From NCBI RefSeq assembly GCF_946478785.1, contig NZ_CAMLDD010000014.1, positions 59,931 through 123,930 of the forward strand: a stretch of 64,000 nt of DNA, in the 5' to 3' direction. Under the pieces are notes generated by a model. The model saw nothing but the letters and a program-made list of their open reading frames with translations, did no database searches and was not told the origin of the DNA. Shown here piece after piece: positions 1-64,000 of this stretch. The first letter of the stretch is position 1. Each line of letters opens with the position of its first letter. The DNA comes from an uncultured Flavobacterium sp. (GTDB lineage Bacteria; Bacteroidota; Bacteroidia; Flavobacteriales; Flavobacteriaceae). The position numbers and the translations under genes were made by a program.

Positions 1-499
1 GCCCCATATATTCGGCTAATAATTTAGAACTCTGCAGCATTTCTCTTGGCGTTAAACCTCTTAAAACTAAAAAATTTCGGTTCAGTTTTGCCAGTGTACT
101 CAGGAATGCTTTTTTAACCAGATTATCTCCAATTGCAGATGCCGTCATGACCAAACCATGCTCGAACAAACATACATTTAATAAAGTCGTATCCAGAAGA
201 ATATCCCTATGATTGGAAATAAATAAATAGGATGTGTTTTTTTCTAACTTTTCAAAACCCGAAGTCGTAAGTCCTTCCGAACTTTTTTCGAGTACTTTTT
301 GAATGGTCTGATAAATAAAATTGCATTGAAAATCACGGATTGAGTGTGTTTTCTTCAATTGCTCTTTCCAAACTTCATCGCTTAATTCAGGGAAAGTAAA
401 ATTCATCATGGTTTTCATCATCGGATGATTGGCAACTCCATGAAGTGCTTCATTTACTTCAGAATCATAAAATGGTCGAATAGCGTCAAATTTCTGCAT
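1..499 (-). CDS. 1-acylglycerol-3-phosphate acyltransferase-like protein, partial (C-terminus beyond the left edge)
   Basis: The reverse strand encodes 166 codons from an ATG at 499 (protein begins MQKFDAIRPFYDSEVNEAL) and runs off the left edge in frame. The segment ISNHRDILLDTTLL resembles the NHxxxxxD active-site block of glycerol-3-phosphate/lysophosphatidate acyltransferases (PlsC superfamily), where the histidine and aspartate act as base and orienting residue. The H-to-D spacing is five residues rather than four, as I recall from the Bacteroidota branch of this family. The role would be acyl transfer to a glycerophosphate backbone at the inner membrane. The start is 63 bp upstream of the end of the co-directional TatD gene. 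Family is fairly sure; substrate is not. Confidence 0.8.
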   Translation of the reverse strand, partial: MQKFDAIRPFYDSEVNEALHGVANHPMMKTMMNFTFPELSDEVWKEQLKKTHSIRDFQCNFIYQTIQKVLEKSSEGLTTSGFEKLEKNTSYLFISNHRDILLDTTLLNVCLFEHGLVMTASAIGDNLVKKAFLSTLAKLNRNFLVLRGLTPREMLQSSKLLAEYMG

Positions 500-562
500 T
501 ATAAATATCAATTTAGGTGGGCAAAAGAACAAAAAAAAAATTAAAGTACCGTTATTCGAGAG

Positions 563-1342
563 TTAAATCCCAAAAACGTCTTTGGAGTTCTGTGTTGTCA
601 CTTCTGCAATTTCAGTTTCTGAAAGTTCGTAAATTTCAGCCAGTTTTGCAATTACATTTTTTAAATAACTGCTTTCGTTGCGTTTACCTCTGTAAGGAAT
701 TGGCGCCAGATAAGGCGAATCGGTTTCCAGAACGATATGTTTCAAATCGATTTGGTTTAGGAACTGGTCAATTTTTCCGTTTTTAAAAGTCACTACACCG
801 CCAATTCCCAACTTCATTTTATAAGATATAGCCTGAAGTGCCTGCTCATACGTTCCGGTAAAACAATGAAAAATCCCAAACAAATCATCTGATTTTTGCT
901 CTTCCAGAATCTCAAAAATTTCATCAAAAGCTTCACGGCAATGAATTACGATGGGTAATTTATATTGTTTTGCTAATTGAATTTGTTTTCTAAAAGCAAT
1001 TTGCTGTTCTTTTAAATGTGTTTTATCCCAATACAAATCGATTCCAATTTCGCCAACGGCATAAAATTTTCGTTTTGAAAGTTCTGTTTCAACATGTTCC
1101 AGCTCGTCCAGATAATTATCTTTCACGTAAGTGGGATGAAGTCCCATCATCAGAAATACATGATCCGGATAATTTTGCTCTAAATCGTACATAGATTGTG
1201 TGGCAGCGGCATCAATGGCGGGAATAAAAAATCGCTTTATCCCTGCATTTATGGCTCTTTGTATCATTTCGTCACGATCCTGATCAAACTCTTCAGAATA
1301 TAAATGTGTGTGTGTATCGGTGATTATTGTATTTGAATTCAA
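563..1342 (-). CDS. TatD family metal-dependent hydrolase (DNase)
   Basis: About 260 residues, the usual TatD length. The N-terminal HTHLY supplies two metal-ligand histidines, VGEIGIDLYW carries the conserved glutamate, PIVIHCREA and FHCFTG supply further histidines, and LETDSPYLAP near the end carries the terminal aspartate. Members are Mg-dependent 3'-5' exonucleases or related phosphodiesterases of the cytoplasm. There is no ATG near the N-terminus. The reading frame can begin at TTG 1366 or TTG 1342. I prefer 1342 because TTG 1366 forms the last bases of a good promoter -7 box (TAATTTTG, 1371-1364, with a TTG 20 bp upstream). Product is secure; the exact start is not. Confidence 0.9.
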   Translation of the reverse strand: MNSNTIITDTHTHLYSEEFDQDRDEMIQRAINAGIKRFFIPAIDAAATQSMYDLEQNYPDHVFLMMGLHPTYVKDNYLDELEHVETELSKRKFYAVGEIGIDLYWDKTHLKEQQIAFRKQIQLAKQYKLPIVIHCREAFDEIFEILEEQKSDDLFGIFHCFTGTYEQALQAISYKMKLGIGGVVTFKNGKIDQFLNQIDLKHIVLETDSPYLAPIPYRGKRNESSYLKNVIAKLAEIYELSETEIAEVTTQNSKDVFGI

Positions 1343-1363
1343 TCGTTTGTTTTTTAAAGTTGT

Positions 1364-1394
1364 CAAAATTACGACAATATTAAAAGAATAGCAA
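1364..1394 (-). promoter_or_regulatory. Bacteroidota-type promoter for the TatD gene
   Basis: On the minus strand TTG (1394-1392), a 20-bp spacer and TAATTTTG (1371-1364) match the flavobacterial consensus TTG-N19..23-TAnnTTTG. It suggests transcription starts just downstream, which favours the internal start codon at 1342. Confidence 0.5.
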
Positions 1395-1408
1395 TTGCGT
1401 GTGATTGG

Positions 1409-1466
1409 GACGCGGATTTGACGGATTCACTTTTGTGAAAACGCGGATTAATGCGGATTTTTTCTC
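1409..1466. repeat. Imperfect CGCGGAT-rich intergenic repeat
   Basis: The 316-bp gap between the TatD and S41 genes has no credible ORF. It starts with three spaced copies of a (A/T)GCGGATT motif (about 1410, 1441 and 1452) around a small hairpin, TTCAC-TTTT-GTGAA. I recall similar GCGGATT strings as dispersed intergenic sequence in Flavobacterium. The rest of the gap (about 1560-1670) holds further short inverted repeats, such as GCGGAA/TTCCGC, and a GC-rich patch (TTCGCCTGTTCGCTATCGC). Confidence 0.4.
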
Positions 1467-1481
1467 TGTTTCTTAATAAAT

Positions 1482-1513
1482 AAACCCGACAGGTTTTAAA
1501 ACCTGTCGGGTTT
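1482..1513. terminator. Perfect 32-bp palindrome, probable bidirectional hairpin/terminator
   Basis: AAACCCGACAGGTTTT is followed immediately by its exact reverse complement (centre between 1497 and 1498). RNA from either strand would form a strong hairpin ending in U/A runs. It lies between two minus-strand genes, so it may terminate the S41 transcript, or it may be a mobile palindromic repeat. Confidence 0.5.
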
Positions 1514-1682
1514 GAATGCGTATAAAACCTTTGTCAAAGTATAAAGCAATCTTGTCAAAACTCGCGGAAGGATCACATAAGAAATTCCGCAATGAAATTT
1601 GACAATCTTTGTCGGTTTACGATTGTGATTTGCTTCGCCTGTTCGCTATCGCTCGGATCCCTTTCGTCAAATGACAAAAAAC

Positions 1683-3326
1683 CTATTTCCCTGTCTCAAT
1701 AAATACCAAAGCGCGATCTAAAACCTCATCCTTCCCTTCCTGAATTCCCTTGATGGTTGGCTTCACTTCTATATCAGGAACAATTCCGATTCTTTGGGTT
1801 TCGCGTTTGTCTGGATAATAAACGCCAATACCGGTATATCTGGTATGAAATACTCTAAAATCAAGCTCTGTTACATTGCCATCTGCTCCGGCGGTCTGGC
1901 TTCCAATAATTGTAGTATTTCCGGCCGTCTGAAAACACATTGCGGTCCATTCTGACTGACTAATAGAATCTTCGTTTAGCAATACAACAACTTTTCCTTT
2001 ATAACTATCTTTATTTTCTGAGCCACAGGTTGATCCTTTTTCCCAATAAAATCTTCCCGGATAATTAAAATCAGGAAAAGTGTAAATAGCAAAATTTTGT
2101 TCGTGAGCGTTTAAAAAATTAGCTATTTCGTAATAAGTCACATTTGGGTAATTTCTCATATCAAAGACAATAGCTTGGGTAGATTTTAATTTTTCAATCA
2201 TAGCGGGAACATTACTAACTTTTAAAATTCCCATATCAACATATCCAATATTATTGTCCAGAATTTTATATTTTTCTCTTTTTTTCTGAGCTCCTTTTTT
2301 AAATTCATTTCTATGAGAATCATGATAATCAAACCACTTCATTGTTTTGGTTACGTATTTACCATCTTTTAGAAACTCGACATTTACTGTGTCTGAATAG
2401 GACGACAAAATTGTCTCTACTAATTTGTTATTATAATGAGCTCTATTTGAAGCGGCAATTAAATCCTTGTTGTCAGCAATATGTTCAGGAATTGTTTTAT
2501 CATTTATTTTTGTAATTACGTCTCCTATTTTAATATCATCTGCCTGAGCCAGACTGTCTCCTAAGATTTCTGTAATCACCAGCTTGTTATCAATTATTTT
2601 TCCGTCAGCAGGAAAAAAGGTTCTGCTTTTGCTGAAGATACCAGACTTGAACAAAACAAATTCAACATGACTGTCATTAAGCCTGGCAGACATTTTTTTC
2701 ATTGCTGCAAAAAAATCATCTTCGTTTTTTGCATCTAGAACCAAAGGAAGTGCTTGTTCTAAAGTCACATCCCATTTCTGATCCATTAAGTATTTATATG
2801 GAAAATTATATTCAACTAAATTCCAATACATAAATAACCACAAAATTCTGGAACTTTCGTTATCGTATTTCAGATCAAAATAGTTTCCATTCTTAAAAGG
2901 ATTATATCCCGGACCCATTTTGTCATCGGTCTGAAACCTGTTGTCTTCTATAAACTTCAATTTCTTCGAAAGTTTTTTCGAAAACAGCTTACTATTAAAC
3001 CAGCTCAAATCAAAATTCTTATCAAAAAACTCAATTTCTTTTGGTATAGCAATCGGAGCAACTTCTTTTATCGGCCCACGTTCATCAATCCAATTTTCTA
3101 AGATCAAAGAAAACTCTTCCTTAGTTTGCGCTTTTTCAATTCTGGGCAATTTTTCCAAAAGCTGATTGTCCCAATTTACTTCTCCGCCGGCAACTTTGGG
3201 ATGGTAATATTTTAAAAATCCCCAGACTTTGCATGTTGCGGCCAACTTTTCGGATTCCGTAATTTTGGCATAGCCGAAGGTAATTTGTGAAAATAAAACA
3301 ACAAGGATTAAAGTAATTTTCTGCAT
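1683..3326 (-). CDS. Secreted S41 family peptidase (C-terminal-processing-like)
   Basis: A 547-residue protein with a Sec signal peptide (about residues 1-20, ending TFGYA). Order: a helical N-terminal half, a PDZ-like segment around GDVITKINDKTIPEHIA, then the S41 core, with the likely nucleophile serine in NEDSISQSEWTAM followed by GSQTAGADGNVTELDF, which contains the strand seen after the catalytic serine in this family. S41 enzymes are Ser/Lys periplasmic endopeptidases of the Tsp/CPP type. The protein probably acts in the periplasm. It is monocistronic, with palindrome 1482-1513 downstream. The 180 bp upstream (3327-3506) holds nothing clear. Family is sure; substrate unknown. Confidence 0.88.
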   Translation of the reverse strand: MQKITLILVVLFSQITFGYAKITESEKLAATCKVWGFLKYYHPKVAGGEVNWDNQLLEKLPRIEKAQTKEEFSLILENWIDERGPIKEVAPIAIPKEIEFFDKNFDLSWFNSKLFSKKLSKKLKFIEDNRFQTDDKMGPGYNPFKNGNYFDLKYDNESSRILWLFMYWNLVEYNFPYKYLMDQKWDVTLEQALPLVLDAKNEDDFFAAMKKMSARLNDSHVEFVLFKSGIFSKSRTFFPADGKIIDNKLVITEILGDSLAQADDIKIGDVITKINDKTIPEHIADNKDLIAASNRAHYNNKLVETILSSYSDTVNVEFLKDGKYVTKTMKWFDYHDSHRNEFKKGAQKKREKYKILDNNIGYVDMGILKVSNVPAMIEKLKSTQAIVFDMRNYPNVTYYEIANFLNAHEQNFAIYTFPDFNYPGRFYWEKGSTCGSENKDSYKGKVVVLLNEDSISQSEWTAMCFQTAGNTTIIGSQTAGADGNVTELDFRVFHTRYTGIGVYYPDKRETQRIGIVPDIEVKPTIKGIQEGKDEVLDRALVFIETGK

Positions 3327-3506
3327 TTAATGATGGTTAAAAGTTATAGATGGTTTCTTGTTAAATTCATAAAAACAAAATCGAATATAGAACAAAAAAA
3401 TTGAAATCTATTTTTTGTCAGCCATCTTAGATAAAAAAAATTCGCAAAGTGATTTATAACTCTGCGAATCTCTTTGTAAAATTTTCCGTGTATGGCTGCG
3501 AAATAA

Positions 3507-4232
3507 TTAATCCAAAGCGTTCAAAAGCTTCTGAACTTTATCATAATCTTCATAATCCTGCGAAATGGTTTGCAGAATTTTTTTACTGGCTTTATAATCT
3601 TTTTGTTTTAGTTTGGATAAGGCCAGATACCAAAGTGCTTTTTCCCTATAGACTGAAGTTCCTGATTTCAATTCATTAAATACGGCTTCAGATTTTGAAA
3701 ACTGATTCTCTTCCAGCAAAGCTATTCCGTAATAATATTGAATTTCAGTAGTTTTATTTTCTTTTAAAATCGTTTCAAAAAGCGTAATAGCGGCTTTGTA
3801 GTTTTTAGCATTATAAGCTTCCTCAGCTTGTTTTAAGGTTGCATCCAAATCACCTCTTTCGGTAAAATGGGCTTGTTCTGGCTGATTATATTGCTCGAAA
3901 TTCGGTTTTGCATTTTGATTAAAAAAGAACAGCCCGAATAAAATAACTACAGATGCGGCGGCGGCATAATACCATGGACGCATCAATACCACTTTTGGTT
4001 TGTTTTTATTGAAATGTTTGTCTGAAATATCGGATAAGTTTTCTTTAAACGCTTCTCTTTCCTGTACATGCCCAAATTTATTTTGCAATTGAACCTGAAC
4101 TTCTTTAAAAGTTCTGAATTCAGCAGCAAATTCCGGATTTCCTGAAACCTCTTTTTCAAAGTTATTTCTTTCCTCAACAGTCATTTCCCCCTGAAGATAT
4201 TGATCAAATAATAGGTAGCGTTCTTCGTTCAT
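3507..4232 (-). CDS. Membrane-anchored TPR protein paired with an ECF sigma factor (anti-sigma-like)
   Basis: A 241-residue protein. Residues 1-80 are a charged cytoplasmic region (FDQYLQGEMTVEERNNFEKE resembles the N-terminus of many Bacteroidota anti-sigma or sigma-associated proteins). Residues about 87-104 form one transmembrane helix (YYAAAASVVILFGLFFF). Residues about 125-241 are tetratricopeptide-like helices (AEEAYNAKNYKAAITLFETIL, then ALLEENQFSKSEAVFNELK). It begins 2 bp after the sigma factor stop, so the two are co-transcribed and probably translationally coupled. By position and topology I infer that it senses an envelope signal through the periplasmic TPR part and controls the sigma factor. 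No classical zinc anti-sigma motif is visible, so this role is inference. Confidence 0.8.
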   Translation of the reverse strand: MNEERYLLFDQYLQGEMTVEERNNFEKEVSGNPEFAAEFRTFKEVQVQLQNKFGHVQEREAFKENLSDISDKHFNKNKPKVVLMRPWYYAAAASVVILFGLFFFNQNAKPNFEQYNQPEQAHFTERGDLDATLKQAEEAYNAKNYKAAITLFETILKENKTTEIQYYYGIALLEENQFSKSEAVFNELKSGTSVYREKALWYLALSKLKQKDYKASKKILQTISQDYEDYDKVQKLLNALD

Positions 4233-4234
4233 GA

Positions 4235-4819
4235 CTAATTATTTTTAAGAGATTTAAATTTTTTTGCTTCCTGAATCCATTGTGTCAGCTGTCCAATACA
4301 TAACGATTTCTTTTTACGGACATATCCATATGTTACGTTTAGTTTTTCAGCAACTTCTTCCATTGATTTAATGGTAAAACTCAGTTTCAGCAGTTCCTGA
4401 CATTTGTCTCCCAATTTTTGGAACATCACATCAAAAAGCTGCTGCTTTTCATCAAACTGTTCCGCTTCTTCAACCAATTCGAGAGCAGATACATTGATAG
4501 ATGCAAAATCTTCATTAATTGTTACCCCTTTATTCGAAGTTTTTTTCAATTCATTAAGCCACTTCCTTTTACACAACAAAAAGAAGTAAGCATCAAACGG
4601 ACAAGTCAAGAGCAATGTATTGGCTTTTGCCTGATTAAAAAGTAAAATCATGATTTCCTGAACTATATCCTGCGCCTGATCCTTGTCTCCTGAATTATTC
4701 ATTATATAGAAAACCACTTTTGGAACGAAATTTTTATAGATAGAACGGATTACCGCCGAATCATTTGCAGCAATTCCTTCGATATACATTTGGTCGGGAT
4801 GAATTTTACTTTTTTCCAT
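4235..4819 (-). CDS. ECF-type RNA polymerase sigma factor (sigma-70 family)
   Basis: A 194-residue protein with region 2 around KDQAQDIVQEIMILLFNQA (core binding and -10 recognition) and region 4 near the C-terminus (MEEVAEKLNVTYGYVRKKKSLCIGQL, a helix-turn-helix for the -35 element). Length and two-domain layout are those of extracytoplasmic-function sigma factors. It heads a two-gene operon with the TPR membrane protein and is divergent from the 4947-11775 gene set. Three copies of one promoter-like motif lie in front of the first two genes of that set, so it probably directs their transcription (inference). No anti-sigma with a recognised domain is present. Confidence 0.9.
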   Translation of the reverse strand: MEKSKIHPDQMYIEGIAANDSAVIRSIYKNFVPKVVFYIMNNSGDKDQAQDIVQEIMILLFNQAKANTLLLTCPFDAYFFLLCKRKWLNELKKTSNKGVTINEDFASINVSALELVEEAEQFDEKQQLFDVMFQKLGDKCQELLKLSFTIKSMEEVAEKLNVTYGYVRKKKSLCIGQLTQWIQEAKKFKSLKNN

Positions 4820-4877
4820 AATTGAAATTATTAGCTAAAGTAAAAAAAAGAATCTGAAAAAAATTACAGAAATGGGG

Positions 4878-4906
4878 GTAACAATCCTAAAAACAAATTG
4901 ATATAA
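4878..4906 (+). promoter_or_regulatory. Predicted ECF promoter, copy 1 (GTAACAAT-N10-AATTGATATAA)
   Basis: GTAACAAT at 4878-4885, ten bases, then AATTGATATAA at 4896-4906. The same two blocks with exactly the same spacing recur at 5272-5300 and 5341-5369. This copy ends 40 bp before the ATG at 4947 and lies in the gap divergent from the sigma factor gene. The length and two-block form fit a promoter recognised by the adjacent ECF sigma factor. Confidence 0.6.
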
Positions 4907-4946
4907 ACCAATAATTAGGTTGATTAAAATCATAAATCACATTAAA

Positions 4947-5246
4947 ATGGGAAGTTACCAATTAACAAACGAAAAAGATTTTGCCAAGTTCCAGCAAACA
5001 TTGTCGAACAAAATTCGCAGCGGATTTACCATAATTGAAAAAAATGACAAACTCCCTTATGTGGTTTTAACCAAAGAAAAAAAACAAATCGACTCTTCCA
5101 TACAGCTGACTTTGGTTTTCGCAACCCTCGGGCTTTGGTCAATTGTCTGGCTGTATTTAATTATTAGTCTTTCAAAGAAAGAAGAAATCCTAGTGGCACT
5201 CGATGAGGACGGAAATGTTTTTGAAGAAAAATGTCTCTCAAAATAA
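4947..5246 (+). CDS. Small conserved membrane protein, function unknown
   Basis: 99 residues from ATG 4947 (MGSYQLTNEKDFAKFQQTL). A longer TTG start at 4920 is possible but lies too close to the promoter motif that ends at 4906. Residues 1-45 are soluble, about 50-75 form one long hydrophobic segment that could be a transmembrane helix or hairpin (IQLTLVFATLGLWSIVWLYL), and the last 20 are acidic. I recall similar small proteins in other Flavobacterium genomes, none with a known role. It is the first gene downstream of ECF motif copy 1 and probably responds to the divergent sigma factor. Confidence 0.75.
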   Translation: MGSYQLTNEKDFAKFQQTLSNKIRSGFTIIEKNDKLPYVVLTKEKKQIDSSIQLTLVFATLGLWSIVWLYLIISLSKKEEILVALDEDGNVFEEKCLSK

Positions 5247-5271
5247 ATTAAAAAAAAAATAAAAAATAGAG

Positions 5272-5300
5272 GTAACAATTTAAAAGGCAAATTGATATAA
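5272..5300 (+). promoter_or_regulatory. Predicted ECF promoter, copy 2
   Basis: GTAACAAT (5272-5279), ten bases, AATTGATATAA (5290-5300): the same blocks and spacing as copy 1. It lies 148 bp before the lipoprotein start. The flanking A-rich sequence up to about 5340 also resembles that around copy 3, so copies 2 and 3 look like a 69-bp tandem duplication. Confidence 0.55.
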
Positions 5301-5340
5301 CCATATAAAAACGAATTAAAAATAAATTTCAAAAACAAGG

Positions 5341-5369
5341 GTAACAATATCAAACCCGAATTGATATAA
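5341..5369 (+). promoter_or_regulatory. Predicted ECF promoter, copy 3
   Basis: GTAACAAT (5341-5348), ten bases, AATTGATATAA (5359-5369), 79 bp before the ATG at 5449. It is the promoter copy nearest to the lipoprotein gene. Confidence 0.6.
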
Positions 5370-5448
5370 GAATATAAAAATTAAATTAACAACCGAATCT
5401 GAAAACCAACTGATAACGATCAGCTCAGATTTATAAAAATTAGAAATC

Positions 5449-6432
5449 ATGAACACAAATTTTAAAAAAATCGGATTATTATTTTTAGCATTGGCCACTT
5501 TTGCAAGTTGCGATGATACTGACGGAGACTCAGACAAAGTTACACCTCCATCAGCAACAGAATTTGCAGCGATAAGAGACAATGCCTTAGCTGGAAAAAC
5601 ACAACATTTTACTGCAACAGCAGGAACAGGAGCAATTACACTGACATCTGCAAAAGGAGTAAAAATCAACATCAACGGAAACTGTCTTACTAAAGCAGGA
5701 AATGCTGTTACCGGAGCAATAGATATTGAATTTGTAGAACTTTTTGACAAAGGCGATATGTTGGTTACCAACAAACCAACCATGGGTTTAATGCCTGACG
5801 GAAAGAAAAATTTATTAATCTCGGGAGGTGAATTTTTTATCAAAGCAACACAGGGCGGACAGGAATTAGCCACTACATGTACGATAAATTTAGTGGTTCC
5901 TACTAATTTAACCGGCGGTTTAGACAATGAAATGACATTATGGATTGGAAACATTGACGAAGATGATAACTTAGTTTGGAGAGAAGCCAAAGGTGATGCA
6001 GACGGTGCTGGTGGAAAAGGCGGCGTTCAGGGTGAAGCCAACAATTATTATGTAACATTTGGAAACTTCGGATGGACAAATGTTGATAAATTCTACAGCG
6101 ATCCAAGACCTAAAACTACTATTTTGGTTGATGCTCCCGAAGGTTATGACAATGATAATTGTTCGATATATTTATCATACGATGGCGAAGGACAAAATGC
6201 TTTGGCGAAGTTAGACACCTACACAGCAGCCGGATTATTCAGCGAACACTACGGACAAATCCCTGTTGGTTTAGCTTGTCACATCATTTTTGCAACCGAA
6301 GATAATGGGCAATGGCGTTATGCTATCAAAGGTGTTACCATCGCTGCTGACCAAACCTACAGCTTTACTTTAGCCGAAACGACAGTAGGTTCAGAAGCGC
6401 AACTGGTAGCTGCAATCAATGCTATTCAGTAA
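5449..6432 (+). CDS. Predicted lipoprotein of unknown function in the ECF/CHAT locus
   Basis: 327 residues. The N-terminus is a lipoprotein signal (GLLFLALATFASC, lipidation at the cysteine) followed by an acidic linker, so it is probably anchored in the periplasm or at the cell surface. The body is rich in beta strands (AGTGAITLTSAKGVKININGN, then GAIDIEFVELFDKGDML), resembling a ZU5-like or other beta-sandwich fold, but I recognise no defined family. It is preceded by two ECF motif copies and followed by a hairpin terminator at 6454, so it may be transcribed alone. Confidence 0.85.
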   Translation: MNTNFKKIGLLFLALATFASCDDTDGDSDKVTPPSATEFAAIRDNALAGKTQHFTATAGTGAITLTSAKGVKININGNCLTKAGNAVTGAIDIEFVELFDKGDMLVTNKPTMGLMPDGKKNLLISGGEFFIKATQGGQELATTCTINLVVPTNLTGGLDNEMTLWIGNIDEDDNLVWREAKGDADGAGGKGGVQGEANNYYVTFGNFGWTNVDKFYSDPRPKTTILVDAPEGYDNDNCSIYLSYDGEGQNALAKLDTYTAAGLFSEHYGQIPVGLACHIIFATEDNGQWRYAIKGVTIAADQTYSFTLAETTVGSEAQLVAAINAIQ

Positions 6433-6453
6433 CTTACAAAATACTTTTTTAAG

Positions 6454-6485
6454 AAAAAGTGGTGATTTGCTCATCACTTTTTTTT
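6454..6485 (+). terminator. Rho-independent terminator after the lipoprotein gene
   Basis: AAAAAGTGGTGA, a 5-base loop and TCATCACTTTTT (one G-U pair) form a hairpin followed by a T run, 21 bp after the stop. Confidence 0.7.
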
Positions 6486-6520
6486 ACATTTAAACCTGTT
6501 TTAAACTGATTCTGATCATT

Positions 6521-6603
6521 TTCAGAAGCTAATCCTGCTGTCCGTTGTATCTTTTATGCCGAACCCCGGCACAAAAGGATGCCACTACCATCAGGGCTAA
6601 AAA
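6521..6603 (-). repeat. Dispersed intergenic structured element, copy 1 (reverse orientation)
   Basis: Read on the minus strand it has the layout AGCCCTGAT, then GGCATCC, a hairpin (CTTTTGTGCCG/CGGCATAAAAG), then GATACA, GGACAGCAGG and TTAGCTTCT. The same layout occurs at 19157-19241, 50364-50450 and, diverged, near 59418. It fills the gap between two co-directional genes. No ORF is inside. Confidence 0.75.
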
Positions 6604-6615
6604 ACCTCCTCGACC

Positions 6616-8568
6616 ATGAAAAAACTTTTATGCTGTTTCATTCTTCTTTCATCAGCAATGGTGTTGGCACAAACCAAAGTAAAAGACACCATCACCCGAA
6701 GAGCCAATATCAGCTATACCCAAAGAGGCAATTCTGTAACCTTTAAACCGGAAACACCACCCTTAATTCCAATTGCCGGAGCACCAAAACCAAGCTACTC
6801 TTACTTATGGGAGCTCGGTGACGGACATTACTCCAGACAGGCAGAACCCAAACACGTTTACAAAAACAAAGGCAATTATACCGCACGATTAGCTGTTACC
6901 AACAATTACGATAACGGAAAACCTCCTGCTACAAGACCAAAAAAAGTAGTGATAAACGAAATCGCTGATGATCCCTATCAGGACATCGCCTCCATTGCCG
7001 ATCAAAACGGATTCTCCATTCAAAAAAATTGCGATCCCATTCCGGAACAGGAAATGGTAGTCGTAGTCAGTTATCAAAATCTTGAAAATTATGTTGCTAA
7101 TGGCAAATTATATCTTTTCTACAACGAGAAACAATTCAAAAACAACAATTTCGAATTAATCGATTTCAGAACTTATGCAGGCGAGCGTGAAGTAAAAGAA
7201 AACACAATAGCTTCTGTTGATGATCTGGACGACTCAAAATCATACATGGCTTCTGCCGAAAACACTTTAAAATTCAAAAAATATAAAAATACGACTACCG
7301 AAGAAGATTTGGAGGCAAGTTTAAAAGAAGCACATACACTATACAATAATGTTTCTATTTTGGAATTTGACGAGGCCAATCCAAGCGAAACCCGAAATGT
7401 TTTTTACACTTTCAAAACAACTCCTGAAATGATCAAAGATACCAGCGCAACGGTTACCATGCGTGGAATATTTGTTCCCAACAGAAGTTTTAAAAACCAT
7501 AAAATAAAAAACCTCGAAATGGAAATCGTGACTTCTCACGACCCCAACAAAATGGGTTCTAACGGAAATCTGATCAATTACAGACTGGTTCGGTTTAAAA
7601 GAGTAAAATTTAAAACCCGTTTTCAAAACAACGGCGAAGGCCCAGCCAGAAAAATTCGTTTAGAAACCGATATTGCCGATATGTTCGATAAAAAAACTTT
7701 TCAGATTGAAGGTATGTATCCTGAATGTCCCATTTGTCCAAAAGACGAAGAACCAACAGTAAGCTGCCTGGATACCATCATCAAACAAAAACAAATTATT
7801 TTTACTTTCAAGAATATTTATCTTCCGGGAACGGAACAAAAAAATGTACAGGAAAAAGACAGCACAAAAGGTTTTGTGCGTTATTCGATGAAATTTAACG
7901 AAGACTTTCATAAAATAAAAACCAAAAGCCGGACAGCCATTATTTTTGACAAAAACGAACCAATTATTACTAATTATGCCGTAACAAGATTCTTACCCGG
8001 AATTTCGATTGGCGCAAAAGCCGGATATAATATTTATCCGGATCTGGAAAAGTCAACCAGTTATTTCGTTGGAGCTACGATTTCCCCTTTCAAATCCTAC
8101 CGCTTTTATTGGCAGGCAGAATGGGTAAATGCTTTGAACCAATACAACAGCGCAGTTAATATTATAACCACAGTTAACACAAATGCAAACGGAACAAGGC
8201 GATTAATACGTACCACAACTACAACAGAAAACAAGAATATAAATTGGGAAGTCCCTGTTTTGATTCGGTATAACATAAATAATTATATTGGAATCGGAGC
8301 CGGGATTCAGGCCAACATCAATGTTTTATCAGAGCACCATCAGGATATAAAAACAGAAATTTTTGAAAATGAGAAGGAAAACATTCTAATAGATACAAAA
8401 ACAACAAATAACACCGTTAAAAACTCCTTTATCGATTTTAAAACGGGTCTTTTATTTGATTTAACAGCAGGTTTTGCCAGAATTGGACCAAGTTTAGGCG
8501 CACGTTATGTAATGAACTTTGAACAAAATTTTAATTATATTCAGCTTTATGGGATTTGGAAGTTTTAA
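6616..8568 (+). CDS. PKD-domain protein with C-terminal outer-membrane beta-barrel-like domain
   Basis: 650 residues. Signal peptide about 1-19 (ending MVLAQ). A PKD domain follows at about residues 50-105 (LWELGDGHYSRQAEPKHVYKN and NYTARLAVTNNYD carry the typical WDFGDG- and HxY-type strands). The middle part is of unknown fold and includes a four-cysteine-type knot around YPECPICPKDEEPTVSCLD. The last 190 residues (from about FLPGISIGAKAGYNIYP) alternate in the way of an outer-membrane porin-like barrel and end in YIQLYGIWKF with a terminal phenylalanine. It is therefore probably an outer-membrane protein with a periplasmic or surface PKD module. It lies between the lipoprotein and the CHAT gene in one direction. 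Confidence 0.82.
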   Translation: MKKLLCCFILLSSAMVLAQTKVKDTITRRANISYTQRGNSVTFKPETPPLIPIAGAPKPSYSYLWELGDGHYSRQAEPKHVYKNKGNYTARLAVTNNYDNGKPPATRPKKVVINEIADDPYQDIASIADQNGFSIQKNCDPIPEQEMVVVVSYQNLENYVANGKLYLFYNEKQFKNNNFELIDFRTYAGEREVKENTIASVDDLDDSKSYMASAENTLKFKKYKNTTTEEDLEASLKEAHTLYNNVSILEFDEANPSETRNVFYTFKTTPEMIKDTSATVTMRGIFVPNRSFKNHKIKNLEMEIVTSHDPNKMGSNGNLINYRLVRFKRVKFKTRFQNNGEGPARKIRLETDIADMFDKKTFQIEGMYPECPICPKDEEPTVSCLDTIIKQKQIIFTFKNIYLPGTEQKNVQEKDSTKGFVRYSMKFNEDFHKIKTKSRTAIIFDKNEPIITNYAVTRFLPGISIGAKAGYNIYPDLEKSTSYFVGATISPFKSYRFYWQAEWVNALNQYNSAVNIITTVNTNANGTRRLIRTTTTTENKNINWEVPVLIRYNINNYIGIGAGIQANINVLSEHHQDIKTEIFENEKENILIDTKTTNNTVKNSFIDFKTGLLFDLTAGFARIGPSLGARYVMNFEQNFNYIQLYGIWKF

Positions 8569-8575
8569 ATATTTC

Positions 8576-8702
8576 CACCATATAAGTGATATAAGTAAAT
8601 TTAAGTTTTTAACTGGATAAGATACAGATAAGCATATATGACCTTATTAAATCTTGAATTATACGCAACAAAATGATATGAACTTATATGACTTATATGG
8701 TG
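8576..8702. repeat. Long inverted repeat upstream of the CHAT gene
   Basis: A 21-bp left arm (8576-8596) matches the reverse complement of 8682-8702 at 20 of 21 positions, enclosing 85 bp. The arms are built from ACTTATAT units. It sits directly after the PKD gene stop, so it may end that transcript, but there is no T run typical of a terminator. I recall ATATAAGT-type strings as dispersed repeats in Flavobacterium. Confidence 0.6.
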
Positions 8703-8748
8703 AAAAAAATAGGCAATAAAATAATATGAACTTACATTACTTATATGG
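8670..8748 (+). repeat. 31-bp direct repeat that includes the CHAT start codon
   Basis: 8670-8700 and 8718-8748 match at 28 of 31 positions (period 48 bp). The second copy contains the ATG at 8726 and the first codons of the CHAT gene, so the start of that reading frame derives from the repeat. The first copy overlaps the right arm of the inverted repeat. Confidence 0.65.
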
Positions 8749-11386
8749 TTTAATTTTTCTTTTTATAAATCTGAATGTTCTTGGGCAGAATCAGGAAGAT
8801 AAAATTTACAATGCAATTGATGTTTTTGTCGCTCATCCTTCCGCGAAAGCGTTACAAAATCTCTCCAAAGCCGAAACTGATTTCTGGAAAAATCCACAGC
8901 CAAAAACCAAAGGCGAATTGCTCGCCATTGTGGTTTTAAACTGCAATAAAGCCTATTATGAAAATCAATTTGGGCAATCTCAAAATGCAATTTCAAGCTA
9001 TGAGAATGCCTGGCAAATCTATCAGAAATGTAAACTTAAAGACTACGATATTATCGAATATTGCCTCAAGCCTTTAGGTAACTTATATACCGTTTTAGGC
9101 GATTATGACAGCGCTGAAAATACTATAAAACAATATTTTTTTATAGTCAATACAACCAAAAATTATCCTGAAGCGACAAAGCAAAAATTTGCAGCGATTC
9201 TTAATTTATCGAATGTGTATCAAAGTTCCGGTAAAATTTCTCTAGCCATAGAATTATTGGAAAACACTTTAAAAACAGAAAAATTATCGAATGCTCAAAA
9301 AGGAATTTTGCTGAATAATTTAGGAAATAATTATTTACTAAGTTCCGGAGGAAATCTACTGATGCCGGAAACTTATGAAAAAGCCGAAAATGCTTTTAAG
9401 TTGGCTGTAAATTATCTCAAAAGCGAGAAAGAACAAACAGAAACTTTATCGAATTCTTATCGAAACTTGTCTACGCTTAATCGCCAAAGACATCAGTTTG
9501 AAGCAGCCAGTTCTTATTTGGAAAAAGCTGAAAAAATCTTTTTCGCAACACCAAATCAACAACCCAGAAAAGTTGCAAAACTCTATTATGAAAAAGCATT
9601 ATTGCTTTTTGACGAAGGAAAAGAGGATGAAAGCGAGAAACAGATTTCGGCAATTTTTAAAATTTTAATTCCGAATTATAATGCTAAAAGTATTCTGCCA
9701 AATCAAAACCAATTGTATGCAGAAACAGTTTTAATGGATGCACTAGATTTACATGCCGAAATTTTACTGTTCAAACAACCCAAAAAAGCTCTAAAAACTT
9801 TTGAACTTTCCTTTTACATTGAAGATTTATTGATGAACTCATTAGTTTACGAAAATTCTAAAATCATCACGCAAATCAGAACACGTAACCGAACTGAAAA
9901 ATGTCTTGTTATTTATGATCGTTTGTACAAAGAAGAAAATAAAATTCAATATTTAGAAGAAGCTTTTCAATTATCAGAAAAAACCAAATCCGGAATTTTA
10001 AAAAGTCACCGCTCGAACATTACAAATGCTTCAGCAGAAGAAAAGACGATGTTACAGCAGCTTCAAAACTTAAATAATGCTATAATAAAAGAACAGCAAA
10101 AAGGAAACCTCGCTAATATTTCAAACATTAATTCAGCCATAAAAAAGCAAAATCAATTGATGCTTTCACTAAAAGAAATCCAATCTAAAAACGTTGATTA
10201 TATTCCTGAAAAAACCAACTTAAAAGAACTCTTTTCTAAATTAGAAAAAGATAAAGCAGTAATGGTTCATTATTTTATGGGTTCTGAAAATTTATTTTAC
10301 TTCACTTTACAAAATAACCGAATTAGTTTAAATCATCTAAATACAACTCATAGAGCAATGATTGAAGTTGTTCGTTTTGTAGATTATTTCAATACTGCTG
10401 ATGCTATTACAAACAATATTTCGGGTTATAATTACTCTGGCAAAAAAGTGTATGATTTATTAAAATTGCCTCAAAATACTATTTACAAAAACCTCATCAT
10501 TGTTCCGGACGGCATTTTAAATTTCCTGCCTTTTGAAGCGTTGATTACACGAAAATCTTCTACAACCAATTTTACCAAAATGCATTATTTACTGCATGAT
10601 TTTAAAATTGCCTATAATAATTCAGCGGGTTTTTATCTCAATTCAAAACCAATCTCAAAATCAGATAAAACCGTTTTGGGCGTTTTTCCAATATTCGAAG
10701 AAACGGCTTTTGAATTACGTTATTCGAAAAAAGAACTTGAATCAATCCGGAACAACTTTGAGGGAAAATATTTAGAAAATTCAGGAGCAAGCTTTTCTAA
10801 TTTTAAAAATAATATTTCCAATTATTCAATTTTACATCTCAGTACGCATGCTTCTTCGGGAGATATTGAAACTCCTGCAAGCATCAAATTTTACGATCAG
10901 GAAATTTTATATTCAGAATTATACAATCTAAACATCAATCCCGATTTAGTGGTTTTAAGCGCCTGTGAAACCGGAATTGGAAAACTCTATAAAGCCGAAG
11001 GTGCCATGAGTGTAGCCAGAGGTTTTCAGTTTGCAGGAGCGCAGAATTTACTGTTTTCGTTGTGGAAAGTAAACGATTATACGACATCGGTTTTTATGAC
11101 TAATTTTTATAAAAATGTCAAAAATAATCAGACTTATTTTGAAGCCAATACAAACGCAAAACTTGCTTTTTTAAATGATAAATCGATTCCAAATGCTAAA
11201 AAATCGCCCTATTACTGGAGTTCTTTTGTTTATTATGGCTCGATTTCTACTGAAACAAATTCAACTAATTATATCGTTTACATCATTAGTTTATTGGCTT
11301 TAATTGGTTTATTTTTGGTTCTCAATCAGTATCAAAAATGGAAAATCTTCACCTGGTCCTTAAAAAAGAAAAATACAAAAAGATAA
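8726..11386 (+). CDS. TPR-CHAT caspase-like protease with signal peptide and C-terminal membrane anchor
   Basis: 886 residues. Signal peptide about 1-20 (GLIFLFINLNVLG). Tetratricopeptide-like helices run through about residues 60-420 (ALGNLYTVLGDYDSAENTI-type units). The CHAT domain occupies about 520-830, with the catalytic dyad His708 in LHLSTHASSG and Cys747 in VVLSACETGIG, both intact, plus GAMSVARGFQFAGA and SLWKVND. A transmembrane helix at about 845-866 and a basic tail (KWKIFTWSLKKKNTKR) put the C-terminus in the cytoplasm and the TPR/CHAT part in the periplasm. CHAT proteins are clan CD cysteine proteases, often activated by partner binding. It overlaps the retropepsin region only if that gene used an upstream start. 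Confidence 0.92.
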   Translation: MNLHYLYGLIFLFINLNVLGQNQEDKIYNAIDVFVAHPSAKALQNLSKAETDFWKNPQPKTKGELLAIVVLNCNKAYYENQFGQSQNAISSYENAWQIYQKCKLKDYDIIEYCLKPLGNLYTVLGDYDSAENTIKQYFFIVNTTKNYPEATKQKFAAILNLSNVYQSSGKISLAIELLENTLKTEKLSNAQKGILLNNLGNNYLLSSGGNLLMPETYEKAENAFKLAVNYLKSEKEQTETLSNSYRNLSTLNRQRHQFEAASSYLEKAEKIFFATPNQQPRKVAKLYYEKALLLFDEGKEDESEKQISAIFKILIPNYNAKSILPNQNQLYAETVLMDALDLHAEILLFKQPKKALKTFELSFYIEDLLMNSLVYENSKIITQIRTRNRTEKCLVIYDRLYKEENKIQYLEEAFQLSEKTKSGILKSHRSNITNASAEEKTMLQQLQNLNNAIIKEQQKGNLANISNINSAIKKQNQLMLSLKEIQSKNVDYIPEKTNLKELFSKLEKDKAVMVHYFMGSENLFYFTLQNNRISLNHLNTTHRAMIEVVRFVDYFNTADAITNNISGYNYSGKKVYDLLKLPQNTIYKNLIIVPDGILNFLPFEALITRKSSTTNFTKMHYLLHDFKIAYNNSAGFYLNSKPISKSDKTVLGVFPIFEETAFELRYSKKELESIRNNFEGKYLENSGASFSNFKNNISNYSILHLSTHASSGDIETPASIKFYDQEILYSELYNLNINPDLVVLSACETGIGKLYKAEGAMSVARGFQFAGAQNLLFSLWKVNDYTTSVFMTNFYKNVKNNQTYFEANTNAKLAFLNDKSIPNAKKSPYYWSSFVYYGSISTETNSTNYIVYIISLLALIGLFLVLNQYQKWKIFTWSLKKKNTKR

Positions 11387-11397
11387 AATTTAAAATC

Positions 11398-11775
11398 ATG
11401 AAAACCCAGCATTTATTGATTAAAGTAAAAATCAATGGTGTTTCGGGAAATTTTATTTTAGATACAGGTGCTTCCAACTCTTGTGTGGGTTATGAAAGTA
11501 TTGAACGATTTGAACTGACTTCGAAAAAATCCAAAACCAAAGCGGCAGGCGCAGGCGGAACCGGAATGAAAACACAAATCTCCAAACAAAATGCACTACA
11601 AATTGGTTCCTGGAAAAATCAGGATTTCAGCCTGGTTATTTTTGACCTTTCGCACGTAAATGAAGCTTTAAGACAATACAAGGCAAAACCTGTTCACGGT
11701 ATTATTGGCGCAGATGTTTTGATGGAAGGAAAGGGAATTATTGATTATTATAACCATTATTTGTATTTGAAATAG
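11398..11775 (+). CDS. Retropepsin-like aspartic protease
   Basis: 125 residues from ATG 11398, 11 bp after the CHAT stop. A longer start at 11338 would overlap the CHAT gene and add only basic tail sequence. The single-domain clan AA fold is shown by FILDTGASNSCV (catalytic Asp22 in DTGAS), a flap-like AAGAGGTGMKTQ, and HGIIGADVLMEGKGIIDY, the second conserved hydrophobic-hydrophobic-Gly psi-loop motif. Such proteins work as homodimers with one aspartate from each subunit. No signal peptide is seen, so it is probably cytoplasmic. Tight coupling to the CHAT gene suggests a joint function (inference). Confidence 0.88.
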   Translation: MKTQHLLIKVKINGVSGNFILDTGASNSCVGYESIERFELTSKKSKTKAAGAGGTGMKTQISKQNALQIGSWKNQDFSLVIFDLSHVNEALRQYKAKPVHGIIGADVLMEGKGIIDYYNHYLYLK

Positions 11776-11848
11776 CTAAAACAAACGAATAAAACAAAAT
11801 TTATTAAAATCAAGTAAAAGTTATTAACAAATTAAGGTGAAAAAAGAA

Positions 11849-11935
11849 TCTTATTTGATAGTTATTTGACAAATAGATGTATTTTTACCTGCAGCCCCAG
11901 TAAATACTGGACATTCTTATTTGATGGTTATTTGA
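11849..11935 (+). repeat. 21-bp direct repeat flanking a small palindrome
   Basis: TCTTATTTGATAGTTATTTG-type sequence at 11849-11869 recurs at 11915-11935 with one mismatch. Between them is CCAGTA-AA-TACTGG (11897-11910). It lies directly upstream of the ATG at 11938 and could be a duplicated operator or insertion scar. Confidence 0.5.
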
Positions 11936-11937
11936 TT

Positions 11938-13388
11938 ATGGAGCAAAAAAAGTTAATAAATATCGTAAATGATTTGATTAAACAACCAAACGAAAGTGAA
12001 TGGGTTGAATTCAAATTAAATTATCATTCAGTTGAAGAAATAGGTGAACGTATTTCAGCTTTATCAAATGGAGCTTGCCTTCATAATCATCCTTTTGGAT
12101 ATTTAGTTTTTGGTGTTGAAGATAGAACCCATAAAGTTGTTGGAACCACTTTCAAAATAAAGTCATATAAAAAAGGCGGGGAAGAATTAGAAAGTTGGCT
12201 GATGAATCGATTATCACCGAAGATTGATTTTAGGTTTCATGAATTTGAATATGAAAATGGAATACATATATCTATGATTATAATTCCTTGTGCAGAGAAT
12301 CGGCCTATCGATTTTCTACACACATCTTATATTAGAATAGGAAGTTATACCAGAAAATTAAGTGATTTTCCTGAAAAAGAAGGCAAAATTTGGAGAAAGG
12401 CTCCAGACAAACCATTAGAAAATCGTGTTGCGAAAGCCAATGTCACATCATCAGAAATAATAAGTTTACTAAACTCTCAAACGTACTTTGAACTATTAAA
12501 ACTTCCATATCCTAATACACAGGAAGGCGTAATTGAAAATTTATTTCTGAAAAATTCATAAAAAAGAATAAAGAGCAATATGACATAACAAAATTAGGAG
12601 CTATTCTTCTAGCCAAAAATCTTGAAGAATTCGATGAGATAGGGAGAAAGGCCGTTCGAGTAATTGTTTACAAAGGAAAAAATAAAGTTGAAACAATAAG
12701 GGAGCAAATAGGGAAAAGAGGATATGCAGTAAGTTTTGATGGACTAATTGATTGGATCAACGGACAATTACCTGCTAATGAAGAAATAGGAAAAGCTTTC
12801 AGAAAAGAGACAAAAATGTATCCTGAAATTGCTATAAGAGAATTAGTTGCAAATGCTCTTATTCATCAAGATTTTAATGAAAAAGGATTTCCCATGATCG
12901 AAATATTTTCAGATCGAATTGAAATTTCAAATCCTGGTCTTCCGCTTATAACTCCACAGCGTTTTATTGATGAGTATATTTCCAGAAATGAAAAGTTAGC
13001 TGATATATTAAGGAGATTTGGTATATGTGAAGAAAAAGGAAGCGGTATTGATAAGGTTATTTTTTATAATGAAATGTTCCAATTACCAGCTGTTGATTTT
13101 ATTGTTTCAGAAAAAAGAACAAGAATTACAATGTTCAGCTATAAAGAGCTTAATCATTTAGACAAGAAAGACAAAGTTAGAGCCTGTTATCAACATGCTT
13201 GTTTACGTTATGTTTCCAATGATATAATGACTAATCAAAGCTTAAGAGAACGATTCCAAATTGAAGAACAAAATTCCGCAATAGCATCTAGAATTATAAA
13301 GGATACGATTACTGAAGGATTAATAAAAGATGATGATCCATCCAGTAACTCTAGAAAGTATAAGAAATATATCCCTTTTTGGGCATAA
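11938..13388 (+). pseudogene. AlbA_2/Schlafen-type putative ATP-binding transcriptional regulator, split by a -1 frame change
   Basis: Two frames encode one protein of about 483 residues. The first, 11938-12561 (MEQKKLINIVNDLIKQPNES), is the AlbA_2/Schlafen-like domain (SEWVEFKLNYHS, LVFGVEDRTHKVVGT, YIRIGSYTRKLSDFPEKEGKIW). The second carries the rest, including the GHKL-like ATPase N-box RELVANALIHQDF and the GICEEKGSGIDKV loop, ending in a winged-helix-like tail. Joining them by a -1 shift at AAATTTA (12537-12543, in frame as A AAT TTA) gives ENLISEKFIKKNKEQYDITKLGA split over the junction, which reads like the intact family. A one-base deletion or programmed frameshifting both fit. No strong downstream RNA structure is visible, so I favour a deletion. 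Confidence 0.75.
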
Positions 13389-13412
13389 TATATTATAGCA
13401 TTCTCTTAAAAA

Positions 13413-13498
13413 CAATAAAAAATCCCAAATCATTAATTAAAATTTTCATTGTTATGTCATAAATTATTTAAAACTATAGTTTTAATATACTTTTAGCA
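13413..13498 (-). pseudogene. Degenerate copy of the odhB 3' end and its terminator region
   Basis: The 86 bp match 17800-17887 with blocks of 18, 23 and 9 identical bases in the same order and nearly the same spacing. On the minus strand the frame reads A-K-S-I-L-K-L-stop where odhB reads A-K-R-A-L-E-L-stop. It is the only notable content of the 284-bp gap 13389-13672. See the findings for the possible recombination scar. Confidence 0.7.
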
Positions 13499-13672
13499 AT
13501 TAACAAAATGAAAATCTTTACTCATTCTTAAGTCAAAAAATAAAACTCAATCATCAAACACTGTTTTATTGATAAAATAAAAAACCAATGTTATTTCTGA
13601 AAAAAATTTATTTTAGATATCGGTGCTTTCAAAACACTTTATCATCAGTAAGAGAAATATTTTAGTATTAAC

Positions 13673-14452
13673 TTATTTTTTTGAGTTTCTCTTTAAATGA
13701 ACATTTTCGCCTAATGCCCACAAAATTCCGCCTGTAAGATGCTGGATAAACACAGGATCAACATAATCTTTACTATCATGTCCTAAAGCAGTATAAAATA
13801 CTCTTGCTCCTTCGAATTGATGATACCAAGCCAACGGAAAATAATCTCCAAAAATACGCCCAGGGTAGACTTCTTTTTCGGGATCTTCTACAGTTCGCAA
13901 ATCGGCCGCTAAAAGTACCTGAATGTTAGGATTGAGTTCATTCATATAATAACATTCATCTTCTTTTCTCCATATTTCAGGCAGCATTGCCGTTGAAGGA
14001 TGATTTTTATTAATCTTTTTTATTTCAAAAGGCTGAAAAGCCGGATGTTTTTTAAATTTACCTCCTATCATAGCTGTATACCAAGGCCAGGATCTTTCAG
14101 AATCAGAGGCACTGTGAATACCTACAAAAGATCCTCCGGCATGAATGTAATCTACAAATGCCTGCTTTTGCTGTTCTGTATCAAAAATATCATTACAGGT
14201 ATTTGAGAAAACAAGACAGTTATATTTTTTTAAACTCTCGGAAGTCATTATTGCCGGATCATCTGAAACATCAACAATTAACTTATTTGCTTCGCCAATT
14301 TTCTTTAAGGCTTCAACACTCGAAGCTATATTTTTATGTACGTAGCCTTTGCCATTTTTAGTATAAACCAAAATCCTTTTTTTAGCTGGGGGATTGGCAA
14401 AAACAGAACTTAATGCAAAACAGACAACTAGCAATATCAATTTTATTTTCAT
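13673..14452 (-). CDS. Secreted ThuA-like domain protein
   Basis: 259 residues with a signal peptide (about 1-19, ending SSVFA). The rest is one ThuA/class-I glutamine-amidotransferase-like domain: KRILVYTKNGKGYVHKNI, then YNCLVFSNTCNDIF, then AGGSFVGIHSASDSERSWPWYTAMIGG, HPAFQPFEI, and GARVFYTALGHDSKDYVDPVF. ThuA-like proteins of Bacteroidota are linked to sugar metabolism (ThuA of rhizobia acts in trehalose utilisation); here the export signal suggests the periplasm. No cognate sugar genes are adjacent. Family sure; activity unknown. Confidence 0.88.
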   Translation of the reverse strand: MKIKLILLVVCFALSSVFANPPAKKRILVYTKNGKGYVHKNIASSVEALKKIGEANKLIVDVSDDPAIMTSESLKKYNCLVFSNTCNDIFDTEQQKQAFVDYIHAGGSFVGIHSASDSERSWPWYTAMIGGKFKKHPAFQPFEIKKINKNHPSTAMLPEIWRKEDECYYMNELNPNIQVLLAADLRTVEDPEKEVYPGRIFGDYFPLAWYHQFEGARVFYTALGHDSKDYVDPVFIQHLTGGILWALGENVHLKRNSKK

Positions 14453-14581
14453 ATTTATTCTTTTATTTTCTAATATAAAAAGAAAATCTCAAATTCTAAT
14501 CTACGAATTAAAATTAGATTTCACTTTGATAGCTTTCTTAAACTGAAAAATTATTGATAACTATAATATCATTATTTGTAT

Positions 14582-14615
14582 TTGAATTATAAAGTAACCT
14601 TTTTATCTATATTTG
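14582..14615 (+). promoter_or_regulatory. Promoter of the SprB-repeat protein gene
   Basis: TTG (14582-14584), 23-bp spacer, TATATTTG (14608-14615). It lies downstream of the first in-frame start of the open frame (14576), so translation must begin later, at ATG 14645. Confidence 0.6.
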
Positions 14616-14644
14616 CCAAACCTATTTTTAACAAATATGCTGCT

Positions 14645-17600
14645 ATGAAAAAAACTCTACTTTGTTTACTTTTTTTATTTACAAATTTCTTTTATGCTCA
14701 GGTTATTAGTCCAATTAAGAATTGTGCAGGAAATACTGTATTTGACTTAACAAATAGAAATGCAGAATTAATTGGAAATCTAAATCCTGCTGAAACTACT
14801 TTAAATTATTATTTGAGCCTAGCTGATGCTACAAATAATATAAATGCGATTACAAATCCAACCAATTACATAGGTAGCCCCAATGATACTCCTAAAACTA
14901 TCTATGCCAGAATAGATAATAATGGTACAGTTACTACAAATTATTTTAATTTGATTATAAATCCTGTTTTAATTGCTGATGTAATAGTCAAACATATAAA
15001 CTGTATACAAACACTTGACATAACTGCTAGTGGCGGTGATTCTAATTATGAATATTCACTTTCCGGAATAGTTTTTACGAAGAATAATCTTATGAGCTAT
15101 TCAGGTTCAGGATCTAAAACGGTATATGTAAGAGATGGAAATGGATGTGTAGCTACAAAAATAATAAATATAGAATCTCTGACTCCTTTGACGTGGTTAT
15201 CTAAATCAACTGAAGTTACCTGTGAGGGATCAAATGATGGCAGGATAGATATTACTGCATCAGGAGGAAAAGCTCCATACCTATTCTCTATTGGTAATGA
15301 TGAATTTACAGCTTCAAATGTTTTTAAAAATTTAAGTGTTGGTAAACACTCTATAAGGGTACAGGACGCTACCGGATGTATTATTTCCTTTTCTATAGAT
15401 GTAGGTCAAACTCATCCATCTATAACTGCAACTGCAATTTTAACCAATGATAGTGAGCTCAACAATCAGGGAAAGATAAATTTAAATGTTTTGAGCGGGG
15501 TTCCTCCGTTTAGCTATGCTCTTAAGGACAGCAATGGAATAGTAATTCCTTCTAAAACAGCAATTCCTTTTACCGGTTTAGGCGTGGGTTCGTATGAAGC
15601 CGTAATCACAGACTCTAACGGATGTACTGCATCATTAAAAGGAATTAATATACTTAATGCACCTACTCCACTTACAACTTTTGCAACCGTAACTCCAATT
15701 ACTTGCATTATTACTACAAGTACTTTAACTGTTACTCCAAATGGCGGTTCTATGCCCTATAAATATTCTATAAATAACGGAGAGACTTACACACTTTCTA
15801 ATGTGTTTGATAATTTAAGTGCAGGTACGTATACTGTAAATGTTGTTGATGCGCAAAATGCTACAGCTTCTGCAACTGCAACAATAGACGCGGTAAAAAT
15901 GGTTTCAATAGTTACATTCATTAAAAATGTTTCCTGTTTTGGTGACTCTAATGGATCGATATCCATTGGAGGAAGGGAAGGGAAACTTCCGTATGTTTTT
16001 TCAATAAATGGAGGAAATTATTCTTCTAAATCCTTCTATGAGTATTTGAAAGCAGGCGATTACATTGTATCGGTAAAAGACTCTAATGGCTGTGTGGCTA
16101 CAACAACAGCCACTGTATCAGGTCCTACTGAAATAATTGGTACCATTACAGCTTCAGATAAAACCATAACGGTTAAGGCGAGTGGTGGCAATAACAAATA
16201 TGGATATCAATATGCTTTGGACACAAATAGTAATTACAAAACTGGGAATATTTTTAATAATGTAAGTTATGGAAACCATGTCCTATATATAAAAGACACT
16301 GATGGTTGTATTTCAGCGACTCCAATAACTGTAATACAGCCTCTTCCTCTTGCTTCCTCAGTTATTGTTGACAAAAGAACGTTAACTGTTAATGCAACCG
16401 GAGGTGTTCTTCCGTATGTTTATTCTCTTCAGGATGATGCGGGAATACCAATAATAAAATCACAATCCAGCAATATCTTTAAAAATTTACCAAATGGAAC
16501 TTACCAGACATTAGTAACTGATTTAAAAGGAAATAAATCACTGCAGTCCAATCTGATTATTGATGAATTGCCTCCTCTTACGGCTACAGTTGTTATCGAT
16601 TCTGTAACCTGTAAGAATCCAAGGGGTGCTTTTACTATTACAGCAGCCGGAGGTTCCGGGGGGTCTTATTTATATTCTATAGATAAAGGATTAAGCTACA
16701 GTGCTATAAATGTATTTTCTAATTTATACCCTGGAAATTATGAAATATATTTTAAAGACAGCCAGAATACAACAGAAAGTATAACTGTTGTAATACAGCC
16801 TCATAACAATTTATTGTCCAGAGCTGCCATTCTTAAAAAGATAGATTGTACTAGTAATGCTACAATAAATATAATTGGTTCAGGAGGTAAAAAACCATAT
16901 CAATATTCATTAGACGGAATAACATATGCTCCAAACAGTATTTTTACCAATGTAAAGGAAGGATCATATAGTGTACATGTAAAAGATTCTGTTGACTGTA
17001 TCGCTATTGCCAATAAAATAGTTATAGAAAAACCAATTCCATTAACAGCAACATTTGCTTTAAATGATCAAACTATAACAATCAATGCAACTGGCGGAAA
17101 TGGCTCGTACCTCTATAACTTGAACGGCAGTGTTTATCAGGCAGGTAATATTTTTAGTGATGTGAGCTTTGGATTTCATCAACTATCAGTAAAAGACGGA
17201 ATCGGATGCATTGCAACAATGTATGCCACTATTGACCCACCAGCGCCATCTATAAACGGTAAAAATGCAATAAATTTTGATTTTACACCTGGACAAACTC
17301 TGGCAGATATTACTGTCGAAGGTCAAGGGATTAAATGGTACAGCAGCCCAAATCCTTCAACGGGCAAAACAAGTAAAAAGTCCGAAACAGACTTGCCTTT
17401 AACAACAGTTTTGATTGATGGAACCACTTATTATGCATCGCAAACCATAAACGGAGCGGAAAGTACACAACGTCTTGCTGTTACTGCAAAATCGAACGGT
17501 TCACTTTCTAGTCCAGATTTTGTTTTACCTAATTTTAAATTTTACCCGAATCCGATACATAATAACTTGTCGATAAACAATACCGAAGTTATTGATCAAA

Positions 17601-17755
17601 TCGAGGTATTTTCTCTTTCCGGAAAATCTGTTTTAGCTAAAAAGATAAATAATCTACATGCCGAAATTGATTTATCAGGTGTTTCAACGGGTGTATATTT
17701 CCTAAAAGTCAAATCAGAAGGAACAACTAAAAGCATCAAAATTGTAAAAGAATAG
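14645..17755 (+). CDS. SprB-repeat protein secreted by T9SS (type A sorting domain)
   Basis: 1036 residues from ATG 14645; the promoter box at 14608 rules out the upstream frame start. Signal peptide about 1-19 (LFLFTNFFYAQ). About ten repeats of 75-90 residues follow, each with the SprB-type pattern of a cysteine-bearing strand, GGxxPYxYSIxNG, a NVFxNLxxGxYxVxVxDxxGC stretch and a short linker. The last 75 residues (FKFYPNPIHNNLSIN, then GVSTGVYFLKVKSEG and IKIVKE) are a type A T9SS sorting domain. Export through the outer membrane and surface attachment or release are therefore expected. SprB in F. johnsoniae is a gliding adhesin, but this protein is far smaller and need not be a gliding protein. 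Confidence 0.92.
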   Translation: MKKTLLCLLFLFTNFFYAQVISPIKNCAGNTVFDLTNRNAELIGNLNPAETTLNYYLSLADATNNINAITNPTNYIGSPNDTPKTIYARIDNNGTVTTNYFNLIINPVLIADVIVKHINCIQTLDITASGGDSNYEYSLSGIVFTKNNLMSYSGSGSKTVYVRDGNGCVATKIINIESLTPLTWLSKSTEVTCEGSNDGRIDITASGGKAPYLFSIGNDEFTASNVFKNLSVGKHSIRVQDATGCIISFSIDVGQTHPSITATAILTNDSELNNQGKINLNVLSGVPPFSYALKDSNGIVIPSKTAIPFTGLGVGSYEAVITDSNGCTASLKGINILNAPTPLTTFATVTPITCIITTSTLTVTPNGGSMPYKYSINNGETYTLSNVFDNLSAGTYTVNVVDAQNATASATATIDAVKMVSIVTFIKNVSCFGDSNGSISIGGREGKLPYVFSINGGNYSSKSFYEYLKAGDYIVSVKDSNGCVATTTATVSGPTEIIGTITASDKTITVKASGGNNKYGYQYALDTNSNYKTGNIFNNVSYGNHVLYIKDTDGCISATPITVIQPLPLASSVIVDKRTLTVNATGGVLPYVYSLQDDAGIPIIKSQSSNIFKNLPNGTYQTLVTDLKGNKSLQSNLIIDELPPLTATVVIDSVTCKNPRGAFTITAAGGSGGSYLYSIDKGLSYSAINVFSNLYPGNYEIYFKDSQNTTESITVVIQPHNNLLSRAAILKKIDCTSNATINIIGSGGKKPYQYSLDGITYAPNSIFTNVKEGSYSVHVKDSVDCIAIANKIVIEKPIPLTATFALNDQTITINATGGNGSYLYNLNGSVYQAGNIFSDVSFGFHQLSVKDGIGCIATMYATIDPPAPSINGKNAINFDFTPGQTLADITVEGQGIKWYSSPNPSTGKTSKKSETDLPLTTVLIDGTTYYASQTINGAESTQRLAVTAKSNGSLSSPDFVLPNFKFYPNPIHNNLSINNTEVIDQIEVFSLSGKSVLAKKINNLHAEIDLSGVSTGVYFLKVKSEGTTKSIKIVKE

Positions 17756-17804
17756 GATTTAAATTCCAATATTGAAATTACAAATTCCCAACTTGAATTC
17801 AATA

Positions 17805-17841
17805 AAAAATCCCAAATTCTTAATTGGAATTTGGGATTTTT
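17805..17841. terminator. Bidirectional terminator between the SprB-repeat gene and odhB
   Basis: AAAAATCCCAAATTC, a 7-base loop and GAATTTGGGATTTTT form a perfect 15-bp stem with A/T runs on both sides. It serves convergent genes ending at 17755 and 17863. Confidence 0.85.
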
Positions 17842-17862
17842 AATATTATAAATTATTTAAAA

Positions 17863-19089
17863 CTATAGTTCCAATGCTCTTTTAGCATCGCCATTCATCA
17901 ATAATTCTACCGGATTTTCTAAAGCTTCTTTAACAGCAACCAGAAAACCAACTGACTCACGTCCGTCGATGATTCTGTGGTCATAAGAAAGTGCTACGTA
18001 CATCATTGGGTGAATTTCAACTTTACCGTTTACAGCGATTGGACGCTCGATAATGTTATGCATTCCTAAGATTCCAGATTGTGGAGGGTTGATAATTGGC
18101 GTAGATAACATAGATCCGAAAACACCACCATTTGTAATTGTGAATGTTCCTCCGGTCATATCGTCAACAGTGATTTGCCCGTCACGTGCTCTTAAAGCCA
18201 GTCTTTTGATTTCAGCTTCTATTCCACGGAAAGTTAAAAGTTCAGCATTACGAACTACAGGAACCATCAATCCTTTTGGTCCTGAAACCGCGATTGAGAT
18301 ATCTGCAAAATCGTAAGCTATTTTATAATCACCATCCATCATGGAGTTTACATCAGGATATAATTGTAAAGCTCTTGTAACTGCTTTTGTAAAGAAAGAC
18401 ATGAATCCTAAACCAAGACCACCATGTTTCGCTTTAAAAGCATCTTTGTACTCATTACGAATCTGGTTGATTGGCGTCATGTTAACTTCGTTGAAAGTAG
18501 TTAGCATTGCTGTTTCGTTTTTCGCAGCAACTAATCTCTCCGCTACTTTACGACGCAACATTGATAATTTTGTACGCTCAGTTCCACGGCTTCCACCAGT
18601 TGGTGTTCCCATTGAAGGTACTGCGTTTACAGCATCATCTTTAGTGATTCTGCCCCCTTTTCCAGTTCCTGAAACTGTTGCCGGTGCTATATTTTTTTCG
18701 TCTAATATTTTTCTTGCTGCAGGAGATGGAGTTCCCGTAGCATATGTTGTTGCTGCAGCTGGTGCCGCTTTTGAAGCTTCTGCTTTAGCTTCAGCCTTTG
18801 GTGCCTCAGCTTTTGGTGCCTCAGCCGCTGGAGCGTCTCCTGCAGGTTTTGCTGCGCTTGTATCAATTAAACAAACTACGGCCCCTACTGCTACTGCATC
18901 ACCTTCTTCTGCTTTTAGCGTAATGATTCCGCTCATTTCAGCTGGTAATTCAAGAGTTGCTTTGTCTGAATCAACTTCGGCAATAGCCTGATCTTTTTCT
19001 ACATAATCTCCGTCTTTTACTAACCAAGTTGCAATTTCTACTTCTTTTATTGATTCCCCTGGTGATGGGACTTTCATTTCTAAAATCAT
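17863..19089 (-). CDS. odhB: Dihydrolipoyllysine succinyltransferase, E2 of 2-oxoglutarate dehydrogenase
   Basis: 408 residues, normal for E2o. The lipoyl domain is at about 1-80 with lipoyl Lys43 in [10 protein letters not shown]. An Ala/Pro/Glu/Lys-rich linker follows, then a peripheral subunit-binding domain at about 120-155 ([25 protein letters not shown]). The catalytic domain spans about 180-408 with His371 and Asp375 of the DHRxxDG motif. It transfers succinyl from E1 to CoA in the TCA cycle. It lies downstream of odhA in the same direction, with a 189-bp gap holding repeat copy 2. The 3' end exists as a diverged duplicate at 13413-13498. Confidence 0.97.
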
Positions 19090-19156
19090 GTTCTGTTATT
19101 TTAAATTATGAATTTTATATTTTAATTGTTCCCTAAAGAACTTCTTATTCTTATTT

Positions 19157-19241
19157 TTTAGCCCTGATGGCAGCGATATCCTTTTTCTGGCTTCTTTAGC
19201 CGGGAAAAGATTTAGCGGACAGCAGGAAATAGCTTCTAAAA
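19157..19241 (+). repeat. Dispersed intergenic structured element, copy 2
   Basis: Layout AGCCCTGAT, GATATCC, hairpin CTTTTTCTGGCT/AGCCGGGAAAAG (complete with G-U pairs), GATTTAGCGGACAGCAGG, AATAGCTTCT. It fills the gap between odhA and odhB, inverted relative to their transcription. The conserved outer blocks match copies at 6521 and 50364. Confidence 0.75.
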
Positions 19242-19278
19242 ATATTTATTAGTGTGATTGCTTCGTTCCTCGCAATGA

Positions 19279-22053
19279 CTATCTGAATAAATCTTTATCG
19301 AATACCATTCTGATAGCATCTGCATGACGGCGTTTTGCACGAGTGTAACTTCCTGCAGCCGGAGCAGCATAAGCTTTTAACGAAGCCAGTCTCCATTTTA
19401 CAAGATCAAAGTTCATTAACATAAAGCTGTAAGCTCCCATATTTTTAGGCTCTTCCTGTGCCCAAACATAATCATCTGCGTTTGGATAGTTGGAGATGAT
19501 TTCTTTGATTTGCTCAACAGGGAAAGGAAACAATTGCTCGATACGAACTACTGCAACATCTTTTCTTCCGTTATTTTCTCTTTCGGCAACAATATCATAA
19601 TAGAATTTACCTGTACAGAAAACTAAAGTTTTTACGTCTTTTTTGCTTACTGTATTGTCATCGATAGTTTCCTGGAAGCTTCCTGTTGCCAATTCATCAA
19701 CTGAAGACACACATCTTGGGTCACGCAACAAACTTTTTGGAGAAAACACAACTAAAGGTTTACGGAAATCTGTTTTCATCTGTCTTCTCAACAAGTGGAA
19801 GAAGTTAGCCGGCGTTGTACAGTCGGCCACATACATATTATGTCTTGCGCAAAGTTGTAAATAACGCTCCATTCTAGCAGAAGAGTGTTCTGCACCTTGT
19901 CCTTCGTATCCGTGTGGCAATAATAAAACAATACCGTTTTGGTTGTTCCATTTGTCTTCGCCACAAGAAATATACTGGTCGATCATAATTTGTGCTCCAT
20001 TACTGAAATCTCCAAATTGCGCTTCCCAGATAGTCAATGCTTTTGGGTTTGCCAAAGCATAACCGTAATCGAAACCTAAAACTCCGTATTCTGATAAAAG
20101 AGAATTGAATACTCCGAATTTTCCTTTTTTGTTTTCGATGTTGTTCAATAAGATTACTTCCTCTTCAGAATCTTCTACTTTTACTACCGCATGACGGTGA
20201 GAGAAAGTACCACGCTCCACATCCTGACCTGAAATTCTGACATCAAATCCTTCTGTTAAAAGAGATCCGTAAGCTAATGCTTCTGCAGTTCCCCAGTCTA
20301 ATGTATTATTATCATATCCTGCTTTTCTGTCGGATACAATTTTATTGATTTTGTTAATGAATTTTTTATCAGATGGTAAAGTCGAAATAGTATTGATGAT
20401 AGAATCCAGACCTTCTTTAGGAAAAGTAGTATCTACCTTTTTCAACATCACATCATCAGAAACTTGTTGAAAACCACTCCACTCATTTTGCATGAATGGT
20501 GTTATAATAGTCAAATCTTTTTTACGGGAAGCTTCTAAATTTTGTTCAAGATCTGCTTTGTATTCTTTTTCTAATCCGTTTACATAATTACCATCAATAA
20601 CTCCTTCTGACAATAATTTCTCTGCATAAATATCTCTTGGATTTTGATGTTTTGCAATGATTTTATATAAAACGGGCTGCGTAAAACGAGGCTCATCACC
20701 TTCGTTATGACCGTATTTTCTATATCCTAACAAGTCGATAAATACATCACGTCCAAATTCCATTCTGTAATCTAATGCAAAAGATACTGCATGTACAACT
20801 GCCTCTGCATCATCTGCATTTACGTGTAATACAGGCGAAAGCGTTACTTTGGCAACATCAGTACAATATGTAGAAGAACGGGCGTCTAAATAGTTTGTGG
20901 TAAAACCAACCTGATTGTTGATTACGATATGAATAGTACCTCCGGTTTTGTAACCGTCTAATTGTGCCATTTGAATGATTTCATACAAAATACCCTGACC
21001 TGCAATTGCAGCATCTCCGTGAACGGCTATAGGTAATACTTTTGAGAAATCATCAGCATAATATTTGTCTTGTTTAGCTCTTGTGATTCCTTCAATTACT
21101 GCTCCAACCGTTTCTAAGTGCGAAGGGTTTGGTGCTAAATTGATATTGATGCTTTTTCCTGTTCTTGTTTTTTTGTCAGCTGTAAGACCTAAGTGGTATT
21201 TTACGTCACCGTCAAAATATTCCTGATCGTAATCTTTACCGTCAAATTCGCTAAAGATATCCTGAGTTGATTTTCCGAAAATGTTTGCCAAAACGTTCAA
21301 ACGACCACGGTGTGCCATTCCCATTACGAATTGTTCTACTCCTTTTTCTGCAGCTTTTTCAATTAAGGCATCCAAAGCCGGAATAATAGTTTCTCCACCT
21401 TCTAATGAAAAACGTTTTTGACCTACATATTTAGTATGCAAAAAGTTCTCGAAAGAAACGGCCTGATTTAATTTATTAAGGATGTTTTGTTTTTCTTCTG
21501 TAGAAAAATTAGGCTGGTTATTATTAACCCCTAATTTATCCTGAATCCATTTTACAACACCAGGATTTCTGATGTACATATATTCAACACCAATATGCTG
21601 ACAGTAAATTGCTTTAAGACGGGTAATGATATCCTGCAAAGAGCAAGGAGGAACTCCGATAACCTGAGCGGCATCAAAAACAGTTGAAAGATCTGCAGCT
21701 GTTAATCCGAAATTCTCAATATCCAAAGTTGGAGATGATGTTCTGCGATCACGAACCGGATTTGTTTTAGTGAATAAATGACCACGAGTGCGGTAGCCAT
21801 CAATTAATTTTAAAACATTAAATTCTTTTTGTAATTTTTCTGAAACCTTACTGTAATCTGTGTTGTCGCTAGTTACATATTCAACGATTTGCTGAACCGG
21901 ATTTTCGTCATTATAAGTAGTCATTCCAAAATCGAAACCCTGGAAAAAACTTCTCCAGCTTGGCTCAACGCTATCTGGGTTTACTAAATATTGATCATAT
22001 AATTGTGCGAAAAACTCTGTATGCGCTGCATTTAAAAATGAAAACCTATCCAT
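19279..22053 (-). CDS. odhA: 2-oxoglutarate dehydrogenase E1 component (thiamine-diphosphate dependent)
   Basis: 924 residues from ATG 22053 (MDRFSFLNAAHTEFFAQLY), close to the 933 of E. coli SucA. The upstream in-frame start at 22092 would overlap the probable promoter and is rejected. Visible marks: the N-terminal E2-binding segment, EGGETIIPALDALIEKA, the active-site GMAHRGRLNVLANI, HLGLTADKK, HGDAAIAGQGI (thiamine pyrophosphate Mg-binding region) and the transketolase-like QYISCGEDKWNNQNGIVLLLPHGYEGQG. It decarboxylates 2-oxoglutarate and succinylates the E2 lipoate. A possible -7 box (TACTTTTG) lies at 22097-22090. The partner odhB follows downstream. Confidence 0.97.
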   Translation of the reverse strand: MDRFSFLNAAHTEFFAQLYDQYLVNPDSVEPSWRSFFQGFDFGMTTYNDENPVQQIVEYVTSDNTDYSKVSEKLQKEFNVLKLIDGYRTRGHLFTKTNPVRDRRTSSPTLDIENFGLTAADLSTVFDAAQVIGVPPCSLQDIITRLKAIYCQHIGVEYMYIRNPGVVKWIQDKLGVNNNQPNFSTEEKQNILNKLNQAVSFENFLHTKYVGQKRFSLEGGETIIPALDALIEKAAEKGVEQFVMGMAHRGRLNVLANIFGKSTQDIFSEFDGKDYDQEYFDGDVKYHLGLTADKKTRTGKSININLAPNPSHLETVGAVIEGITRAKQDKYYADDFSKVLPIAVHGDAAIAGQGILYEIIQMAQLDGYKTGGTIHIVINNQVGFTTNYLDARSSTYCTDVAKVTLSPVLHVNADDAEAVVHAVSFALDYRMEFGRDVFIDLLGYRKYGHNEGDEPRFTQPVLYKIIAKHQNPRDIYAEKLLSEGVIDGNYVNGLEKEYKADLEQNLEASRKKDLTIITPFMQNEWSGFQQVSDDVMLKKVDTTFPKEGLDSIINTISTLPSDKKFINKINKIVSDRKAGYDNNTLDWGTAEALAYGSLLTEGFDVRISGQDVERGTFSHRHAVVKVEDSEEEVILLNNIENKKGKFGVFNSLLSEYGVLGFDYGYALANPKALTIWEAQFGDFSNGAQIMIDQYISCGEDKWNNQNGIVLLLPHGYEGQGAEHSSARMERYLQLCARHNMYVADCTTPANFFHLLRRQMKTDFRKPLVVFSPKSLLRDPRCVSSVDELATGSFQETIDDNTVSKKDVKTLVFCTGKFYYDIVAERENNGRKDVAVVRIEQLFPFPVEQIKEIISNYPNADDYVWAQEEPKNMGAYSFMLMNFDLVKWRLASLKAYAAPAAGSYTRAKRRHADAIRMVFDKDLFR

Positions 22054-22123
22054 AATATGTTTGAATATACTTTTTGTTAAATAGAATGGCAAAAGTACAA
22101 CAATCGATATTATTTAAATCGTT

Positions 22124-22147
22124 TTTTTACGTACTTTTACGTAAAAA
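22124..22147. promoter_or_regulatory. Palindrome in the odhA / 22170 divergent promoter region
   Basis: TTTTTACGT (22124-22132), 6 bases, ACGTAAAAA (22139-22147): perfect 9-bp arms. It lies between the divergent starts at 22053 and 22170, about 27 bp upstream of the possible odhA -7 box. It could be an operator for either gene; no regulator is evident. Confidence 0.35.
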
Positions 22148-22169
22148 TTTGTTAAAAATTGATCTAACT

Positions 22170-22724
22170 ATGAGAAAAATTCATCTTTCAATCGTTTTCA
22201 AATCATTTTTTGTGATTTTGACTTGTTTGTTTTCAATTTCCACTATTGCTCAGGATCAAAATAATGTAATCGATAACAATCCTCAATTTTGGGATAAGGT
22301 ACAATTTGGAGGTGGATTAGGTCTCGGAATTGGTTCGGGTTATACAGATATTTCAGTAATGCCAAGTGCTATTTATAATGTGAACGAAATTGTAGCAGTT
22401 GGTGTTGGTTTGCAGTTTGGCTATTTATCTTCTAAAAATTATTATAGTTCTTTTGTTTATGGCGGAAGCCTTATTGGACTTATAAATCCGATTCCGGAAA
22501 TTCAGCTATCTGCAGAGTTGGAACAAGTTCGCGTAAATACAAAATATGACGAAACAAGTCTATATCCTGATTTTTCAGATAATTACTGGAATACGGCACT
22601 ATATCTTGGAGCGGGTTACAGAAACGGAAATGTAACCGTTGGTGCACGCTACGATGTTTTGTTTAATGATGACAGAAGTTTATACGGATCTGCATTTATG
22701 CCTTTTGTGAGGGTTTATTTTTAG
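22170..22724 (+). CDS. Small outer-membrane beta-barrel-like protein
   Basis: 184 residues from ATG 22170 (MRKIHLSIVFKSFF), preferred over the upstream frame start at 22074 because it starts a clear signal peptide (ending STIAQ). The mature part shows alternating short strands (GGGLGLGIGSGYTDISVMPSAIYN, broken by turns, and GAGYRNGNVTVGARYDVLF) and ends in a phenylalanine, as outer-membrane barrels do. I recall such proteins sometimes carrying the label alpha-ketoglutarate decarboxylase by transfer from the neighbouring gene; nothing here supports an enzyme. It is divergent from odhA. Confidence 0.85.
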   Translation: MRKIHLSIVFKSFFVILTCLFSISTIAQDQNNVIDNNPQFWDKVQFGGGLGLGIGSGYTDISVMPSAIYNVNEIVAVGVGLQFGYLSSKNYYSSFVYGGSLIGLINPIPEIQLSAELEQVRVNTKYDETSLYPDFSDNYWNTALYLGAGYRNGNVTVGARYDVLFNDDRSLYGSAFMPFVRVYF

Positions 22725-22777
22725 GGCTGCTAAGGTTCTGAGATACTGAGTTTGTAAGTTTTTTTAAAATACGAAAA

Positions 22778-23362
22778 GTGAAAAAATATATTCTTATAAT
22801 TATTGCGTTTATAGTTTGGAGTTGTAATAATTCTAAGAAAGCAGAAATAGAAGTAACAGATAAGAAAGTTTTAAAAAAAGAATTACGGCCTTTTTTTGAT
22901 TCGGATAAAATAGATCATTATTATTTAGATATTTCTGAAGATGATTTTATGAAACTTATAAGAAAGAAGACCCAGACTAAGAGAGAAGTTGAATTCAGCG
23001 AATTATTTACTGGACATTATCCTGATAATATCCAAAAAGAAGATTTTGGGAAGATACTTTTGAAACATAACTATAAAAAATCAATATTAGATATTACACA
23101 AGAAAAAAAGATTGAAAATGTATTTAGCGAAAAAGACCGGCCAATACCTGATGCTGCTGCCTGTATTGCAGAATATCGTGATATTTTTATTTTTAAAAAA
23201 AGAGGAGAAATAATAGGACTAGCAAAAATTTGTTTCAAATGTAACCGATTCCAAATTACAGGAAGCAAAATTAATACTGATGTTTTTGGATTTTTTGATG
23301 AATTAGATAAATTAAAAAAAATCGTCAGACCAGAAAACTACAGTATTTTAATAACTGAATAA
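22778..23362 (+). CDS. Hypothetical lipoprotein
   Basis: 194 residues starting at GTG 22778. The N-terminus is a lipoprotein signal (KKYILIIIAFIVWSC). The rest is charged and mostly helical with a four-cysteine-poor body and one CFKC pair near residue 155 (ICFKCNRFQITGSK). I do not recognise a family. It ends one base before the convergent gene 23364-23717. The 53 bp upstream carry a short GCTAAGGTTCTGAGATACTGAG string of a type I recall as dispersed in Flavobacterium. Confidence 0.75.
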   Translation: MKKYILIIIAFIVWSCNNSKKAEIEVTDKKVLKKELRPFFDSDKIDHYYLDISEDDFMKLIRKKTQTKREVEFSELFTGHYPDNIQKEDFGKILLKHNYKKSILDITQEKKIENVFSEKDRPIPDAAACIAEYRDIFIFKKRGEIIGLAKICFKCNRFQITGSKINTDVFGFFDELDKLKKIVRPENYSILITE

Positions 23363-23363
23363 T

Positions 23364-23717
23364 TTATTTAAAATTATTTCGAAACCAAACCTTTTGCCAT
23401 TCTCTTTTTAGAATTAAAAAAGAAACTTCTTCAGCTAAAATAACCAAATCTGATCCGTCAAGTTTTTTGATTTCGTTTTCAGATACGTCTATAATATAAA
23501 GGAGATTCAGATATTCAGCAAATTTGTACTGGATCATTCGGTAGATTTTTTCGTGAAGCTGGATTTTTAATTCATCAGGGGTAATGCTCAGCGGAAAATC
23601 AATTCCTTCGTTTGCCAGATTAAAGTCCTTGTTGATTTGTTCGATCAGTTTCAAATATAAAGATTCCTTTTGAGCTTCTTCAAACAACAAATCGGTATTT
23701 AAGGGTGTGATATACAT
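23364..23717 (-). CDS. Conserved hypothetical small protein
   Basis: 117 residues (MYITPLNTDLLFEEAQKESLY), predicted mostly alpha-helical and soluble, no signal peptide, no recognised motif. Two genes on the same strand lie upstream (the integral membrane protein and the prenyl synthase), so it may end that operon. Its start is followed at 23748-23823 by an A-rich repeat array in the gap. I recall similar short proteins beside this region in other flavobacteria; the function is unknown. Confidence 0.7.
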   Translation of the reverse strand: MYITPLNTDLLFEEAQKESLYLKLIEQINKDFNLANEGIDFPLSITPDELKIQLHEKIYRMIQYKFAEYLNLLYIIDVSENEIKKLDGSDLVILAEEVSFLILKREWQKVWFRNNFK

Positions 23718-23747
23718 ATTTTTTAATATTCTAATTCAATGGCAATC

Positions 23748-23823
23748 TCAAAAATCAATTTCAATTTCAAAAAAAAACTTCAAAAAAAAACTTCAAAAAC
23801 TAACTTCAAAAATCAATTTCAAT
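23748..23823 (+). repeat. A-rich tandem array flanked by an 18-bp direct repeat
   Basis: TCAAAAATCAATTTCAAT occurs at 23748-23765 and 23806-23823. Between them the unit AACTTCAAAAA recurs in degenerate form about four times. It looks like slippage-prone low-complexity sequence. Confidence 0.6.
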
Positions 23824-24553
23824 ATTCCTCATTTGTTTTTTTTGATTTCCAATAATCTACAATTTTAGATAAAAGTACATCACCTCCTGCGTAGAAAAAA
23901 ACAGCTCCCATTGGCGGGTTGGCGGCCGGAATTAATCCAAACGTTTTTGGCACCCATTTCCAGCATTCAAAATACGTCCCCACAAGCTCAATAAATATAA
24001 CACAAATGGCAATGAAATAATATAAGTTCTGCCATCTTTTTCTCTTCAAAAGCAAAAAGAAAAAGATTCCGAAAATCAGTGAAAAAACATCTCTCAGAAA
24101 AATTCCAACAGATAAAAACAATATCAGAAATGCAACTGCAAAATATTTTTTAAGAAGATGATTTTTAATTGCCCATTCTGTATGTGCAAAAACATAACCA
24201 GAAGCATACACAATCGCATGGCCAAAAGGAACATATAAAGGAATGACTATTGTTCTGTAATTGTACATTCCGAGTAGAGTGCAAAAAATCAATTCCCCTA
24301 TATAGGACAAAAAGACCATCACAAACATCAGTTTTCTTAAATAAGAACCTGAAGACCAAAAGAAAAAAGAGAAATAAATTATGGCTAAAAGATTTGTAAT
24401 TTGGCGGCCATCAAAATAATTTTCATTAAATGTGACACTGTCAATTCCTAAAGCGAGAATTGTGAAAAAGGGAAAACAAACAGCAAAAAACAGCTGCTTT
24501 TTGGCATTATAATTTTTGTCATTAAAGAAAACCGAATTCACTATGGCATTCAT
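23819..24553 (-). CDS. Polytopic membrane protein of unknown function
   Basis: 244 residues with about seven hydrophobic segments (for example FFAVCFPFFTILALGI, YFAVAFLILFLSVGIFL, FSLIFGIFFFLLLK). Near the C-terminus are conserved-looking ETYFECW-like and AANPPMGAVFFYAGGDVLL motifs; the PPMG and GGD loops suggest a functional site. I recognise no family. The end overlaps the repeat unit at 23806-23823. It probably shares an operon with the prenyl synthase 11 bp upstream. Confidence 0.78.
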   Translation of the reverse strand: MNAIVNSVFFNDKNYNAKKQLFFAVCFPFFTILALGIDSVTFNENYFDGRQITNLLAIIYFSFFFWSSGSYLRKLMFVMVFLSYIGELIFCTLLGMYNYRTIVIPLYVPFGHAIVYASGYVFAHTEWAIKNHLLKKYFAVAFLILFLSVGIFLRDVFSLIFGIFFFLLLKRKRWQNLYYFIAICVIFIELVGTYFECWKWVPKTFGLIPAANPPMGAVFFYAGGDVLLSKIVDYWKSKKTNEEY

Positions 24554-24564
24554 AAGTCTTAGTA

Positions 24565-25539
24565 TTAAACCTTTCTGCCCATTAGATTTTCGCCAAAAAT
24601 TTTAAGAATATTTTTCTTTTCAACATTGATATCCATTTTCTCAAGGGTTTCAAAAGCTTTAAAAGTGTATGTTTCTATAGCTTTCTGAGTGGCTTCTGAT
24701 GCACCGGATTCATTAAAAATTGCCTTTGCAGTTTCTATTTTATTAGTATTATTTTCTAATTGTTCGCTAAACAATTTTTGCAATTCGGAAGCTTTTTCAG
24801 GGACAGAAAACTCCATAGCTTTTAAATACAAATAGGTTTTTTTGTTTTCAATAATATCTCCACCAACTTGTTTTCCAAAAGTTTTGGGATCTCCAAAAGC
24901 ATCTAAATAATCATCTTGCAATTGAAAAGCCAATCCTAAATTAAGTCCGAAATCATAAATTAAATCGGCTTCTTTTTCAGAAACTTTTGCTACAATTGCC
25001 CCCATTTTCATGGCAGCAGCAACCAAAACAGCTGTTTTGTATTCGATCATTTTCAGGTATTCCGGAATAGTAACGTTTGTACGGGTTTCAAAGTCGACAT
25101 CCCATTGCTGGCCTTCGCAAACTTCGAGTGCTGTTTTACTGAATAATTTTGCTAAATCCCTGAAAACAGTTGGTTCGTATTGTTCAAAATATTGATAGGC
25201 CAAAATAAGCATCGCATCTCCGGAAAGGATTCCGGTATTCAGATTCCATTTTTCATGTACGGTTTCTTTTCCTCTTCTCAAAGGCGCATCGTCCATAATA
25301 TCATCATGAACCAGCGAGAAATTATGAAAAACTTCTACAGCCATTGCGGCGGGAAGCGCTATTTTATAATGGGCATCAAAAACTTCCGCTGCCATTAAAG
25401 TTAGTACCGGACGCATACGTTTTCCACCAAGACTTAAAATATATTCAATAGGCTCATAAAGATTTTTAGGTTCTTTGGTTATGCTTTGATCATTTAAATA
25501 ACTAATAAAAAAATCCTGGTACTGACTAATATGGTGCAT
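24565..25539 (-). CDS. Trans-isoprenyl (polyprenyl) diphosphate synthase
   Basis: 324 residues. GGKRMRP (about 38-44) binds isopentenyl diphosphate. The first Asp-rich motif DDIMDD is at 79-84 within VHDDIMDDAPLRRG, and the second is QLQDDYLD. The DDxxD form without an insertion and the aromatic residue five positions before the first Asp fit short- to medium-chain synthases (geranylgeranyl-like), but chain length cannot be set from sequence alone. The enzyme joins IPP units to allylic diphosphates for quinone or polyprenol synthesis in the cytoplasm. It starts a minus-strand run with the two following genes. Confidence 0.93.
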   Translation of the reverse strand: MHHISQYQDFFISYLNDQSITKEPKNLYEPIEYILSLGGKRMRPVLTLMAAEVFDAHYKIALPAAMAVEVFHNFSLVHDDIMDDAPLRRGKETVHEKWNLNTGILSGDAMLILAYQYFEQYEPTVFRDLAKLFSKTALEVCEGQQWDVDFETRTNVTIPEYLKMIEYKTAVLVAAAMKMGAIVAKVSEKEADLIYDFGLNLGLAFQLQDDYLDAFGDPKTFGKQVGGDIIENKKTYLYLKAMEFSVPEKASELQKLFSEQLENNTNKIETAKAIFNESGASEATQKAIETYTFKAFETLEKMDINVEKKNILKIFGENLMGRKV

Positions 25540-25686
25540 AAAATAAAATTCTGATTAACGAGGTCCAAAGATACAATTCAAATGTGAATTAAAGTTTCTA
25601 AAATTTAAAAAGGAATTGAGTTCCCACAAAAAATTATTTTAAAGCAACTCATTATTAATCTGTTAAAATATTTTTTGAAAAAACTT

Positions 25687-25714
25687 GGAAACTTTTTTGG
25701 TGTTTAAAGTTTCC
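25687..25714. promoter_or_regulatory. TetR-type operator 1 (yceI promoter)
   Basis: GGAAACTTT, 10 bases, AAAGTTTCC: perfect 9-bp half-sites. It covers the promoter TTG at 25697-25699. The same 28-bp design occurs at 25737 and 26372. Confidence 0.8.
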
Positions 25715-25726
25715 TGTCTATATTTG
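25697..25726 (+). promoter_or_regulatory. Promoter of the YceI-family gene
   Basis: TTG (25697-25699), 19-bp spacer, TATATTTG (25719-25726), the flavobacterial consensus. Operator 1 covers the TTG, and operator 2 lies just past the expected start of transcription. Confidence 0.7.
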
Positions 25727-25736
25727 CATCCTCAAT

Positions 25737-25764
25737 GGAAACTTTAAACACTAATAAAGTTTCC
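25737..25764. promoter_or_regulatory. TetR-type operator 2 (yceI leader)
   Basis: GGAAACTTT, 10 bases, AAAGTTTCC, extended by AT on each side (25735-25766). It is 44 bp upstream of the yceI start codon. Confidence 0.8.
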
Positions 25765-25807
25765 ATGAGACTTAAAGAATTGACAATCTCAATAAAACTG
25801 AATATTT

Positions 25808-26329
25808 ATGAAAACTACATGGACCATAGATTCTAGCCAATCAGATGTTTTAATAAAAATGAGGCATTCTATAATTGCCTATTTAGGAGGAACAGTAAAC
25901 AAATTTGACGGTTACGTAAATATTGATGATAATGAAATTGAAGATGCTTCGGTTGAGTTTTCATTAGATATAAATAATAAGGCCGATAGTTTTCAGCAAA
26001 TTGATACGCACCTACAACTGAATGACTTATTTAATGTAAATGAGCATCCGATTATTAGTTTCAAGTCGACTTCTTTTCAAAAAGTAAATAATAATATTAA
26101 TTTCTTTAAAGGGGATCTGACTATAAAAGATGTTACCAGAGTGGTTGAACTTGATGCAGAATTTATTGGAATCAACACTTATAACGGGGAGAAAAAAGTA
26201 GCTTTTGAGATTAAAGGGGATATTAAGCGTCAGGATTTCGGCTTAGATTATAACTCATACAATCACAATGGAGGACTGGCATTAGGAAAAGATATTAAAC
26301 TTATAGCCAATGTTGAATTTAGTATATGA
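25808..26329 (+). CDS. YceI-family protein
   Basis: 173 residues, one YceI domain (TTWTIDSSQSDVLIKMRHSI at the start, FNVNEHPIISFKSTSF and KGDLTIKDVTRVVELDAEF in the middle). YceI domains are lipocalin-like barrels that bind isoprenoid or amide lipids. No signal peptide, so it is cytoplasmic here, unlike periplasmic E. coli YceI. Two operators matching that of the tetR gene lie in its promoter, so it belongs to the same regulon as the efflux operon downstream. The physiological ligand is unknown. Confidence 0.92.
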   Translation: MKTTWTIDSSQSDVLIKMRHSIIAYLGGTVNKFDGYVNIDDNEIEDASVEFSLDINNKADSFQQIDTHLQLNDLFNVNEHPIISFKSTSFQKVNNNINFFKGDLTIKDVTRVVELDAEFIGINTYNGEKKVAFEIKGDIKRQDFGLDYNSYNHNGGLALGKDIKLIANVEFSI

Positions 26330-26371
26330 GTTTGGAGTGATAAATTAATGTAAAATTATTACAAAAATATA

Positions 26372-26399
26372 GGAAACTATTTTTTCAATAAAAGTTTCC
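26372..26399. promoter_or_regulatory. TetR-type operator 3 (tetR-efflux operon)
   Basis: GGAAACTAT, 10 bases, AAAGTTTCC: the same spacing, with one changed half-site base pair. It ends 4 bp before the -7 box TATATTTG (26404-26411) of the tetR promoter, implying autorepression. Confidence 0.8.
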
Positions 26400-26432
26400 G
26401 ACTTATATTTGTAATCCAATTTGAAATTTAAA

Positions 26433-27032
26433 ATGAAAGAAAAAATAATAGCCAAAGCAAGTGATCTGTTTTTAAAACTTGGTTTTAAAAGTGTAACTAT
26501 GGATGACATTGCCGGCGAAATGTGTATTTCTAAAAAAACTATTTACAAATATTTTTGCAACAAGGAGGTTCTGGTCGAAGAAAGCACATCGATGGTTCAT
26601 AGACAGGTACATGAAATTATTGATACCATTGTAGCCAAAAATTACAATGCAATTCATGAAAATTTTGAAATCAGGGAAATGTTCAGGGACATGTTTAAAA
26701 ACAATGCAGACACCTCTCCTATTTACCAGCTTAAAAAACATTATCCTGAAATATATCAAAACGTATTATCTAAAGAAATTGATCAGTGTACAGAATATTT
26801 TAGAGTCAATATATTAAAAGGTATAGAGGAAAATTTATATCGTGCTGATTTGAATATTGATATCTATGTAAAATTTTATTACACGCTGATTTTTCATATC
26901 AATGAAACAACCGTTTCGGAAAGAGAAGCACAAGAAATTGAACTGGAAGCTTTAGAATACCACACCAGAGCAATGGCAACAGAAAAAGGAATAATTGAAT
27001 TAGAAAAACAACTTAAAAGATTTACTGTATAA
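26433..27032 (+). CDS. TetR/AcrR family transcriptional regulator
   Basis: 199 residues from ATG 26433. N-terminal TetR helix-turn-helix at about 8-50 (KASDLFLKLGFKSVTMDDIAGEMCISKKTIYKYFCNKEVL). The C-terminal two thirds form the ligand-binding helical domain. It is first in an operon with tolC, adaptor and pump (22 bp to the next gene). The operator at 26372 and two in front of yceI indicate that it represses its own operon and yceI and is relieved by an unknown pump substrate. The promoter box TATATTTG (26404-26411) is upstream of this start and excludes no alternative. Confidence 0.94.
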   Translation: MKEKIIAKASDLFLKLGFKSVTMDDIAGEMCISKKTIYKYFCNKEVLVEESTSMVHRQVHEIIDTIVAKNYNAIHENFEIREMFRDMFKNNADTSPIYQLKKHYPEIYQNVLSKEIDQCTEYFRVNILKGIEENLYRADLNIDIYVKFYYTLIFHINETTVSEREAQEIELEALEYHTRAMATEKGIIELEKQLKRFTV

Positions 27033-27054
27033 TATAATCATCAATCTATAATTT

Positions 27055-28389
27055 ATGAAAAGAATAATTCTTATATTTTTGTGTTCAATTGGCCTGTCAG
27101 CCAACGCACAAGTAACAACCTTAACCTTAAAAGACGCCCTTACGTATGCGCTTCAAAATAAAGCTGATGCCAAAAAAGCAAAGTTACAGGTTGAGAACAG
27201 TGAGTACCAGATTCAGGAAGTGCGATCAAGAGCACTGCCTCAAATTTCGGCAAACGGAAATTTGACTTACAATCCCATTTTGCAATTAAATGCTTTACCG
27301 GGAGATTTTTTTGGTGCTCCCGGAACCACACTTTTAGCGCCATTAGGCCAAAAATGGACATCAACTGCAGGTCTTAATTTAACACAGACCATTTTTGATC
27401 AGTCTGTTTTTACAGGATTAAAAGCAGCCAGATCTACTCGTGAATTTTATCAAATTAACGAACAATTGACAGAAGAACAAGTAATTGAAAGAGTTGCAAA
27501 TAATTACTACGCTGTTTATGTACAGCGCGAAAGATTAATTTTATTAGACAGCAATTATGTAAATACAACTAAAGTACGTGATATCGTACAAGGGCAATTT
27601 GACAATGGCCTGGCAAAGAAAATTGATTTAGACCGTATTATTGTAAAAATGTCAAACATTGACACAGAGCGTCAACAAATTAAAAATCAGATTACACTTC
27701 AGGAAAATGCGTTGAAGTTTTATATGGGAATGCCTATTGAAGCTCAAATCGAAATTCCAAAAGAAGAATTTGAAGTGGTTCCTGCAGCATTAACAGAACA
27801 GCCAAATATTGAAAACAGAACAGAATATCTGCTTTTGAAAAAACAAGAAGAACTTTTGGTCTATAATAAAAAAGCAACCGAAGCAGGATATTACCCTACA
27901 CTTTCATTATCTGCAGGCTACAATTATATTGGTCAGGGACCTGAAATGCCTTGGTTTGCAAAACCAAAGGATGGGGTTTATTGGTCTGATTTCTCTTCAA
28001 TTGCATTTAATTTAAGAGTGCCGATCTTTACAGGTTTTGGAACACGTGCCAAAGTGAGGCAGGCAGATATTGAAATCAGAACACTTCAGGAAGACATTAA
28101 AGACACCAAACTTTCACTAGATCTGGATTACAGAAACGCAATGGCGGAGATGGAGAATAATCTTATCACGATTCAGAATCAAAAAGAAAATATGCGTTTA
28201 GCAAGAGAAATCTTAAGCGATACAAAAAACAATTACTTACAGGGACTGGCATCATTAACAGATTTACTGGATGCGGAGAATGAATCCCTTGCAGCTCAAA
28301 ATAATTTTACCCGAGCAGTCTTAAATTACAAAATTGCTGAGGTAGCACTAATCAAATCAAAAGGCGAACTAAAAACTCTTATTAAATAA
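27055..28389 (+). CDS. TolC family outer-membrane efflux protein
   Basis: 444 residues with a signal peptide (ending LSANAQ). Two OEP repeats follow: the first with LKDALTYALQNKADAKKAKLQVENSEYQIQEVRS, the second with LRLAREILSDTKNNYLQGLASLTDLLDAENE. It forms the outer-membrane channel of the tripartite pump encoded with the next two genes. Lengths and order fit RND partners. Confidence 0.94.
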   Translation: MKRIILIFLCSIGLSANAQVTTLTLKDALTYALQNKADAKKAKLQVENSEYQIQEVRSRALPQISANGNLTYNPILQLNALPGDFFGAPGTTLLAPLGQKWTSTAGLNLTQTIFDQSVFTGLKAARSTREFYQINEQLTEEQVIERVANNYYAVYVQRERLILLDSNYVNTTKVRDIVQGQFDNGLAKKIDLDRIIVKMSNIDTERQQIKNQITLQENALKFYMGMPIEAQIEIPKEEFEVVPAALTEQPNIENRTEYLLLKKQEELLVYNKKATEAGYYPTLSLSAGYNYIGQGPEMPWFAKPKDGVYWSDFSSIAFNLRVPIFTGFGTRAKVRQADIEIRTLQEDIKDTKLSLDLDYRNAMAEMENNLITIQNQKENMRLAREILSDTKNNYLQGLASLTDLLDAENESLAAQNNFTRAVLNYKIAEVALIKSKGELKTLIK

Positions 28390-28398
28390 CTAAACAAA

Positions 28399-29466
28399 AT
28401 GAAAAAAATTATTATAACCATTGTAGTCATAGTTGGAGCATTAGCACTAATTGGATACGTATTAACTAAAAATAAGGAAGAGAACAAAGCTAAAACAGAT
28501 ATCGTTGCAGAGAAAAATGCTGCAGTTTCAGTAAAAGTAACTCCGGTAAAAACAGAACAGGTTTCATTGGATTTTGTTGCAAACGGAAACTTCCAGCCTA
28601 TTCAGGAATTGACTTTCTCTGCTGAAAAATCAGGCAAAGTAATCAGTGTTCTGGTTAAGGAAGGGGATTATGTAAAAGTTGGACAAACCTTGTTGACCAT
28701 GAGAGGTGACGTTATTAATGTAAACGCACAGACAGCTCAGGCTGCTTACCAAAATGCAAAATCAGATTACAGCAGATACGAAAATGCATTTAAATCTGGC
28801 GGAGTTACAAAACAACAACTGGATCAGGCAAAATTAGCCTTAACAAATGCTGAAGCGAACCTTAAACAAGCTAATATCAATGTTGGTGATACAAGGGTAA
28901 AAGCGCCAATAAGCGGATTTATCAATAAAAAACATATTGAACCGGGTTCTATCTTAACAGGAATGCCTGCAACACCATTGTTTGATATTGTAAATGTTTC
29001 TAAGCTAAAATTAGTTGTAACGGTAAACGAGAATCAGGTTGCCAGTTTAAAGAGAGGAAACTCTGTAAACATTACAGCAAGTGTTTATCCTGATAAAATT
29101 TTTTCAGGAAAAATTACTTTTATCGCTTCAAAAGCTGATGAATCATTGAACTTTCCTGTTGAAATTGAAATCACAAACAATTCAAATAACGACTTAAAAG
29201 CAGGTATGTACGGAACTGCCAATTTTGCTTCAAAACAACAAAAGCAAAATTTGATGGTTGTACCAAGAAATGCATTCGTTGGTAGTGTAAGCAGCAACGA
29301 AATTTTTGTAGCTGAAAACGGTGTTGCAAAATTGAAAAAAGTAACTGCCGGAAGAATTTTAGGAGATAAAGTAGAAATTATCAATGGATTAAATGACGGT
29401 GAAAATGTAATTACTACGGGTCAGATTAACTTACAGGACGGTAACAAAGTAGAAATTATTAAATAA
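28399..29466 (+). CDS. RND efflux periplasmic adaptor subunit (HlyD/MFP family)
   Basis: 355 residues. An N-terminal membrane segment (about 3-22, IIITIVVIVGALALIGYVL) anchors it, without a lipobox. The barrel-sandwich hybrid (LTFSAEKSGKVISVLVKEGDYVKVGQTLL), a short helical hairpin (TAQAAYQNAKSDYSRYENAFK), then the beta-barrel and membrane-proximal domains with VVTVNENQVASLKRG follow. It bridges the pump to TolC. 9 bp downstream of tolC. A 97-bp gap with a hairpin separates it from the pump gene. Confidence 0.94.
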   Translation: MKKIIITIVVIVGALALIGYVLTKNKEENKAKTDIVAEKNAAVSVKVTPVKTEQVSLDFVANGNFQPIQELTFSAEKSGKVISVLVKEGDYVKVGQTLLTMRGDVINVNAQTAQAAYQNAKSDYSRYENAFKSGGVTKQQLDQAKLALTNAEANLKQANINVGDTRVKAPISGFINKKHIEPGSILTGMPATPLFDIVNVSKLKLVVTVNENQVASLKRGNSVNITASVYPDKIFSGKITFIASKADESLNFPVEIEITNNSNNDLKAGMYGTANFASKQQKQNLMVVPRNAFVGSVSSNEIFVAENGVAKLKKVTAGRILGDKVEIINGLNDGENVITTGQINLQDGNKVEIIK

Positions 29467-29483
29467 AAGTGATATTACTTAGT

Positions 29484-29548
29484 AGTCCTTAGTCCATAGA
29501 ATTGAATAATATTAAAACTAGGGACTAGGAGCTAAAAATCTAAGGACT
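29484..29548. other. Intra-operon inverted repeat between adaptor and pump genes
   Basis: AGTCCTTAG (29484-29492) pairs with CTAAGGACT (29540-29548), with further GGACTAG/CTAGTCC-like similarity inside. It could tune mRNA stability or pump expression, or be one more dispersed palindrome. Confidence 0.45.
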
Positions 29549-29562
29549 TAAAAAAGAAATAT

Positions 29563-32500
29563 ATGAAATTAGCCGAAATATCCATAAAACGTCCGTCGTT
29601 AGTAATTGTATTGTTTACAATTCTGACACTTGGTGGATTATTCAGTTACAGCCAGTTAGGCTATGAGCTGATCCCTAAATTTGAGCAAAACGTTATTACA
29701 ATTTCTACCATTTATCCCGGAGCTTCTCCAAGTGAGGTTGAAAACACAGTAACCAAAAAAATTGAAGATGCGATTGCATCCTTAGAAAACGTAAAGAAAA
29801 TTGACTCGAAATCATACGAAAGTTTGTCTATTGTTTCTATTACGCTGACATCAAATGCAAAAGTCGATTTTTCCCTAAACGATGCGCAGCGAAAAATCAA
29901 TGCGATCATAAGTGACTTGCCAGATGATGCCGAGACACCTTCGTTAACTAAATTCTCGTTGAGTGATTTACCTATCATGACATTGGGTGCAAACGGAAAA
30001 ATGGATGAAGCTGCTTTTTATGACTTAATTGATAAAAAAATCGCTCCTATCCTTTCTCGTGTACAAGGTGTGGCACAGGTAAATATCATTGGTGGATCTG
30101 AGCGTGAGATTCAGGTAAACCTAGATGCATTAAAAATGCAGGGCTACGGACTATCTATCCCTCAGGTACAACAAAACATTCTTACTTCGAACCTGGATTT
30201 CCCAACGGGAAATATCCAGACCCGTGACCAAAAAATATTAATTCGTTTAGCAGGTAAATATAAAAATGTTGAAGAGTTAAGAAATCTGGTGGTATCATCT
30301 CAAAACGGAATTCAGATTCGTCTAAAAGAAATTGCGGATGTTCAGGATACGCAAAAAGTAGCCGAAAAAATCTCCCGTGTAGATCAAAAAAGCGCAATTG
30401 TTTTGCAAATCGTAAAACAATCTGATGCAAATGCGGTGGCAGTAAGTGAGCAATTATTGAAAACTATTGCTGTTCTTGAAAAGGATTATGCAAAAAATGA
30501 ATTGAAATTAGAAGTTGCAAAAGATAGTACCATTTTTACTCTTGAAGCTGCAGATTCTGTTGTTCACGATTTATTGATAGCAGTTATCCTGGTAGCATTT
30601 GTAATGTTGTTCTTCCTGCACAGTATTAGAAACTCGTTAATTGTAATGGTGTCTATTCCAGCCTCTTTGATTGCGACTTTTATTGGTATTTATTTAATGG
30701 GATATACTTTAAACTTAATGAGTTTATTAGGACTATCTCTGGTGGTAGGTATTCTGGTCGATGATGCGATTGTGGTTTTAGAAAATATCTACAGGCACAT
30801 GGAAATGGGGAAAAGCAGAATCCGTGCGTCCTACGATGGAACTGCCGAAATTGGCGGAACAGTAACTTCGATTACTTTGGTAATTGTGGTGGTATTCCTG
30901 CCTATTGCGATGAGTTCTGGTTTGGTTTCTAATATTATTACACAATTCTGTGTTACGGTAATTATATCCACTTTATTGTCACTTTTGGCTTCCTTTACTA
31001 TTATTCCATGGTTATCATCACGTTTTGGTAAATTAGAGCATATTGAAGGAAAGAATTTATTTGGAAGAATTATTCTTGGTTTCGAAAGCTATTTAACACG
31101 TTTTACAAACTGGGTTTCTGACCTTTTAACCTGGTGTCTGGATCATTATATTAAAACATTTGTTGTTGTTCTTGTATTGTTCTTTGCTTCGACAATTGGA
31201 TTAATGGGTGGTGGTTTCATTGGAGGAGAGTTTTTCGCCTCTTCTGATAGTGGAGAGTTCTTAGTTCAGATCGAAATGCCGAAAGATGCTTCATTAGAGC
31301 AAACCAATTTCATGACCCAAAAAGCAGAAGCTTATTTGAGAGGTGAGGAATATGTTCAGAGCCAGATTACAACAGTAGGACAAACTTCTGAAGGTTTTGG
31401 GGCATCTCAGGCTACAGCTTACAAAGCAGAGATCGACGTAAAAATGATTGAGCAAAAAGACCGTACAGATGATGCATCAGTTTATGCTGCAAAAATTAAA
31501 CGTAAGCTGGAGAAAGTATTGGTTGGGGCAAAAGTAAAAACGGTTCCGGTTGGTATTTTAGGAACTGCAGAAGATGCTACTTTAGGATTGATTGTAACCG
31601 GTCCCTCGACAGAAGCAGCAATGAAATTTGCAAAATTAGCAGAAGCTGAATTACGTACTATTCCCGGAACTACAGAGATTAAATTAACGGTTGAAGAAGG
31701 AAATCCCGAAATTAACGTAAAAGTTGACCGTGATAAAATGGCGGCTTTAGGTTTGACACTACAAACAGTTGGTCTAACTATGCAAACTGCCTTTAGCGGA
31801 AATACCGATGGAAAATACAGAGCTGGTGAATACGAATATGATATTAATATCAGATACAATGCATTTGACAGAAAAAGTATTACTGATGTTAGTAATTTAA
31901 TTTTCATTAACGCAGCTGGTCAGCAAATCAAACTATCTCAATTTGCTGATATAACAGAAGGCTCAGGACCAAGCCAGTTAGAGCGTAGAGACAAATCGGC
32001 TTCTGTAACAGTAAAAGGACAGAACGTTGGGGTTCCTTCCGGAACAATTGTGGCGCAATGGCAGGAGAAATTAGATAAACTTGAAAAACCGGCCGGTGTA
32101 AACTACATTTGGGGTGGTGACCAGGAAAACCAAAGTGAAGGTTTTGGTACATTAGGAATTGCTTTATTAGCCGCTATTATTTTGGTTTATCTGGTAATGG
32201 TGAGTTTATATGACAGTTTCGTTCACCCGTTTGTGGTATTGTTTGCGATCCCGCTTTCGTTTATTGGTGCGATGTTGGCTTTGGCTTTAACAAATAACTC
32301 ATTGAATATCTTTACCATTTTAGGTATTATCATGTTGATTGGTCTGGTGTGTAAAAATGCAATCATGCTTGTCGATTATACCAACCAAAGAAGAGCAGCA
32401 GGAGAGTCAATCAGAACGGCATTAATTCAGGCGAATCACGCTCGTTTACGTCCGATTTTGATGACTACAATTGCGATGGTATTTGGTATGTTCCCAATTG

Positions 32501-32739
32501 CATTGGCATCAGGAGCTGGAGCTGAGTGGAAAAACGGTTTGGCATGGGTAATTATCGGAGGATTAATTTCTTCCTTATTCCTAACCTTAATTGTGGTTCC
32601 TGTTATTTATAACATCATGGAAAAAATAATTGCTAAAGTTAGCAAAGGAGACAAAATCGATTACGAAGCTGAAATGGTTGCCGATTATACGCCAACAGAA
32701 GTAAGTGAAGATGGTTTTAATCCGAAACACACCCATTAA
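29563..32739 (+). CDS. RND family efflux permease (AcrB/HAE1-like)
   Basis: 1058 residues, the size of AcrB. N-terminal KLAEISIKRPSLVIVLFTIL, then a large periplasmic loop, TM helices 2-6 with LSLVVGILVDDAIVVLENIYRHME (TM4 with the Asp-Asp proton relay), a second loop, and TM8-12 with MLIGLVCKNAIMLVDYTNQRR carrying the counterpart Lys. It exports hydrophobic or amphiphilic compounds using the proton gradient. Operon: tetR-tolC-adaptor-pump. A hairpin terminator follows at 32763. Confidence 0.96.
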   Translation: MKLAEISIKRPSLVIVLFTILTLGGLFSYSQLGYELIPKFEQNVITISTIYPGASPSEVENTVTKKIEDAIASLENVKKIDSKSYESLSIVSITLTSNAKVDFSLNDAQRKINAIISDLPDDAETPSLTKFSLSDLPIMTLGANGKMDEAAFYDLIDKKIAPILSRVQGVAQVNIIGGSEREIQVNLDALKMQGYGLSIPQVQQNILTSNLDFPTGNIQTRDQKILIRLAGKYKNVEELRNLVVSSQNGIQIRLKEIADVQDTQKVAEKISRVDQKSAIVLQIVKQSDANAVAVSEQLLKTIAVLEKDYAKNELKLEVAKDSTIFTLEAADSVVHDLLIAVILVAFVMLFFLHSIRNSLIVMVSIPASLIATFIGIYLMGYTLNLMSLLGLSLVVGILVDDAIVVLENIYRHMEMGKSRIRASYDGTAEIGGTVTSITLVIVVVFLPIAMSSGLVSNIITQFCVTVIISTLLSLLASFTIIPWLSSRFGKLEHIEGKNLFGRIILGFESYLTRFTNWVSDLLTWCLDHYIKTFVVVLVLFFASTIGLMGGGFIGGEFFASSDSGEFLVQIEMPKDASLEQTNFMTQKAEAYLRGEEYVQSQITTVGQTSEGFGASQATAYKAEIDVKMIEQKDRTDDASVYAAKIKRKLEKVLVGAKVKTVPVGILGTAEDATLGLIVTGPSTEAAMKFAKLAEAELRTIPGTTEIKLTVEEGNPEINVKVDRDKMAALGLTLQTVGLTMQTAFSGNTDGKYRAGEYEYDINIRYNAFDRKSITDVSNLIFINAAGQQIKLSQFADITEGSGPSQLERRDKSASVTVKGQNVGVPSGTIVAQWQEKLDKLEKPAGVNYIWGGDQENQSEGFGTLGIALLAAIILVYLVMVSLYDSFVHPFVVLFAIPLSFIGAMLALALTNNSLNIFTILGIIMLIGLVCKNAIMLVDYTNQRRAAGESIRTALIQANHARLRPILMTTIAMVFGMFPIALASGAGAEWKNGLAWVIIGGLISSLFLTLIVVPVIYNIMEKIIAKVSKGDKIDYEAEMVADYTPTEVSEDGFNPKHTH

Positions 32740-32762
32740 TACATAATTTAATTTTAGATTTT

Positions 32763-32795
32763 AAAGCCTGTTCATCAATTTGAACAGGCTTTTTT
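32763..32795 (+). terminator. Terminator of the efflux operon
   Basis: AAAGCCTGTTCA, 6-base loop, TGAACAGGCTTT and a T run, 24 bp after the pump stop. Confidence 0.88.
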
Positions 32796-32870
32796 ACTTA
32801 AGTTTTAATTAAAACCTCCTAAGATGTTAATTTTTTAAACAATATTAAATTTTACCCTTTTACTAATATT

Positions 32871-32887
32871 TTATTTAGAATAAATAA
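32871..32887. promoter_or_regulatory. Palindrome upstream of the TonB receptor promoter (possible Fur-like site)
   Basis: TTATTTA-GAA-TAAATAA, perfect 7-bp arms, 8 bp before the promoter TTG at 32895. The A/T form and the iron-uptake genes downstream make an iron regulator a fair guess, but the match to a known Fur box is not close. Confidence 0.4.
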
Positions 32888-32894
32888 GAATAGC

Positions 32895-32925
32895 TTGCAT
32901 AGTTTATATTCAAAACTTAAATTTG
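32895..32925 (+). promoter_or_regulatory. Promoter of the TonB-dependent receptor gene
   Basis: TTG (32895-32897), 20-bp spacer, TAAATTTG (32918-32925). It overlaps the earliest in-frame start of the frame (TTG 32895), which supports the ATG at 32952 instead. Confidence 0.6.
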
Positions 32926-32951
32926 CGCTATCAAAAACAATTCTAAATAAG

Positions 32952-35441
32952 ATGAAAATAAAATTTGCAATACCACTATTAAGTTTATTATTTATTTTGC
33001 TAACAAGTACAAACGTCTGGGCTCAGGAAAAAGCTACCATTAAAGGACAGGTTAGTCTAACAAACAATGTCTATGCTGATAATGTTTCTATAATATTAAA
33101 AGGAACTAAAATTGGAACCACTACAGATAGTCAGGGAAACTACGAAATTAAAAATATTAAACCAGGGAATTACGTTATTCGTGTTTCTTCTATTGGTTAT
33201 TCTTCGAAAGAAAAAAGTATTTCATTAAACACAGGAGATGAAATAATCGAAAATTTTACAATTAGTCCAAATTCTGAAGAATTAGATGAAATCGTTGTAA
33301 ACGGTAACAAGAAAAACACATTTGCCCGTAAAGAAACACAGCAAGTCTCAAGATTACCTCTTAAAAATCTTGAAAACCCACAAGTTTATACTACCATTAC
33401 AAGTGAACTTTTAAAAGATCAGGTAGTGACAAACATAGATGATGCCTTAAAAAATGCTCCTGGTATACAACCCTTATGGACGTCAACCGGACGTGGTTCT
33501 GACGGTGCAGGTTACTTTTCATTACGTGGTTTTGCCGTTCAGCCAAGAGCTCTTAACGGACTTCCTGGTTTATCTAATGGAAGTTTAGATCCGGCAAACA
33601 TTGATAAAATTGAAGTAATCAAAGGGCCTTCAGGAACCTTATTTGGAAGTACCATCGTTTCTTATGGAGGCTTAATCAACATTACTACTAAAACTCCCTA
33701 CGATCATTTTGGCGGAGAAGTTAATTATACAACTGGCTCTTATGGTTTGAATAGGGTAACAGCAGATATCAATACACCTTTAAACGAAGAGAAAACGGTT
33801 AATCTTAGGGTAAATACTGCTTATCATAACGAAAACAGCTTTCAGGATGCAGGGTTCAGAAAGGCATATTTTGTAGCTCCATCATTGTCTTACAAAGCTT
33901 CAGAAAGACTTTCGTTTGTAATAAATACCGAATTTTTAAGCAATGAAGCAACCAATGCAACCATGTTATTTTTAACCCGCTCTACTCCACTAAGAGTTAA
34001 AAATATGGATGAGTTAGGATACGACAATAAACGTTCTTACACCAACAATCAATTATCGATAAAAACACCTTCATTCAACTTGCAGGGTCAAATGTTTTAC
34101 AAAATTAATGATTCCTGGACTTCTCAGACAGCAGTTTCCAGAACATCTGCTAAATCAGAAGGATACTACAGCTATTTATTTGATAATACCGACATATTAT
34201 TACCTAATTCTACCGTACGAAAATATGATGGCATTGACAACGGTCTTGTGTTCGAAAGGTCTATAAATTATCAAAACTCAACTACATTAGCTACTGATAT
34301 TCAGCAAAATTTTATTGGTGATTTCAAAATTGGAAACATGAGAAACCGTGTTGTTGCCGGATTGGATTACTTTAATCGTCAAATTATTGATAATGGTACG
34401 GGTTATATACAAAATGGCGCTGTTTATATTGGAAGTGATAACTTACAAACTGTAAACGAAGCAGTGTTTAAAATCACAACTCCATCACAATACATAACAA
34501 CTGGCGACAATGGAAAACTTAGCCAGAATGCTACCGATGCCTTATTAGCCGGGGCAACAGTTAATAATTCCAAACAAAAACAAGAAGTATATAGTGCCTA
34601 TGTATCAAATGTAATCAACTTTTTACCTAATTTATCTGCCATGGCAAGTTTGCGTGTAGACCGTTTTATGAATGCCCAAAATGGAGGTTACAACCAGACA
34701 ACGCTTTCGCCTAAATTTGGTGTGGTTTATCAACCTGTTCTGGACAAAGTATCTCTTTTTGCTAACTACATGAACGGATTTACAAATGTAGCTCCTGTGG
34801 AAGACATCAATGGTACAACCAGAACTCCTCGTGTGCTTGATCCGGAACATGCTGATCAATTGGAATTTGGAACTAAATTAAATTTATTCGAAGAAAAACT
34901 ATATGCTACTTTTAGCTACTACAAAATTAAGGTAACTGACCGCGTTTATAACATTCGTAACTCTGCTACAGACGTAACTTACTATCAGGATGGCGCTCAG
35001 GAAAACGAAGGCTTTGAAGCAGAGATTATTGCTAACCCAGTACAGGGATTGAACATTGTAGCTGGTTACAGTTATGTAGATGCGGGTGTAACAAAAGGGG
35101 ATATCAATACAGTAGGTTACAGACCAACAAGTGCAGGTGCTTATAATAGTGCGAATTTATGGGCAAGCTACCGTTTCCAAAACAATGCATTAAAAGGGTT
35201 TGGTTTAGGATTTGGAGGTAACTTTTCCGGTGAAAATAAAATTACTCACGGTCTTGTAACAGGAACTTTCACTATTCCACAATACACGGTTTTAAATTCA
35301 TCCATTTTTTACGGAACAGAAAAATACACATTGACATTAAAATTAGACAATATTGCTAATGTGGATACTTATGATGGCTGGTCAACAATTCATCCAAGAA
35401 ACATGAGAGCTGTTGCTGCCAATTTCTCTTTTAGATTCTAA
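32952..35441 (+). CDS. TonB-dependent siderophore receptor
   Basis: 829 residues from ATG 32952. Signal peptide about 1-24 (ending NVWAQ). A carboxypeptidase-regulatory-like domain (about 30-105, IKGQVSLTNNVYADNVSIIL and KPGNYVIRVSSIGY) precedes the plug (about 130-250, LPLKNLENPQVYTTITSELL, GSLDPANIDKIEVIKGPSGT), then a 22-strand barrel ending in NFSFRF. Such receptors take up ferric siderophores with TonB energy. The following three genes (small membrane proteins and PepSY) resemble the FoxB-type reduction set, which supports a siderophore, not a carbohydrate, substrate. No SusD partner is adjacent. Confidence 0.94.
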   Translation: MKIKFAIPLLSLLFILLTSTNVWAQEKATIKGQVSLTNNVYADNVSIILKGTKIGTTTDSQGNYEIKNIKPGNYVIRVSSIGYSSKEKSISLNTGDEIIENFTISPNSEELDEIVVNGNKKNTFARKETQQVSRLPLKNLENPQVYTTITSELLKDQVVTNIDDALKNAPGIQPLWTSTGRGSDGAGYFSLRGFAVQPRALNGLPGLSNGSLDPANIDKIEVIKGPSGTLFGSTIVSYGGLINITTKTPYDHFGGEVNYTTGSYGLNRVTADINTPLNEEKTVNLRVNTAYHNENSFQDAGFRKAYFVAPSLSYKASERLSFVINTEFLSNEATNATMLFLTRSTPLRVKNMDELGYDNKRSYTNNQLSIKTPSFNLQGQMFYKINDSWTSQTAVSRTSAKSEGYYSYLFDNTDILLPNSTVRKYDGIDNGLVFERSINYQNSTTLATDIQQNFIGDFKIGNMRNRVVAGLDYFNRQIIDNGTGYIQNGAVYIGSDNLQTVNEAVFKITTPSQYITTGDNGKLSQNATDALLAGATVNNSKQKQEVYSAYVSNVINFLPNLSAMASLRVDRFMNAQNGGYNQTTLSPKFGVVYQPVLDKVSLFANYMNGFTNVAPVEDINGTTRTPRVLDPEHADQLEFGTKLNLFEEKLYATFSYYKIKVTDRVYNIRNSATDVTYYQDGAQENEGFEAEIIANPVQGLNIVAGYSYVDAGVTKGDINTVGYRPTSAGAYNSANLWASYRFQNNALKGFGLGFGGNFSGENKITHGLVTGTFTIPQYTVLNSSIFYGTEKYTLTLKLDNIANVDTYDGWSTIHPRNMRAVAANFSFRF

Positions 35442-35453
35442 ATAAATAACACT

Positions 35454-35487
35454 AAAGCACCTTCCGGTAATCTGGAAAGGTGCTTTT
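35454..35487 (+). terminator. Hairpin after the receptor gene
   Basis: AAAGCACCTTCC, 8 bases, GGAAAGGTGCTTTT: a stem with one bulged base and a T run, 12 bp after the stop and 15 bp before the next start. It may only partly terminate, giving reduced downstream expression. Confidence 0.7.
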
Positions 35488-35502
35488 CAAATTTTTAAAA
35501 TT

Positions 35503-35835
35503 ATGATAACAATCGCTAGTCTTATCGTTTTTTTAGCTTTTTACACACTTTATTACACTTCAAAAAGAGCTGTTTTATCGTATGATTTAGGTTTTGAAAA
35601 ATGGATGCAGAAAAATCCGAAACAAACCAAAATTACAGGATTAGTTTTGCTTTTATTGGCCTATGGCTTTTGGCTTTTTTCACAATCTTTGTGCTGTGGA
35701 ACTTTGATGTTTTTTATTCAGCTGATGACTATCGGGAGCTTAATTGTGCTTTTGACTCCACTGAAAAAAATAAGCCGGTCAACGCTATTGATTCTTTTTA
35801 TAATAATCGCTTTATTAGAATTTTATTACTCATAA
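35503..35835 (+). CDS. Small membrane protein of an iron-uptake cluster (DUF3325-like)
   Basis: 110 residues with three or four hydrophobic helices (IASLIVFLAFYTLYY, TGLVLLLLAYGFWLF, FFIQLMTIGSLIVLL, LLILFIIIALLEFYY). Size and neighbours (siderophore receptor, another small membrane protein, PepSY protein) resemble the DUF3325 member of FoxB-type clusters in Proteobacteria. Assignment rests on context and topology, with weak motif support. Confidence 0.75.
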   Translation: MITIASLIVFLAFYTLYYTSKRAVLSYDLGFEKWMQKNPKQTKITGLVLLLLAYGFWLFSQSLCCGTLMFFIQLMTIGSLIVLLTPLKKISRSTLLILFIIIALLEFYYS

Positions 35836-35838
35836 AAA

Positions 35839-36141
35839 ATGCCAGCAAATCCTAAATATCTAACAAAATCTAAATGGCAACGGTTTGCCAAAATTACAGC
35901 TGCCATTCTGGGTGGCTATTTTGCTTCTGTCACATTTCATTTGGCTTTAGCTTCCTGGTTCAACCGTGCAAATATTCTTATAACAATGGCTTTTAGCGCT
36001 TTTATCCTTTGGGTAGCGTTAATGGTTGTTGCTTTTTTAGCAAAAAATGGATGGAAAATCTGGATGATTTATATACTCCTGTCGCTAATTTTCTCCCTTT
36101 TAATTTATTTAGGGCAAACGTATAACCCAATGGAACAATAA
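35839..36141 (+). CDS. Small membrane protein of an iron-uptake cluster (DUF3649-like)
   Basis: 100 residues, three transmembrane segments (ITAAILGGYFASVTFHLAL, ILITMAFSAFILWVALMVVAFL, WMIYILLSLIFSLLIYLG). The first helix with its GGYF and histidine resembles DUF3649 proteins encoded with PepSY and TonB receptor genes. It starts 3 bp after the preceding gene and ends 3 bp before the PepSY gene, so it is in one operon. Confidence 0.75.
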   Translation: MPANPKYLTKSKWQRFAKITAAILGGYFASVTFHLALASWFNRANILITMAFSAFILWVALMVVAFLAKNGWKIWMIYILLSLIFSLLIYLGQTYNPMEQ

Positions 36142-36144
36142 CTA

Positions 36145-37704
36145 ATGAGTAATCGTAATTATAATATTTATTTTCATACACATACTGTTAGCGGAATTGT
36201 TATCAGTGTCGTTCTTTTCGTGATTTTCTTCGCAGGGTCGTTCTCTTTTTTCAGGGATGAAATTATCAATTGGGAAAGAAATGAGTCAACTTCTATTACT
36301 AAAGAAATTGATTTAAACTATGATGATGCCTTAAAAAAAATAGACACTGAATATGTTTTACACGGAAGAGACATAACCATTTCTAAGCACAGTAATGAAA
36401 GAAGGGTCAGTATTTATTTGAAAGGCACTAAAGATACATTAGCACCTGCAAAACAAAAAGACGGAGCATACTTTACCTTGGACACAAAAACTTACAAAAC
36501 AGCAACTTACGAAGAGTCCTACTCTCTTGGGGAGTTTTTATACCGCCTGCATTTTCTTGCTCAGGTTCCTTATCCTGTTGGATATTACCTTTCGGGTTTT
36601 ATTGCTTTGTTTTTCTTATTTGCAATAGTAACAGGAGTTTTATTACACTGGAAAAAAATTGTGTCTAACTTTTATGTTTTCCGTCCAAAAGAAAAACTAA
36701 AGACATTATGGACAGATGCGCATACTGCATTAGGAATGATCGGTTTGCCGTTTCAGTTTGTATATGCGGTGACTGGTGCTTTTTTTATGATCAAGCTTTT
36801 AATTGTTGCGCCCGCCGTAATGACACTCTACAAAGGCGATCAGAGTAAATTATACAAGGAACTTGAATATACTGATCCGGAATATAAATTTGAAAATAAA
36901 AAGTTAGCAACAGCTTATAGCATAGATCAATTAGTTTCAAAAGCAAAAAGCAACTGGGCGGATTTTGAAATTAACCGCGTTTATATTCAAAATTACGGAG
37001 ATACCAATATGCATGTTTTGGTCGAAGGAGAATTACTAAGCAGTAAAAAATTTACCGGAATCGGAAAAGTAGTGTATCGCATTTCTGATGGAAAAGAGAT
37101 TGCCAAAAAGAATCCAGTTACAGAAAACAATTATTTAGATGTTGTAAAAAATGTTTTATACCGAATCCATTTTGGTGATTATGGAGGATATGCCTTAAAA
37201 ATAGTAAGCTTTGTTTTAGGAATTATAACCTGCTTCGTAATCATTTCCGGAGTTATGATTTGGTTAATCGCAAGAGATAAGAAAAACATCCCTGAAAAAA
37301 AACGCCGTTTTAACGAAGGCGTTGTCCGTATTTATCTGGCTATTTGTTTAAGCATGTATCCTATTACAGCTTTAGCTTTTATTGCAGCTAAACTGTTTCA
37401 TCCATTAAGCCAGTCTAATTTGTACCGTATTTATTTTATTGGATGGTTATTACTTACGATCCTTTTTATTCTTAAAAGAAACAATGCTTTTACAAACAAA
37501 TGGTGTTTAATTTCAGGAAGTATTTTAGGATTTTTAATTCCGATTACAAATGGAGTTGTCAGCGGAAATTGGTTTTGGAATTCTTTCATACAAAACAAAA
37601 TCCAGATTTTCTTTATTGATGTTTTTTGGATTGTTCTGGCATCAATTACACTGTATGTTGCTTTTTCACTAAAACAAAAAAAGGAGAAAATACAAGATAT
37701 ATAA
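36145..37704 (+). CDS. PepSY-associated transmembrane protein, probable ferric-siderophore reductase (FoxB/PiuB-like)
   Basis: 519 residues. N-terminal membrane helix (GIVISVVLFVIFFAGSFSFF) with HTHTVSG before it, a periplasmic PepSY-like region, further helices with FLYRLHFLAQVPYPVGYYLSG and VLLHWKKIVSNFYVFRPKEKLKTLWTDAHTALG, then four more C-terminal helices. The conserved histidines on helices fit haem or metal binding in inner-membrane siderophore reductases of the FoxB/PiuB group, which release iron from siderophores in the periplasm. Context supports this. A terminator follows at 37708. Confidence 0.88.
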   Translation: MSNRNYNIYFHTHTVSGIVISVVLFVIFFAGSFSFFRDEIINWERNESTSITKEIDLNYDDALKKIDTEYVLHGRDITISKHSNERRVSIYLKGTKDTLAPAKQKDGAYFTLDTKTYKTATYEESYSLGEFLYRLHFLAQVPYPVGYYLSGFIALFFLFAIVTGVLLHWKKIVSNFYVFRPKEKLKTLWTDAHTALGMIGLPFQFVYAVTGAFFMIKLLIVAPAVMTLYKGDQSKLYKELEYTDPEYKFENKKLATAYSIDQLVSKAKSNWADFEINRVYIQNYGDTNMHVLVEGELLSSKKFTGIGKVVYRISDGKEIAKKNPVTENNYLDVVKNVLYRIHFGDYGGYALKIVSFVLGIITCFVIISGVMIWLIARDKKNIPEKKRRFNEGVVRIYLAICLSMYPITALAFIAAKLFHPLSQSNLYRIYFIGWLLLTILFILKRNNAFTNKWCLISGSILGFLIPITNGVVSGNWFWNSFIQNKIQIFFIDVFWIVLASITLYVAFSLKQKKEKIQDI

Positions 37705-37707
37705 AGA

Positions 37708-37744
37708 AAAAAGGAGAAAATTTCAATGAAATTTTCTCCTTTTT
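37708..37744. terminator. Terminator after the PepSY gene
   Basis: AAAAAGGAGAAAATTTC, loop AAT, GAAATTTTCTCCTTTTT: a perfect 17-bp stem with A/T flanks, usable for the convergent gene at 37765 as well. Confidence 0.88.
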
Positions 37745-37764
37745 ATAAAAACACTTAAATAATA

Positions 37765-38109
37765 TTAATTATTTGCAACAATCTTTTCTTCTAAATTCTT
37801 AACTGAGTTAATTTTACTGTTTGAATAATCTACCTGGCAAATATTTTTTTCGTTAAAGAAAATCCATTTCCCGGTTTTCAATCCGTCTGTATATTCTGCG
37901 ATAGCTTTCTTATTTCCATTTTCATCATAAGATACCCATACTCCATCTAATTTACCTTCTTTAAAAAAACCTTCTTGCTGTACTTTTCCATTTTCATAAT
38001 AGTAAGTTGCTCTTACTTTGTTTCCAACAGCTTCTAATTCAGGTTTTGTTTCTTGTGCAACCAAAATTCCAGAGAACAATATTGCAACTAAAATTACACA
38101 CTTTTTCAT
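37765..38109 (-). CDS. Secreted MORN-repeat (YwqK-like) small protein
   Basis: 114 residues with a signal peptide (about 1-18, ending GILVAQ). Three MORN-variant repeats follow: ATYYYENGKVQQEGFFKEGKLDG, VWVSYDENGNKKAIAEYTDGLKTG, KWIFFNEKN, each with the Y-x-NG-K...G pattern. MORN-variant proteins of the YwqK type are poorly understood and include toxin-antitoxin antitoxins; here no toxin is adjacent. I recall misleading nucleotide-adenylyltransferase labels on such proteins; nothing here supports that. Confidence 0.82.
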   Translation of the reverse strand: MKKCVILVAILFSGILVAQETKPELEAVGNKVRATYYYENGKVQQEGFFKEGKLDGVWVSYDENGNKKAIAEYTDGLKTGKWIFFNEKNICQVDYSNSKINSVKNLEEKIVANN

Positions 38110-38237
38110 ATCTTTTAAGTATTAATGTTATCAAATCTTTATCAAATATAATTAAATGTTTACATTAAAAAAACTTTCACTTAACAATTTGGTAACATTG
38201 AGTAAAAGCTTAACATTGGAAATTTAAAAAAAACAAA

Positions 38238-38263
38238 AAAACCAACGCTGAAGCATTGGTTTT
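38238..38263 (-). terminator. Terminator of the TlpA-like gene
   Basis: On the minus strand AAAACCAA, a GCT/AGC inner pair and TTGGTTTT form a hairpin followed by a T-rich run, about 55 bp after the stop at 38318. The rest of the 208-bp gap 38110-38317 shows nothing else. Confidence 0.72.
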
Positions 38264-38317
38264 ACTGGTGTTTACAAAAATTATTTTAAATTACGATAAC
38301 GTTGTAATTTTGAAGAA

Positions 38318-39313
38318 TTATTTCAATAAAGCATCTAATTGTGTCTGTAATTCTGCCGAAGATGGTCTATCGGCATCCGGATTTAAAATATTTCCGTTTG
38401 GATCAATTAATATAAATCTCGGAATTCCGGTTACACCATAACTCATTACAAATTCAGATTCCCAATCCTTATCTGCAAATAACTGGACTCCTCCCAAATT
38501 TTTATCAGCAACAAATTTCTTCCATTTATCTATGTCTTTTGCCTTATCAATTGAAATGCTTACAAACTCTATGTTTTTTCCATGATATTTCTCTTCAATT
38601 TTCTGCAGAAAAGGAATTTCTGCCCTGCAAGGTCCACACCATGTTGCCCAAAGATCTATATAAACATATTTTCCTTTTAAATCAGAAAGTTTTGTTTTTC
38701 CGCCTTTATAATTTTCATAATCAAAATTCGGCGAAGGTTTTCCTTTAAGTTTATTAGTTTTAGAAGCACTTTCGTAGTTCTGAGCCGCATATTGATTGAA
38801 TTGTTCAAATGCATTTTTTAAAGCGGTCTGAAATTCAGGATCCAATTTTCCTTTTGCAAGACTTTCTATATCCGATTTTTTCTTTGCTTCTAATAATGCT
38901 GAAAATTCGGCTTCCTCTTTAGAAAAAGCTTCATTTTGAAATTTTTCATTGCTTAAAGAATATTGAGCAAGAAAGTTACTTTCATCTACTCCTTTTCCTT
39001 TGTAAACAATTGTTTCATCAAATTCTTTTGCATTCATCGTAAGATTAACTTCAGAATCAGGTTTTAAATATAAACTGGAAACTTCTCTCCCGTCTGAAAA
39101 TTGATAAAATCCTTTTGGAGCTTCAAAAGTAGCAGCAAAAACTTCATTCTTATTAATGGGAATGACTTGTATAAAATTATTTGCTCCGCGGATAACTAAT
39201 GTATCGCTGTTTCTATTCGCAATTTTAGCAGTAAATTTAACTTGATTCTTAATTTGGGCATTCATACTGAAAGTACCAAATACCATCAAAGCTAGAAGAA
39301 AAACTTTTTTCAT
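38318..39313 (-). CDS. TlpA/ResA-like thioredoxin-fold thiol-disulfide protein
   Basis: 331 residues from ATG 39313 (MKKVFLLALMVFGTF). Signal peptide about 1-19. Residues about 20-180 are a DUF4369-like beta domain (SRVKFTAKIANRNSDTLVIRG-type). From about 185 the thioredoxin fold carries the active site WATWCGPCRAEIP (CxxC). Such proteins reduce or shuffle disulfides in the periplasm, for example in cytochrome maturation or extracytoplasmic quality control. The frame extends 3 codons further upstream, which I exclude because ATG 39313 begins the signal peptide. Confidence 0.92.
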   Translation of the reverse strand: MKKVFLLALMVFGTFSMNAQIKNQVKFTAKIANRNSDTLVIRGANNFIQVIPINKNEVFAATFEAPKGFYQFSDGREVSSLYLKPDSEVNLTMNAKEFDETIVYKGKGVDESNFLAQYSLSNEKFQNEAFSKEEAEFSALLEAKKKSDIESLAKGKLDPEFQTALKNAFEQFNQYAAQNYESASKTNKLKGKPSPNFDYENYKGGKTKLSDLKGKYVYIDLWATWCGPCRAEIPFLQKIEEKYHGKNIEFVSISIDKAKDIDKWKKFVADKNLGGVQLFADKDWESEFVMSYGVTGIPRFILIDPNGNILNPDADRPSSAELQTQLDALLK

Positions 39314-39471
39314 AATCAACATTATTTATTTTGAGTAGACCAAATCTAAAGAAATTCTATGTGAGAAATTTACCTCTTAACAAAATATTTCAATTTTATA
39401 AGCAGCAAGTTATCACTTTACTGTATTAATTTGAATTTTGTGTTTACTTTTGCATTCTAAAATTTTGATCA

Positions 39472-41217
39472 ATGTATAGAAGTCATAATTGTGGCGAATT
39501 AAACGCCTCAAACATTAATACCGAAGTTACACTAGCGGGCTGGGTTCAGAAATCACGCGATAAAGGATTTATGAATTGGGTAGATTTACGTGACCGTTAC
39601 GGAATAACACAACTTATTTTTGACGAAAGCCGTACTGATAAAGCAGTTTTTGAATTGGCAAAAACACTTGGCAGAGAGTTTGTAATTCAGGTAAAAGGAA
39701 CTGTTATTGAACGTGAAGCCAAAAACAAAAATATCCCAACTGGTGAAATCGAAATTTTAGTTTCTGAATTGAATATTTTAAATGCTGCTTTAACGCCTCC
39801 TTTTACAATTGAAGATGAAACGGACGGCGGAGAAGATATCAGAATGAAATACCGTTACTTGGACATCAGAAGAAATCCTGTAAAAAACAGTTTATTATTC
39901 CGTCATAAAGTAGCGATGGAAGTTCGTAAATATTTATCTGATTTGGATTTCTGCGAAGTTGAAACACCTTACTTAATCAAGTCAACTCCGGAAGGAGCGA
40001 GAGATTTCGTTGTACCAAGCCGAATGAATGAAGGACAATTTTATGCTTTGCCACAATCTCCACAAACTTTCAAACAATTGTTGATGGTGGGAGGAATGGA
40101 TAAATATTTCCAGATTGTAAAATGTTTCCGTGATGAAGATTTGCGTGCAGACCGTCAGCCAGAATTTACACAGATCGATTGCGAAATGGCATTTGTGGAG
40201 CAAGAAGACATTCTGAATGTTTTTGAAGGATTGACAAGACATTTATTAAAAGAAATAAAAGGTATTGAAGTAGACAAATTCCCAAGAATTACCTACGACT
40301 ATGCCATGAAAACATACGGAAATGACAAACCGGACATCCGTTTTGAGATGAAATTTGGTGAGTTAAACGAATTTGCACAACACAAAGATTTCCCAGTATT
40401 CAATGCTGCAGAATTGGTAGTGGGAATTGCAGTTCCGGGAGCAGGAAATTATACCCGTAAAGAAATCGACGGATTAATTGACTGGGTAAAACGCCCACAG
40501 GTTGGAGCGTCAGGAATGGTGTATGCAAAATGCAATGATGACGGAACTTTCAAATCATCTGTAGATAAATTTTACGATCAGGATGATTTAGGGCAATGGG
40601 CAAAAATTACAGGTGCAAAACCTGGCGATATGATTTTTGTACTTTCAGGTCCTGCTAATAAAACGCGTGCACAGCTTTCAGCACTTCGTATGGAATTAGC
40701 AACTCGTTTAGGATTGCGTAAGCCTGAAGAATTTGCTCCTTTATGGGTTGTAGATTTCCCATTATTAGAGTTAGACGAAGAAAGCGGCCGTTACCACGCC
40801 ATGCACCACCCATTTACATCTCCAAAACCGGAAGATATGGCTTTATTAGAAACTGAACCTGGAAAAGTTCGTGCAAACGCTTATGATATGGTTTTAAACG
40901 GAAACGAAATTGGCGGAGGTTCTATTCGTATTCACGATAAAGCGACTCAGCAGTTAATGTTTAAATATTTAGGCTTTACAGAAGAAGAAGCAAAAGCACA
41001 ATTTGGCTTTTTAATGGATGCATTCCAGTTTGGAGCGCCGCCTCACGGAGGTTTAGCATTTGGTTTGGACAGATTGGTAGCCATTTTAGGAGGTCAGGAA
41101 ACCATCAGAGACTTCATTGCATTCCCTAAAAACAATTCAGGTCGCGATGTCATGATTGATGCCCCTTCAGCCATAGATGAATCACAGTTAAAAGAATTGC
41201 ATATACAAATTAAATAA
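39472..41217 (+). CDS. aspS: Aspartate--tRNA ligase
   Basis: 581 residues, the bacterial type with an anticodon-binding OB fold (about 1-100, [24 protein letters not shown]), a class II core with motif 2 ([21 protein letters not shown]) and motif 3 ([11 protein letters not shown]), and an inserted GAD domain (about 280-420). It charges tRNA-Asp. A possible -7 box TACTTTTG lies at 39445-39452 without a clear TTG partner. 35 bp separate it from the next lipoprotein gene. Confidence 0.98.
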
Positions 41218-41252
41218 AATGACTACCAAACTAACCAAACCAAACCAAAATT

Positions 41253-42050
41253 ATGAAACTGGTAAAAATTTTAAGTTTGCTGGCGATATTACATTTCGCC
41301 AGCTGTTCTACAGAGGAGAACGAATCTGAAAATAACATTCAAAGCTATGACCTAAGCTATATGGATTATTTAAACCGATATGATGGATCATCAGGTTCCG
41401 TTAAGTTACAATACGATTCCCAAAATAGAATAATAAAAAGAATCGGAGGTTTAACCCCTCTTCCAGCAAGTATAGGATTCGAAGCTTACATTTTTTCAGA
41501 TGAAGTAACAGAAGATATCGTTTACACCAACAATGAAATTAAACTTACTAGAAATATTCCAAATGTAAATTTGTTTTTTGAGAGAAAAATGATAGTAGAT
41601 AATAAAAACAGAATAATAAAAAAAATTATTTACAAGAAGGCTCCAGAAGTTAATGATAGTATATTTTATACATATAATAATTTAAACCAAATTGAGGAAA
41701 CTTTAAGATTAAGTGGGAGACCTGAAAATTCCGAAACTAAAATATATCAAAAAGCAAAATATTATTATAATCAGCAGCAAAATCTGGACAGTATTGTCAC
41801 TGTTAATTTTGAAGAACAACAAGTTACAGGCATTACAACTGTTGAGAAATTTAGTGACTATGACAATGCTGCCAACCCGCTCAAAAAATTAATAATTTTT
41901 GACGAAACATATTACAGGGCAATATCAAAAAACAACTATGCAAAATACGAATACGTTTTATATTCAGAAAACGTAGCGATTCAGAAAAAAACTTTGAGCT
42001 ATCAATATAAATATGATAAATCTGGGAACATAATGTATGATTTTGAATGA
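41253..42050 (+). CDS. Hypothetical lipoprotein
   Basis: 265 residues. Lipobox LHFASC after a hydrophobic N-terminus. The remainder is a repetitive beta-rich chain (KLQYDSQNRIIKRIGGL, YTYNNLNQIEETLRL, YQYKYDKSGNIMYDFE) with YxxDxxGxI units like those of RHS/YD-type repeats, though only a few and degenerate. Function unknown. It follows aspS by 35 bp and ends before a terminator at 42115. Confidence 0.8.
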   Translation: MKLVKILSLLAILHFASCSTEENESENNIQSYDLSYMDYLNRYDGSSGSVKLQYDSQNRIIKRIGGLTPLPASIGFEAYIFSDEVTEDIVYTNNEIKLTRNIPNVNLFFERKMIVDNKNRIIKKIIYKKAPEVNDSIFYTYNNLNQIEETLRLSGRPENSETKIYQKAKYYYNQQQNLDSIVTVNFEEQQVTGITTVEKFSDYDNAANPLKKLIIFDETYYRAISKNNYAKYEYVLYSENVAIQKKTLSYQYKYDKSGNIMYDFE

Positions 42051-42114
42051 GTTTAATAAAATGCAAAAAATAAACTTGAATCATAGTTAACCTATTGATT
42101 TTAATGAGAACAAG

Positions 42115-42147
42115 AAGAGCATCAATTAATTTTTGATGCTCTTTTTT
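42115..42147 (+). terminator. Terminator after the 41253 lipoprotein gene
   Basis: AAGAGCATCAA, 7 bases, TTGATGCTCTT and a T run. Confidence 0.85.
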
Positions 42148-42339
42148 ATTTTATAAAAATTTAAAGACCTTATTTTTAATAAGTAGTCCGTTTATTACAA
42201 TAAAACCACTGGGGAAATTGCTTTATCTCTAATAAAATAATCTTAATTTAAAGATATTCATATGAAATCTGATATATTATAAACACAGAAAACACTGTAA
42301 ATCAATAATTTTTACAAAAAATTAACAGCTTAGTGTCTT

Positions 42340-42365
42340 TTGTATGAATTTAAATATTACATTTG
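42340..42365 (+). promoter_or_regulatory. Probable promoter of the cold-shock protein gene
   Basis: TTG (42340-42342), 15-bp spacer, TACATTTG (42358-42365), slightly short spacing. The 344-bp gap 42051-42394 otherwise holds only the terminator at 42115 and low-complexity AT sequence. Confidence 0.4.
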
Positions 42366-42394
42366 CTTTATTATAAATTATTATTAGAATTACA

Positions 42395-42589
42395 ATGCGT
42401 ACAGGTACAGTAAAATTTTTCAATGAGTCTAAAGGTTATGGATTCATTACAGACGAAGAAACAGGAAAAGACATCTTCGTTCACGCTTCAGGAATTAACG
42501 CGGAAGAATTACGCGAAGGTGACCGAGTAAGCTACGAAGAAGAAGAAGGAAGAAAAGGGAAAGTTGCTGCTAAAGTAGCAGTTATCTAA
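42395..42589 (+). CDS. Cold-shock domain protein (CspA family)
   Basis: 64 residues, the normal length. RNA-binding motif RNP1 KGYGFIT and RNP2 DIFVHAS are intact. Binds single-stranded RNA and DNA as an RNA chaperone. Followed by a terminator; the expected leader is short, so no long cold-shock thermosensor leader is seen. Confidence 0.96.
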   Translation: MRTGTVKFFNESKGYGFITDEETGKDIFVHASGINAEELREGDRVSYEEEEGRKGKVAAKVAVI

Positions 42590-42630
42590 GAAAAATATAG
42601 CAATTTATTTTTTTTGCCTCTGAATGGTTT

Positions 42631-42666
42631 AAAACGTTTCGATTTATTTCGAAACGTTTTTTTTTG
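42631..42666 (+). terminator. Terminator after the cold-shock gene
   Basis: AAAACGTTTCGA, loop, TCGAAACGTTTT and a T run. Confidence 0.85.
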
Positions 42667-42767
42667 CTTTCTTGTTAAATAAAATACAAAAGTCTTATCT
42701 TTTATTTATAATCAATAAAAATTACGCTTAAACCATATTCCACACTATACTTAAATCATTTTTTAGC

Positions 42768-42798
42768 TTGTGATTTACAGAGTTGAAAGCTATCTTTG
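42768..42798 (+). promoter_or_regulatory. Promoter of the nuo operon
   Basis: TTG (42768-42770), 20-bp spacer, TATCTTTG (42791-42798), 31 bp before the nuoA start. Confidence 0.65.
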
Positions 42799-42829
42799 TG
42801 GCTTATTTTTTAAGTAAAACCCTAAGTTT

Positions 42830-43195
42830 ATGCAATCTGATCAATACAGCTATCTTCCTATTTTAATGCAGCTTATTCTGGCTGTTGGTTTTGTAGTGGG
42901 AACTATCATTATTTCTGGGAAATTAGGTCCAAAAAGAACTTCTGAAACAAAAGATAAAAACTTCGAATGCGGTATCGAATCTGTTGGGAATGCCCGTATT
43001 CCGTTTTCAGTAAAATATTTTCTAGTGGCCATTCTGTTTGTATTGTTTGATGTAGAGGTTATTTTCCTTTATCCTTGGGCAGTAAATTTCAAAGAATTAG
43101 GGATCGAAGGAATGCTAAAAATGATTGTTTTTATGTCTTTGCTTTTGGTTGGCTTTTTCTATATCATCAAAAAGAAAGCTTTAGACTGGGAATAA
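42830..43195 (+). CDS. nuoA: NADH-quinone oxidoreductase subunit A
   Basis: 121 residues, three transmembrane helices, with the family stretch NFECGIESVGNARIPFSVKYF and LFDVEVIFLYPWA. First gene of the Complex I operon; part of the membrane arm at the junction with the peripheral arm. A 160-bp gap with an inverted repeat follows before nuoB. Confidence 0.96.
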   Translation: MQSDQYSYLPILMQLILAVGFVVGTIIISGKLGPKRTSETKDKNFECGIESVGNARIPFSVKYFLVAILFVLFDVEVIFLYPWAVNFKELGIEGMLKMIVFMSLLLVGFFYIIKKKALDWE

Positions 43196-43199
43196 AGAA

Positions 43200-43352
43200 T
43201 TTTAGATTTCAGATTTTAGATTTTAGATTTACCTTGATTTAGAGTTTTAGATTTGAAAAATAAATTTCTCAAAATAATATTGATTTTTAAAATATTGATT
43301 TCGATTTTCAGGATTTGCAAAAATCTAAAATCAGAAATCTAAAATCTAAAAT
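43200..43352. repeat. TTTAGATTT-type inverted repeat between nuoA and nuoB
   Basis: The start of the gap (43200-43230) is built of TTTAGATTT/CAGATTTTAG units. The end (43321-43352) is their reverse complement, AAATCTAAAATC-type. The arms pair imperfectly over about 30 bp around a 90-base loop. It probably reflects a dispersed repeat rather than a terminator, since the operon continues. Confidence 0.6.
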
Positions 43353-43355
43353 AAA

Positions 43356-43904
43356 ATGAGCGATTCAAATATAAATATGGTTGCCCCTCCTGAAGGTGTT
43401 GTTGGTGAAGGTTTCTTTGCCACAAAACTAAATGACGTTGTAGGTTTGGCACGCGCGAATTCTCTTTGGCCATTGCCTTTCGCAACTTCATGCTGCGGAA
43501 TCGAATTTATGGCAACAATGGCATCACATTACGATTTAGCACGATTTGGTTCTGAGCGTGTGAGTTTTTCTCCTCGCCAGGCAGATATGTTAATGGTAAT
43601 GGGTACTATTTCTAAAAAAATGGCACCAATCTTAAGACAGGTTTACGAACAAATGTCTGAACCTCGCTGGGTTATTGCTGTTGGAGCGTGCGCTTCATCA
43701 GGCGGAATCTTTGATACTTATTCGGTTTTACAAGGAATTGATAAAGTAATTCCGGTTGACGTTTATGTACCAGGATGCCCTCCAAGACCGGAACAAATCG
43801 TTGACGGCGTAATGAAACTGCAGGAATTGGTAAAAACAGAATCTGTGAGAAGAAGGAGCTCTCCGGAATACCAAGAATTATTAGCCTCCTATAACATTTC
43901 ATAA
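43356..43904 (+). CDS. nuoB: NADH-quinone oxidoreductase subunit B
   Basis: 182 residues with the four N2-cluster cysteines: the pair in [13 protein letters not shown], then [13 protein letters not shown] and [11 protein letters not shown]. Holds the terminal 4Fe-4S cluster that reduces quinone, at the interface with NuoD. It ends 1 bp before nuoC. Confidence 0.97.
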
Positions 43905-43905
43905 G

Positions 43906-44427
43906 ATGGCTTTAGACAACACCCTTATTCAGGATAAACTTATAGAAACATTTAATGAAAGTGTTTTTAACTTTCAACAAGAAAGAGATATTTTTTCATT
44001 AGAAACTTCTGCTGACAAAATAACTGCATTGATTCTTTATCTAAAAAATGATGCCGATTTACGTTTTCATTTTTTAACTGATTTATGCGGAATTCATTAT
44101 CCGGATAACGAGTCAGAACGTCAGTTTGCTATCGTATATCATTTGCACAACTGGTACGAAAATAAACGTATCAAAATCAAAGTGTATCTTAACGGAGAAA
44201 AACCGGAAATAAAAACCATTTCAAACATTTTCTTAAGTTCCAACTGGATGGAAAGAGAAACGTACGATTTCTTTGGCGTGAACTTTATTGGTCACCCGCA
44301 ATTGAAACGCATTTTGAATATGGATGAAATGATTTCTTTCCCGATGCGAAAAGAATTCCCAATGGAAGACAGCGGAAGAACAGATAAAGACGACAGATTC
44401 TTTGGAAGAACAACAACAAATTGCTAA
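43906..44427 (+). CDS. nuoC: NADH-quinone oxidoreductase subunit C (30 kDa)
   Basis: 173 residues, one 30-kDa subunit domain (FHFLTDLCGIHYPDNES, and SSNWMERETYDFFGVNFIGHPQLKRIL). It is a structural subunit of the peripheral arm. Separate from NuoD, not fused as in E. coli. Confidence 0.95.
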   Translation: MALDNTLIQDKLIETFNESVFNFQQERDIFSLETSADKITALILYLKNDADLRFHFLTDLCGIHYPDNESERQFAIVYHLHNWYENKRIKIKVYLNGEKPEIKTISNIFLSSNWMERETYDFFGVNFIGHPQLKRILNMDEMISFPMRKEFPMEDSGRTDKDDRFFGRTTTNC

Positions 44428-44448
44428 ATAAATAATTCAACATTATAA

Positions 44449-45687
44449 ATGTCAGAACTATTATTATCACCAGAGCATCGTTATGCTAAAATAATTAAGG
44501 AAAAACTAAACGAGGACGGAAGCGAGCTTTCCGTACTGAATTTAGGGCCTACACACCCGGCGACTCACGGTATTTTTCAGAATATCCTGTTGATGGACGG
44601 AGAAAGAATTCTGGAAGCTGAACCAACAATTGGTTACATTCACAGAGCTTTCGAAAAAATTGCGGAAAATCGTCCTTTTTACCAAATTACTCCTCTTACA
44701 GACCGTATGAACTATTGCTCCTCTCCTATCAATAACATGGGATGGTGGATGACTTTAGAAAAATTACTGGGCATTGAAGTTCCAAAAAGAGCGCAATACT
44801 TAAGAGTTATCGTAATGGAACTGGCACGTATTACAGATCACTTAATCTGTAATTCTATCCTTGGTGTTGATACTGGTGCATATACCGGTTTCTTGTACGT
44901 TTTTCAATTTAGAGAAAAAATCTACGAAATCTACGAAGAAATTTGTGGTGCCCGTTTGACAACCAATATGGGAAGAATTGGTGGATTTGAAAGAGATTGG
45001 TCTCCTGAAGCATTCAGAAAATTAGATGCTTTCCTTGAAGAATTTCCAGCTGTCTGGAAAGAATTCGAAAACTTATTCGAAAGAAACAGAATTTTTATTG
45101 ACAGAACTGTAAATGTTGGGGCTATTACTGCTGAACAGGCAATGGCTTACGGATTTACAGGTCCAAACCTGCGTGCTGCCGGAGTTGATTACGATGTTCG
45201 TGTTGCACAACCTTATTCCTCTTACGAAGATTTTGATTTTATTGTTCCTGTTGGAAAATCAGGCGACACTTACGATCGTTTCTGTGTTCGTAATGCTGAA
45301 GTTTGGGAAAGTTTAAGCATTATTCGCCAGGCTTTGGATAAAATGCCAGCAGGAAATGAATACCATGCGCAAGTTCCTGATTATTACCTGCCTCCAAAAG
45401 AAGATGTGTATACTTCAATGGAATCCTTGATTTACCACTTTAAAATTGTAATGGGAGAAGTTCCTGTTCCGGTTGCAGAAATATATCACCCGGTTGAAGG
45501 TGGAAACGGAGAGCTAGGATTTTATTTAGTGACTGACGGAAGCAGAACACCTTACAGATTACATTTCAGAAGACCATGCTTTATCTATTATCAGGCCTAT
45601 CCTCAAATGATCAAAGGCGCATTATTATCTGATGCCATTGTTATTTTATCAAGTTTAAATGTAATTGCCGGAGAATTAGACGCATAA
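44449..45687 (+). CDS. nuoD: NADH-quinone oxidoreductase subunit D (49 kDa)
   Basis: 412 residues with LNLGPTHPATHGIFQNILL at the start, PTIGYIHRAFEKIAENRP, and QAYPQMIKGALLSDAIVILSSLNVIAGELD at the end. Hydrogenase-large-subunit relative that forms the quinone-binding pocket with NuoB. 21 bp after nuoC. Confidence 0.97.
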   Translation: MSELLLSPEHRYAKIIKEKLNEDGSELSVLNLGPTHPATHGIFQNILLMDGERILEAEPTIGYIHRAFEKIAENRPFYQITPLTDRMNYCSSPINNMGWWMTLEKLLGIEVPKRAQYLRVIVMELARITDHLICNSILGVDTGAYTGFLYVFQFREKIYEIYEEICGARLTTNMGRIGGFERDWSPEAFRKLDAFLEEFPAVWKEFENLFERNRIFIDRTVNVGAITAEQAMAYGFTGPNLRAAGVDYDVRVAQPYSSYEDFDFIVPVGKSGDTYDRFCVRNAEVWESLSIIRQALDKMPAGNEYHAQVPDYYLPPKEDVYTSMESLIYHFKIVMGEVPVPVAEIYHPVEGGNGELGFYLVTDGSRTPYRLHFRRPCFIYYQAYPQMIKGALLSDAIVILSSLNVIAGELDA

Positions 45688-45709
45688 AGATTTCAGATTT
45701 AGAAGAAAA

Positions 45710-46240
45710 ATGGAAAGAAAACATTACAAACAAGAAATAAACATGACTGAAACATTGATGAACCGCATCAATGAATTAATCAGTCATTATCCGGAAGATA
45801 AAAGAAAATCAGCTTTGTTGCCTGTTCTGCATGAAGTGCAGGATGCGCACGACAACTGGTTGAGTATCGAGTTACAGGATAAAGTTGCTGAAATTTTGCA
45901 TATCAAACCAATTGAGGTGTACGAGGTGGTTACCTTTTATACCATGTACAACCAAAAACCAATTGGAAAATACATGTTTGAATTCTGCCAGACTTCTTGT
46001 TGTTGTTTAAATGGTGCCGAAAATTTAATGGATTACACTTCTGAAAAATTAGGCATTAAAATGGGTGAAACAACTCCTGACGGAATGTTTACCATTGCCG
46101 GTGTAGAATGTTTAGGTGCCTGCGGATATGCTCCGATGATGCAATTAGGGGATTTCTACAAAGAAAAATTGACAGAAGACAAAATCGATCAGTTAATTGC
46201 TGATTGCAGAGAGGATAAAATAATATTACACGATAAATAA
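45710..46240 (+). CDS. nuoE: NADH-quinone oxidoreductase subunit E (24 kDa, 2Fe-2S)
   Basis: 176 residues. Thioredoxin-like domain with cluster N1a ligands in the segments FEFCQTSCCCLNG and VECLGACGYAP. Transfers electrons beside NuoF. ATG 45710 starts MERKHYKQEIN; ATG 45743 is a possible later start. 1 bp before nuoF. Confidence 0.95.
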   Translation: MERKHYKQEINMTETLMNRINELISHYPEDKRKSALLPVLHEVQDAHDNWLSIELQDKVAEILHIKPIEVYEVVTFYTMYNQKPIGKYMFEFCQTSCCCLNGAENLMDYTSEKLGIKMGETTPDGMFTIAGVECLGACGYAPMMQLGDFYKEKLTEDKIDQLIADCREDKIILHDK

Positions 46241-46241
46241 G

Positions 46242-47612
46242 ATGTCAAAAAAAATATTATTAGACAAAATCAATATTCCGGGTATTAAGACCTATGAAGT
46301 GTATCGCCAAAACGGTGGTTATGCTTCTGTAGAAAAAGCCTTAAAAACACTTACACCTGACGAAGTTGTTGAAGAAGTAAAAAAATCAGGAATCAGAGGC
46401 CGTGGTGGAGCTGGTTTCCCTGCTGGAATGAAATGGAGTTTTATTGATAAAAAATCAGGAAAACCAAGACATTTAGTTTGCAACGCTGACGAATCTGAAC
46501 CTGGAACATTTAAAGATCGTTATTTGATGGAATTCATTCCTCACTTATTGATCGAAGGAATGATTACCTCAAGTTTTGCTTTGGGTGCTAACCTTTCGTA
46601 TATCTACATTCGTGGAGAATATATGTGGGTTTTTAAAATTTTAGAAAAAGCAATCAACGAAGCAAAAGCTGCGGGTTGGTTAGGGAAAAATATACTAGGT
46701 ACAGGTTACGATTTAGATTTGTATGTTCACTGTGGAGCTGGTGCCTATATTTGCGGGGAAGAGACTGCACTTATAGAATCACTGGAAGGTAAAAGAGGAA
46801 ATCCTCGTATCAAACCACCATTTCCTGCTGTGTCAGGACTTTGGGCAAATCCAACGGTAGTAAACAACGTAGAAACAATTGCAGCTGTGCCCTGGATTAT
46901 CAATAATTCTGGGGATGAATATGCTAAAATCGGAATTGGCCGTTCTACAGGAACTAAATTAATCTCGGCATCAGGACACATCAAAAATCCAGGAGTTTAT
47001 GAAATAGAATTGGGATTATCTGTTGATGAGTTCATGAATTCTGATGAATATTTAGGAGGAATGTCTTCGAGCAGACCTTTGAAAGCATTAGTGCCTGGAG
47101 GTTCTTCAGTGCCGATTTTACCAGCTGAATTAATTTTTAAAACAGCTAATGGCGAAGATAGATTAATGTCATACGAATCTTTAAGTGATGGTGGTTTTGC
47201 TACCGGATCAATGCTAGGTTCAGGAGGATTTATTGTTTACAACGACACAGCTTGTGTGGTAAGAAACACATGGAATTTTGCCCGTTTTTACCACCACGAA
47301 TCTTGCGGACAATGTACACCTTGTCGTGAAGGAACCGGCTGGCTGGAAAAAATATTATGGAGAATTGAAAACGGCCAGGGCCGTGAAGAGGATATCGAGT
47401 TATTATGGAGTATTCAAAGTAAAATCGAAGGAAACACAATTTGTCCGCTTGGCGATGCGGCTTCGTGGCCGGTAGCAGCAGCAATCCGTCATTTCAGAGA
47501 AGAGTTTGAATACCATGTTCGTTTCCCTGAAAAAATAAAACACAGAGATCATTTTGTTGCAGAGCCATTTTCACAAGTGAAACATTTGGTGGGCGGTAAA
47601 GTAATCATATAA
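46242..47612 (+). CDS. nuoF: NADH-quinone oxidoreductase subunit F (51 kDa, FMN/NADH-binding)
   Basis: 456 residues. GRGGAGFPAGMKWSF and NADESEPGTFKDR form the FMN/NADH site; HCGAGAYICGEETALIESLEG is conserved; the 4Fe-4S N3 cluster is in HESCGQCTPCREGTGW with a distal cysteine at NTICPLGDAA. It oxidises NADH. The next gene starts 1 bp after its stop and is not a Complex I gene. Confidence 0.97.
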   Translation: MSKKILLDKINIPGIKTYEVYRQNGGYASVEKALKTLTPDEVVEEVKKSGIRGRGGAGFPAGMKWSFIDKKSGKPRHLVCNADESEPGTFKDRYLMEFIPHLLIEGMITSSFALGANLSYIYIRGEYMWVFKILEKAINEAKAAGWLGKNILGTGYDLDLYVHCGAGAYICGEETALIESLEGKRGNPRIKPPFPAVSGLWANPTVVNNVETIAAVPWIINNSGDEYAKIGIGRSTGTKLISASGHIKNPGVYEIELGLSVDEFMNSDEYLGGMSSSRPLKALVPGGSSVPILPAELIFKTANGEDRLMSYESLSDGGFATGSMLGSGGFIVYNDTACVVRNTWNFARFYHHESCGQCTPCREGTGWLEKILWRIENGQGREEDIELLWSIQSKIEGNTICPLGDAASWPVAAAIRHFREEFEYHVRFPEKIKHRDHFVAEPFSQVKHLVGGKVII

Positions 47613-47613
47613 C

Positions 47614-48177
47614 ATGATGAGAATTTTAACATTTTTAGCTGTTCTTATAAGCTTAGTTGGCACTGCTCAAAAATTTAATGGGTATGTGGTAACAAATGCT
47701 AATGACACTATACATTGTAAGTTTTTTATCAAAACCAACCCTACTGATGAAAAAATACCTTACCCTTCGTCTGTTTGCAAAAAGGTTAAGATTTTAAGTG
47801 ACAAAGGTGAGGAAAAGGCTTTCAAGCCATCACAACTAAAGTCTTTTTACATTAAAGGTACTAAAGATTGTGACTTAAAATTTGTAAGCCTTAAAGAAGA
47901 TGATGACCAGTTTTATCAAGAGCTAATAATCGGTAAATTGTCTCTTTATAAAATATATTTTACATCGATGTACGGTCAGGAATTTTCCAATGGTGTTATA
48001 TTAAGTGATGGCAAACTTTATAAAATTGCCGGATTTGGAATAAGGAAAAAAATTGGAAAACTAATAACGGATTATCCTGAATTATACAATAAATGGATGA
48101 ATTCGGAAGAATATAAATTAGAGCAATTCCAAGAGATTGTTAGTTTATATAATGAACATTTTAAACAGTTAAAATAA
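47614..48177 (+). CDS. Secreted hypothetical protein inserted between nuoF and nuoG
   Basis: 187 residues. Signal peptide about 1-18 (LAVLISLVGTAQ), then a soluble region with a cysteine pair (residues about 35-55) and charged helices at the end (KQLK). No recognised family, no membrane span, no cofactor motif. It begins 1 bp after the nuoF stop and is followed by an 88-bp gap before nuoG. Being exported, it cannot be a peripheral-arm subunit; it looks like an insertion in an otherwise standard nuo operon. Confidence 0.8.
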   Translation: MMRILTFLAVLISLVGTAQKFNGYVVTNANDTIHCKFFIKTNPTDEKIPYPSSVCKKVKILSDKGEEKAFKPSQLKSFYIKGTKDCDLKFVSLKEDDDQFYQELIIGKLSLYKIYFTSMYGQEFSNGVILSDGKLYKIAGFGIRKKIGKLITDYPELYNKWMNSEEYKLEQFQEIVSLYNEHFKQLK

Positions 48178-48265
48178 AAAGCAGAAATTACAAAGTTATA
48201 TAGTATTAAAAGGACAGCAAATCTTTTGAATATCTAAACTTTCGACATTCAAATCATTAAGAGAG

Positions 48266-49297
48266 ATGAAAGTAACCATAGACGGTCAAAGTATCGACGT
48301 AGAACCAGGAACTACCATCCTGCAGGCTGCACGTATGATTGGAGGAGATCTAGTTCCGCCAGCCATGTGTTATTACTCAAAATTAAAAGGCAGCGGCGGA
48401 AAATGTCGTTGTTGTTTAGTGGAAGTTTCCAAAGGAAGTGAAGCCGACCCAAGACCAATGCCAAAATTGATGGCATCTTGTGTTACCGGCTGTATGGACG
48501 GAATGGAAGTAAACAGTAAATCTTCAGACAGAGTAACTGAAGCCCGCAAATCTGTAACGGAATTTTTATTGATCAATCACCCGCTTGACTGCCCGGTTTG
48601 TGACCAGGCCGGAGAATGTGATCTTCAAAATTTAAGTTTCGAACACGGAAATCCAAAATCACGTTTTATCGAAGAAAAAAGAACATTCGAACCAGAAGAT
48701 ATTGGTCCGAATATTCAACTGCATATGAACCGTTGTATTTTATGCCAAAGATGTGTACAAGTTGCAGATCAATTGACAGACAACAGAGTTCACGGCGTAT
48801 TAGACCGTGGAGATCACGCTAATATTTCTACCGGAATCTCAAAAGCTATCGACAATGAATTCTCCGGAAATATGATTGATGTTTGCCCTGTTGGAGCATT
48901 GACTGATAAAACTTTCCGTTTCAAATCGAGAGTTTGGTTCAACAAACCATACAATGCTCACAGAGAATGTACAACTCCGGGATGTTGTGGAAAAACAACT
49001 GTCTGGATGTTTGGAGGAGAAATTCAACGTGTAACGGGTCGTAAAGACGAGTATCACGAAGTAGAAGAATTCATCTGTAACTCTTGTCGTTTTGATCACA
49101 AAAATGTGAATGATTGGGTTATTGAAGGACCAAGAGAATTTGAAAAAGATTCTGTTATCAATCAGAATAACTACACTCAAAAATTAGAGAAAGTAGAAAT
49201 CGCTACAGAAAAAAATATCCTTTTAGGAAGAGACGAAGACCGTAAAAAAATTAGTATGGCTGAAATTCCATTAAACATCAACAACCAAAATTCTTAA
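48266..49297 (+). CDS. nuoG: NADH-quinone oxidoreductase subunit G, short form
   Basis: 343 residues versus about 900 in E. coli. The 2Fe-2S N1b ligands (PAMCYYSKLKGSGGKCRCCLVE), the His-Cys3 N4 cluster (HPLDCPVCDQAGECDLQ), and CILCQRCVQV with CPVGAL for N5 are present, and the beginning of the molybdopterin-type 4Fe-4S fold (CTTPGCCGKT, CNSCRF). The large C-terminal molybdopterin-oxidoreductase-like domain is absent, as I recall for flavobacterial NuoG. Electron transfer clusters are intact. Confidence 0.95.
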   Translation: MKVTIDGQSIDVEPGTTILQAARMIGGDLVPPAMCYYSKLKGSGGKCRCCLVEVSKGSEADPRPMPKLMASCVTGCMDGMEVNSKSSDRVTEARKSVTEFLLINHPLDCPVCDQAGECDLQNLSFEHGNPKSRFIEEKRTFEPEDIGPNIQLHMNRCILCQRCVQVADQLTDNRVHGVLDRGDHANISTGISKAIDNEFSGNMIDVCPVGALTDKTFRFKSRVWFNKPYNAHRECTTPGCCGKTTVWMFGGEIQRVTGRKDEYHEVEEFICNSCRFDHKNVNDWVIEGPREFEKDSVINQNNYTQKLEKVEIATEKNILLGRDEDRKKISMAEIPLNINNQNS

Positions 49298-49299
49298 AT

Positions 49300-50352
49300 A
49301 TGGACAGTACCTTTATTATAGAAAAAAGTGTTGTGATTGTTGCGGTTTTTGCAGTAACCATGATAATGGCTATGTATTCTACCTGGGCTGAGCGTAAAGT
49401 TGCGGCGTTTTTACAAGACCGTGTGGGTCCAAACCGTGCGGGTTGGGGAGGATTATTACAGCCTCTTGCCGATGGTTTGAAATTATTTTCGAAAGAAGAA
49501 TTTTTCCCAAATACACCAAACCGATTTTTATTTATTGTTGGTCCGGCAATTGCCATGAGTACGGCTTTGATGACTAGTGCTGTAATTCCGTGGGGAGACA
49601 GATTGCATTTGTTTGGAAGGGATATTTTATTACAGGCTACTGATATTAACATTGGATTATTGTATTTCTTCGGCGTTGTTTCTGTTGGAATTTATGGAAT
49701 CATGATTGGTGGATGGGCTTCAAATAATAAATTTTCCCTGATGGGAGCGGTTCGTGCGGCATCACAAATGGTTTCTTACGAAATTGCTATGGGATTATCA
49801 ATCATCGCTTTATTGATGATGACGGGAACTTTAAGCTTAAAAGAAATCTCTGTGCAGCAAGCCGGAATGAACTGGAATGTTTTTTACCAGCCTTTATCTT
49901 TCCTAATTTTCCTGATTTGTGCTTTTGCAGAAACAAACAGAACGCCCTTTGATTTGGCAGAATGTGAGTCGGAACTGATTGGTGGTTACCATACAGAATA
50001 TTCATCGATGAAAATGGGATTCTATTTATTTGCTGAATATGCGAATATGTTTATCTCCGCTACTATTATTTCGGTATTGTTTTTTGGAGGATATAATTAT
50101 CCCGGAATGGAATGGATGGTAGAAAATGTTGGCGTAAATACGGCTAACTTATTAGGAATTGCAGTACTGTTTGTGAAAATATGTTTCTTCATATTCTTTT
50201 ATATGTGGGTACGTTGGACGATTCCGAGATTTAGATATGACCAGTTAATGAATTTGGGATGGAGAATTTTGATTCCGCTTTCGATTATTAATATCATGAT
50301 TACGGGTGTTGTTATTTTAAGAGGCGAAATTGCTGCCTATTTAGGATTTTAA
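49300..50352 (+). CDS. nuoH: NADH-quinone oxidoreductase subunit H
   Basis: 350 residues, eight transmembrane helices. TWAERKVAAFLQDRVGPNRAG and the quinone-site region AFAETNRTPFDLAECESELIGG are characteristic. It starts 2 bp after nuoG. A 160-bp gap holding repeat copy 3 separates it from nuoI. Confidence 0.97.
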   Translation: MDSTFIIEKSVVIVAVFAVTMIMAMYSTWAERKVAAFLQDRVGPNRAGWGGLLQPLADGLKLFSKEEFFPNTPNRFLFIVGPAIAMSTALMTSAVIPWGDRLHLFGRDILLQATDINIGLLYFFGVVSVGIYGIMIGGWASNNKFSLMGAVRAASQMVSYEIAMGLSIIALLMMTGTLSLKEISVQQAGMNWNVFYQPLSFLIFLICAFAETNRTPFDLAECESELIGGYHTEYSSMKMGFYLFAEYANMFISATIISVLFFGGYNYPGMEWMVENVGVNTANLLGIAVLFVKICFFIFFYMWVRWTIPRFRYDQLMNLGWRILIPLSIINIMITGVVILRGEIAAYLGF

Positions 50353-50363
50353 TAACCGGACAG

Positions 50364-50450
50364 CCCTAGCCCTGATAGCAGCGACATCCTTTTATTTTTT
50401 TCTTTAAAAAATAAAAGATACAGCGAATAGCAGGAATTAGCTACTAAATA
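50364..50450 (+). repeat. Dispersed intergenic structured element, copy 3 (between nuoH and nuoI)
   Basis: Layout AGCCCTGAT, GACATCC, hairpin CTTTTATTTTTT/AAAAAATAAAAG, GATACAGCGAATAGCAGG, ATTAGCTACT. The hairpin is entirely A/T here yet fully paired, unlike the GC stem of copies 1 and 4. It sits in the middle of an essential operon. Confidence 0.75.
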
Positions 50451-50512
50451 ATAAAACAAAATAGATTTGAATTTGCTCTAATCATCAAATTAAATCACAA
50501 AATATATTTTAA

Positions 50513-51058
50513 ATGTCAATAGAAACTATATCATTATCGGGTAGAAAAAAGTTGGTCTCTAACAAAGAGATGACTTTTTGGGAGCGATTGTATCTTGTGG
50601 CGATTGTAAAAGGTTTATTGATTACGATCAAGCACTTTTTTAGAAAAAAAGCTACTATTCATTATCCGGAACAAGTACGTGAAATGAGTCCGGTTTATCG
50701 TGGTCAACACCAGTTGAAACGCGATGAGCAAGGTCGTGAAAACTGTACCGCTTGTGGATTGTGCGCTTTATCATGTCCTGCCGAAGCAATCACAATGAAA
50801 GCTGCCGAGCGCAAACCGGATGAAAAACATCTGTACAGAGAAGAAAAATACGCGTCGATTTATGAAATCAACATGTTGCGTTGTATTTTCTGTGGTCTTT
50901 GTGAAGAAGCCTGTCCGAAGGATGCTATTTATTTGACAACTTCAAAAGTTTTGGTTCCTTCCAGCTATGAAAGAGAAGATTTTATTTTTGGAAAAGACAG
51001 ATTAGTGATGCCTCTTGACGTGGCGATCAAAAATGCACAACTTAATAACGCAAACTAA
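50513..51058 (+). CDS. nuoI: NADH-quinone oxidoreductase subunit I (two 4Fe-4S ferredoxin-like)
   Basis: 181 residues with two ferredoxin motifs, CTACGLCALSCPAEA and CIFCGLCEEACPKDA (clusters N6a and N6b). Links the peripheral arm to NuoB. It abuts nuoJ without a gap. Confidence 0.97.
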   Translation: MSIETISLSGRKKLVSNKEMTFWERLYLVAIVKGLLITIKHFFRKKATIHYPEQVREMSPVYRGQHQLKRDEQGRENCTACGLCALSCPAEAITMKAAERKPDEKHLYREEKYASIYEINMLRCIFCGLCEEACPKDAIYLTTSKVLVPSSYEREDFIFGKDRLVMPLDVAIKNAQLNNAN

Positions 51059-51598
51059 ATGATACATATTCCTGATTTTGCTAACGCAACTCCTGTACAA
51101 GTTATATTTTGTTTTCTGGCGTTTATTACGGTTGCAACCGCTTTTTTAACTATTTTTAGCAGAAATCCTATTCACTCTGCCATTTATTTGGTAATCTGTT
51201 TCTTTTCGATTGCTGGTCATTATTTATTATTGAATGCTCAGTTTTTGGCTATCGTACATATAATAGTCTACTCGGGAGCGATTATGATTCTGTTCCTCTT
51301 TACGATTATGTTGATGAACCTTAACGAACGTCATCAGGTGCACAGGCCTAGAATTACACGTTTAGGCGCGATTGTTTCTTTCTGTTTGATCTGTATTGTT
51401 TTAATTACGATTTTCATCAACTCCAAACCAATTGTTGGAGAATATGATTCTACCGGAGAGGATTTCCAATCCATCCAGGTTTTGGGTAAAATATTATTGA
51501 ACGAATATATGGTTCCGTTTGAATTTGCTTCGATCCTGCTTTTGGTAGCGATGATTGGAACGGTTCTATTGTCTAAAAAAGAAAAATTAAATAAATAA
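51059..51598 (+). CDS. nuoJ: NADH-quinone oxidoreductase subunit J
   Basis: 179 residues, five transmembrane helices. [20 protein letters not shown] and [20 protein letters not shown] are the conserved TM region. Its last base is the first base of the nuoK start codon. Confidence 0.95.
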
Positions 51599-51918
51599 TG
51601 GGTAATATATTAAATCAAATAGGTATTGAAAACTACATCTTTTTGAGTGTTGTACTTTTTTGTATTGGTGTTTTTGGTGTATTGTACAGACGAAATGCTA
51701 TTATCGTTTTCATGTCTATCGAAATCATGCTGAATGCGGTTAACCTTTTATTTGTTGCTTTTTCGACTTATCACCAGGATTCTCAGGGTCAGGTTTTTGT
51801 ATTCTTTTCGATGGCGGTTGCTGCTGCGGAAGTTGCAGTTGGATTGGCCATTTTAGTTTCGATCTTTAGAAATTTAGGTTCGATTAGTATCGATAATTTA
51901 AAAAATTTAAAAGGATAA
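51598..51918 (+). CDS. nuoK: NADH-quinone oxidoreductase subunit K
   Basis: 106 residues, three helices with the conserved glutamates in [15 protein letters not shown] and [15 protein letters not shown]. Translational coupling with nuoJ (1-base overlap) and abutment with nuoL. Confidence 0.96.
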
Positions 51919-53808
51919 ATGAAAATGGATACCAATTTAGCTTTAGTTTTAGTATTAGCTCCTTTTTTAGGATTTTTAATCAATGTTTTCTTTGGAAAAA
52001 GCTTAGGAAAAACAGTTTCGGGAATTATCGGTACTGCTGCTGTAGTTGTTTCCTTTTTAGTTACAATTTTCTTTTTCAATCAGATTACTTCAACTGAAAA
52101 AGCCATTCAAATTACCTTATTTGACTGGATTCAGATTAGTAATCTTAAAATTAATCTTGGCTTTTTATTAGATCAATTGTCATTGCTTTGGCTACTTTTT
52201 GTAACCGGTATTGGTTCATTGATTCATTTATATTCTATCAGCTACATGCATGATGATGAGAATATGCACAAGTTCTTTTCGTACCTGAATTTGTTCGTCT
52301 TTTTCATGATTACGCTTGTGATTGGAAGTAACTTATTAGTATTGTTTATCGGTTGGGAAGGTGTTGGACTTTGCTCCTACTTATTAATTGGATTCTGGTA
52401 TAAAAACCAGGATTATAATGATGCTGCGAAAAAAGCGTTCATCATGAACAGAATTGGAGATTTAGGTCTTTTGATCGGAATGTTTATTTTGAGTTCCATG
52501 TTCTCCACTTTAGATTATGCAACTTTACAGACTGCTATCGCCGGAGCAACTGACTTAAATGTTCCGCTGCTTTCATTAGCCGCTTTATGTTTATTTATCG
52601 GTGCTTGTGGTAAATCAGCACAAATTCCATTATACACATGGTTACCAGATGCGATGGCGGGACCAACTCCGGTTTCTGCATTGATCCACGCGGCAACGAT
52701 GGTGACTGCGGGTATTTTTATGGTAACAAGATTAAACTTTGTATTCGATTTAGCTCCGGATGTTCAGACTATCATTGCGATTGTTGGAGCTGTAACTTCA
52801 TTAGTTGCTGCAACAATTGGTTTGGTTCAGACCGATATTAAAAAAGTACTGGCCTACTCTACCGTTTCTCAATTAGGATTAATGTTCTTAGCTTTAGGAT
52901 TTGGTGCTTATGAAGTAGCTGTTTTCCATGTAATTACACACGCTTTCTTCAAAGCTTGTTTGTTCTTAGGGTCAGGATCTGTTATTCACGGATTGCACGG
53001 AGAACAGGATATGCGTAAAATGGGTGGTCTGCGCAAAGCAATGCCAATTACTTTCTGGACGATGTTGATTTCATCATTAGCCATTTCAGGAGTTCCATTT
53101 TTCTCAGGTTTCTTTTCTAAAGATGAAATTTTATTGACGGCTTTTCACCATAGTATTCCATTATATATTGTCGGTTCGATTGCTTCAGTTATGACTGCAT
53201 TTTATATGTTCCGATTGATGTTTCTTACTTTCTTCAAAGATTTCAGAGGGACTGAAGAGCAAAAACATCATTTACATGAGAGTGACGGATTAATTACTTT
53301 CCCCTTGATGATTTTGGCAATTTTAGCAACTTTTGGAGGTCTTATCAGTCTTCCTGGAAATAGCTGGCTTAATGAATATTTGGCTCCTCTTTTTACGAAA
53401 GTGGCCGGAGAAGAACATCATTTGGGTGCAACAGAATATACTCTTATGGGAGTGGCTGTTTTAGGTGGATTAATCGGTATCTTAATTGCTTATATCAAAT
53501 ATTTCAAACAAGATAATGTTCCTGAAGCTGATGAAAACATAACTGGTTTAACCAAAGTTTTATACAACAAATATTATGTAGACGAAATTTACGATGTCGT
53601 ATTTGTACGCTCTATCAATGGATTATCAAGATTCTTTAGAGACTATGTTGAAACTGGTTTATCAGCAGTTGTTTTCGGATTAGGTAAAATAACTAATGAA
53701 CTGGCTCTTCAAGGCAAAAAAATACAAAATGGAAGTGTGGGATTATATCTGTTTGCTTTTGTTTTGGGTCTTTGTGCCATTATTTCCTATATATTTTTAG
53801 CTCAATAA
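51919..53808 (+). CDS. nuoL: NADH-quinone oxidoreductase subunit L
   Basis: 629 residues, antiporter-like (Mrp family). LLDQLSLLWLLFVTGIGSLIHLYSISYMHDD, GWEGVGLCSYLLIGFWY and HAATMVTAGIFMV carry proton-channel residues. The C-terminal lateral helix region is present. Nearest to a later start: ATG 51925 is possible. Confidence 0.97.
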   Translation: MKMDTNLALVLVLAPFLGFLINVFFGKSLGKTVSGIIGTAAVVVSFLVTIFFFNQITSTEKAIQITLFDWIQISNLKINLGFLLDQLSLLWLLFVTGIGSLIHLYSISYMHDDENMHKFFSYLNLFVFFMITLVIGSNLLVLFIGWEGVGLCSYLLIGFWYKNQDYNDAAKKAFIMNRIGDLGLLIGMFILSSMFSTLDYATLQTAIAGATDLNVPLLSLAALCLFIGACGKSAQIPLYTWLPDAMAGPTPVSALIHAATMVTAGIFMVTRLNFVFDLAPDVQTIIAIVGAVTSLVAATIGLVQTDIKKVLAYSTVSQLGLMFLALGFGAYEVAVFHVITHAFFKACLFLGSGSVIHGLHGEQDMRKMGGLRKAMPITFWTMLISSLAISGVPFFSGFFSKDEILLTAFHHSIPLYIVGSIASVMTAFYMFRLMFLTFFKDFRGTEEQKHHLHESDGLITFPLMILAILATFGGLISLPGNSWLNEYLAPLFTKVAGEEHHLGATEYTLMGVAVLGGLIGILIAYIKYFKQDNVPEADENITGLTKVLYNKYYVDEIYDVVFVRSINGLSRFFRDYVETGLSAVVFGLGKITNELALQGKKIQNGSVGLYLFAFVLGLCAIISYIFLAQ

Positions 53809-53818
53809 TTTTATAACT

Positions 53819-55258
53819 ATGAACGTTTCTCTTATATTAATTATTCTTTTAATTGGTGCATTTGTCACTTATTTTGTTGGTGATAAACTGGCATCAAAAG
53901 TAGCTTTGTTCTTTAGTTTGGCAGCTTTGGGCTGTTCGGTTGTATTATTAAATCATTTTTGCGCTGGTGAAAACATAAGTGTAATTAATGCCTGGATTAC
54001 ACAACCTAAAATTTCATTTGCGCTAAATGCTGATGGATTGGCAATTGCTATGCTTTTGTTAACGGTAGCTCTGACTCCTATTATTATATTCTCTTCTTTT
54101 GGGAATGACTATAAAAATGCTAAAGGTTTTTATGCTTTGATTTTATTTATGGCCTTTGCCATGACTGGAACTTTTCTTGCGGCAGATGGTCTTTTATATT
54201 ATATTTTCTGGGAATTAGCTTTAATTCCGATTTACTTTATCGCCCTTATTTGGGGGAATGGTGATGCTGAAGAACGTAAAAAAGCAGTAGTGAAATTCTT
54301 TATCTATACTTTTGCCGGTTCGTTATTCATGTTAGTATCGTTCATCTATTTATACCAAAAAGCGGGAAGTTTCCTGATTGAAGATTTATATCAACTGGAT
54401 TTATCGCAAACGGAGCAAATTTGGATATTTTTAGGATTCTTTTTAGCGTATGCTATTAAAATTCCAATTATTCCTTTTCATACCTGGCAGGCCAATGTAT
54501 ATCAAAAAGCACCAACTGTCGGAACCATGCTTTTATCCGGTATCATGCTAAAAATGGGATTGTACAGCGTTATTCGCTGGCAATTGCCGATTGCGCCTTT
54601 TGCTGCAAAAGAATTAATGAATATTATTATCGCGTTGGGAATTGCAGGTGTAATTTATGGATCAATTGTCGCTCTAAAACAAAAAGACGTAAAAAAATTA
54701 TTAGCGTATTCTTCACTAGCGCACGTTGGATTAATCGCTGCTGGAACTTATACCTTAACTCTTGACGGATTACGAGGAGCTGTATTGCAAATGATTGCAC
54801 ACGGTTTTGTAGTGGTTGGATTATTCTTTGCTGCCGAAATCATTTTTAGAAGATTTGCTACAAGAGATATTAATGAGTTGGGTGGAATCCGTATTCAGTC
54901 ACCAAAATTCACTTCGATGTTCTTAATTTTGGTTTTGGCTTCGGTGGCGCTGCCGGGAACTTTTAACTTCGTGGGTGAGTTTACTGTTTTGTACAGTCTA
55001 TCTCAAATTAATGTATGGTTTGCTGTTTTGGGTGGGACAACCATTATTTTAGGAGCTTATTATATGCTTAAGATGTTTCAGAATGTAATGTTAGGGGAAG
55101 CGAATACTAAAATTTTTGCTGATGTGACGCTTAATGAAGGAATCTCTTTGGTAGTCATTATCGCAGTATTATTATTCTTCGGATTTTATCCAAAACCAAT
55201 TACAGATTTGATTACTCCTAGTTTAGAAATTATTTTAAACGTTATCAACAAGAATTAA
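53819..55258 (+). CDS. nuoM: NADH-quinone oxidoreductase subunit M
   Basis: 479 residues, 14 helices, antiporter-like. FWELALIPIYFIALIWG, IKIPIIPFHTWQANVYQKAPT and KLLAYSSLAHVGLIAAG contain the conserved Glu, Lys and His of the proton path. 10 bp after nuoL. Confidence 0.97.
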   Translation: MNVSLILIILLIGAFVTYFVGDKLASKVALFFSLAALGCSVVLLNHFCAGENISVINAWITQPKISFALNADGLAIAMLLLTVALTPIIIFSSFGNDYKNAKGFYALILFMAFAMTGTFLAADGLLYYIFWELALIPIYFIALIWGNGDAEERKKAVVKFFIYTFAGSLFMLVSFIYLYQKAGSFLIEDLYQLDLSQTEQIWIFLGFFLAYAIKIPIIPFHTWQANVYQKAPTVGTMLLSGIMLKMGLYSVIRWQLPIAPFAAKELMNIIIALGIAGVIYGSIVALKQKDVKKLLAYSSLAHVGLIAAGTYTLTLDGLRGAVLQMIAHGFVVVGLFFAAEIIFRRFATRDINELGGIRIQSPKFTSMFLILVLASVALPGTFNFVGEFTVLYSLSQINVWFAVLGGTTIILGAYYMLKMFQNVMLGEANTKIFADVTLNEGISLVVIIAVLLFFGFYPKPITDLITPSLEIILNVINKN

Positions 55259-55321
55259 TATTTTAAATAAAATAAAATTAGGGCTTCATTATTTTGGATT
55301 TCCTAAATCAAAAAAATAAAA

Positions 55322-56716
55322 ATGAATACATTAATAGCTATAACAGGATTGGGTGTTTTCTGCCTATTGTTTGAAATTCTTAATTTAAGAAAGGCCATCA
55401 TTCCTATTACCATTGTTGGTTTATTGGGTGTTTTGGCACTCAACTATTACGAATTTGGATCAACAGAAAGTTATTACAACAATATGATTACCGTGAGTAA
55501 ATTCTCTACTGCGTTTTCATCATTATTTATTGTACTGACCATTTTTCTGGTAGCCCTGAGTCATAATTTTTATGAAAATCATCAAACTAAAATCTCAGAT
55601 TTTGTTGCTATAAAAGTGTTTTTATTAGCGGGAGCAGTTGCAATGGTTTCTTTTGGAAACTTAGCGATGTTTTTCCTGGGAATCGAAATTTTATCAATTG
55701 CCCTTTATGTGCTTGCGGCAAGTGAACGTTTGAATTTGAAGAGCAATGAAGCCGGTATGAAATATTTTTTGATGGGATCTTTTGCATCAGGAATTATCTT
55801 ATTCGGAATTTGTCTGGTTTATGGTGCAATGGGAAGTTTTGATGTAGTTGAAATCAGCGAATACTCCTTATCTGCAGAGTTGCCAATCTGGTTCCCAATC
55901 GGAATGATTTTAGTAACAATCGGAATGCTGTTTAAAATTGCAGCAGTTCCTTTTCACTTTTGGGCTCCTGATGTTTACGAAGGGTCTCCTGCTTTAACTA
56001 CTGCTTTAATGAGTACTTTGGCTAAAGTTGTTGCAATAGCAACTCTATTCAAATTAATTTCAGGTTTAAATTTAATTCCGTCATTAGAAAATCAGGATCA
56101 TTTACATACTTTCGAGAATATTATTGTAATTATTTCAATTGCTTCCATGACTGTCGGAAATATTATGGCTTTGCGTCAGGTAAACGTGAAACGTATGCTG
56201 GCATTTTCAGGAATTTCCCATGCCGGTTTTATGTTAATGACATTCTTAACTGTGGCAAGCTCAGCAGGTGTTTTATTATATTATACGGCAGCCTATGCTT
56301 TGGCTGGAATAGCAGCTTTCAGTGTTATATTATACGTTTGTAAAAATAATCAGAACGATGAAGATGTTACCAACTTTCATGGTTTAGGAAAAACAAATCC
56401 GTTGTTGGCAGCAATATTGACAGCTTCACTATTGTCTATGGCAGGAATCCCGATTTTCTCAGGATTTTTTGCAAAATTATTTTTGTTTAATCAAACGATT
56501 CAGGCAGGACATATTATTTTAGTAATTGCAGCCGTTATCAATTCTATTATTAGCGTTGGATATTATTTCAAATTAATTTTGGCAATGTATTCAAAAGAAC
56601 CAAATCAGGAACGTACCGGCAAACCTTTCCTCATTTATACTGTAGCAATTATTTCTATTGGACTGAACATTGTTTTAGGTTTGTTTCCATCTTTAGTTTT
56701 AGATTTATTGAATTAA
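55322..56716 (+). CDS. nuoN: NADH-quinone oxidoreductase subunit N
   Basis: 464 residues, antiporter-like, with FFLGIEILSIALYVLAASERLN, KIAAVPFHFWAPDVYEGSPA and RMLAFSGISHAGFML. Last gene of the operon. The terminator at 56738 follows. 63 bp separate it from nuoM. Confidence 0.96.
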   Translation: MNTLIAITGLGVFCLLFEILNLRKAIIPITIVGLLGVLALNYYEFGSTESYYNNMITVSKFSTAFSSLFIVLTIFLVALSHNFYENHQTKISDFVAIKVFLLAGAVAMVSFGNLAMFFLGIEILSIALYVLAASERLNLKSNEAGMKYFLMGSFASGIILFGICLVYGAMGSFDVVEISEYSLSAELPIWFPIGMILVTIGMLFKIAAVPFHFWAPDVYEGSPALTTALMSTLAKVVAIATLFKLISGLNLIPSLENQDHLHTFENIIVIISIASMTVGNIMALRQVNVKRMLAFSGISHAGFMLMTFLTVASSAGVLLYYTAAYALAGIAAFSVILYVCKNNQNDEDVTNFHGLGKTNPLLAAILTASLLSMAGIPIFSGFFAKLFLFNQTIQAGHIILVIAAVINSIISVGYYFKLILAMYSKEPNQERTGKPFLIYTVAIISIGLNIVLGLFPSLVLDLLN

Positions 56717-56737
56717 AAAATTCAACTTTATAAATAC

Positions 56738-56771
56738 AAATCCATCAAGAGTTTATTTTGATGGATTTTTA
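56738..56771 (+). terminator. Terminator of the nuo operon
   Basis: AAATCCATCAA, loop, TTGATGGATTT and a T-rich run, 22 bp after the nuoN stop. Confidence 0.82.
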
Positions 56772-56848
56772 TTTTTAGATGAATTTATTCAGAAGAAAAA
56801 ATCATGTTAAAAATTTTACTGAAAACATTACACTTCGAAAAAACTGCT

Positions 56849-56856
56849 TATATTTG
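56849..56856 (+). promoter_or_regulatory. Probable -7 box (TATATTTG) of the Bax-inhibitor-1 gene
   Basis: TATATTTG ends 24 bp before ATG 56881. No TTG lies at the usual upstream distance. The box favours the start at 56881 over an upstream in-frame ATG (56779). Confidence 0.45.
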
Positions 56857-56880
56857 ACTACAATTAAATGTATTAGAACT

Positions 56881-57657
56881 ATGAACTTCAATTCAAAAAA
56901 TCCATTTTTAAGTAACAAGCGTTTTTCATCAAATGCTGTTTCTAAAGCTTCTGAGCAAGTACATGAAGCACAAATTATTGATTACAATCAGGAGATGACC
57001 GTATCCGGAACAATTAATAAAACAGCCATTTTATTTTTAATTTTATGTGGATCTGCAATGGTGACATGGTGGATGGCATTTAGCGGAATGAATGCAATGT
57101 TACCAACAATTGGCGGTGCTATTGTTGGGCTTATCTTAGTGGTAATTGCAGCATTCAAACCACAAGCTTCTCCATATCTGGCTCCGGGCTACGCTTTATT
57201 TGAAGGTCTTTTTATTGGCGGAATCTCTGCTGTTTTTGAAGCTATGTATCCTGGTATTGTACTTAACGCTGTTGGAGCAACTTTGGTTACTTTTTTAGTT
57301 TGCCTTGGTTTATATAAATTTAAAATTGTAAAAGTTACAGAACAGTTTAAATCTGTAGTTATTGCAGCAACATTGGCAATTGCTACTTATTATTTAATTT
57401 CATGGATAGTTTCGATGTTCACAAGCTTTACTCCTGTTCATCACGGAAACGGAATGATGAGTATTGGAATTAGTGTTTTTGTAATTATTATTGCCGCTTT
57501 AAACTTATTCTTAGATTTCGACCAAATCGAAAAAGGTGCTCAGGAAAGAATGCCAAAATTTATGGAATGGTATGGTGCAATGGGATTAATGGTAACATTG
57601 GTTTGGTTGTACATTGAATTTCTCCGATTATTGTCTAAATTGGCAAGCAAGGATTAA
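56881..57657 (+). CDS. Bax inhibitor-1/YccA family membrane protein
   Basis: 258 residues from ATG 56881 (MNFNSKNPFLSNKRF). Seven transmembrane helices (SGTINKTAILFLILCGSAMVTW, YALFEGLFIGGISAVFEAMYP, NLFLDFDQIEKGAQERMPKFMEWYGAMGL). The FDQIEKG-type conserved acidic loop marks the BI-1/TMBIM family of calcium-leak-like channels. Bacterial members (YccA, YetJ) interact with FtsH or transport calcium; the function here is not set by context. Confidence 0.92.
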   Translation: MNFNSKNPFLSNKRFSSNAVSKASEQVHEAQIIDYNQEMTVSGTINKTAILFLILCGSAMVTWWMAFSGMNAMLPTIGGAIVGLILVVIAAFKPQASPYLAPGYALFEGLFIGGISAVFEAMYPGIVLNAVGATLVTFLVCLGLYKFKIVKVTEQFKSVVIAATLAIATYYLISWIVSMFTSFTPVHHGNGMMSIGISVFVIIIAALNLFLDFDQIEKGAQERMPKFMEWYGAMGLMVTLVWLYIEFLRLLSKLASKD

Positions 57658-57679
57658 ATTCCTTTTTAAAATATATGAT

Positions 57680-57712
57680 AAGCCTTTTTGAAAAATCAAA
57701 AAGGCTTTTTTT
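57680..57712. terminator. Bidirectional terminator between BI-1 and PAS genes
   Basis: AAGCCTTTTTGA, short A loop, TCAAAAAGGCTT with T/A runs on both sides. It overlaps the stop codon of the minus-strand gene. Confidence 0.85.
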
Positions 57713-58223
57713 ATGCAGCTTTTTCAAAGGCTATAAAATGTGACAATTGACCTTCGAGATTGAAAACAGGGAAACCTTGAATCATGCACTCATAGGTATC
57801 ACCATTTTTTTTATAGTTGAGGACTGTTTTTTCAAAAGGTATTTGCTTTTTAATTGCTGTTCTGATTTCTTTCAAAACTAAATCCGAAGTCATTGGTCCC
57901 TGAAACATTCTTGGGAATTTTCCAACAACTTCATTTTCCTTATAACCTGTCATTTTCGAAATTCCATCAGAAGCAAAAATAATTCTTTGCTCAGCATTTG
58001 TAATCACAACAACTTCATTCAATAAATGTCCTTGAATATCAAGATGGGCATCATTCCATTTAAACTGACTGGAAATATGTTTGATTTTTTTTAAGTCTGA
58101 TGCAAATATTTTTAATTCATTTATGGATTCATAATGAAAATCCCAACTAAGTAATGGGACAGAGCTGGTATTTAAATTTGTATCAAATTCAGCAAAAAAC
58201 TCACTATAATTTACAGAATCCAT
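57711..58223 (-). CDS. LOV-like PAS-domain protein without the photoactive cysteine
   Basis: 170 residues from ATG 58223. A short N-terminal region (about 1-60) precedes one PAS domain (about 62-170) with VVITNAEQRIIFASDGISKMTGYKENEVVGK, then FPRMFQGPMTSDLVLKEIRTAI, NYKKNGDTYECMIQGFPVFNLEGQ. The layout follows LOV flavin domains (GRNCRFLQGP), but the reactive cysteine position is proline (GKFPRMFQGP). It therefore cannot form the LOV flavin-cysteinyl adduct; it may bind FMN without the adduct or another ligand. No output domain is attached. Confidence 0.85.
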   Translation of the reverse strand: MDSVNYSEFFAEFDTNLNTSSVPLLSWDFHYESINELKIFASDLKKIKHISSQFKWNDAHLDIQGHLLNEVVVITNAEQRIIFASDGISKMTGYKENEVVGKFPRMFQGPMTSDLVLKEIRTAIKKQIPFEKTVLNYKKNGDTYECMIQGFPVFNLEGQLSHFIAFEKAA

Positions 58224-58303
58224 AAGAATAATTTTGTTCAAAGTTAAAGAGAAATTAATAAACAAAAATTTAATTTCTGGGATTTAACGATTGTTTAATC
58301 AAA

Positions 58304-59386
58304 TCAAAAATCAAATTTCAATTGAACAACAACTGCTTTCTTCACTTCTGTATTGAGATTACTCAAGGAAATTCCCAATAATCTAACAGAATCTTTCATA
58401 CGCTCTTGGTATAATAATTCTTCTACAGTTTCAAGAATTAAGCTTTTATCTGAAATAAAATAAGGCAATGTTTTACTTCTTGTCTGTTGTGTAAAATCAC
58501 TGTACTTGATTTTAAGAGTAACTGTCTTACCAGATACTTTGTTTTTTTTTAATCGTTTCTCTAATGACACAGCAATTTTTTCAAGCTGTTCCAACATGAA
58601 AATTTCAGAAGTAAGATTTACATCAAAAGTATGCTCAGAAGCGACCGACTTTGTATTACGGGAAGGTTTTACTTCACTATTATGTATACCTCTTACTACG
58701 TAAAAATAAAATTTCCCTGATTTTCCAAAATGTTTTTCCAGAAACTCAATCGACTTGGTTTTTAAATCTGCTCCGGTAAAAATACCTAACTGATACATTT
58801 TTTCTGTAGTCACTTTTCCAACACCGTAAAACTTCCGAATGGGTAATTCTTCCAGAAAAGGAATTACCTCGTCAGGATTTACCGTTTTTTGACCATTCGG
58901 TTTATTGTAATCGCTCGCAATTTTGGCTACAAATTTATTGACTGAAATTCCTGCTGAAGCCGTAATGCCAACCTCATTCAAAATTCGTAATCTTATTTCC
59001 TGAGCTAATAAAGAGGCACTTGGATTCCCTTTCTTATTTTGAGTTACATCAAGATAAGCTTCGTCAAGCGAAAGCGGCTCAACCATATCTGTATATTCAT
59101 GAAAGATTTTATGAATTTTAGAGGATATTTCTTTATAACGATCAAACCTTGGCCGGACAAAAATAATATCAGGACAATATTTTTTTGCCAAAACACCACT
59201 GATGGCACTTCTAACCCCAAACTTTCTGGCTTCATAACTGGCTGCCGAAACGACTCCTCTATTCTCAGAACCTCCGACAGCAATGGGTTTTCCGCGTAAA
59301 GCAGGATTATCCATCTGCTCTACCGAAGCATAAAAAGCATCCATATCGATATGGATTATTTTTCGATGAATTGGCGGTTCAGACAT
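58304..59386 (-). CDS. dinB: DNA polymerase IV (Y-family)
   Basis: 360 residues. HIDMDAFYASVEQMD and SLDEAYLDVTQN carry the catalytic Asp and Asp/Glu pair; GVGKVTTEKMYQLGIFTGADL is the helix-hairpin-helix region. Performs translesion synthesis. Divergent orientation to nothing nearby: mfd ends upstream on the same strand. The repeat copy 4 region lies in the gap between them. A C-terminal clamp-binding tail is suggested by VVQLKFDF. Confidence 0.96.
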   Translation of the reverse strand: MSEPPIHRKIIHIDMDAFYASVEQMDNPALRGKPIAVGGSENRGVVSAASYEARKFGVRSAISGVLAKKYCPDIIFVRPRFDRYKEISSKIHKIFHEYTDMVEPLSLDEAYLDVTQNKKGNPSASLLAQEIRLRILNEVGITASAGISVNKFVAKIASDYNKPNGQKTVNPDEVIPFLEELPIRKFYGVGKVTTEKMYQLGIFTGADLKTKSIEFLEKHFGKSGKFYFYVVRGIHNSEVKPSRNTKSVASEHTFDVNLTSEIFMLEQLEKIAVSLEKRLKKNKVSGKTVTLKIKYSDFTQQTRSKTLPYFISDKSLILETVEELLYQERMKDSVRLLGISLSNLNTEVKKAVVVQLKFDF

Positions 59387-59417
59387 GTTACAAATTTAAA
59401 ACTACTAAACTTCTCAC

Positions 59418-59551
59418 TTAGCCCCGATTACTTCACTTAACTTTTTTTTTAATCGGAGTTCAGTGAACTTCGTTTGGACTGGAAATCCTTTTGTGCCGGG
59501 GTTCGGCACGAAAGATTAGAAGGGATAGCGGGACTGGTGTTGATTTGAAAC
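59418..59551 (+). repeat. Dispersed intergenic structured element, diverged copy 4
   Basis: AGCCCCGATTAC, an extra AT-rich insert of about 50 bp with CCGATT/AATCGG and GTTCAGTGAAC hairpins, then ATCC, hairpin CTTTTGTGCCG/CGGCACGAAAG, and GGGATAGCGGGACTGG. The hairpin matches copy 1 almost exactly; the tail differs. It fills the dinB/mfd gap. Confidence 0.65.
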
Positions 59552-59572
59552 AAGTTATTCTGCTTCTAAAAA

Positions 59573-62500
59573 CTATTCTCCAAGCATCTCCATCAATTCC
59601 AAAGCTCGTTTGGTCGATTTTACATTCTCGAAAGTCAATAAAAGCCGCAAGCCGTTTGGTGTTTGTTTTTCCTTCATGGTACAAAGACTGCTTTGTTTTT
59701 GTACAAACTGCAAAACCTTTCTAAACTTCGAAGACTGATAATAATCAGACTGTTGATCAGAGACGAAATAGCCTATCATTTTGCCTTTTTTCATGACCAG
59801 TTTTTCGATTCCAATGTTGGTTGCAATCCATTTGATGCGAATACTGTTCATCAAAGCATTGGCACGCGGAGGCATTGGGCCGAAACGATCAATTAATTTG
59901 TTTTGAAAAACAACCAGTTCTTCTTCATTTTTTACAGAACCCAATTCGTTATACAAACTCAAACGCTCCGTGACATTGTTGATATATTCGTCAGAGAACA
60001 ACAACTCAAAGTCGGTATCGATTTGTAAATCTTTGACGTATTCCTTCGTTTCAATATCGTTTTCTTCCGGATACAACTCTTTGAATTCGTTTTCTTTTAA
60101 TTCCTCAATGGCTTCGTTCATGATTTTTTGGTAGGTATCAAAACCAATTTCGTTGATGAAACCGCTTTGTTCACCGCCCAATAAATCTCCGGCACCACGA
60201 ATCTCCAAATCTTTCATGGCGATGTTGAAACCGCTTCCGAGTTCGCTGAATTGCTCCAAAGCCTGAATACGTTTTCTTGCATCTTCGGTCATCGATGAAT
60301 ACGGCGGACAGATAAAATAACAGAATGCCTTTTTGTTGCTTCGCCCAACGCGACCACGCATTTGATGAAGGTCTGACAATCCGAAATTATTGGCGTTGTT
60401 GATGAAAATCGTATTGGCATTGGGTACATCTAAACCGCTTTCGATGATTGTGGTGGCTACCAAAACATCAAAATCGCCGTTCATGAAACCTAACATTAAT
60501 TCCTCCAATTTGGCACCTTCCATTTGTCCGTGACCGATTCCGACTCTGGCGTTTGGCACCAAACGCTGAATCATTCCAGCCACTTCTTTGATGTTTTCAA
60601 TTCTATTATTGATGAAGAAAACCTGCCCGTTTCGCTGAATTTCATACGAAATCGCATCACGAATTATTTCTTCATTAAAACCTACCACATTGGTTTCAAT
60701 CGGATAACGATTTGGCGGAGGCGTTGTAATGACTGATAAATCTCGCGCTGCCATTAACGAAAACTGAAGCGTTCTCGGAATGGGTGTTGCCGTTAAGGTC
60801 AGTGTATCAACATTCGCAGCAATCGTTTTTAATTTGTCTTTTACGTTGACACCAAACTTTTGTTCCTCATCCACAATCAATAAACCAAGGTCTTTAAAAA
60901 CGACGTTTTTGTTCACTAATTGATGTGTTCCGATGACGATATCGAGTTTTCCTTCGGCTAAATCTTTTAAGGTTTGTGCTTTTTGTTTCGCGGTTCTGAA
61001 TCGGTTTAAGTAACCTACAGAAACCGGCATATCTTTTAACCTTTCGGTAAAAGTTCTGTAATGCTGGTACGCCAAAATAGTTGTTGGGACCAAAACCGCT
61101 ACCTGTTTACTGTTGTCAACGGCTTTAAAAGCAGCACGAATAGCAACTTCCGTTTTTCCGAAACCAACGTCACCGCAAACCAAACGATCCATTGGGCGAT
61201 CGCTTTCCATGTCAGCTTTTACTTCTGCCGTTGATTTAGTCTGGTCTGGTGTATCTTCATAAATAAACGAACTTTCTAATTCGTTTTGAAGATAACTGTC
61301 CGGTGCAAATTGGAAACCTTTTTCAAGACGACGTTTTGCATATAACTGAATTAAATTGAAGGCAATATGCTTGACACGCGCTTTGGTTTTTTGTTTTAAA
61401 ATTTTCCAGGCGTTCGATCCTAATTTATAGATTTTTGGAGGCGTTCCGTCTTTTCCGTTATATTTTGAGATTTTATGAAGCGAGTGAATACTAACATACA
61501 CAATATCATTATCGGCATAAACCAGTTTTATAGCTTCCTGCGTTTTGCCTTCGACCTGAATTTTTTGCAAGCCGCCAAACTTCCCGATTCCGTGATCGAT
61601 ATGTGTAACATAATCGCCAACCGAGAGTGCTGTTAATTCTTTCAGCGTAATATTTTGCTTTTTCGAATAACCGTTTTTGATGTTGAATTTATGATAACGT
61701 TCAAAGATCTGGTGATCTGTATAGGCCGTAATCTGATTTTCTTCGTCAATAAAACCTTGGTATAATGGTAAAACCACAGTGTGATACTGTTTTCGAATAT
61801 TTTCTGAATTGGCTTCATCTAATGTCTCGAAAATATCGTGAAATCGTTTTGCCTGCGTTTCATTCGAACAGAATAAATAATTTTTATAACCGTTAAAATG
61901 ATTGTCACTCAGATTATTCAGCAATAAATCAAATTGTTTATTGAACGAAGGCTGTGGCTGAAAATGAAATTCAACCTTTTTAGTGGTTTTGAAAATGGGC
62001 TTTGAAGCTAATTCTACTATCGAAAAATCCAAAGCTCTTTTAATAAATGAACTCTGATTTAAGAATAATTGTTCGGGCGTGGCGTGTTTTATTTCTCCCG
62101 AAAGTTTCCCGAAAGCTTCTTCTGCCCTTGCAAACTGTTTGTCTAACTGGCTGAAAAGCCCATCAGTATTTTGAATAAAAAGAACGGTTTTCTCGGCAAT
62201 ATAATCTAAAAAACTTTCACGGCTTTCCTGAAAAATTTTGTTTTCAACATTAGGGATAATCGTGATTTTTTTATGTGTTTCGACAGACAGCTGTGTTTCA
62301 ACATCAAAGCTCCTGATGCTATCGACTTCATTTCCGAAGAATTCAATTCTATACGGATGATCGTTTGAAAAAGAAAAGACATCTACGATTCCTCCACGAA
62401 CTGAAAACTCTCCCGGTTCTGTAATAAAATCAACTCTTTTAAATTCGTATTCAAACAGAACCTCGTTGATAAAATCAATTGAAATTTTGTCATTCAAAGA

Positions 62501-62938
62501 AACTTTTAAAGTGTTTTTATCTAATTGCTGACGTGTCACCACTTTCTCAAAAAGTGCTTCGGGATACGTAACAATTATCGCTGGTTTTTTTCTGGAATTA
62601 ATTCGGTTTAAAACCTCAGCGCGAAGCAAAACATTCGCATTATCCGTTTCATCGATCTGATACGGACGTCGGAAAGAAGCCGGATAAAACAAAACATCCT
62701 GCTCACCGATCATTTGTTCAAGATCGTTTAAATAATAGGCAGCTTCTTCTTTATTGTCTAAAATAATCAAAAAAGGCAGTTCCGTTTTCTTAAATATTGA
62801 ACGTATCACAAATGAAACTGCAGATCCAAGCAAGCCGCTTAGATGCATTTTTATCTGATTTCCTTCCAGTAAACTGGTTGCAATCTGCTCTGTTTTCGGC
62901 AAATTGTCGTAGGTCGTATATAAGGCGTTTTTACTCAA
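59573..62938 (-). CDS. mfd: Transcription-repair coupling factor
   Basis: 1121 residues, the normal size. N-terminal UvrB-like module, RNA-polymerase-interaction domain (LSVGDYVTHIDHGIGKFGGLQ), helicase with Walker A CGDVGFGKTEVAIRAA and box II LLIVDEEQKFGV, motif VI HQMRGRVGRSN, and the C-terminal UvrA-binding-masking domain. It removes stalled RNA polymerase and recruits UvrA. Start codon TTG 62938 inside the overlap with the upstream lipoprotein stop (8-base overlap); residues MSKNALYTTYDNLP match the family N-terminus I recall. Confidence 0.97.
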   Translation of the reverse strand: MSKNALYTTYDNLPKTEQIATSLLEGNQIKMHLSGLLGSAVSFVIRSIFKKTELPFLIILDNKEEAAYYLNDLEQMIGEQDVLFYPASFRRPYQIDETDNANVLLRAEVLNRINSRKKPAIIVTYPEALFEKVVTRQQLDKNTLKVSLNDKISIDFINEVLFEYEFKRVDFITEPGEFSVRGGIVDVFSFSNDHPYRIEFFGNEVDSIRSFDVETQLSVETHKKITIIPNVENKIFQESRESFLDYIAEKTVLFIQNTDGLFSQLDKQFARAEEAFGKLSGEIKHATPEQLFLNQSSFIKRALDFSIVELASKPIFKTTKKVEFHFQPQPSFNKQFDLLLNNLSDNHFNGYKNYLFCSNETQAKRFHDIFETLDEANSENIRKQYHTVVLPLYQGFIDEENQITAYTDHQIFERYHKFNIKNGYSKKQNITLKELTALSVGDYVTHIDHGIGKFGGLQKIQVEGKTQEAIKLVYADNDIVYVSIHSLHKISKYNGKDGTPPKIYKLGSNAWKILKQKTKARVKHIAFNLIQLYAKRRLEKGFQFAPDSYLQNELESSFIYEDTPDQTKSTAEVKADMESDRPMDRLVCGDVGFGKTEVAIRAAFKAVDNSKQVAVLVPTTILAYQHYRTFTERLKDMPVSVGYLNRFRTAKQKAQTLKDLAEGKLDIVIGTHQLVNKNVVFKDLGLLIVDEEQKFGVNVKDKLKTIAANVDTLTLTATPIPRTLQFSLMAARDLSVITTPPPNRYPIETNVVGFNEEIIRDAISYEIQRNGQVFFINNRIENIKEVAGMIQRLVPNARVGIGHGQMEGAKLEELMLGFMNGDFDVLVATTIIESGLDVPNANTIFINNANNFGLSDLHQMRGRVGRSNKKAFCYFICPPYSSMTEDARKRIQALEQFSELGSGFNIAMKDLEIRGAGDLLGGEQSGFINEIGFDTYQKIMNEAIEELKENEFKELYPEENDIETKEYVKDLQIDTDFELLFSDEYINNVTERLSLYNELGSVKNEEELVVFQNKLIDRFGPMPPRANALMNSIRIKWIATNIGIEKLVMKKGKMIGYFVSDQQSDYYQSSKFRKVLQFVQKQSSLCTMKEKQTPNGLRLLLTFENVKSTKRALELMEMLGE

Positions 62939-63539
62939 CTTTAGGCAAATTTTGTTGTATTGGCGGCATAGAATTCGGGATTGCCCGTGCCGTATCTAAC
63001 ATTCTTAAAAAATCGGACTCCCCTTCTTCTTTGGGAATTTTGCTTTTTTCTACAATTTTATCCATTTGTCTTTCTAATGAAACCAACTCTTTGTTAATTT
63101 CTCCAATTAAAAAAGTGACTTTATCATCGGGAATTTTATGCAAATGAATAAATAAATCCATCATTTTTACTTTAGTAATCAAAATAGAAATTCGGCTTCT
63201 TATCTGAGGCTGATTAAATTGTGATGGAATATTGTTGTTTAGCGCCATTGCTTTTTTAGCAATTGCAGATGATTTTTTTTGAAATGCTCCAATAGTTTTC
63301 CTTGGTTTTCCCCCCAGCTCTTTTAAGAATTCGCGCCATTCCTTCCACTCCCTTGCATTTTTTTCTGAAACCTCATTGATAGGTTCATCAATAAATGACC
63401 AGCCTTTATTTATATTATTAAAAATGATTTCTTTCCTTTTTTCTTCTTTTTTATTTTCAGCAAGGCGTTTTTCATTTTCATTCTGACATGAATTCAGTAT
63501 AAAAATTAAAAAAAGAAAAAGAGCTATTTTGTATTTCAT
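62931..63539 (-). CDS. Hypothetical lipoprotein upstream of mfd
   Basis: 202 residues with a lipobox (FLIFILNSC). A charged, mainly helical body follows (RLAENKKEEKRKEIIFNN, LVSLERQMDKIVEKSKIPKEEG). No recognised family. Its last bases overlap the mfd start, so expression of the two is coupled, but no functional link is evident. Confidence 0.78.
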   Translation of the reverse strand: MKYKIALFLFLIFILNSCQNENEKRLAENKKEEKRKEIIFNNINKGWSFIDEPINEVSEKNAREWKEWREFLKELGGKPRKTIGAFQKKSSAIAKKAMALNNNIPSQFNQPQIRSRISILITKVKMMDLFIHLHKIPDDKVTFLIGEINKELVSLERQMDKIVEKSKIPKEEGESDFLRMLDTARAIPNSMPPIQQNLPKVE

Positions 63540-63833
63540 ATATGTAAATTTATTTTTTAATGGTCGTGTATGTTATCGCTTTTTATTAATTGGAGCATGC
63601 CTGAGCAAACTTTTCTTAATGGCGATTTCATCCTAAAACATTAAGCTGCAAAGTTACAAGTAAATTTACAATTATGAATTTTGATTTACAACCATTTCAT
63701 TTAAGTTTAAGTAAGGTTTTTGAAAATGAATTAAACAAAAAATAATATTTTTCATTATTAAATTCATAATTTAACATTGTCAAAAGCATCATTATTTACG
63801 AATAACTTATATTTGTTGTTTAAATTTATCCAA
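63540..63833. other. Intergenic region with no gene seen
   Basis: The 294-bp gap between the divergent genes has stop codons in all frames over any useful length. It includes a -7-like TAACTTTG on the minus strand (63656-63649) and TATATTTG (63808-63815) before the gene at 63834; neither has a well spaced TTG. A short stem at about 63590-63610 is not convincing. Confidence 0.5.
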
Positions 63834-64000
63834 ATGAATCCAAAAATATTAATCATTGGTGCCTGTGGTCAAATCGGGACAGAACTGACTCAAAAACTGC
63901 GTAAGTTATACGGAACAGAAAATGTGATTGCTTCTGATATTCGAAAAATGAATTACCCCGAGGCAGAGCCTCGAGGTATCACGTTACTCAAAAGACAACC
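63834..64000 (+). CDS. NAD-dependent epimerase/L-threonine dehydrogenase-like protein, partial and probably interrupted
   Basis: The frame is open from ATG 63834 to the right edge. Residues 1-38 ([19 protein letters not shown], then [19 protein letters not shown]) show the GxxGxxG NAD-binding turn and match the extended short-chain dehydrogenase type I recall in flavobacteria. After residue 40 (about 63953) the sequence changes to [15 protein letters not shown], which does not resemble the expected continuation and starts with a GC-rich hairpin (63955-63977). I infer an insertion there. Only 167 bp are in the window. Confidence 0.75.
63955..63977. mobile_element. GC-rich hairpin at the break in the epimerase gene, possible insertion-sequence end
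   Basis: ACCCCGAGGC, AGA, GCCTCGAGGT: 10-bp arms with one mismatch. It directly follows TTAC (63953-63956, sharing bases), a target tetranucleotide of some IS200/IS605 elements, whose ends carry subterminal hairpins. The rest lies outside the window, so the type is inference. Confidence 0.4.

Follow-up and report, generated by a model that had tools for sequence, protein, structure and literature searches.

CHAT proteases are mostly discussed as enzymes of defence or cell death. Bacteroidota are rich in ECF sigma factors and, to our knowledge, the triggers of these factors are largely unknown. In Craspase, the type III-E CRISPR system (Csx29, Csx30 and CASP-sigma), the TPR-CHAT protein Csx29 acts in complex with the RNA-guided effector Cas7-11 and cleaves Csx30, a protein that binds an ECF sigma factor and thereby inhibits it, as described in PMC10028731. 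The same source describes the RseA/DegS/RpoE envelope stress response, in which the unlocking of an anti-sigma factor in the membrane falls to a periplasmic protease. In the DdvS/DdvA system of Myxococcus xanthus (PDB 8rot, 8rw5), DdvA is an anti-sigma factor according to the titles of the deposited structures and the literature drawn on here, and it carries the anti-sigma part, a transmembrane (TM) helix and a CHAT domain in one chain. Finally, gene neighbourhoods of a predicted caspase, an ECF sigma factor and a TPR (DUF1822) protein are described in PMC8195603 as EACC2-caspase systems.

The locus considered here lies in a 64,000-nucleotide stretch of DNA from an uncultured Flavobacterium sp. 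(the window) and resembles each of these systems in part. Its CHAT protein matches DdvA by sequence and fold, but the CHAT and candidate anti-sigma proteins are encoded by two separate genes, as they also are in the linked loci described below. DdvS regulates an antiphage island, as reported in PMC12288465, whereas the products of the motif-associated genes found here appear to be exported or to belong to the envelope. The TPR-CHAT fold is shared with Csx29, but Csx29 acts in the Cas7-11 complex and the present protein has a signal peptide and a TM anchor. No CRISPR-like array was found in the window (direct repeats of ≥22 nt within 400 nt, positions 1–64000); the direct repeats were promoter copies only in 1–20000 and two AT-rich two-copy families in 20001–64000. 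Nor did any of the ten proteins scanned at 1683–13388 match a Cas7-11-type family. The proposed logic is that of RseA/DegS/RpoE, a periplasmic protease releasing a membrane anti-sigma factor, but here with a caspase-like CHAT protein and an anti-sigma candidate that carries TPRs. The EACC2-caspase neighbourhoods are alike in content and, going by their description, are set apart from an exported TPR-CHAT protein with a single-TM TPR partner. When six proteins of the locus were compared with PADLOC models, the retropepsin-like protease weakly matched PDC-M08B (32.4 and 27.2 bits) and the TPR partner matched Csx1 at 13.8 bits, with no match for the sigma factor, lipoprotein, PKD or CHAT proteins. 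No description of a sigma–TPR-CHAT module in Bacteroidota was recognised in the open-licence literature; an earlier mention outside it is possible, for example in papers on ECF classification or DdvA.

Gene content and the CHAT protein

All genes of the initial annotation are present at the places claimed for them, by open reading frame coordinates and translations (Table 1). The order and strands of six genes are kept in 73 of 80 fetched loci, which argues against a chance arrangement, and five of the other seven loci are contigs of 4–12 kb.

Table 1. Features of the locus, in window coordinates
Feature	Position	Strand	Evidence
TPR membrane protein, single-TM, probable anti-sigma factor	3507..4232	-	TPR_19 31.8 bits
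ECF sigma factor	4235..4819	-	TIGR02937 55.4 bits (cut-off 42.9)
Sigma-type promoter motif, copy 1	4877..4905	+	41 nt ahead of small gene
Small membrane protein, 99 aa	4947..5246	+	Frame seen in 61/80 loci
Sigma-type promoter motif, copy 2	5271..5299	+	Motif scan
Sigma-type promoter motif, copy 3	5340..5368	+	80 nt ahead of lipoprotein gene
Lipoprotein, family unassigned	5449..6432	+	Motif upstream
Terminator-like hairpin and T run, 3′ of lipoprotein gene	6450..6486	+	Folding and locus count
Exported PKD–DUF7619–DUF7849 protein	6616..8568	+	Pfam: PKD_4 39.2, DUF7619 53.8, DUF7849 228.3 bits
Exported TPR-CHAT protein: signal peptide, TPR, CHAT, C-terminal TM ~848–867	8726..11386	+	PF12770 153.5 bits (cut-off 24)
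Retropepsin-like protease, cytoplasmic by prediction; adjoining gene, probably no working part of the module	11338..11775	+	Asp_protease_2 56.6 bits (cut-off 24.3); D[TS]G present

The CHAT domain has the His708 and Cys747 that the initial annotation described as intact, and by sequence it belongs to the class of CHAT domains with a catalytic His and Cys. Both columns are retained in 60 of 60 distant CHATs. Among the 80 CHATs of the Flavobacterium type, the Cys motif SAC is universal and the full HLSTH and SACETG motifs occur in 77, while a single locus (L029) lacks the STH string. Such wide retention of the pair and its motifs points to a catalytic role. The N-terminal signal and C-terminal TM helix were judged by eye from the sequence.

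In the PDB, the best sequence match of the CHAT profile is DdvA (E 2.8e-9). The profile that reaches both DdvA and Csx29 was built from 36 divergent CHAT domains of 57 available, whereas with two other CHAT profiles, A2 (searched at E 0.01) and A6 (at E 10), the PDB matches listed were TPR or TPR-like proteins, none of them a CHAT protein. An AlphaFold2 (AF2) model (pLDDT 80) agrees in fold, with separase, Csx29 of Craspase and DdvA, the anti-sigma factor of Myxococcus, among its nearest solved relatives. The predicted active-site loops, 709–727 and 747–759, have pLDDT <50, so the modelled catalytic geometry is of low confidence.

Sigma factor, membrane partner and promoter-like motif

The sigma gene product was correctly called an ECF sigma factor, since it exceeds the TIGR02937 cut-off; against Pfam Sigma70_r2 it scores 19.9 bits, under the cut-off of 24. 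The gene for its TPR partner starts only 2 nt behind it. The partner appears to have an N-terminal part of ~80 aa in the cytoplasm, a TM segment at ~85–105 and periplasmic TPRs, the orientation being judged by eye from flanking charges. A single hydrophobic segment is likewise found at 88–110 in the nearest relatives (L111–L113) and at ~70–125 in most of the distant partners, and across Bacteroidota most linked loci have a partner of the same type downstream of their sigma gene. The partner thus combines a single TM segment, a predicted inside N-terminal part and a place beside a sigma gene. Its N-terminus matches three NCBIfam anti-sigma models at 18.9–31.4 bits, all far below cut-off, and its profile had no PDB match at E 0.01. 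From its position, topology and these sub-threshold matches, the TPR membrane protein is probably an anti-sigma factor. One genome (G286) keeps an open gene for the partner without sigma or CHAT.

A promoter-like motif, GGTAACAAT-N12-TTGATATA, occurs three times in the window, always between the sigma and lipoprotein genes. Across 1.70 Mb, 139 of 144 matches fall in this interval, and the spacer is always 17. The strict form is present in 29/29 genomes with a Flavobacterium-type module, inside the module in 28, and in none of 12 genomes without this CHAT ortholog; in genome G199 the module is present and the strict site absent. The 29 genomes contain 67 strict sites, compared with none for the reversed pattern and none for a spacer control lengthened by one base. 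The motif is missing between sigma and lipoprotein genes in 9 of 80 loci. It was found neither within 400 nt upstream of pkd (0/77) or chat (0/80) nor ahead of retropepsin (0/78), and no copy on the strand of the sigma gene precedes that gene (0/75).

Behind the lipoprotein gene, a terminator-like hairpin is found in 74 of 74 loci when G-U pairs are allowed and in 26 of 74 when perfect Watson-Crick stems alone are counted; controls gave 2/77 for pkd and 0/80 for chat. The hairpin at 6450..6486 was not listed in a generic terminator scan of the window. The run 4947–11775 had been proposed as one direct sigma regulon. This is not supported, as no gene of the run other than the small gene and the lipoprotein gene has the motif ahead of it, and the hairpin argues against direct sigma control through to 11775. 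Direct driving of the whole run to retropepsin was therefore rejected, with read-through being possible. The lipoprotein is, by sequence, the best-supported direct sigma target.

Co-occurrence and linkage across Bacteroidota

Of 150 genomes in the Flavobacterium genus group, 49 have the CHAT ortholog and all 49 have the sigma gene, although in one the latter is only a piece. Neither gene is found in 96 genomes. The remaining five have sigma without CHAT, with a truncated sigma gene in three and probably fragmented assemblies in two; these co-occurrence statistics ignore the kinship of the genomes. The co-conservation of sigma, TPR membrane and CHAT genes that had been suggested is thereby borne out, and the link is wider than first proposed.

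Beyond the genus, 60 distant CHAT loci were assembled, 46 from one genome survey and 14 from a second search. The survey scored up to three candidates per genome, so its counts are lower bounds; it gave at least 68 CHAT places. Left out of the distant set were nine Flavobacterium-type orthologs, one second piece of a listed gene, one place inside a neighbour's fetched region and 11 weak places (G117, G236, G237:2251966, G172, G052, G204:C69, G082, G109, G251, G212:21046 and G267).

The proposed neighbourhood extends across the phylum, with an ECF sigma gene within 5 kb of 44 of the 60 CHAT loci compared with 4 of 40 random places; 16 have none. Within 3.5 kb the figures are 39/60 and 3/40 (p 3e-9). 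Sigma linkage is seen for 31 of 39 CHATs with a C-terminal TM helix versus 8 of 21 without, as would follow if the CHAT had to make contact with a partner in the membrane. In the 44 linked loci the recurrent families are CHAT (44), sigma (38) and a partner of ~240 aa with a single TM segment (36), with no other family exceeding five. Order and orientation of the three vary while the linkage persists. For example, the CHAT gene is convergent with the sigma/partner pair at L116, L119, L122, L126 and L138. Divergent CHAT types also occur beside similar TPR partners. In a mirror-tree analysis of 73 loci, the CHAT–TPR partner partial correlation was 0.07 as against 0.30 with sigma, which gives no support to co-evolution of the two as protease and substrate. 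That idea was dropped.

Proposed mechanism, alternatives and neighbouring genes

Linkage, co-occurrence, the retained His/Cys pair and the near confinement of the promoter-like motif to the module are direct observations. The whole looks like a three-part envelope alarm with its own promoter sequence, in flavobacteria and many relatives. The preferred reading, with a probability of roughly 0.55, is that sigma factor, TPR anti-sigma factor and periplasmic TPR-CHAT protein form a three-gene envelope-signalling module in which CHAT unlocks sigma by cleavage. In the resting state, the TPR membrane protein would bind the sigma factor through its N-terminal part, and CHAT would be periplasmic, with its C-terminal helix as an anchor in the inner membrane. 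The CHAT TPRs, perhaps together with the PKD protein and the lipoprotein, would sense an envelope signal and switch CHAT on to cleave the periplasmic part of the anti-sigma protein. Further trimming would then release sigma to act at GGTAACAAT-N12-TTGATATA promoters. Within the module these would serve the small gene and the lipoprotein gene and, outside it, a few exported proteins, with an L,D-transpeptidase as the most frequent target. The cleavage step is plausible by analogy, since Csx29 and DdvA, two of the nearest solved relatives of the CHAT protein, are both components of ECF sigma circuits.

The same sigma circuit could also run with CHAT as a periplasmic co-sensor or clamp on the TPR part, with no cut made in the anti-sigma protein. 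DdvA, the closest PDB relative by sequence and a fold match, may work in this way within its single chain, and loose TPR contacts fit the absence of special CHAT–partner covariation no worse than a protease–substrate pair does. The near-invariant His, Cys and surrounding motifs nevertheless speak for catalysis, and the clamp is considered somewhat unlikely. It is improbable, too, that CHAT is an output of the sigma factor, a protease acting in the periplasm under stress to degrade proteins or harm the cell. Its gene does follow the sigma-type promoters and shares their strand, and transcripts could pass the hairpin. Against this are the lack of a motif upstream of pkd or chat and the constancy of the hairpin, and the five loci with a convergent CHAT gene are ill-suited to a sigma-driven operon.

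Very improbable is a unit of two proteases, in which the retropepsin would complete the anti-sigma cut from the cytoplasmic side. The retropepsin has no signal peptide, as judged by eye, so the inner membrane is predicted to separate the two proteases, with the retropepsin on the cytoplasmic side, where a second cut would be needed. It had been placed 11 bp behind CHAT, but its conserved N-terminus puts the start at ATG 11338 (145 aa) rather than ATG 11398, giving a 49-bp overlap with the end of the CHAT gene. Among 78 loci, 42 show this 49-bp overlap and 13 a 4-bp one, with another value or no call in 23; overlapping frames recur in two further genomes (L111 and L112). All 78 retropepsins keep DTGAS, and covariation with CHAT is slight (partial r 0.18). 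Yet of 15 genomes with retropepsin orthologs (>260 bits), six lack this CHAT: four are empty sites with a TatD or S41 gene directly beside the retropepsin, and in G223 and G286 it sits beside a module remnant. In G199 it lies 75 kb from the module, and it is found at only 2 of 40 distant CHAT loci. By this distribution the retropepsin is probably older than the module at the site, and the two proteases look adjacent because the module adjoins an older gene. The retropepsin was rejected as a module member in the main reading; its overlap with CHAT is real and clade-specific. The module of the initial annotation is thus supported in part, for sigma, TPR membrane and exported CHAT proteins, co-conserved far beyond the genus, and loses the retropepsin; the tempting misreading of paired proteases as one unit is corrected.

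More tentatively, and at rather less than an even chance, the preferred cleavage reading may extend to a phylum-wide, often multi-copy envelope response of Bacteroidota, in which a periplasmic TPR-CHAT protease, not one of the DegS type (DegS being a serine protease), cuts a TPR anti-sigma factor to unlock an ECF sigma factor. If so, the same CHAT–anti-sigma–sigma circuit would count among its relatives or offshoots both the fused DdvA of myxobacteria and Craspase with its RNA trigger, and Craspase logic would have a non-CRISPR setting. With many CHATs adjoining sigma/partner pairs across Bacteroidota, a testable trigger mechanism for ECF sigma factors is at hand, and the promoter-like motif is the expected reporter of sigma activity.

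Among the accessory proteins, the lipoprotein had no match in Pfam or NCBIfam at E 0.01. Its AF2 model (pLDDT 77.8) had no Foldseek match at E 0.001; the 50 matches listed include, towards the upper end of probability, an ankyrin-B/spectrin complex (probability 0.77 at E 0.07) and a structure of ankyrin ZU5 (0.47 at E 0.09), too weak for a function to be drawn from the fold. The PKD protein accompanies the module also in the distant loci L111–L113 and L121.

Sigma factor and CHAT protein in the genus and phylum

The module comprises an ECF sigma gene, a gene for a single-TM TPR partner (probable anti-sigma factor) and a gene for an exported TPR-CHAT protein. All of the genes that the initial annotation had assigned to a sensing and proteolysis module are present (table), and its proposed pairing of sigma factor and CHAT was borne out in a sample of 150 genomes of the genus group. 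CHAT orthologs occur in 49 of these and sigma orthologs in 54; five further genomes with distant CHATs only were not counted as having the ortholog. The sigma gene is found in 49/49 CHAT-ortholog genomes, merely as a piece in genome G457, and both are absent in 96 (Fisher p 3e-34, with genomes treated as independent of descent).

Five genomes possess sigma only. Two (G383 and G439) are probably fragmented assemblies, judging by their high contig numbers. In the other three (G223, G385 and G404), the match is limited to the first 127–129 residues, within a frame of 325–345 aa. Since sigma is truncated there, its loss or breakage seems to accompany loss of CHAT. In the G223 frame (locus L255), a piece of sigma that has lost its C-terminus is fused to a TPR protein that has lost its N-terminus, and no CHAT adjoins; this is a remnant of module loss, and similar sigma pieces occur in G385 and G404. 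In the phylum sample, a threshold of 89 bits gave 18 listed sigma matches. For 17 of them (places read by hand), a CHAT gene shares the contig and is no more than about 10 kb away, the single exception being the G223 remnant.

A CHAT profile search of 296 Bacteroidota genomes gave matches at 1e-30 in 48. The neighborhoods of 60 CHAT genes not of the Flavobacterium type were compared with 40 stretches picked at random on long contigs; these contigs came from 13 of the genomes concerned. An ECF sigma gene was present within 3.5 kb of 39/60 CHATs versus 3/40 mock genes (p 3e-9), and within 5 kb of 44/60 versus 4/40. The sigma profile behind these counts was iterated first from sigma factors linked to CHAT and later across every locus, and it may favor linked types. 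It detected five sigma genes in the random set of 40, and TIGR02937 matches number 21–79 per genome in eleven of these genomes. In nine genomes, chosen for their CHAT matches and with every CHAT over the Pfam cut-off covered, sigma lies within 5 kb of 31/37 CHATs.

Only three families recur in the 44 linked loci: CHAT in 44, sigma in 38 and the single-TM partner in 36. The next family reaches 5. Partners are mostly 195–340 aa long with a hydrophobic segment near 70–125, two being without one at the threshold used. Gene order is variable: divergent in Flavobacterium, with the CHAT gene convergent on the partner in L116, L119, L122, L126 and L138. The CHAT His and Cys columns are retained in all 60 distant CHATs. 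Linkage within 3.5 kb is observed for 31/39 CHATs with a C-terminal TM versus 8/21 TM-less ones (p 0.002). Exported CHATs without this segment in L117, L118, L120, L123, L128 and L132 have their closest sigma gene 5–8 kb off, and three of these CHATs belong to tandem CHAT pairs. They may form a separate, second class of exported CHAT whose role is different.

Conservation of the Flavobacterium-type loci

Features of the window, with motif copies and dispersed sequences
Feature	Position	Strand	Remark
TPR protein (partner)	3507-4232	-	
Sigma factor	4235-4819	-	
Motif GGTAACAAT-N12-TTGATATA	4877, 5271, 5340		three copies versus 0 expected
Small gene	4947-5246	+	
Lipoprotein	5449-6432	+	
PKD protein	6616-8568	+	
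CHAT protein	8726-11386	+	nearest named relatives in Flavobacterium, pointing to a Flavobacterium-like genome
Retropepsin	11338-11775	+	corrected start
AlbA_2 and RecG-like HATPase pieces	11935-13388		two different frames
Dispersed sequence near CCTGCTGTCCGYTRTATCTTTT	6534-6555, 19205-19226, 50413-50434		three copies (up to 2 mismatches) versus none expected

A scan of genome contigs yielded 203 stretches with a CHAT relative. Among the best 80 of these, the genes for the TPR protein, sigma, lipoprotein, PKD protein, CHAT and retropepsin keep the same order and strands in 73. Five of the seven deviating loci are on contigs of 4–12 kb; recognition of the lipoprotein failed in L079, and in L057 other genes stand before the PKD gene and the locus examined has no sigma gene. 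The retropepsin DTGAS motif is intact in 78/78 frames. Exact HLSTH and SACETG strings occur together in 77/80 CHATs, two of the remaining three having SACQTG and one (L029) lacking the STH string. Across 40 sequences compared, the 60-residue block around Cys747 is 86–100% identical. Divergent CHAT types, with 59–64% identity to that of the window, occur in L048, L050, L054, L060, L062–L065, L067–L069 and L071–L074, and the genes on either side of them group with their main-type counterparts (compared: L001–L043). Read from these sequences, sensor parts of the CHAT gene would have been exchanged among strains.

A promoter-like motif and its candidate targets

Alignment of the sigma–lipoprotein intergenic region revealed a repeated element (table). 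The GTAAC core of its upstream half resembles ECF -35 elements. When GKTAAC and GATATA were allowed 14–24 bases between them, 144 matches were found in 1.70 Mb (80 loci), always with a spacing of 17. Most (139) are + strand matches in the sigma–lipoprotein interval, giving at least one match there in 71/80 loci and none in nine. Some of the five others belong to this region as well: the L002 and L078 sites are there by hand reading and were excluded by script, probably via an extended sigma frame.

Genome-wide, a stricter form of the motif occurs at 67 sites in 29/29 Flavobacterium-type module genomes. In the same 29 genomes, neither the reversed pattern nor a spacer one base longer gave any site, and the strict form is absent from all 12 genomes lacking this CHAT ortholog. 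By hand reading, 51 sites are inside the module, in 28 genomes (none in G155), and 16 are elsewhere; the script agrees for 21 genomes (40 module sites plus those of L002 and L078). The strict form is found in the module of G085, G290 and G254, and is absent in G199, where the module is present. From its place and co-occurrence, we infer that the motif is read by this sigma factor.

Within 400 nt upstream, on the gene's own strand, a copy precedes 57/74 lipoprotein and 45/61 small genes, versus 0/75 for sigma, 0/77 for pkd, 0/80 for chat and 0/78 for retropepsin. Terminator-like hairpins stand behind the lipoprotein gene in 74/74 cases, versus 2/77 for pkd and 0/80 for chat. The predicted direct targets within the module are therefore the small gene and the lipoprotein, and CHAT may be transcribed from a separate promoter, as would be expected of an input component.

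Outside the module, 15 of the 16 sites are intergenic, 24–159 bp before genes whose products carry an N-terminal signal or lipoprotein sequence (by eye); the other (L283) is within a reading frame. The genes behind these sites encode an L,D-transpeptidase (five genomes, each with a Pfam YkuD match), an 864-aa protein with Por_Secre_tail (three), a protein of about 250 aa with no Pfam match (three), a lipoprotein (two), an RCC1-type protein (one) and an OmpA-type protein (one). Three outside strict sites in G290 and G254 (L218–L220) are mixed: a lipoprotein gene follows one of them, another is 311 bp from the next gene and a third falls within a reading frame.

Proposed circuit and the place of the retropepsin

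Most likely, the TPR-CHAT would sense a signal, the anti-sigma factor would be cut or released, and the freed sigma factor would read its motif, so that the lipoprotein would be made along with a few envelope proteins. The least supported step is the presumed cutting of the anti-sigma factor by CHAT. Its main rival is a non-cutting clamp, in which CHAT would act while leaving the anti-sigma factor whole; the poorly modelled CHAT active-site loops and a CHAT–partner covariation that is nothing special (partial r 0.07) both argue against cutting. The CHAT/anti-sigma/sigma logic of the proposed circuit is known in single-chain form from DdvA and in CRISPR form from Craspase, whereas here it takes a two-protein envelope form. 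This form, the phylum-wide linkage and the promoter-like motif were not found in the open-licence literature searched.

The system is real and widespread, but only partly as first read: the sigma–CHAT link holds, while the retropepsin, at first taken for a partner, probably does not belong to the module. Its orthologs (at least 260 bits) occur in 15/296 genomes. Six of these (G069, G143, G171, G219, G223 and G286) gave no match to CHAT, and in G199 the retropepsin is 75 kb from the module. With no module between, a TatD-type gene directly adjoins it in G069, G143 and G219 (Pfam TatD_DNase was tested in the window and L258), and an S41 gene does so in G171. It is intact in G223, beside the fused sigma–TPR remnant, and in G286, which keeps an open TPR-partner gene. 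Twelve loci with weaker orthologs have no adjoining CHAT, and nine have a TatD-like neighbor (judged by N-terminus). Most simply, the module would have entered, or been retained by some lineages, at a site between TatD/S41 and a retropepsin gene that was there before it.

The two proteases are adjacent as first described, but the retropepsin does not start 11 bp behind CHAT. Because the N-terminus M(E/K)NLHxxLKKExYKKxKFK is kept in most relatives, its start was moved to 11338, which gives a 49-bp overlap with the CHAT stop; the overlap is 49 bp in 42/78 loci and 4 bp in 13/78. Translation coupling of the pair is possible in present strains, and the circuit does not need it. From the lack of a signal peptide in the retropepsin (by eye), and from a signal peptide and a C-terminal hydrophobic helix with basic residues behind it in CHAT (read from the sequence; helix at 849–882 in the AF2 model), the inner membrane is predicted to separate the two.

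The retropepsin weakly matches the PADLOC candidate family PDC-M08B (32.4 bits). The lipoprotein belongs to no known family, and matches to its AF2 model, ankyrin ZU5 structures among them, are all non-significant. Downstream, the place of the AlbA_2 and HATPase pieces is taken in a related genome (L259) by a single open frame of 485 aa, which points to a frameshifted gene or an assembly error in the window.
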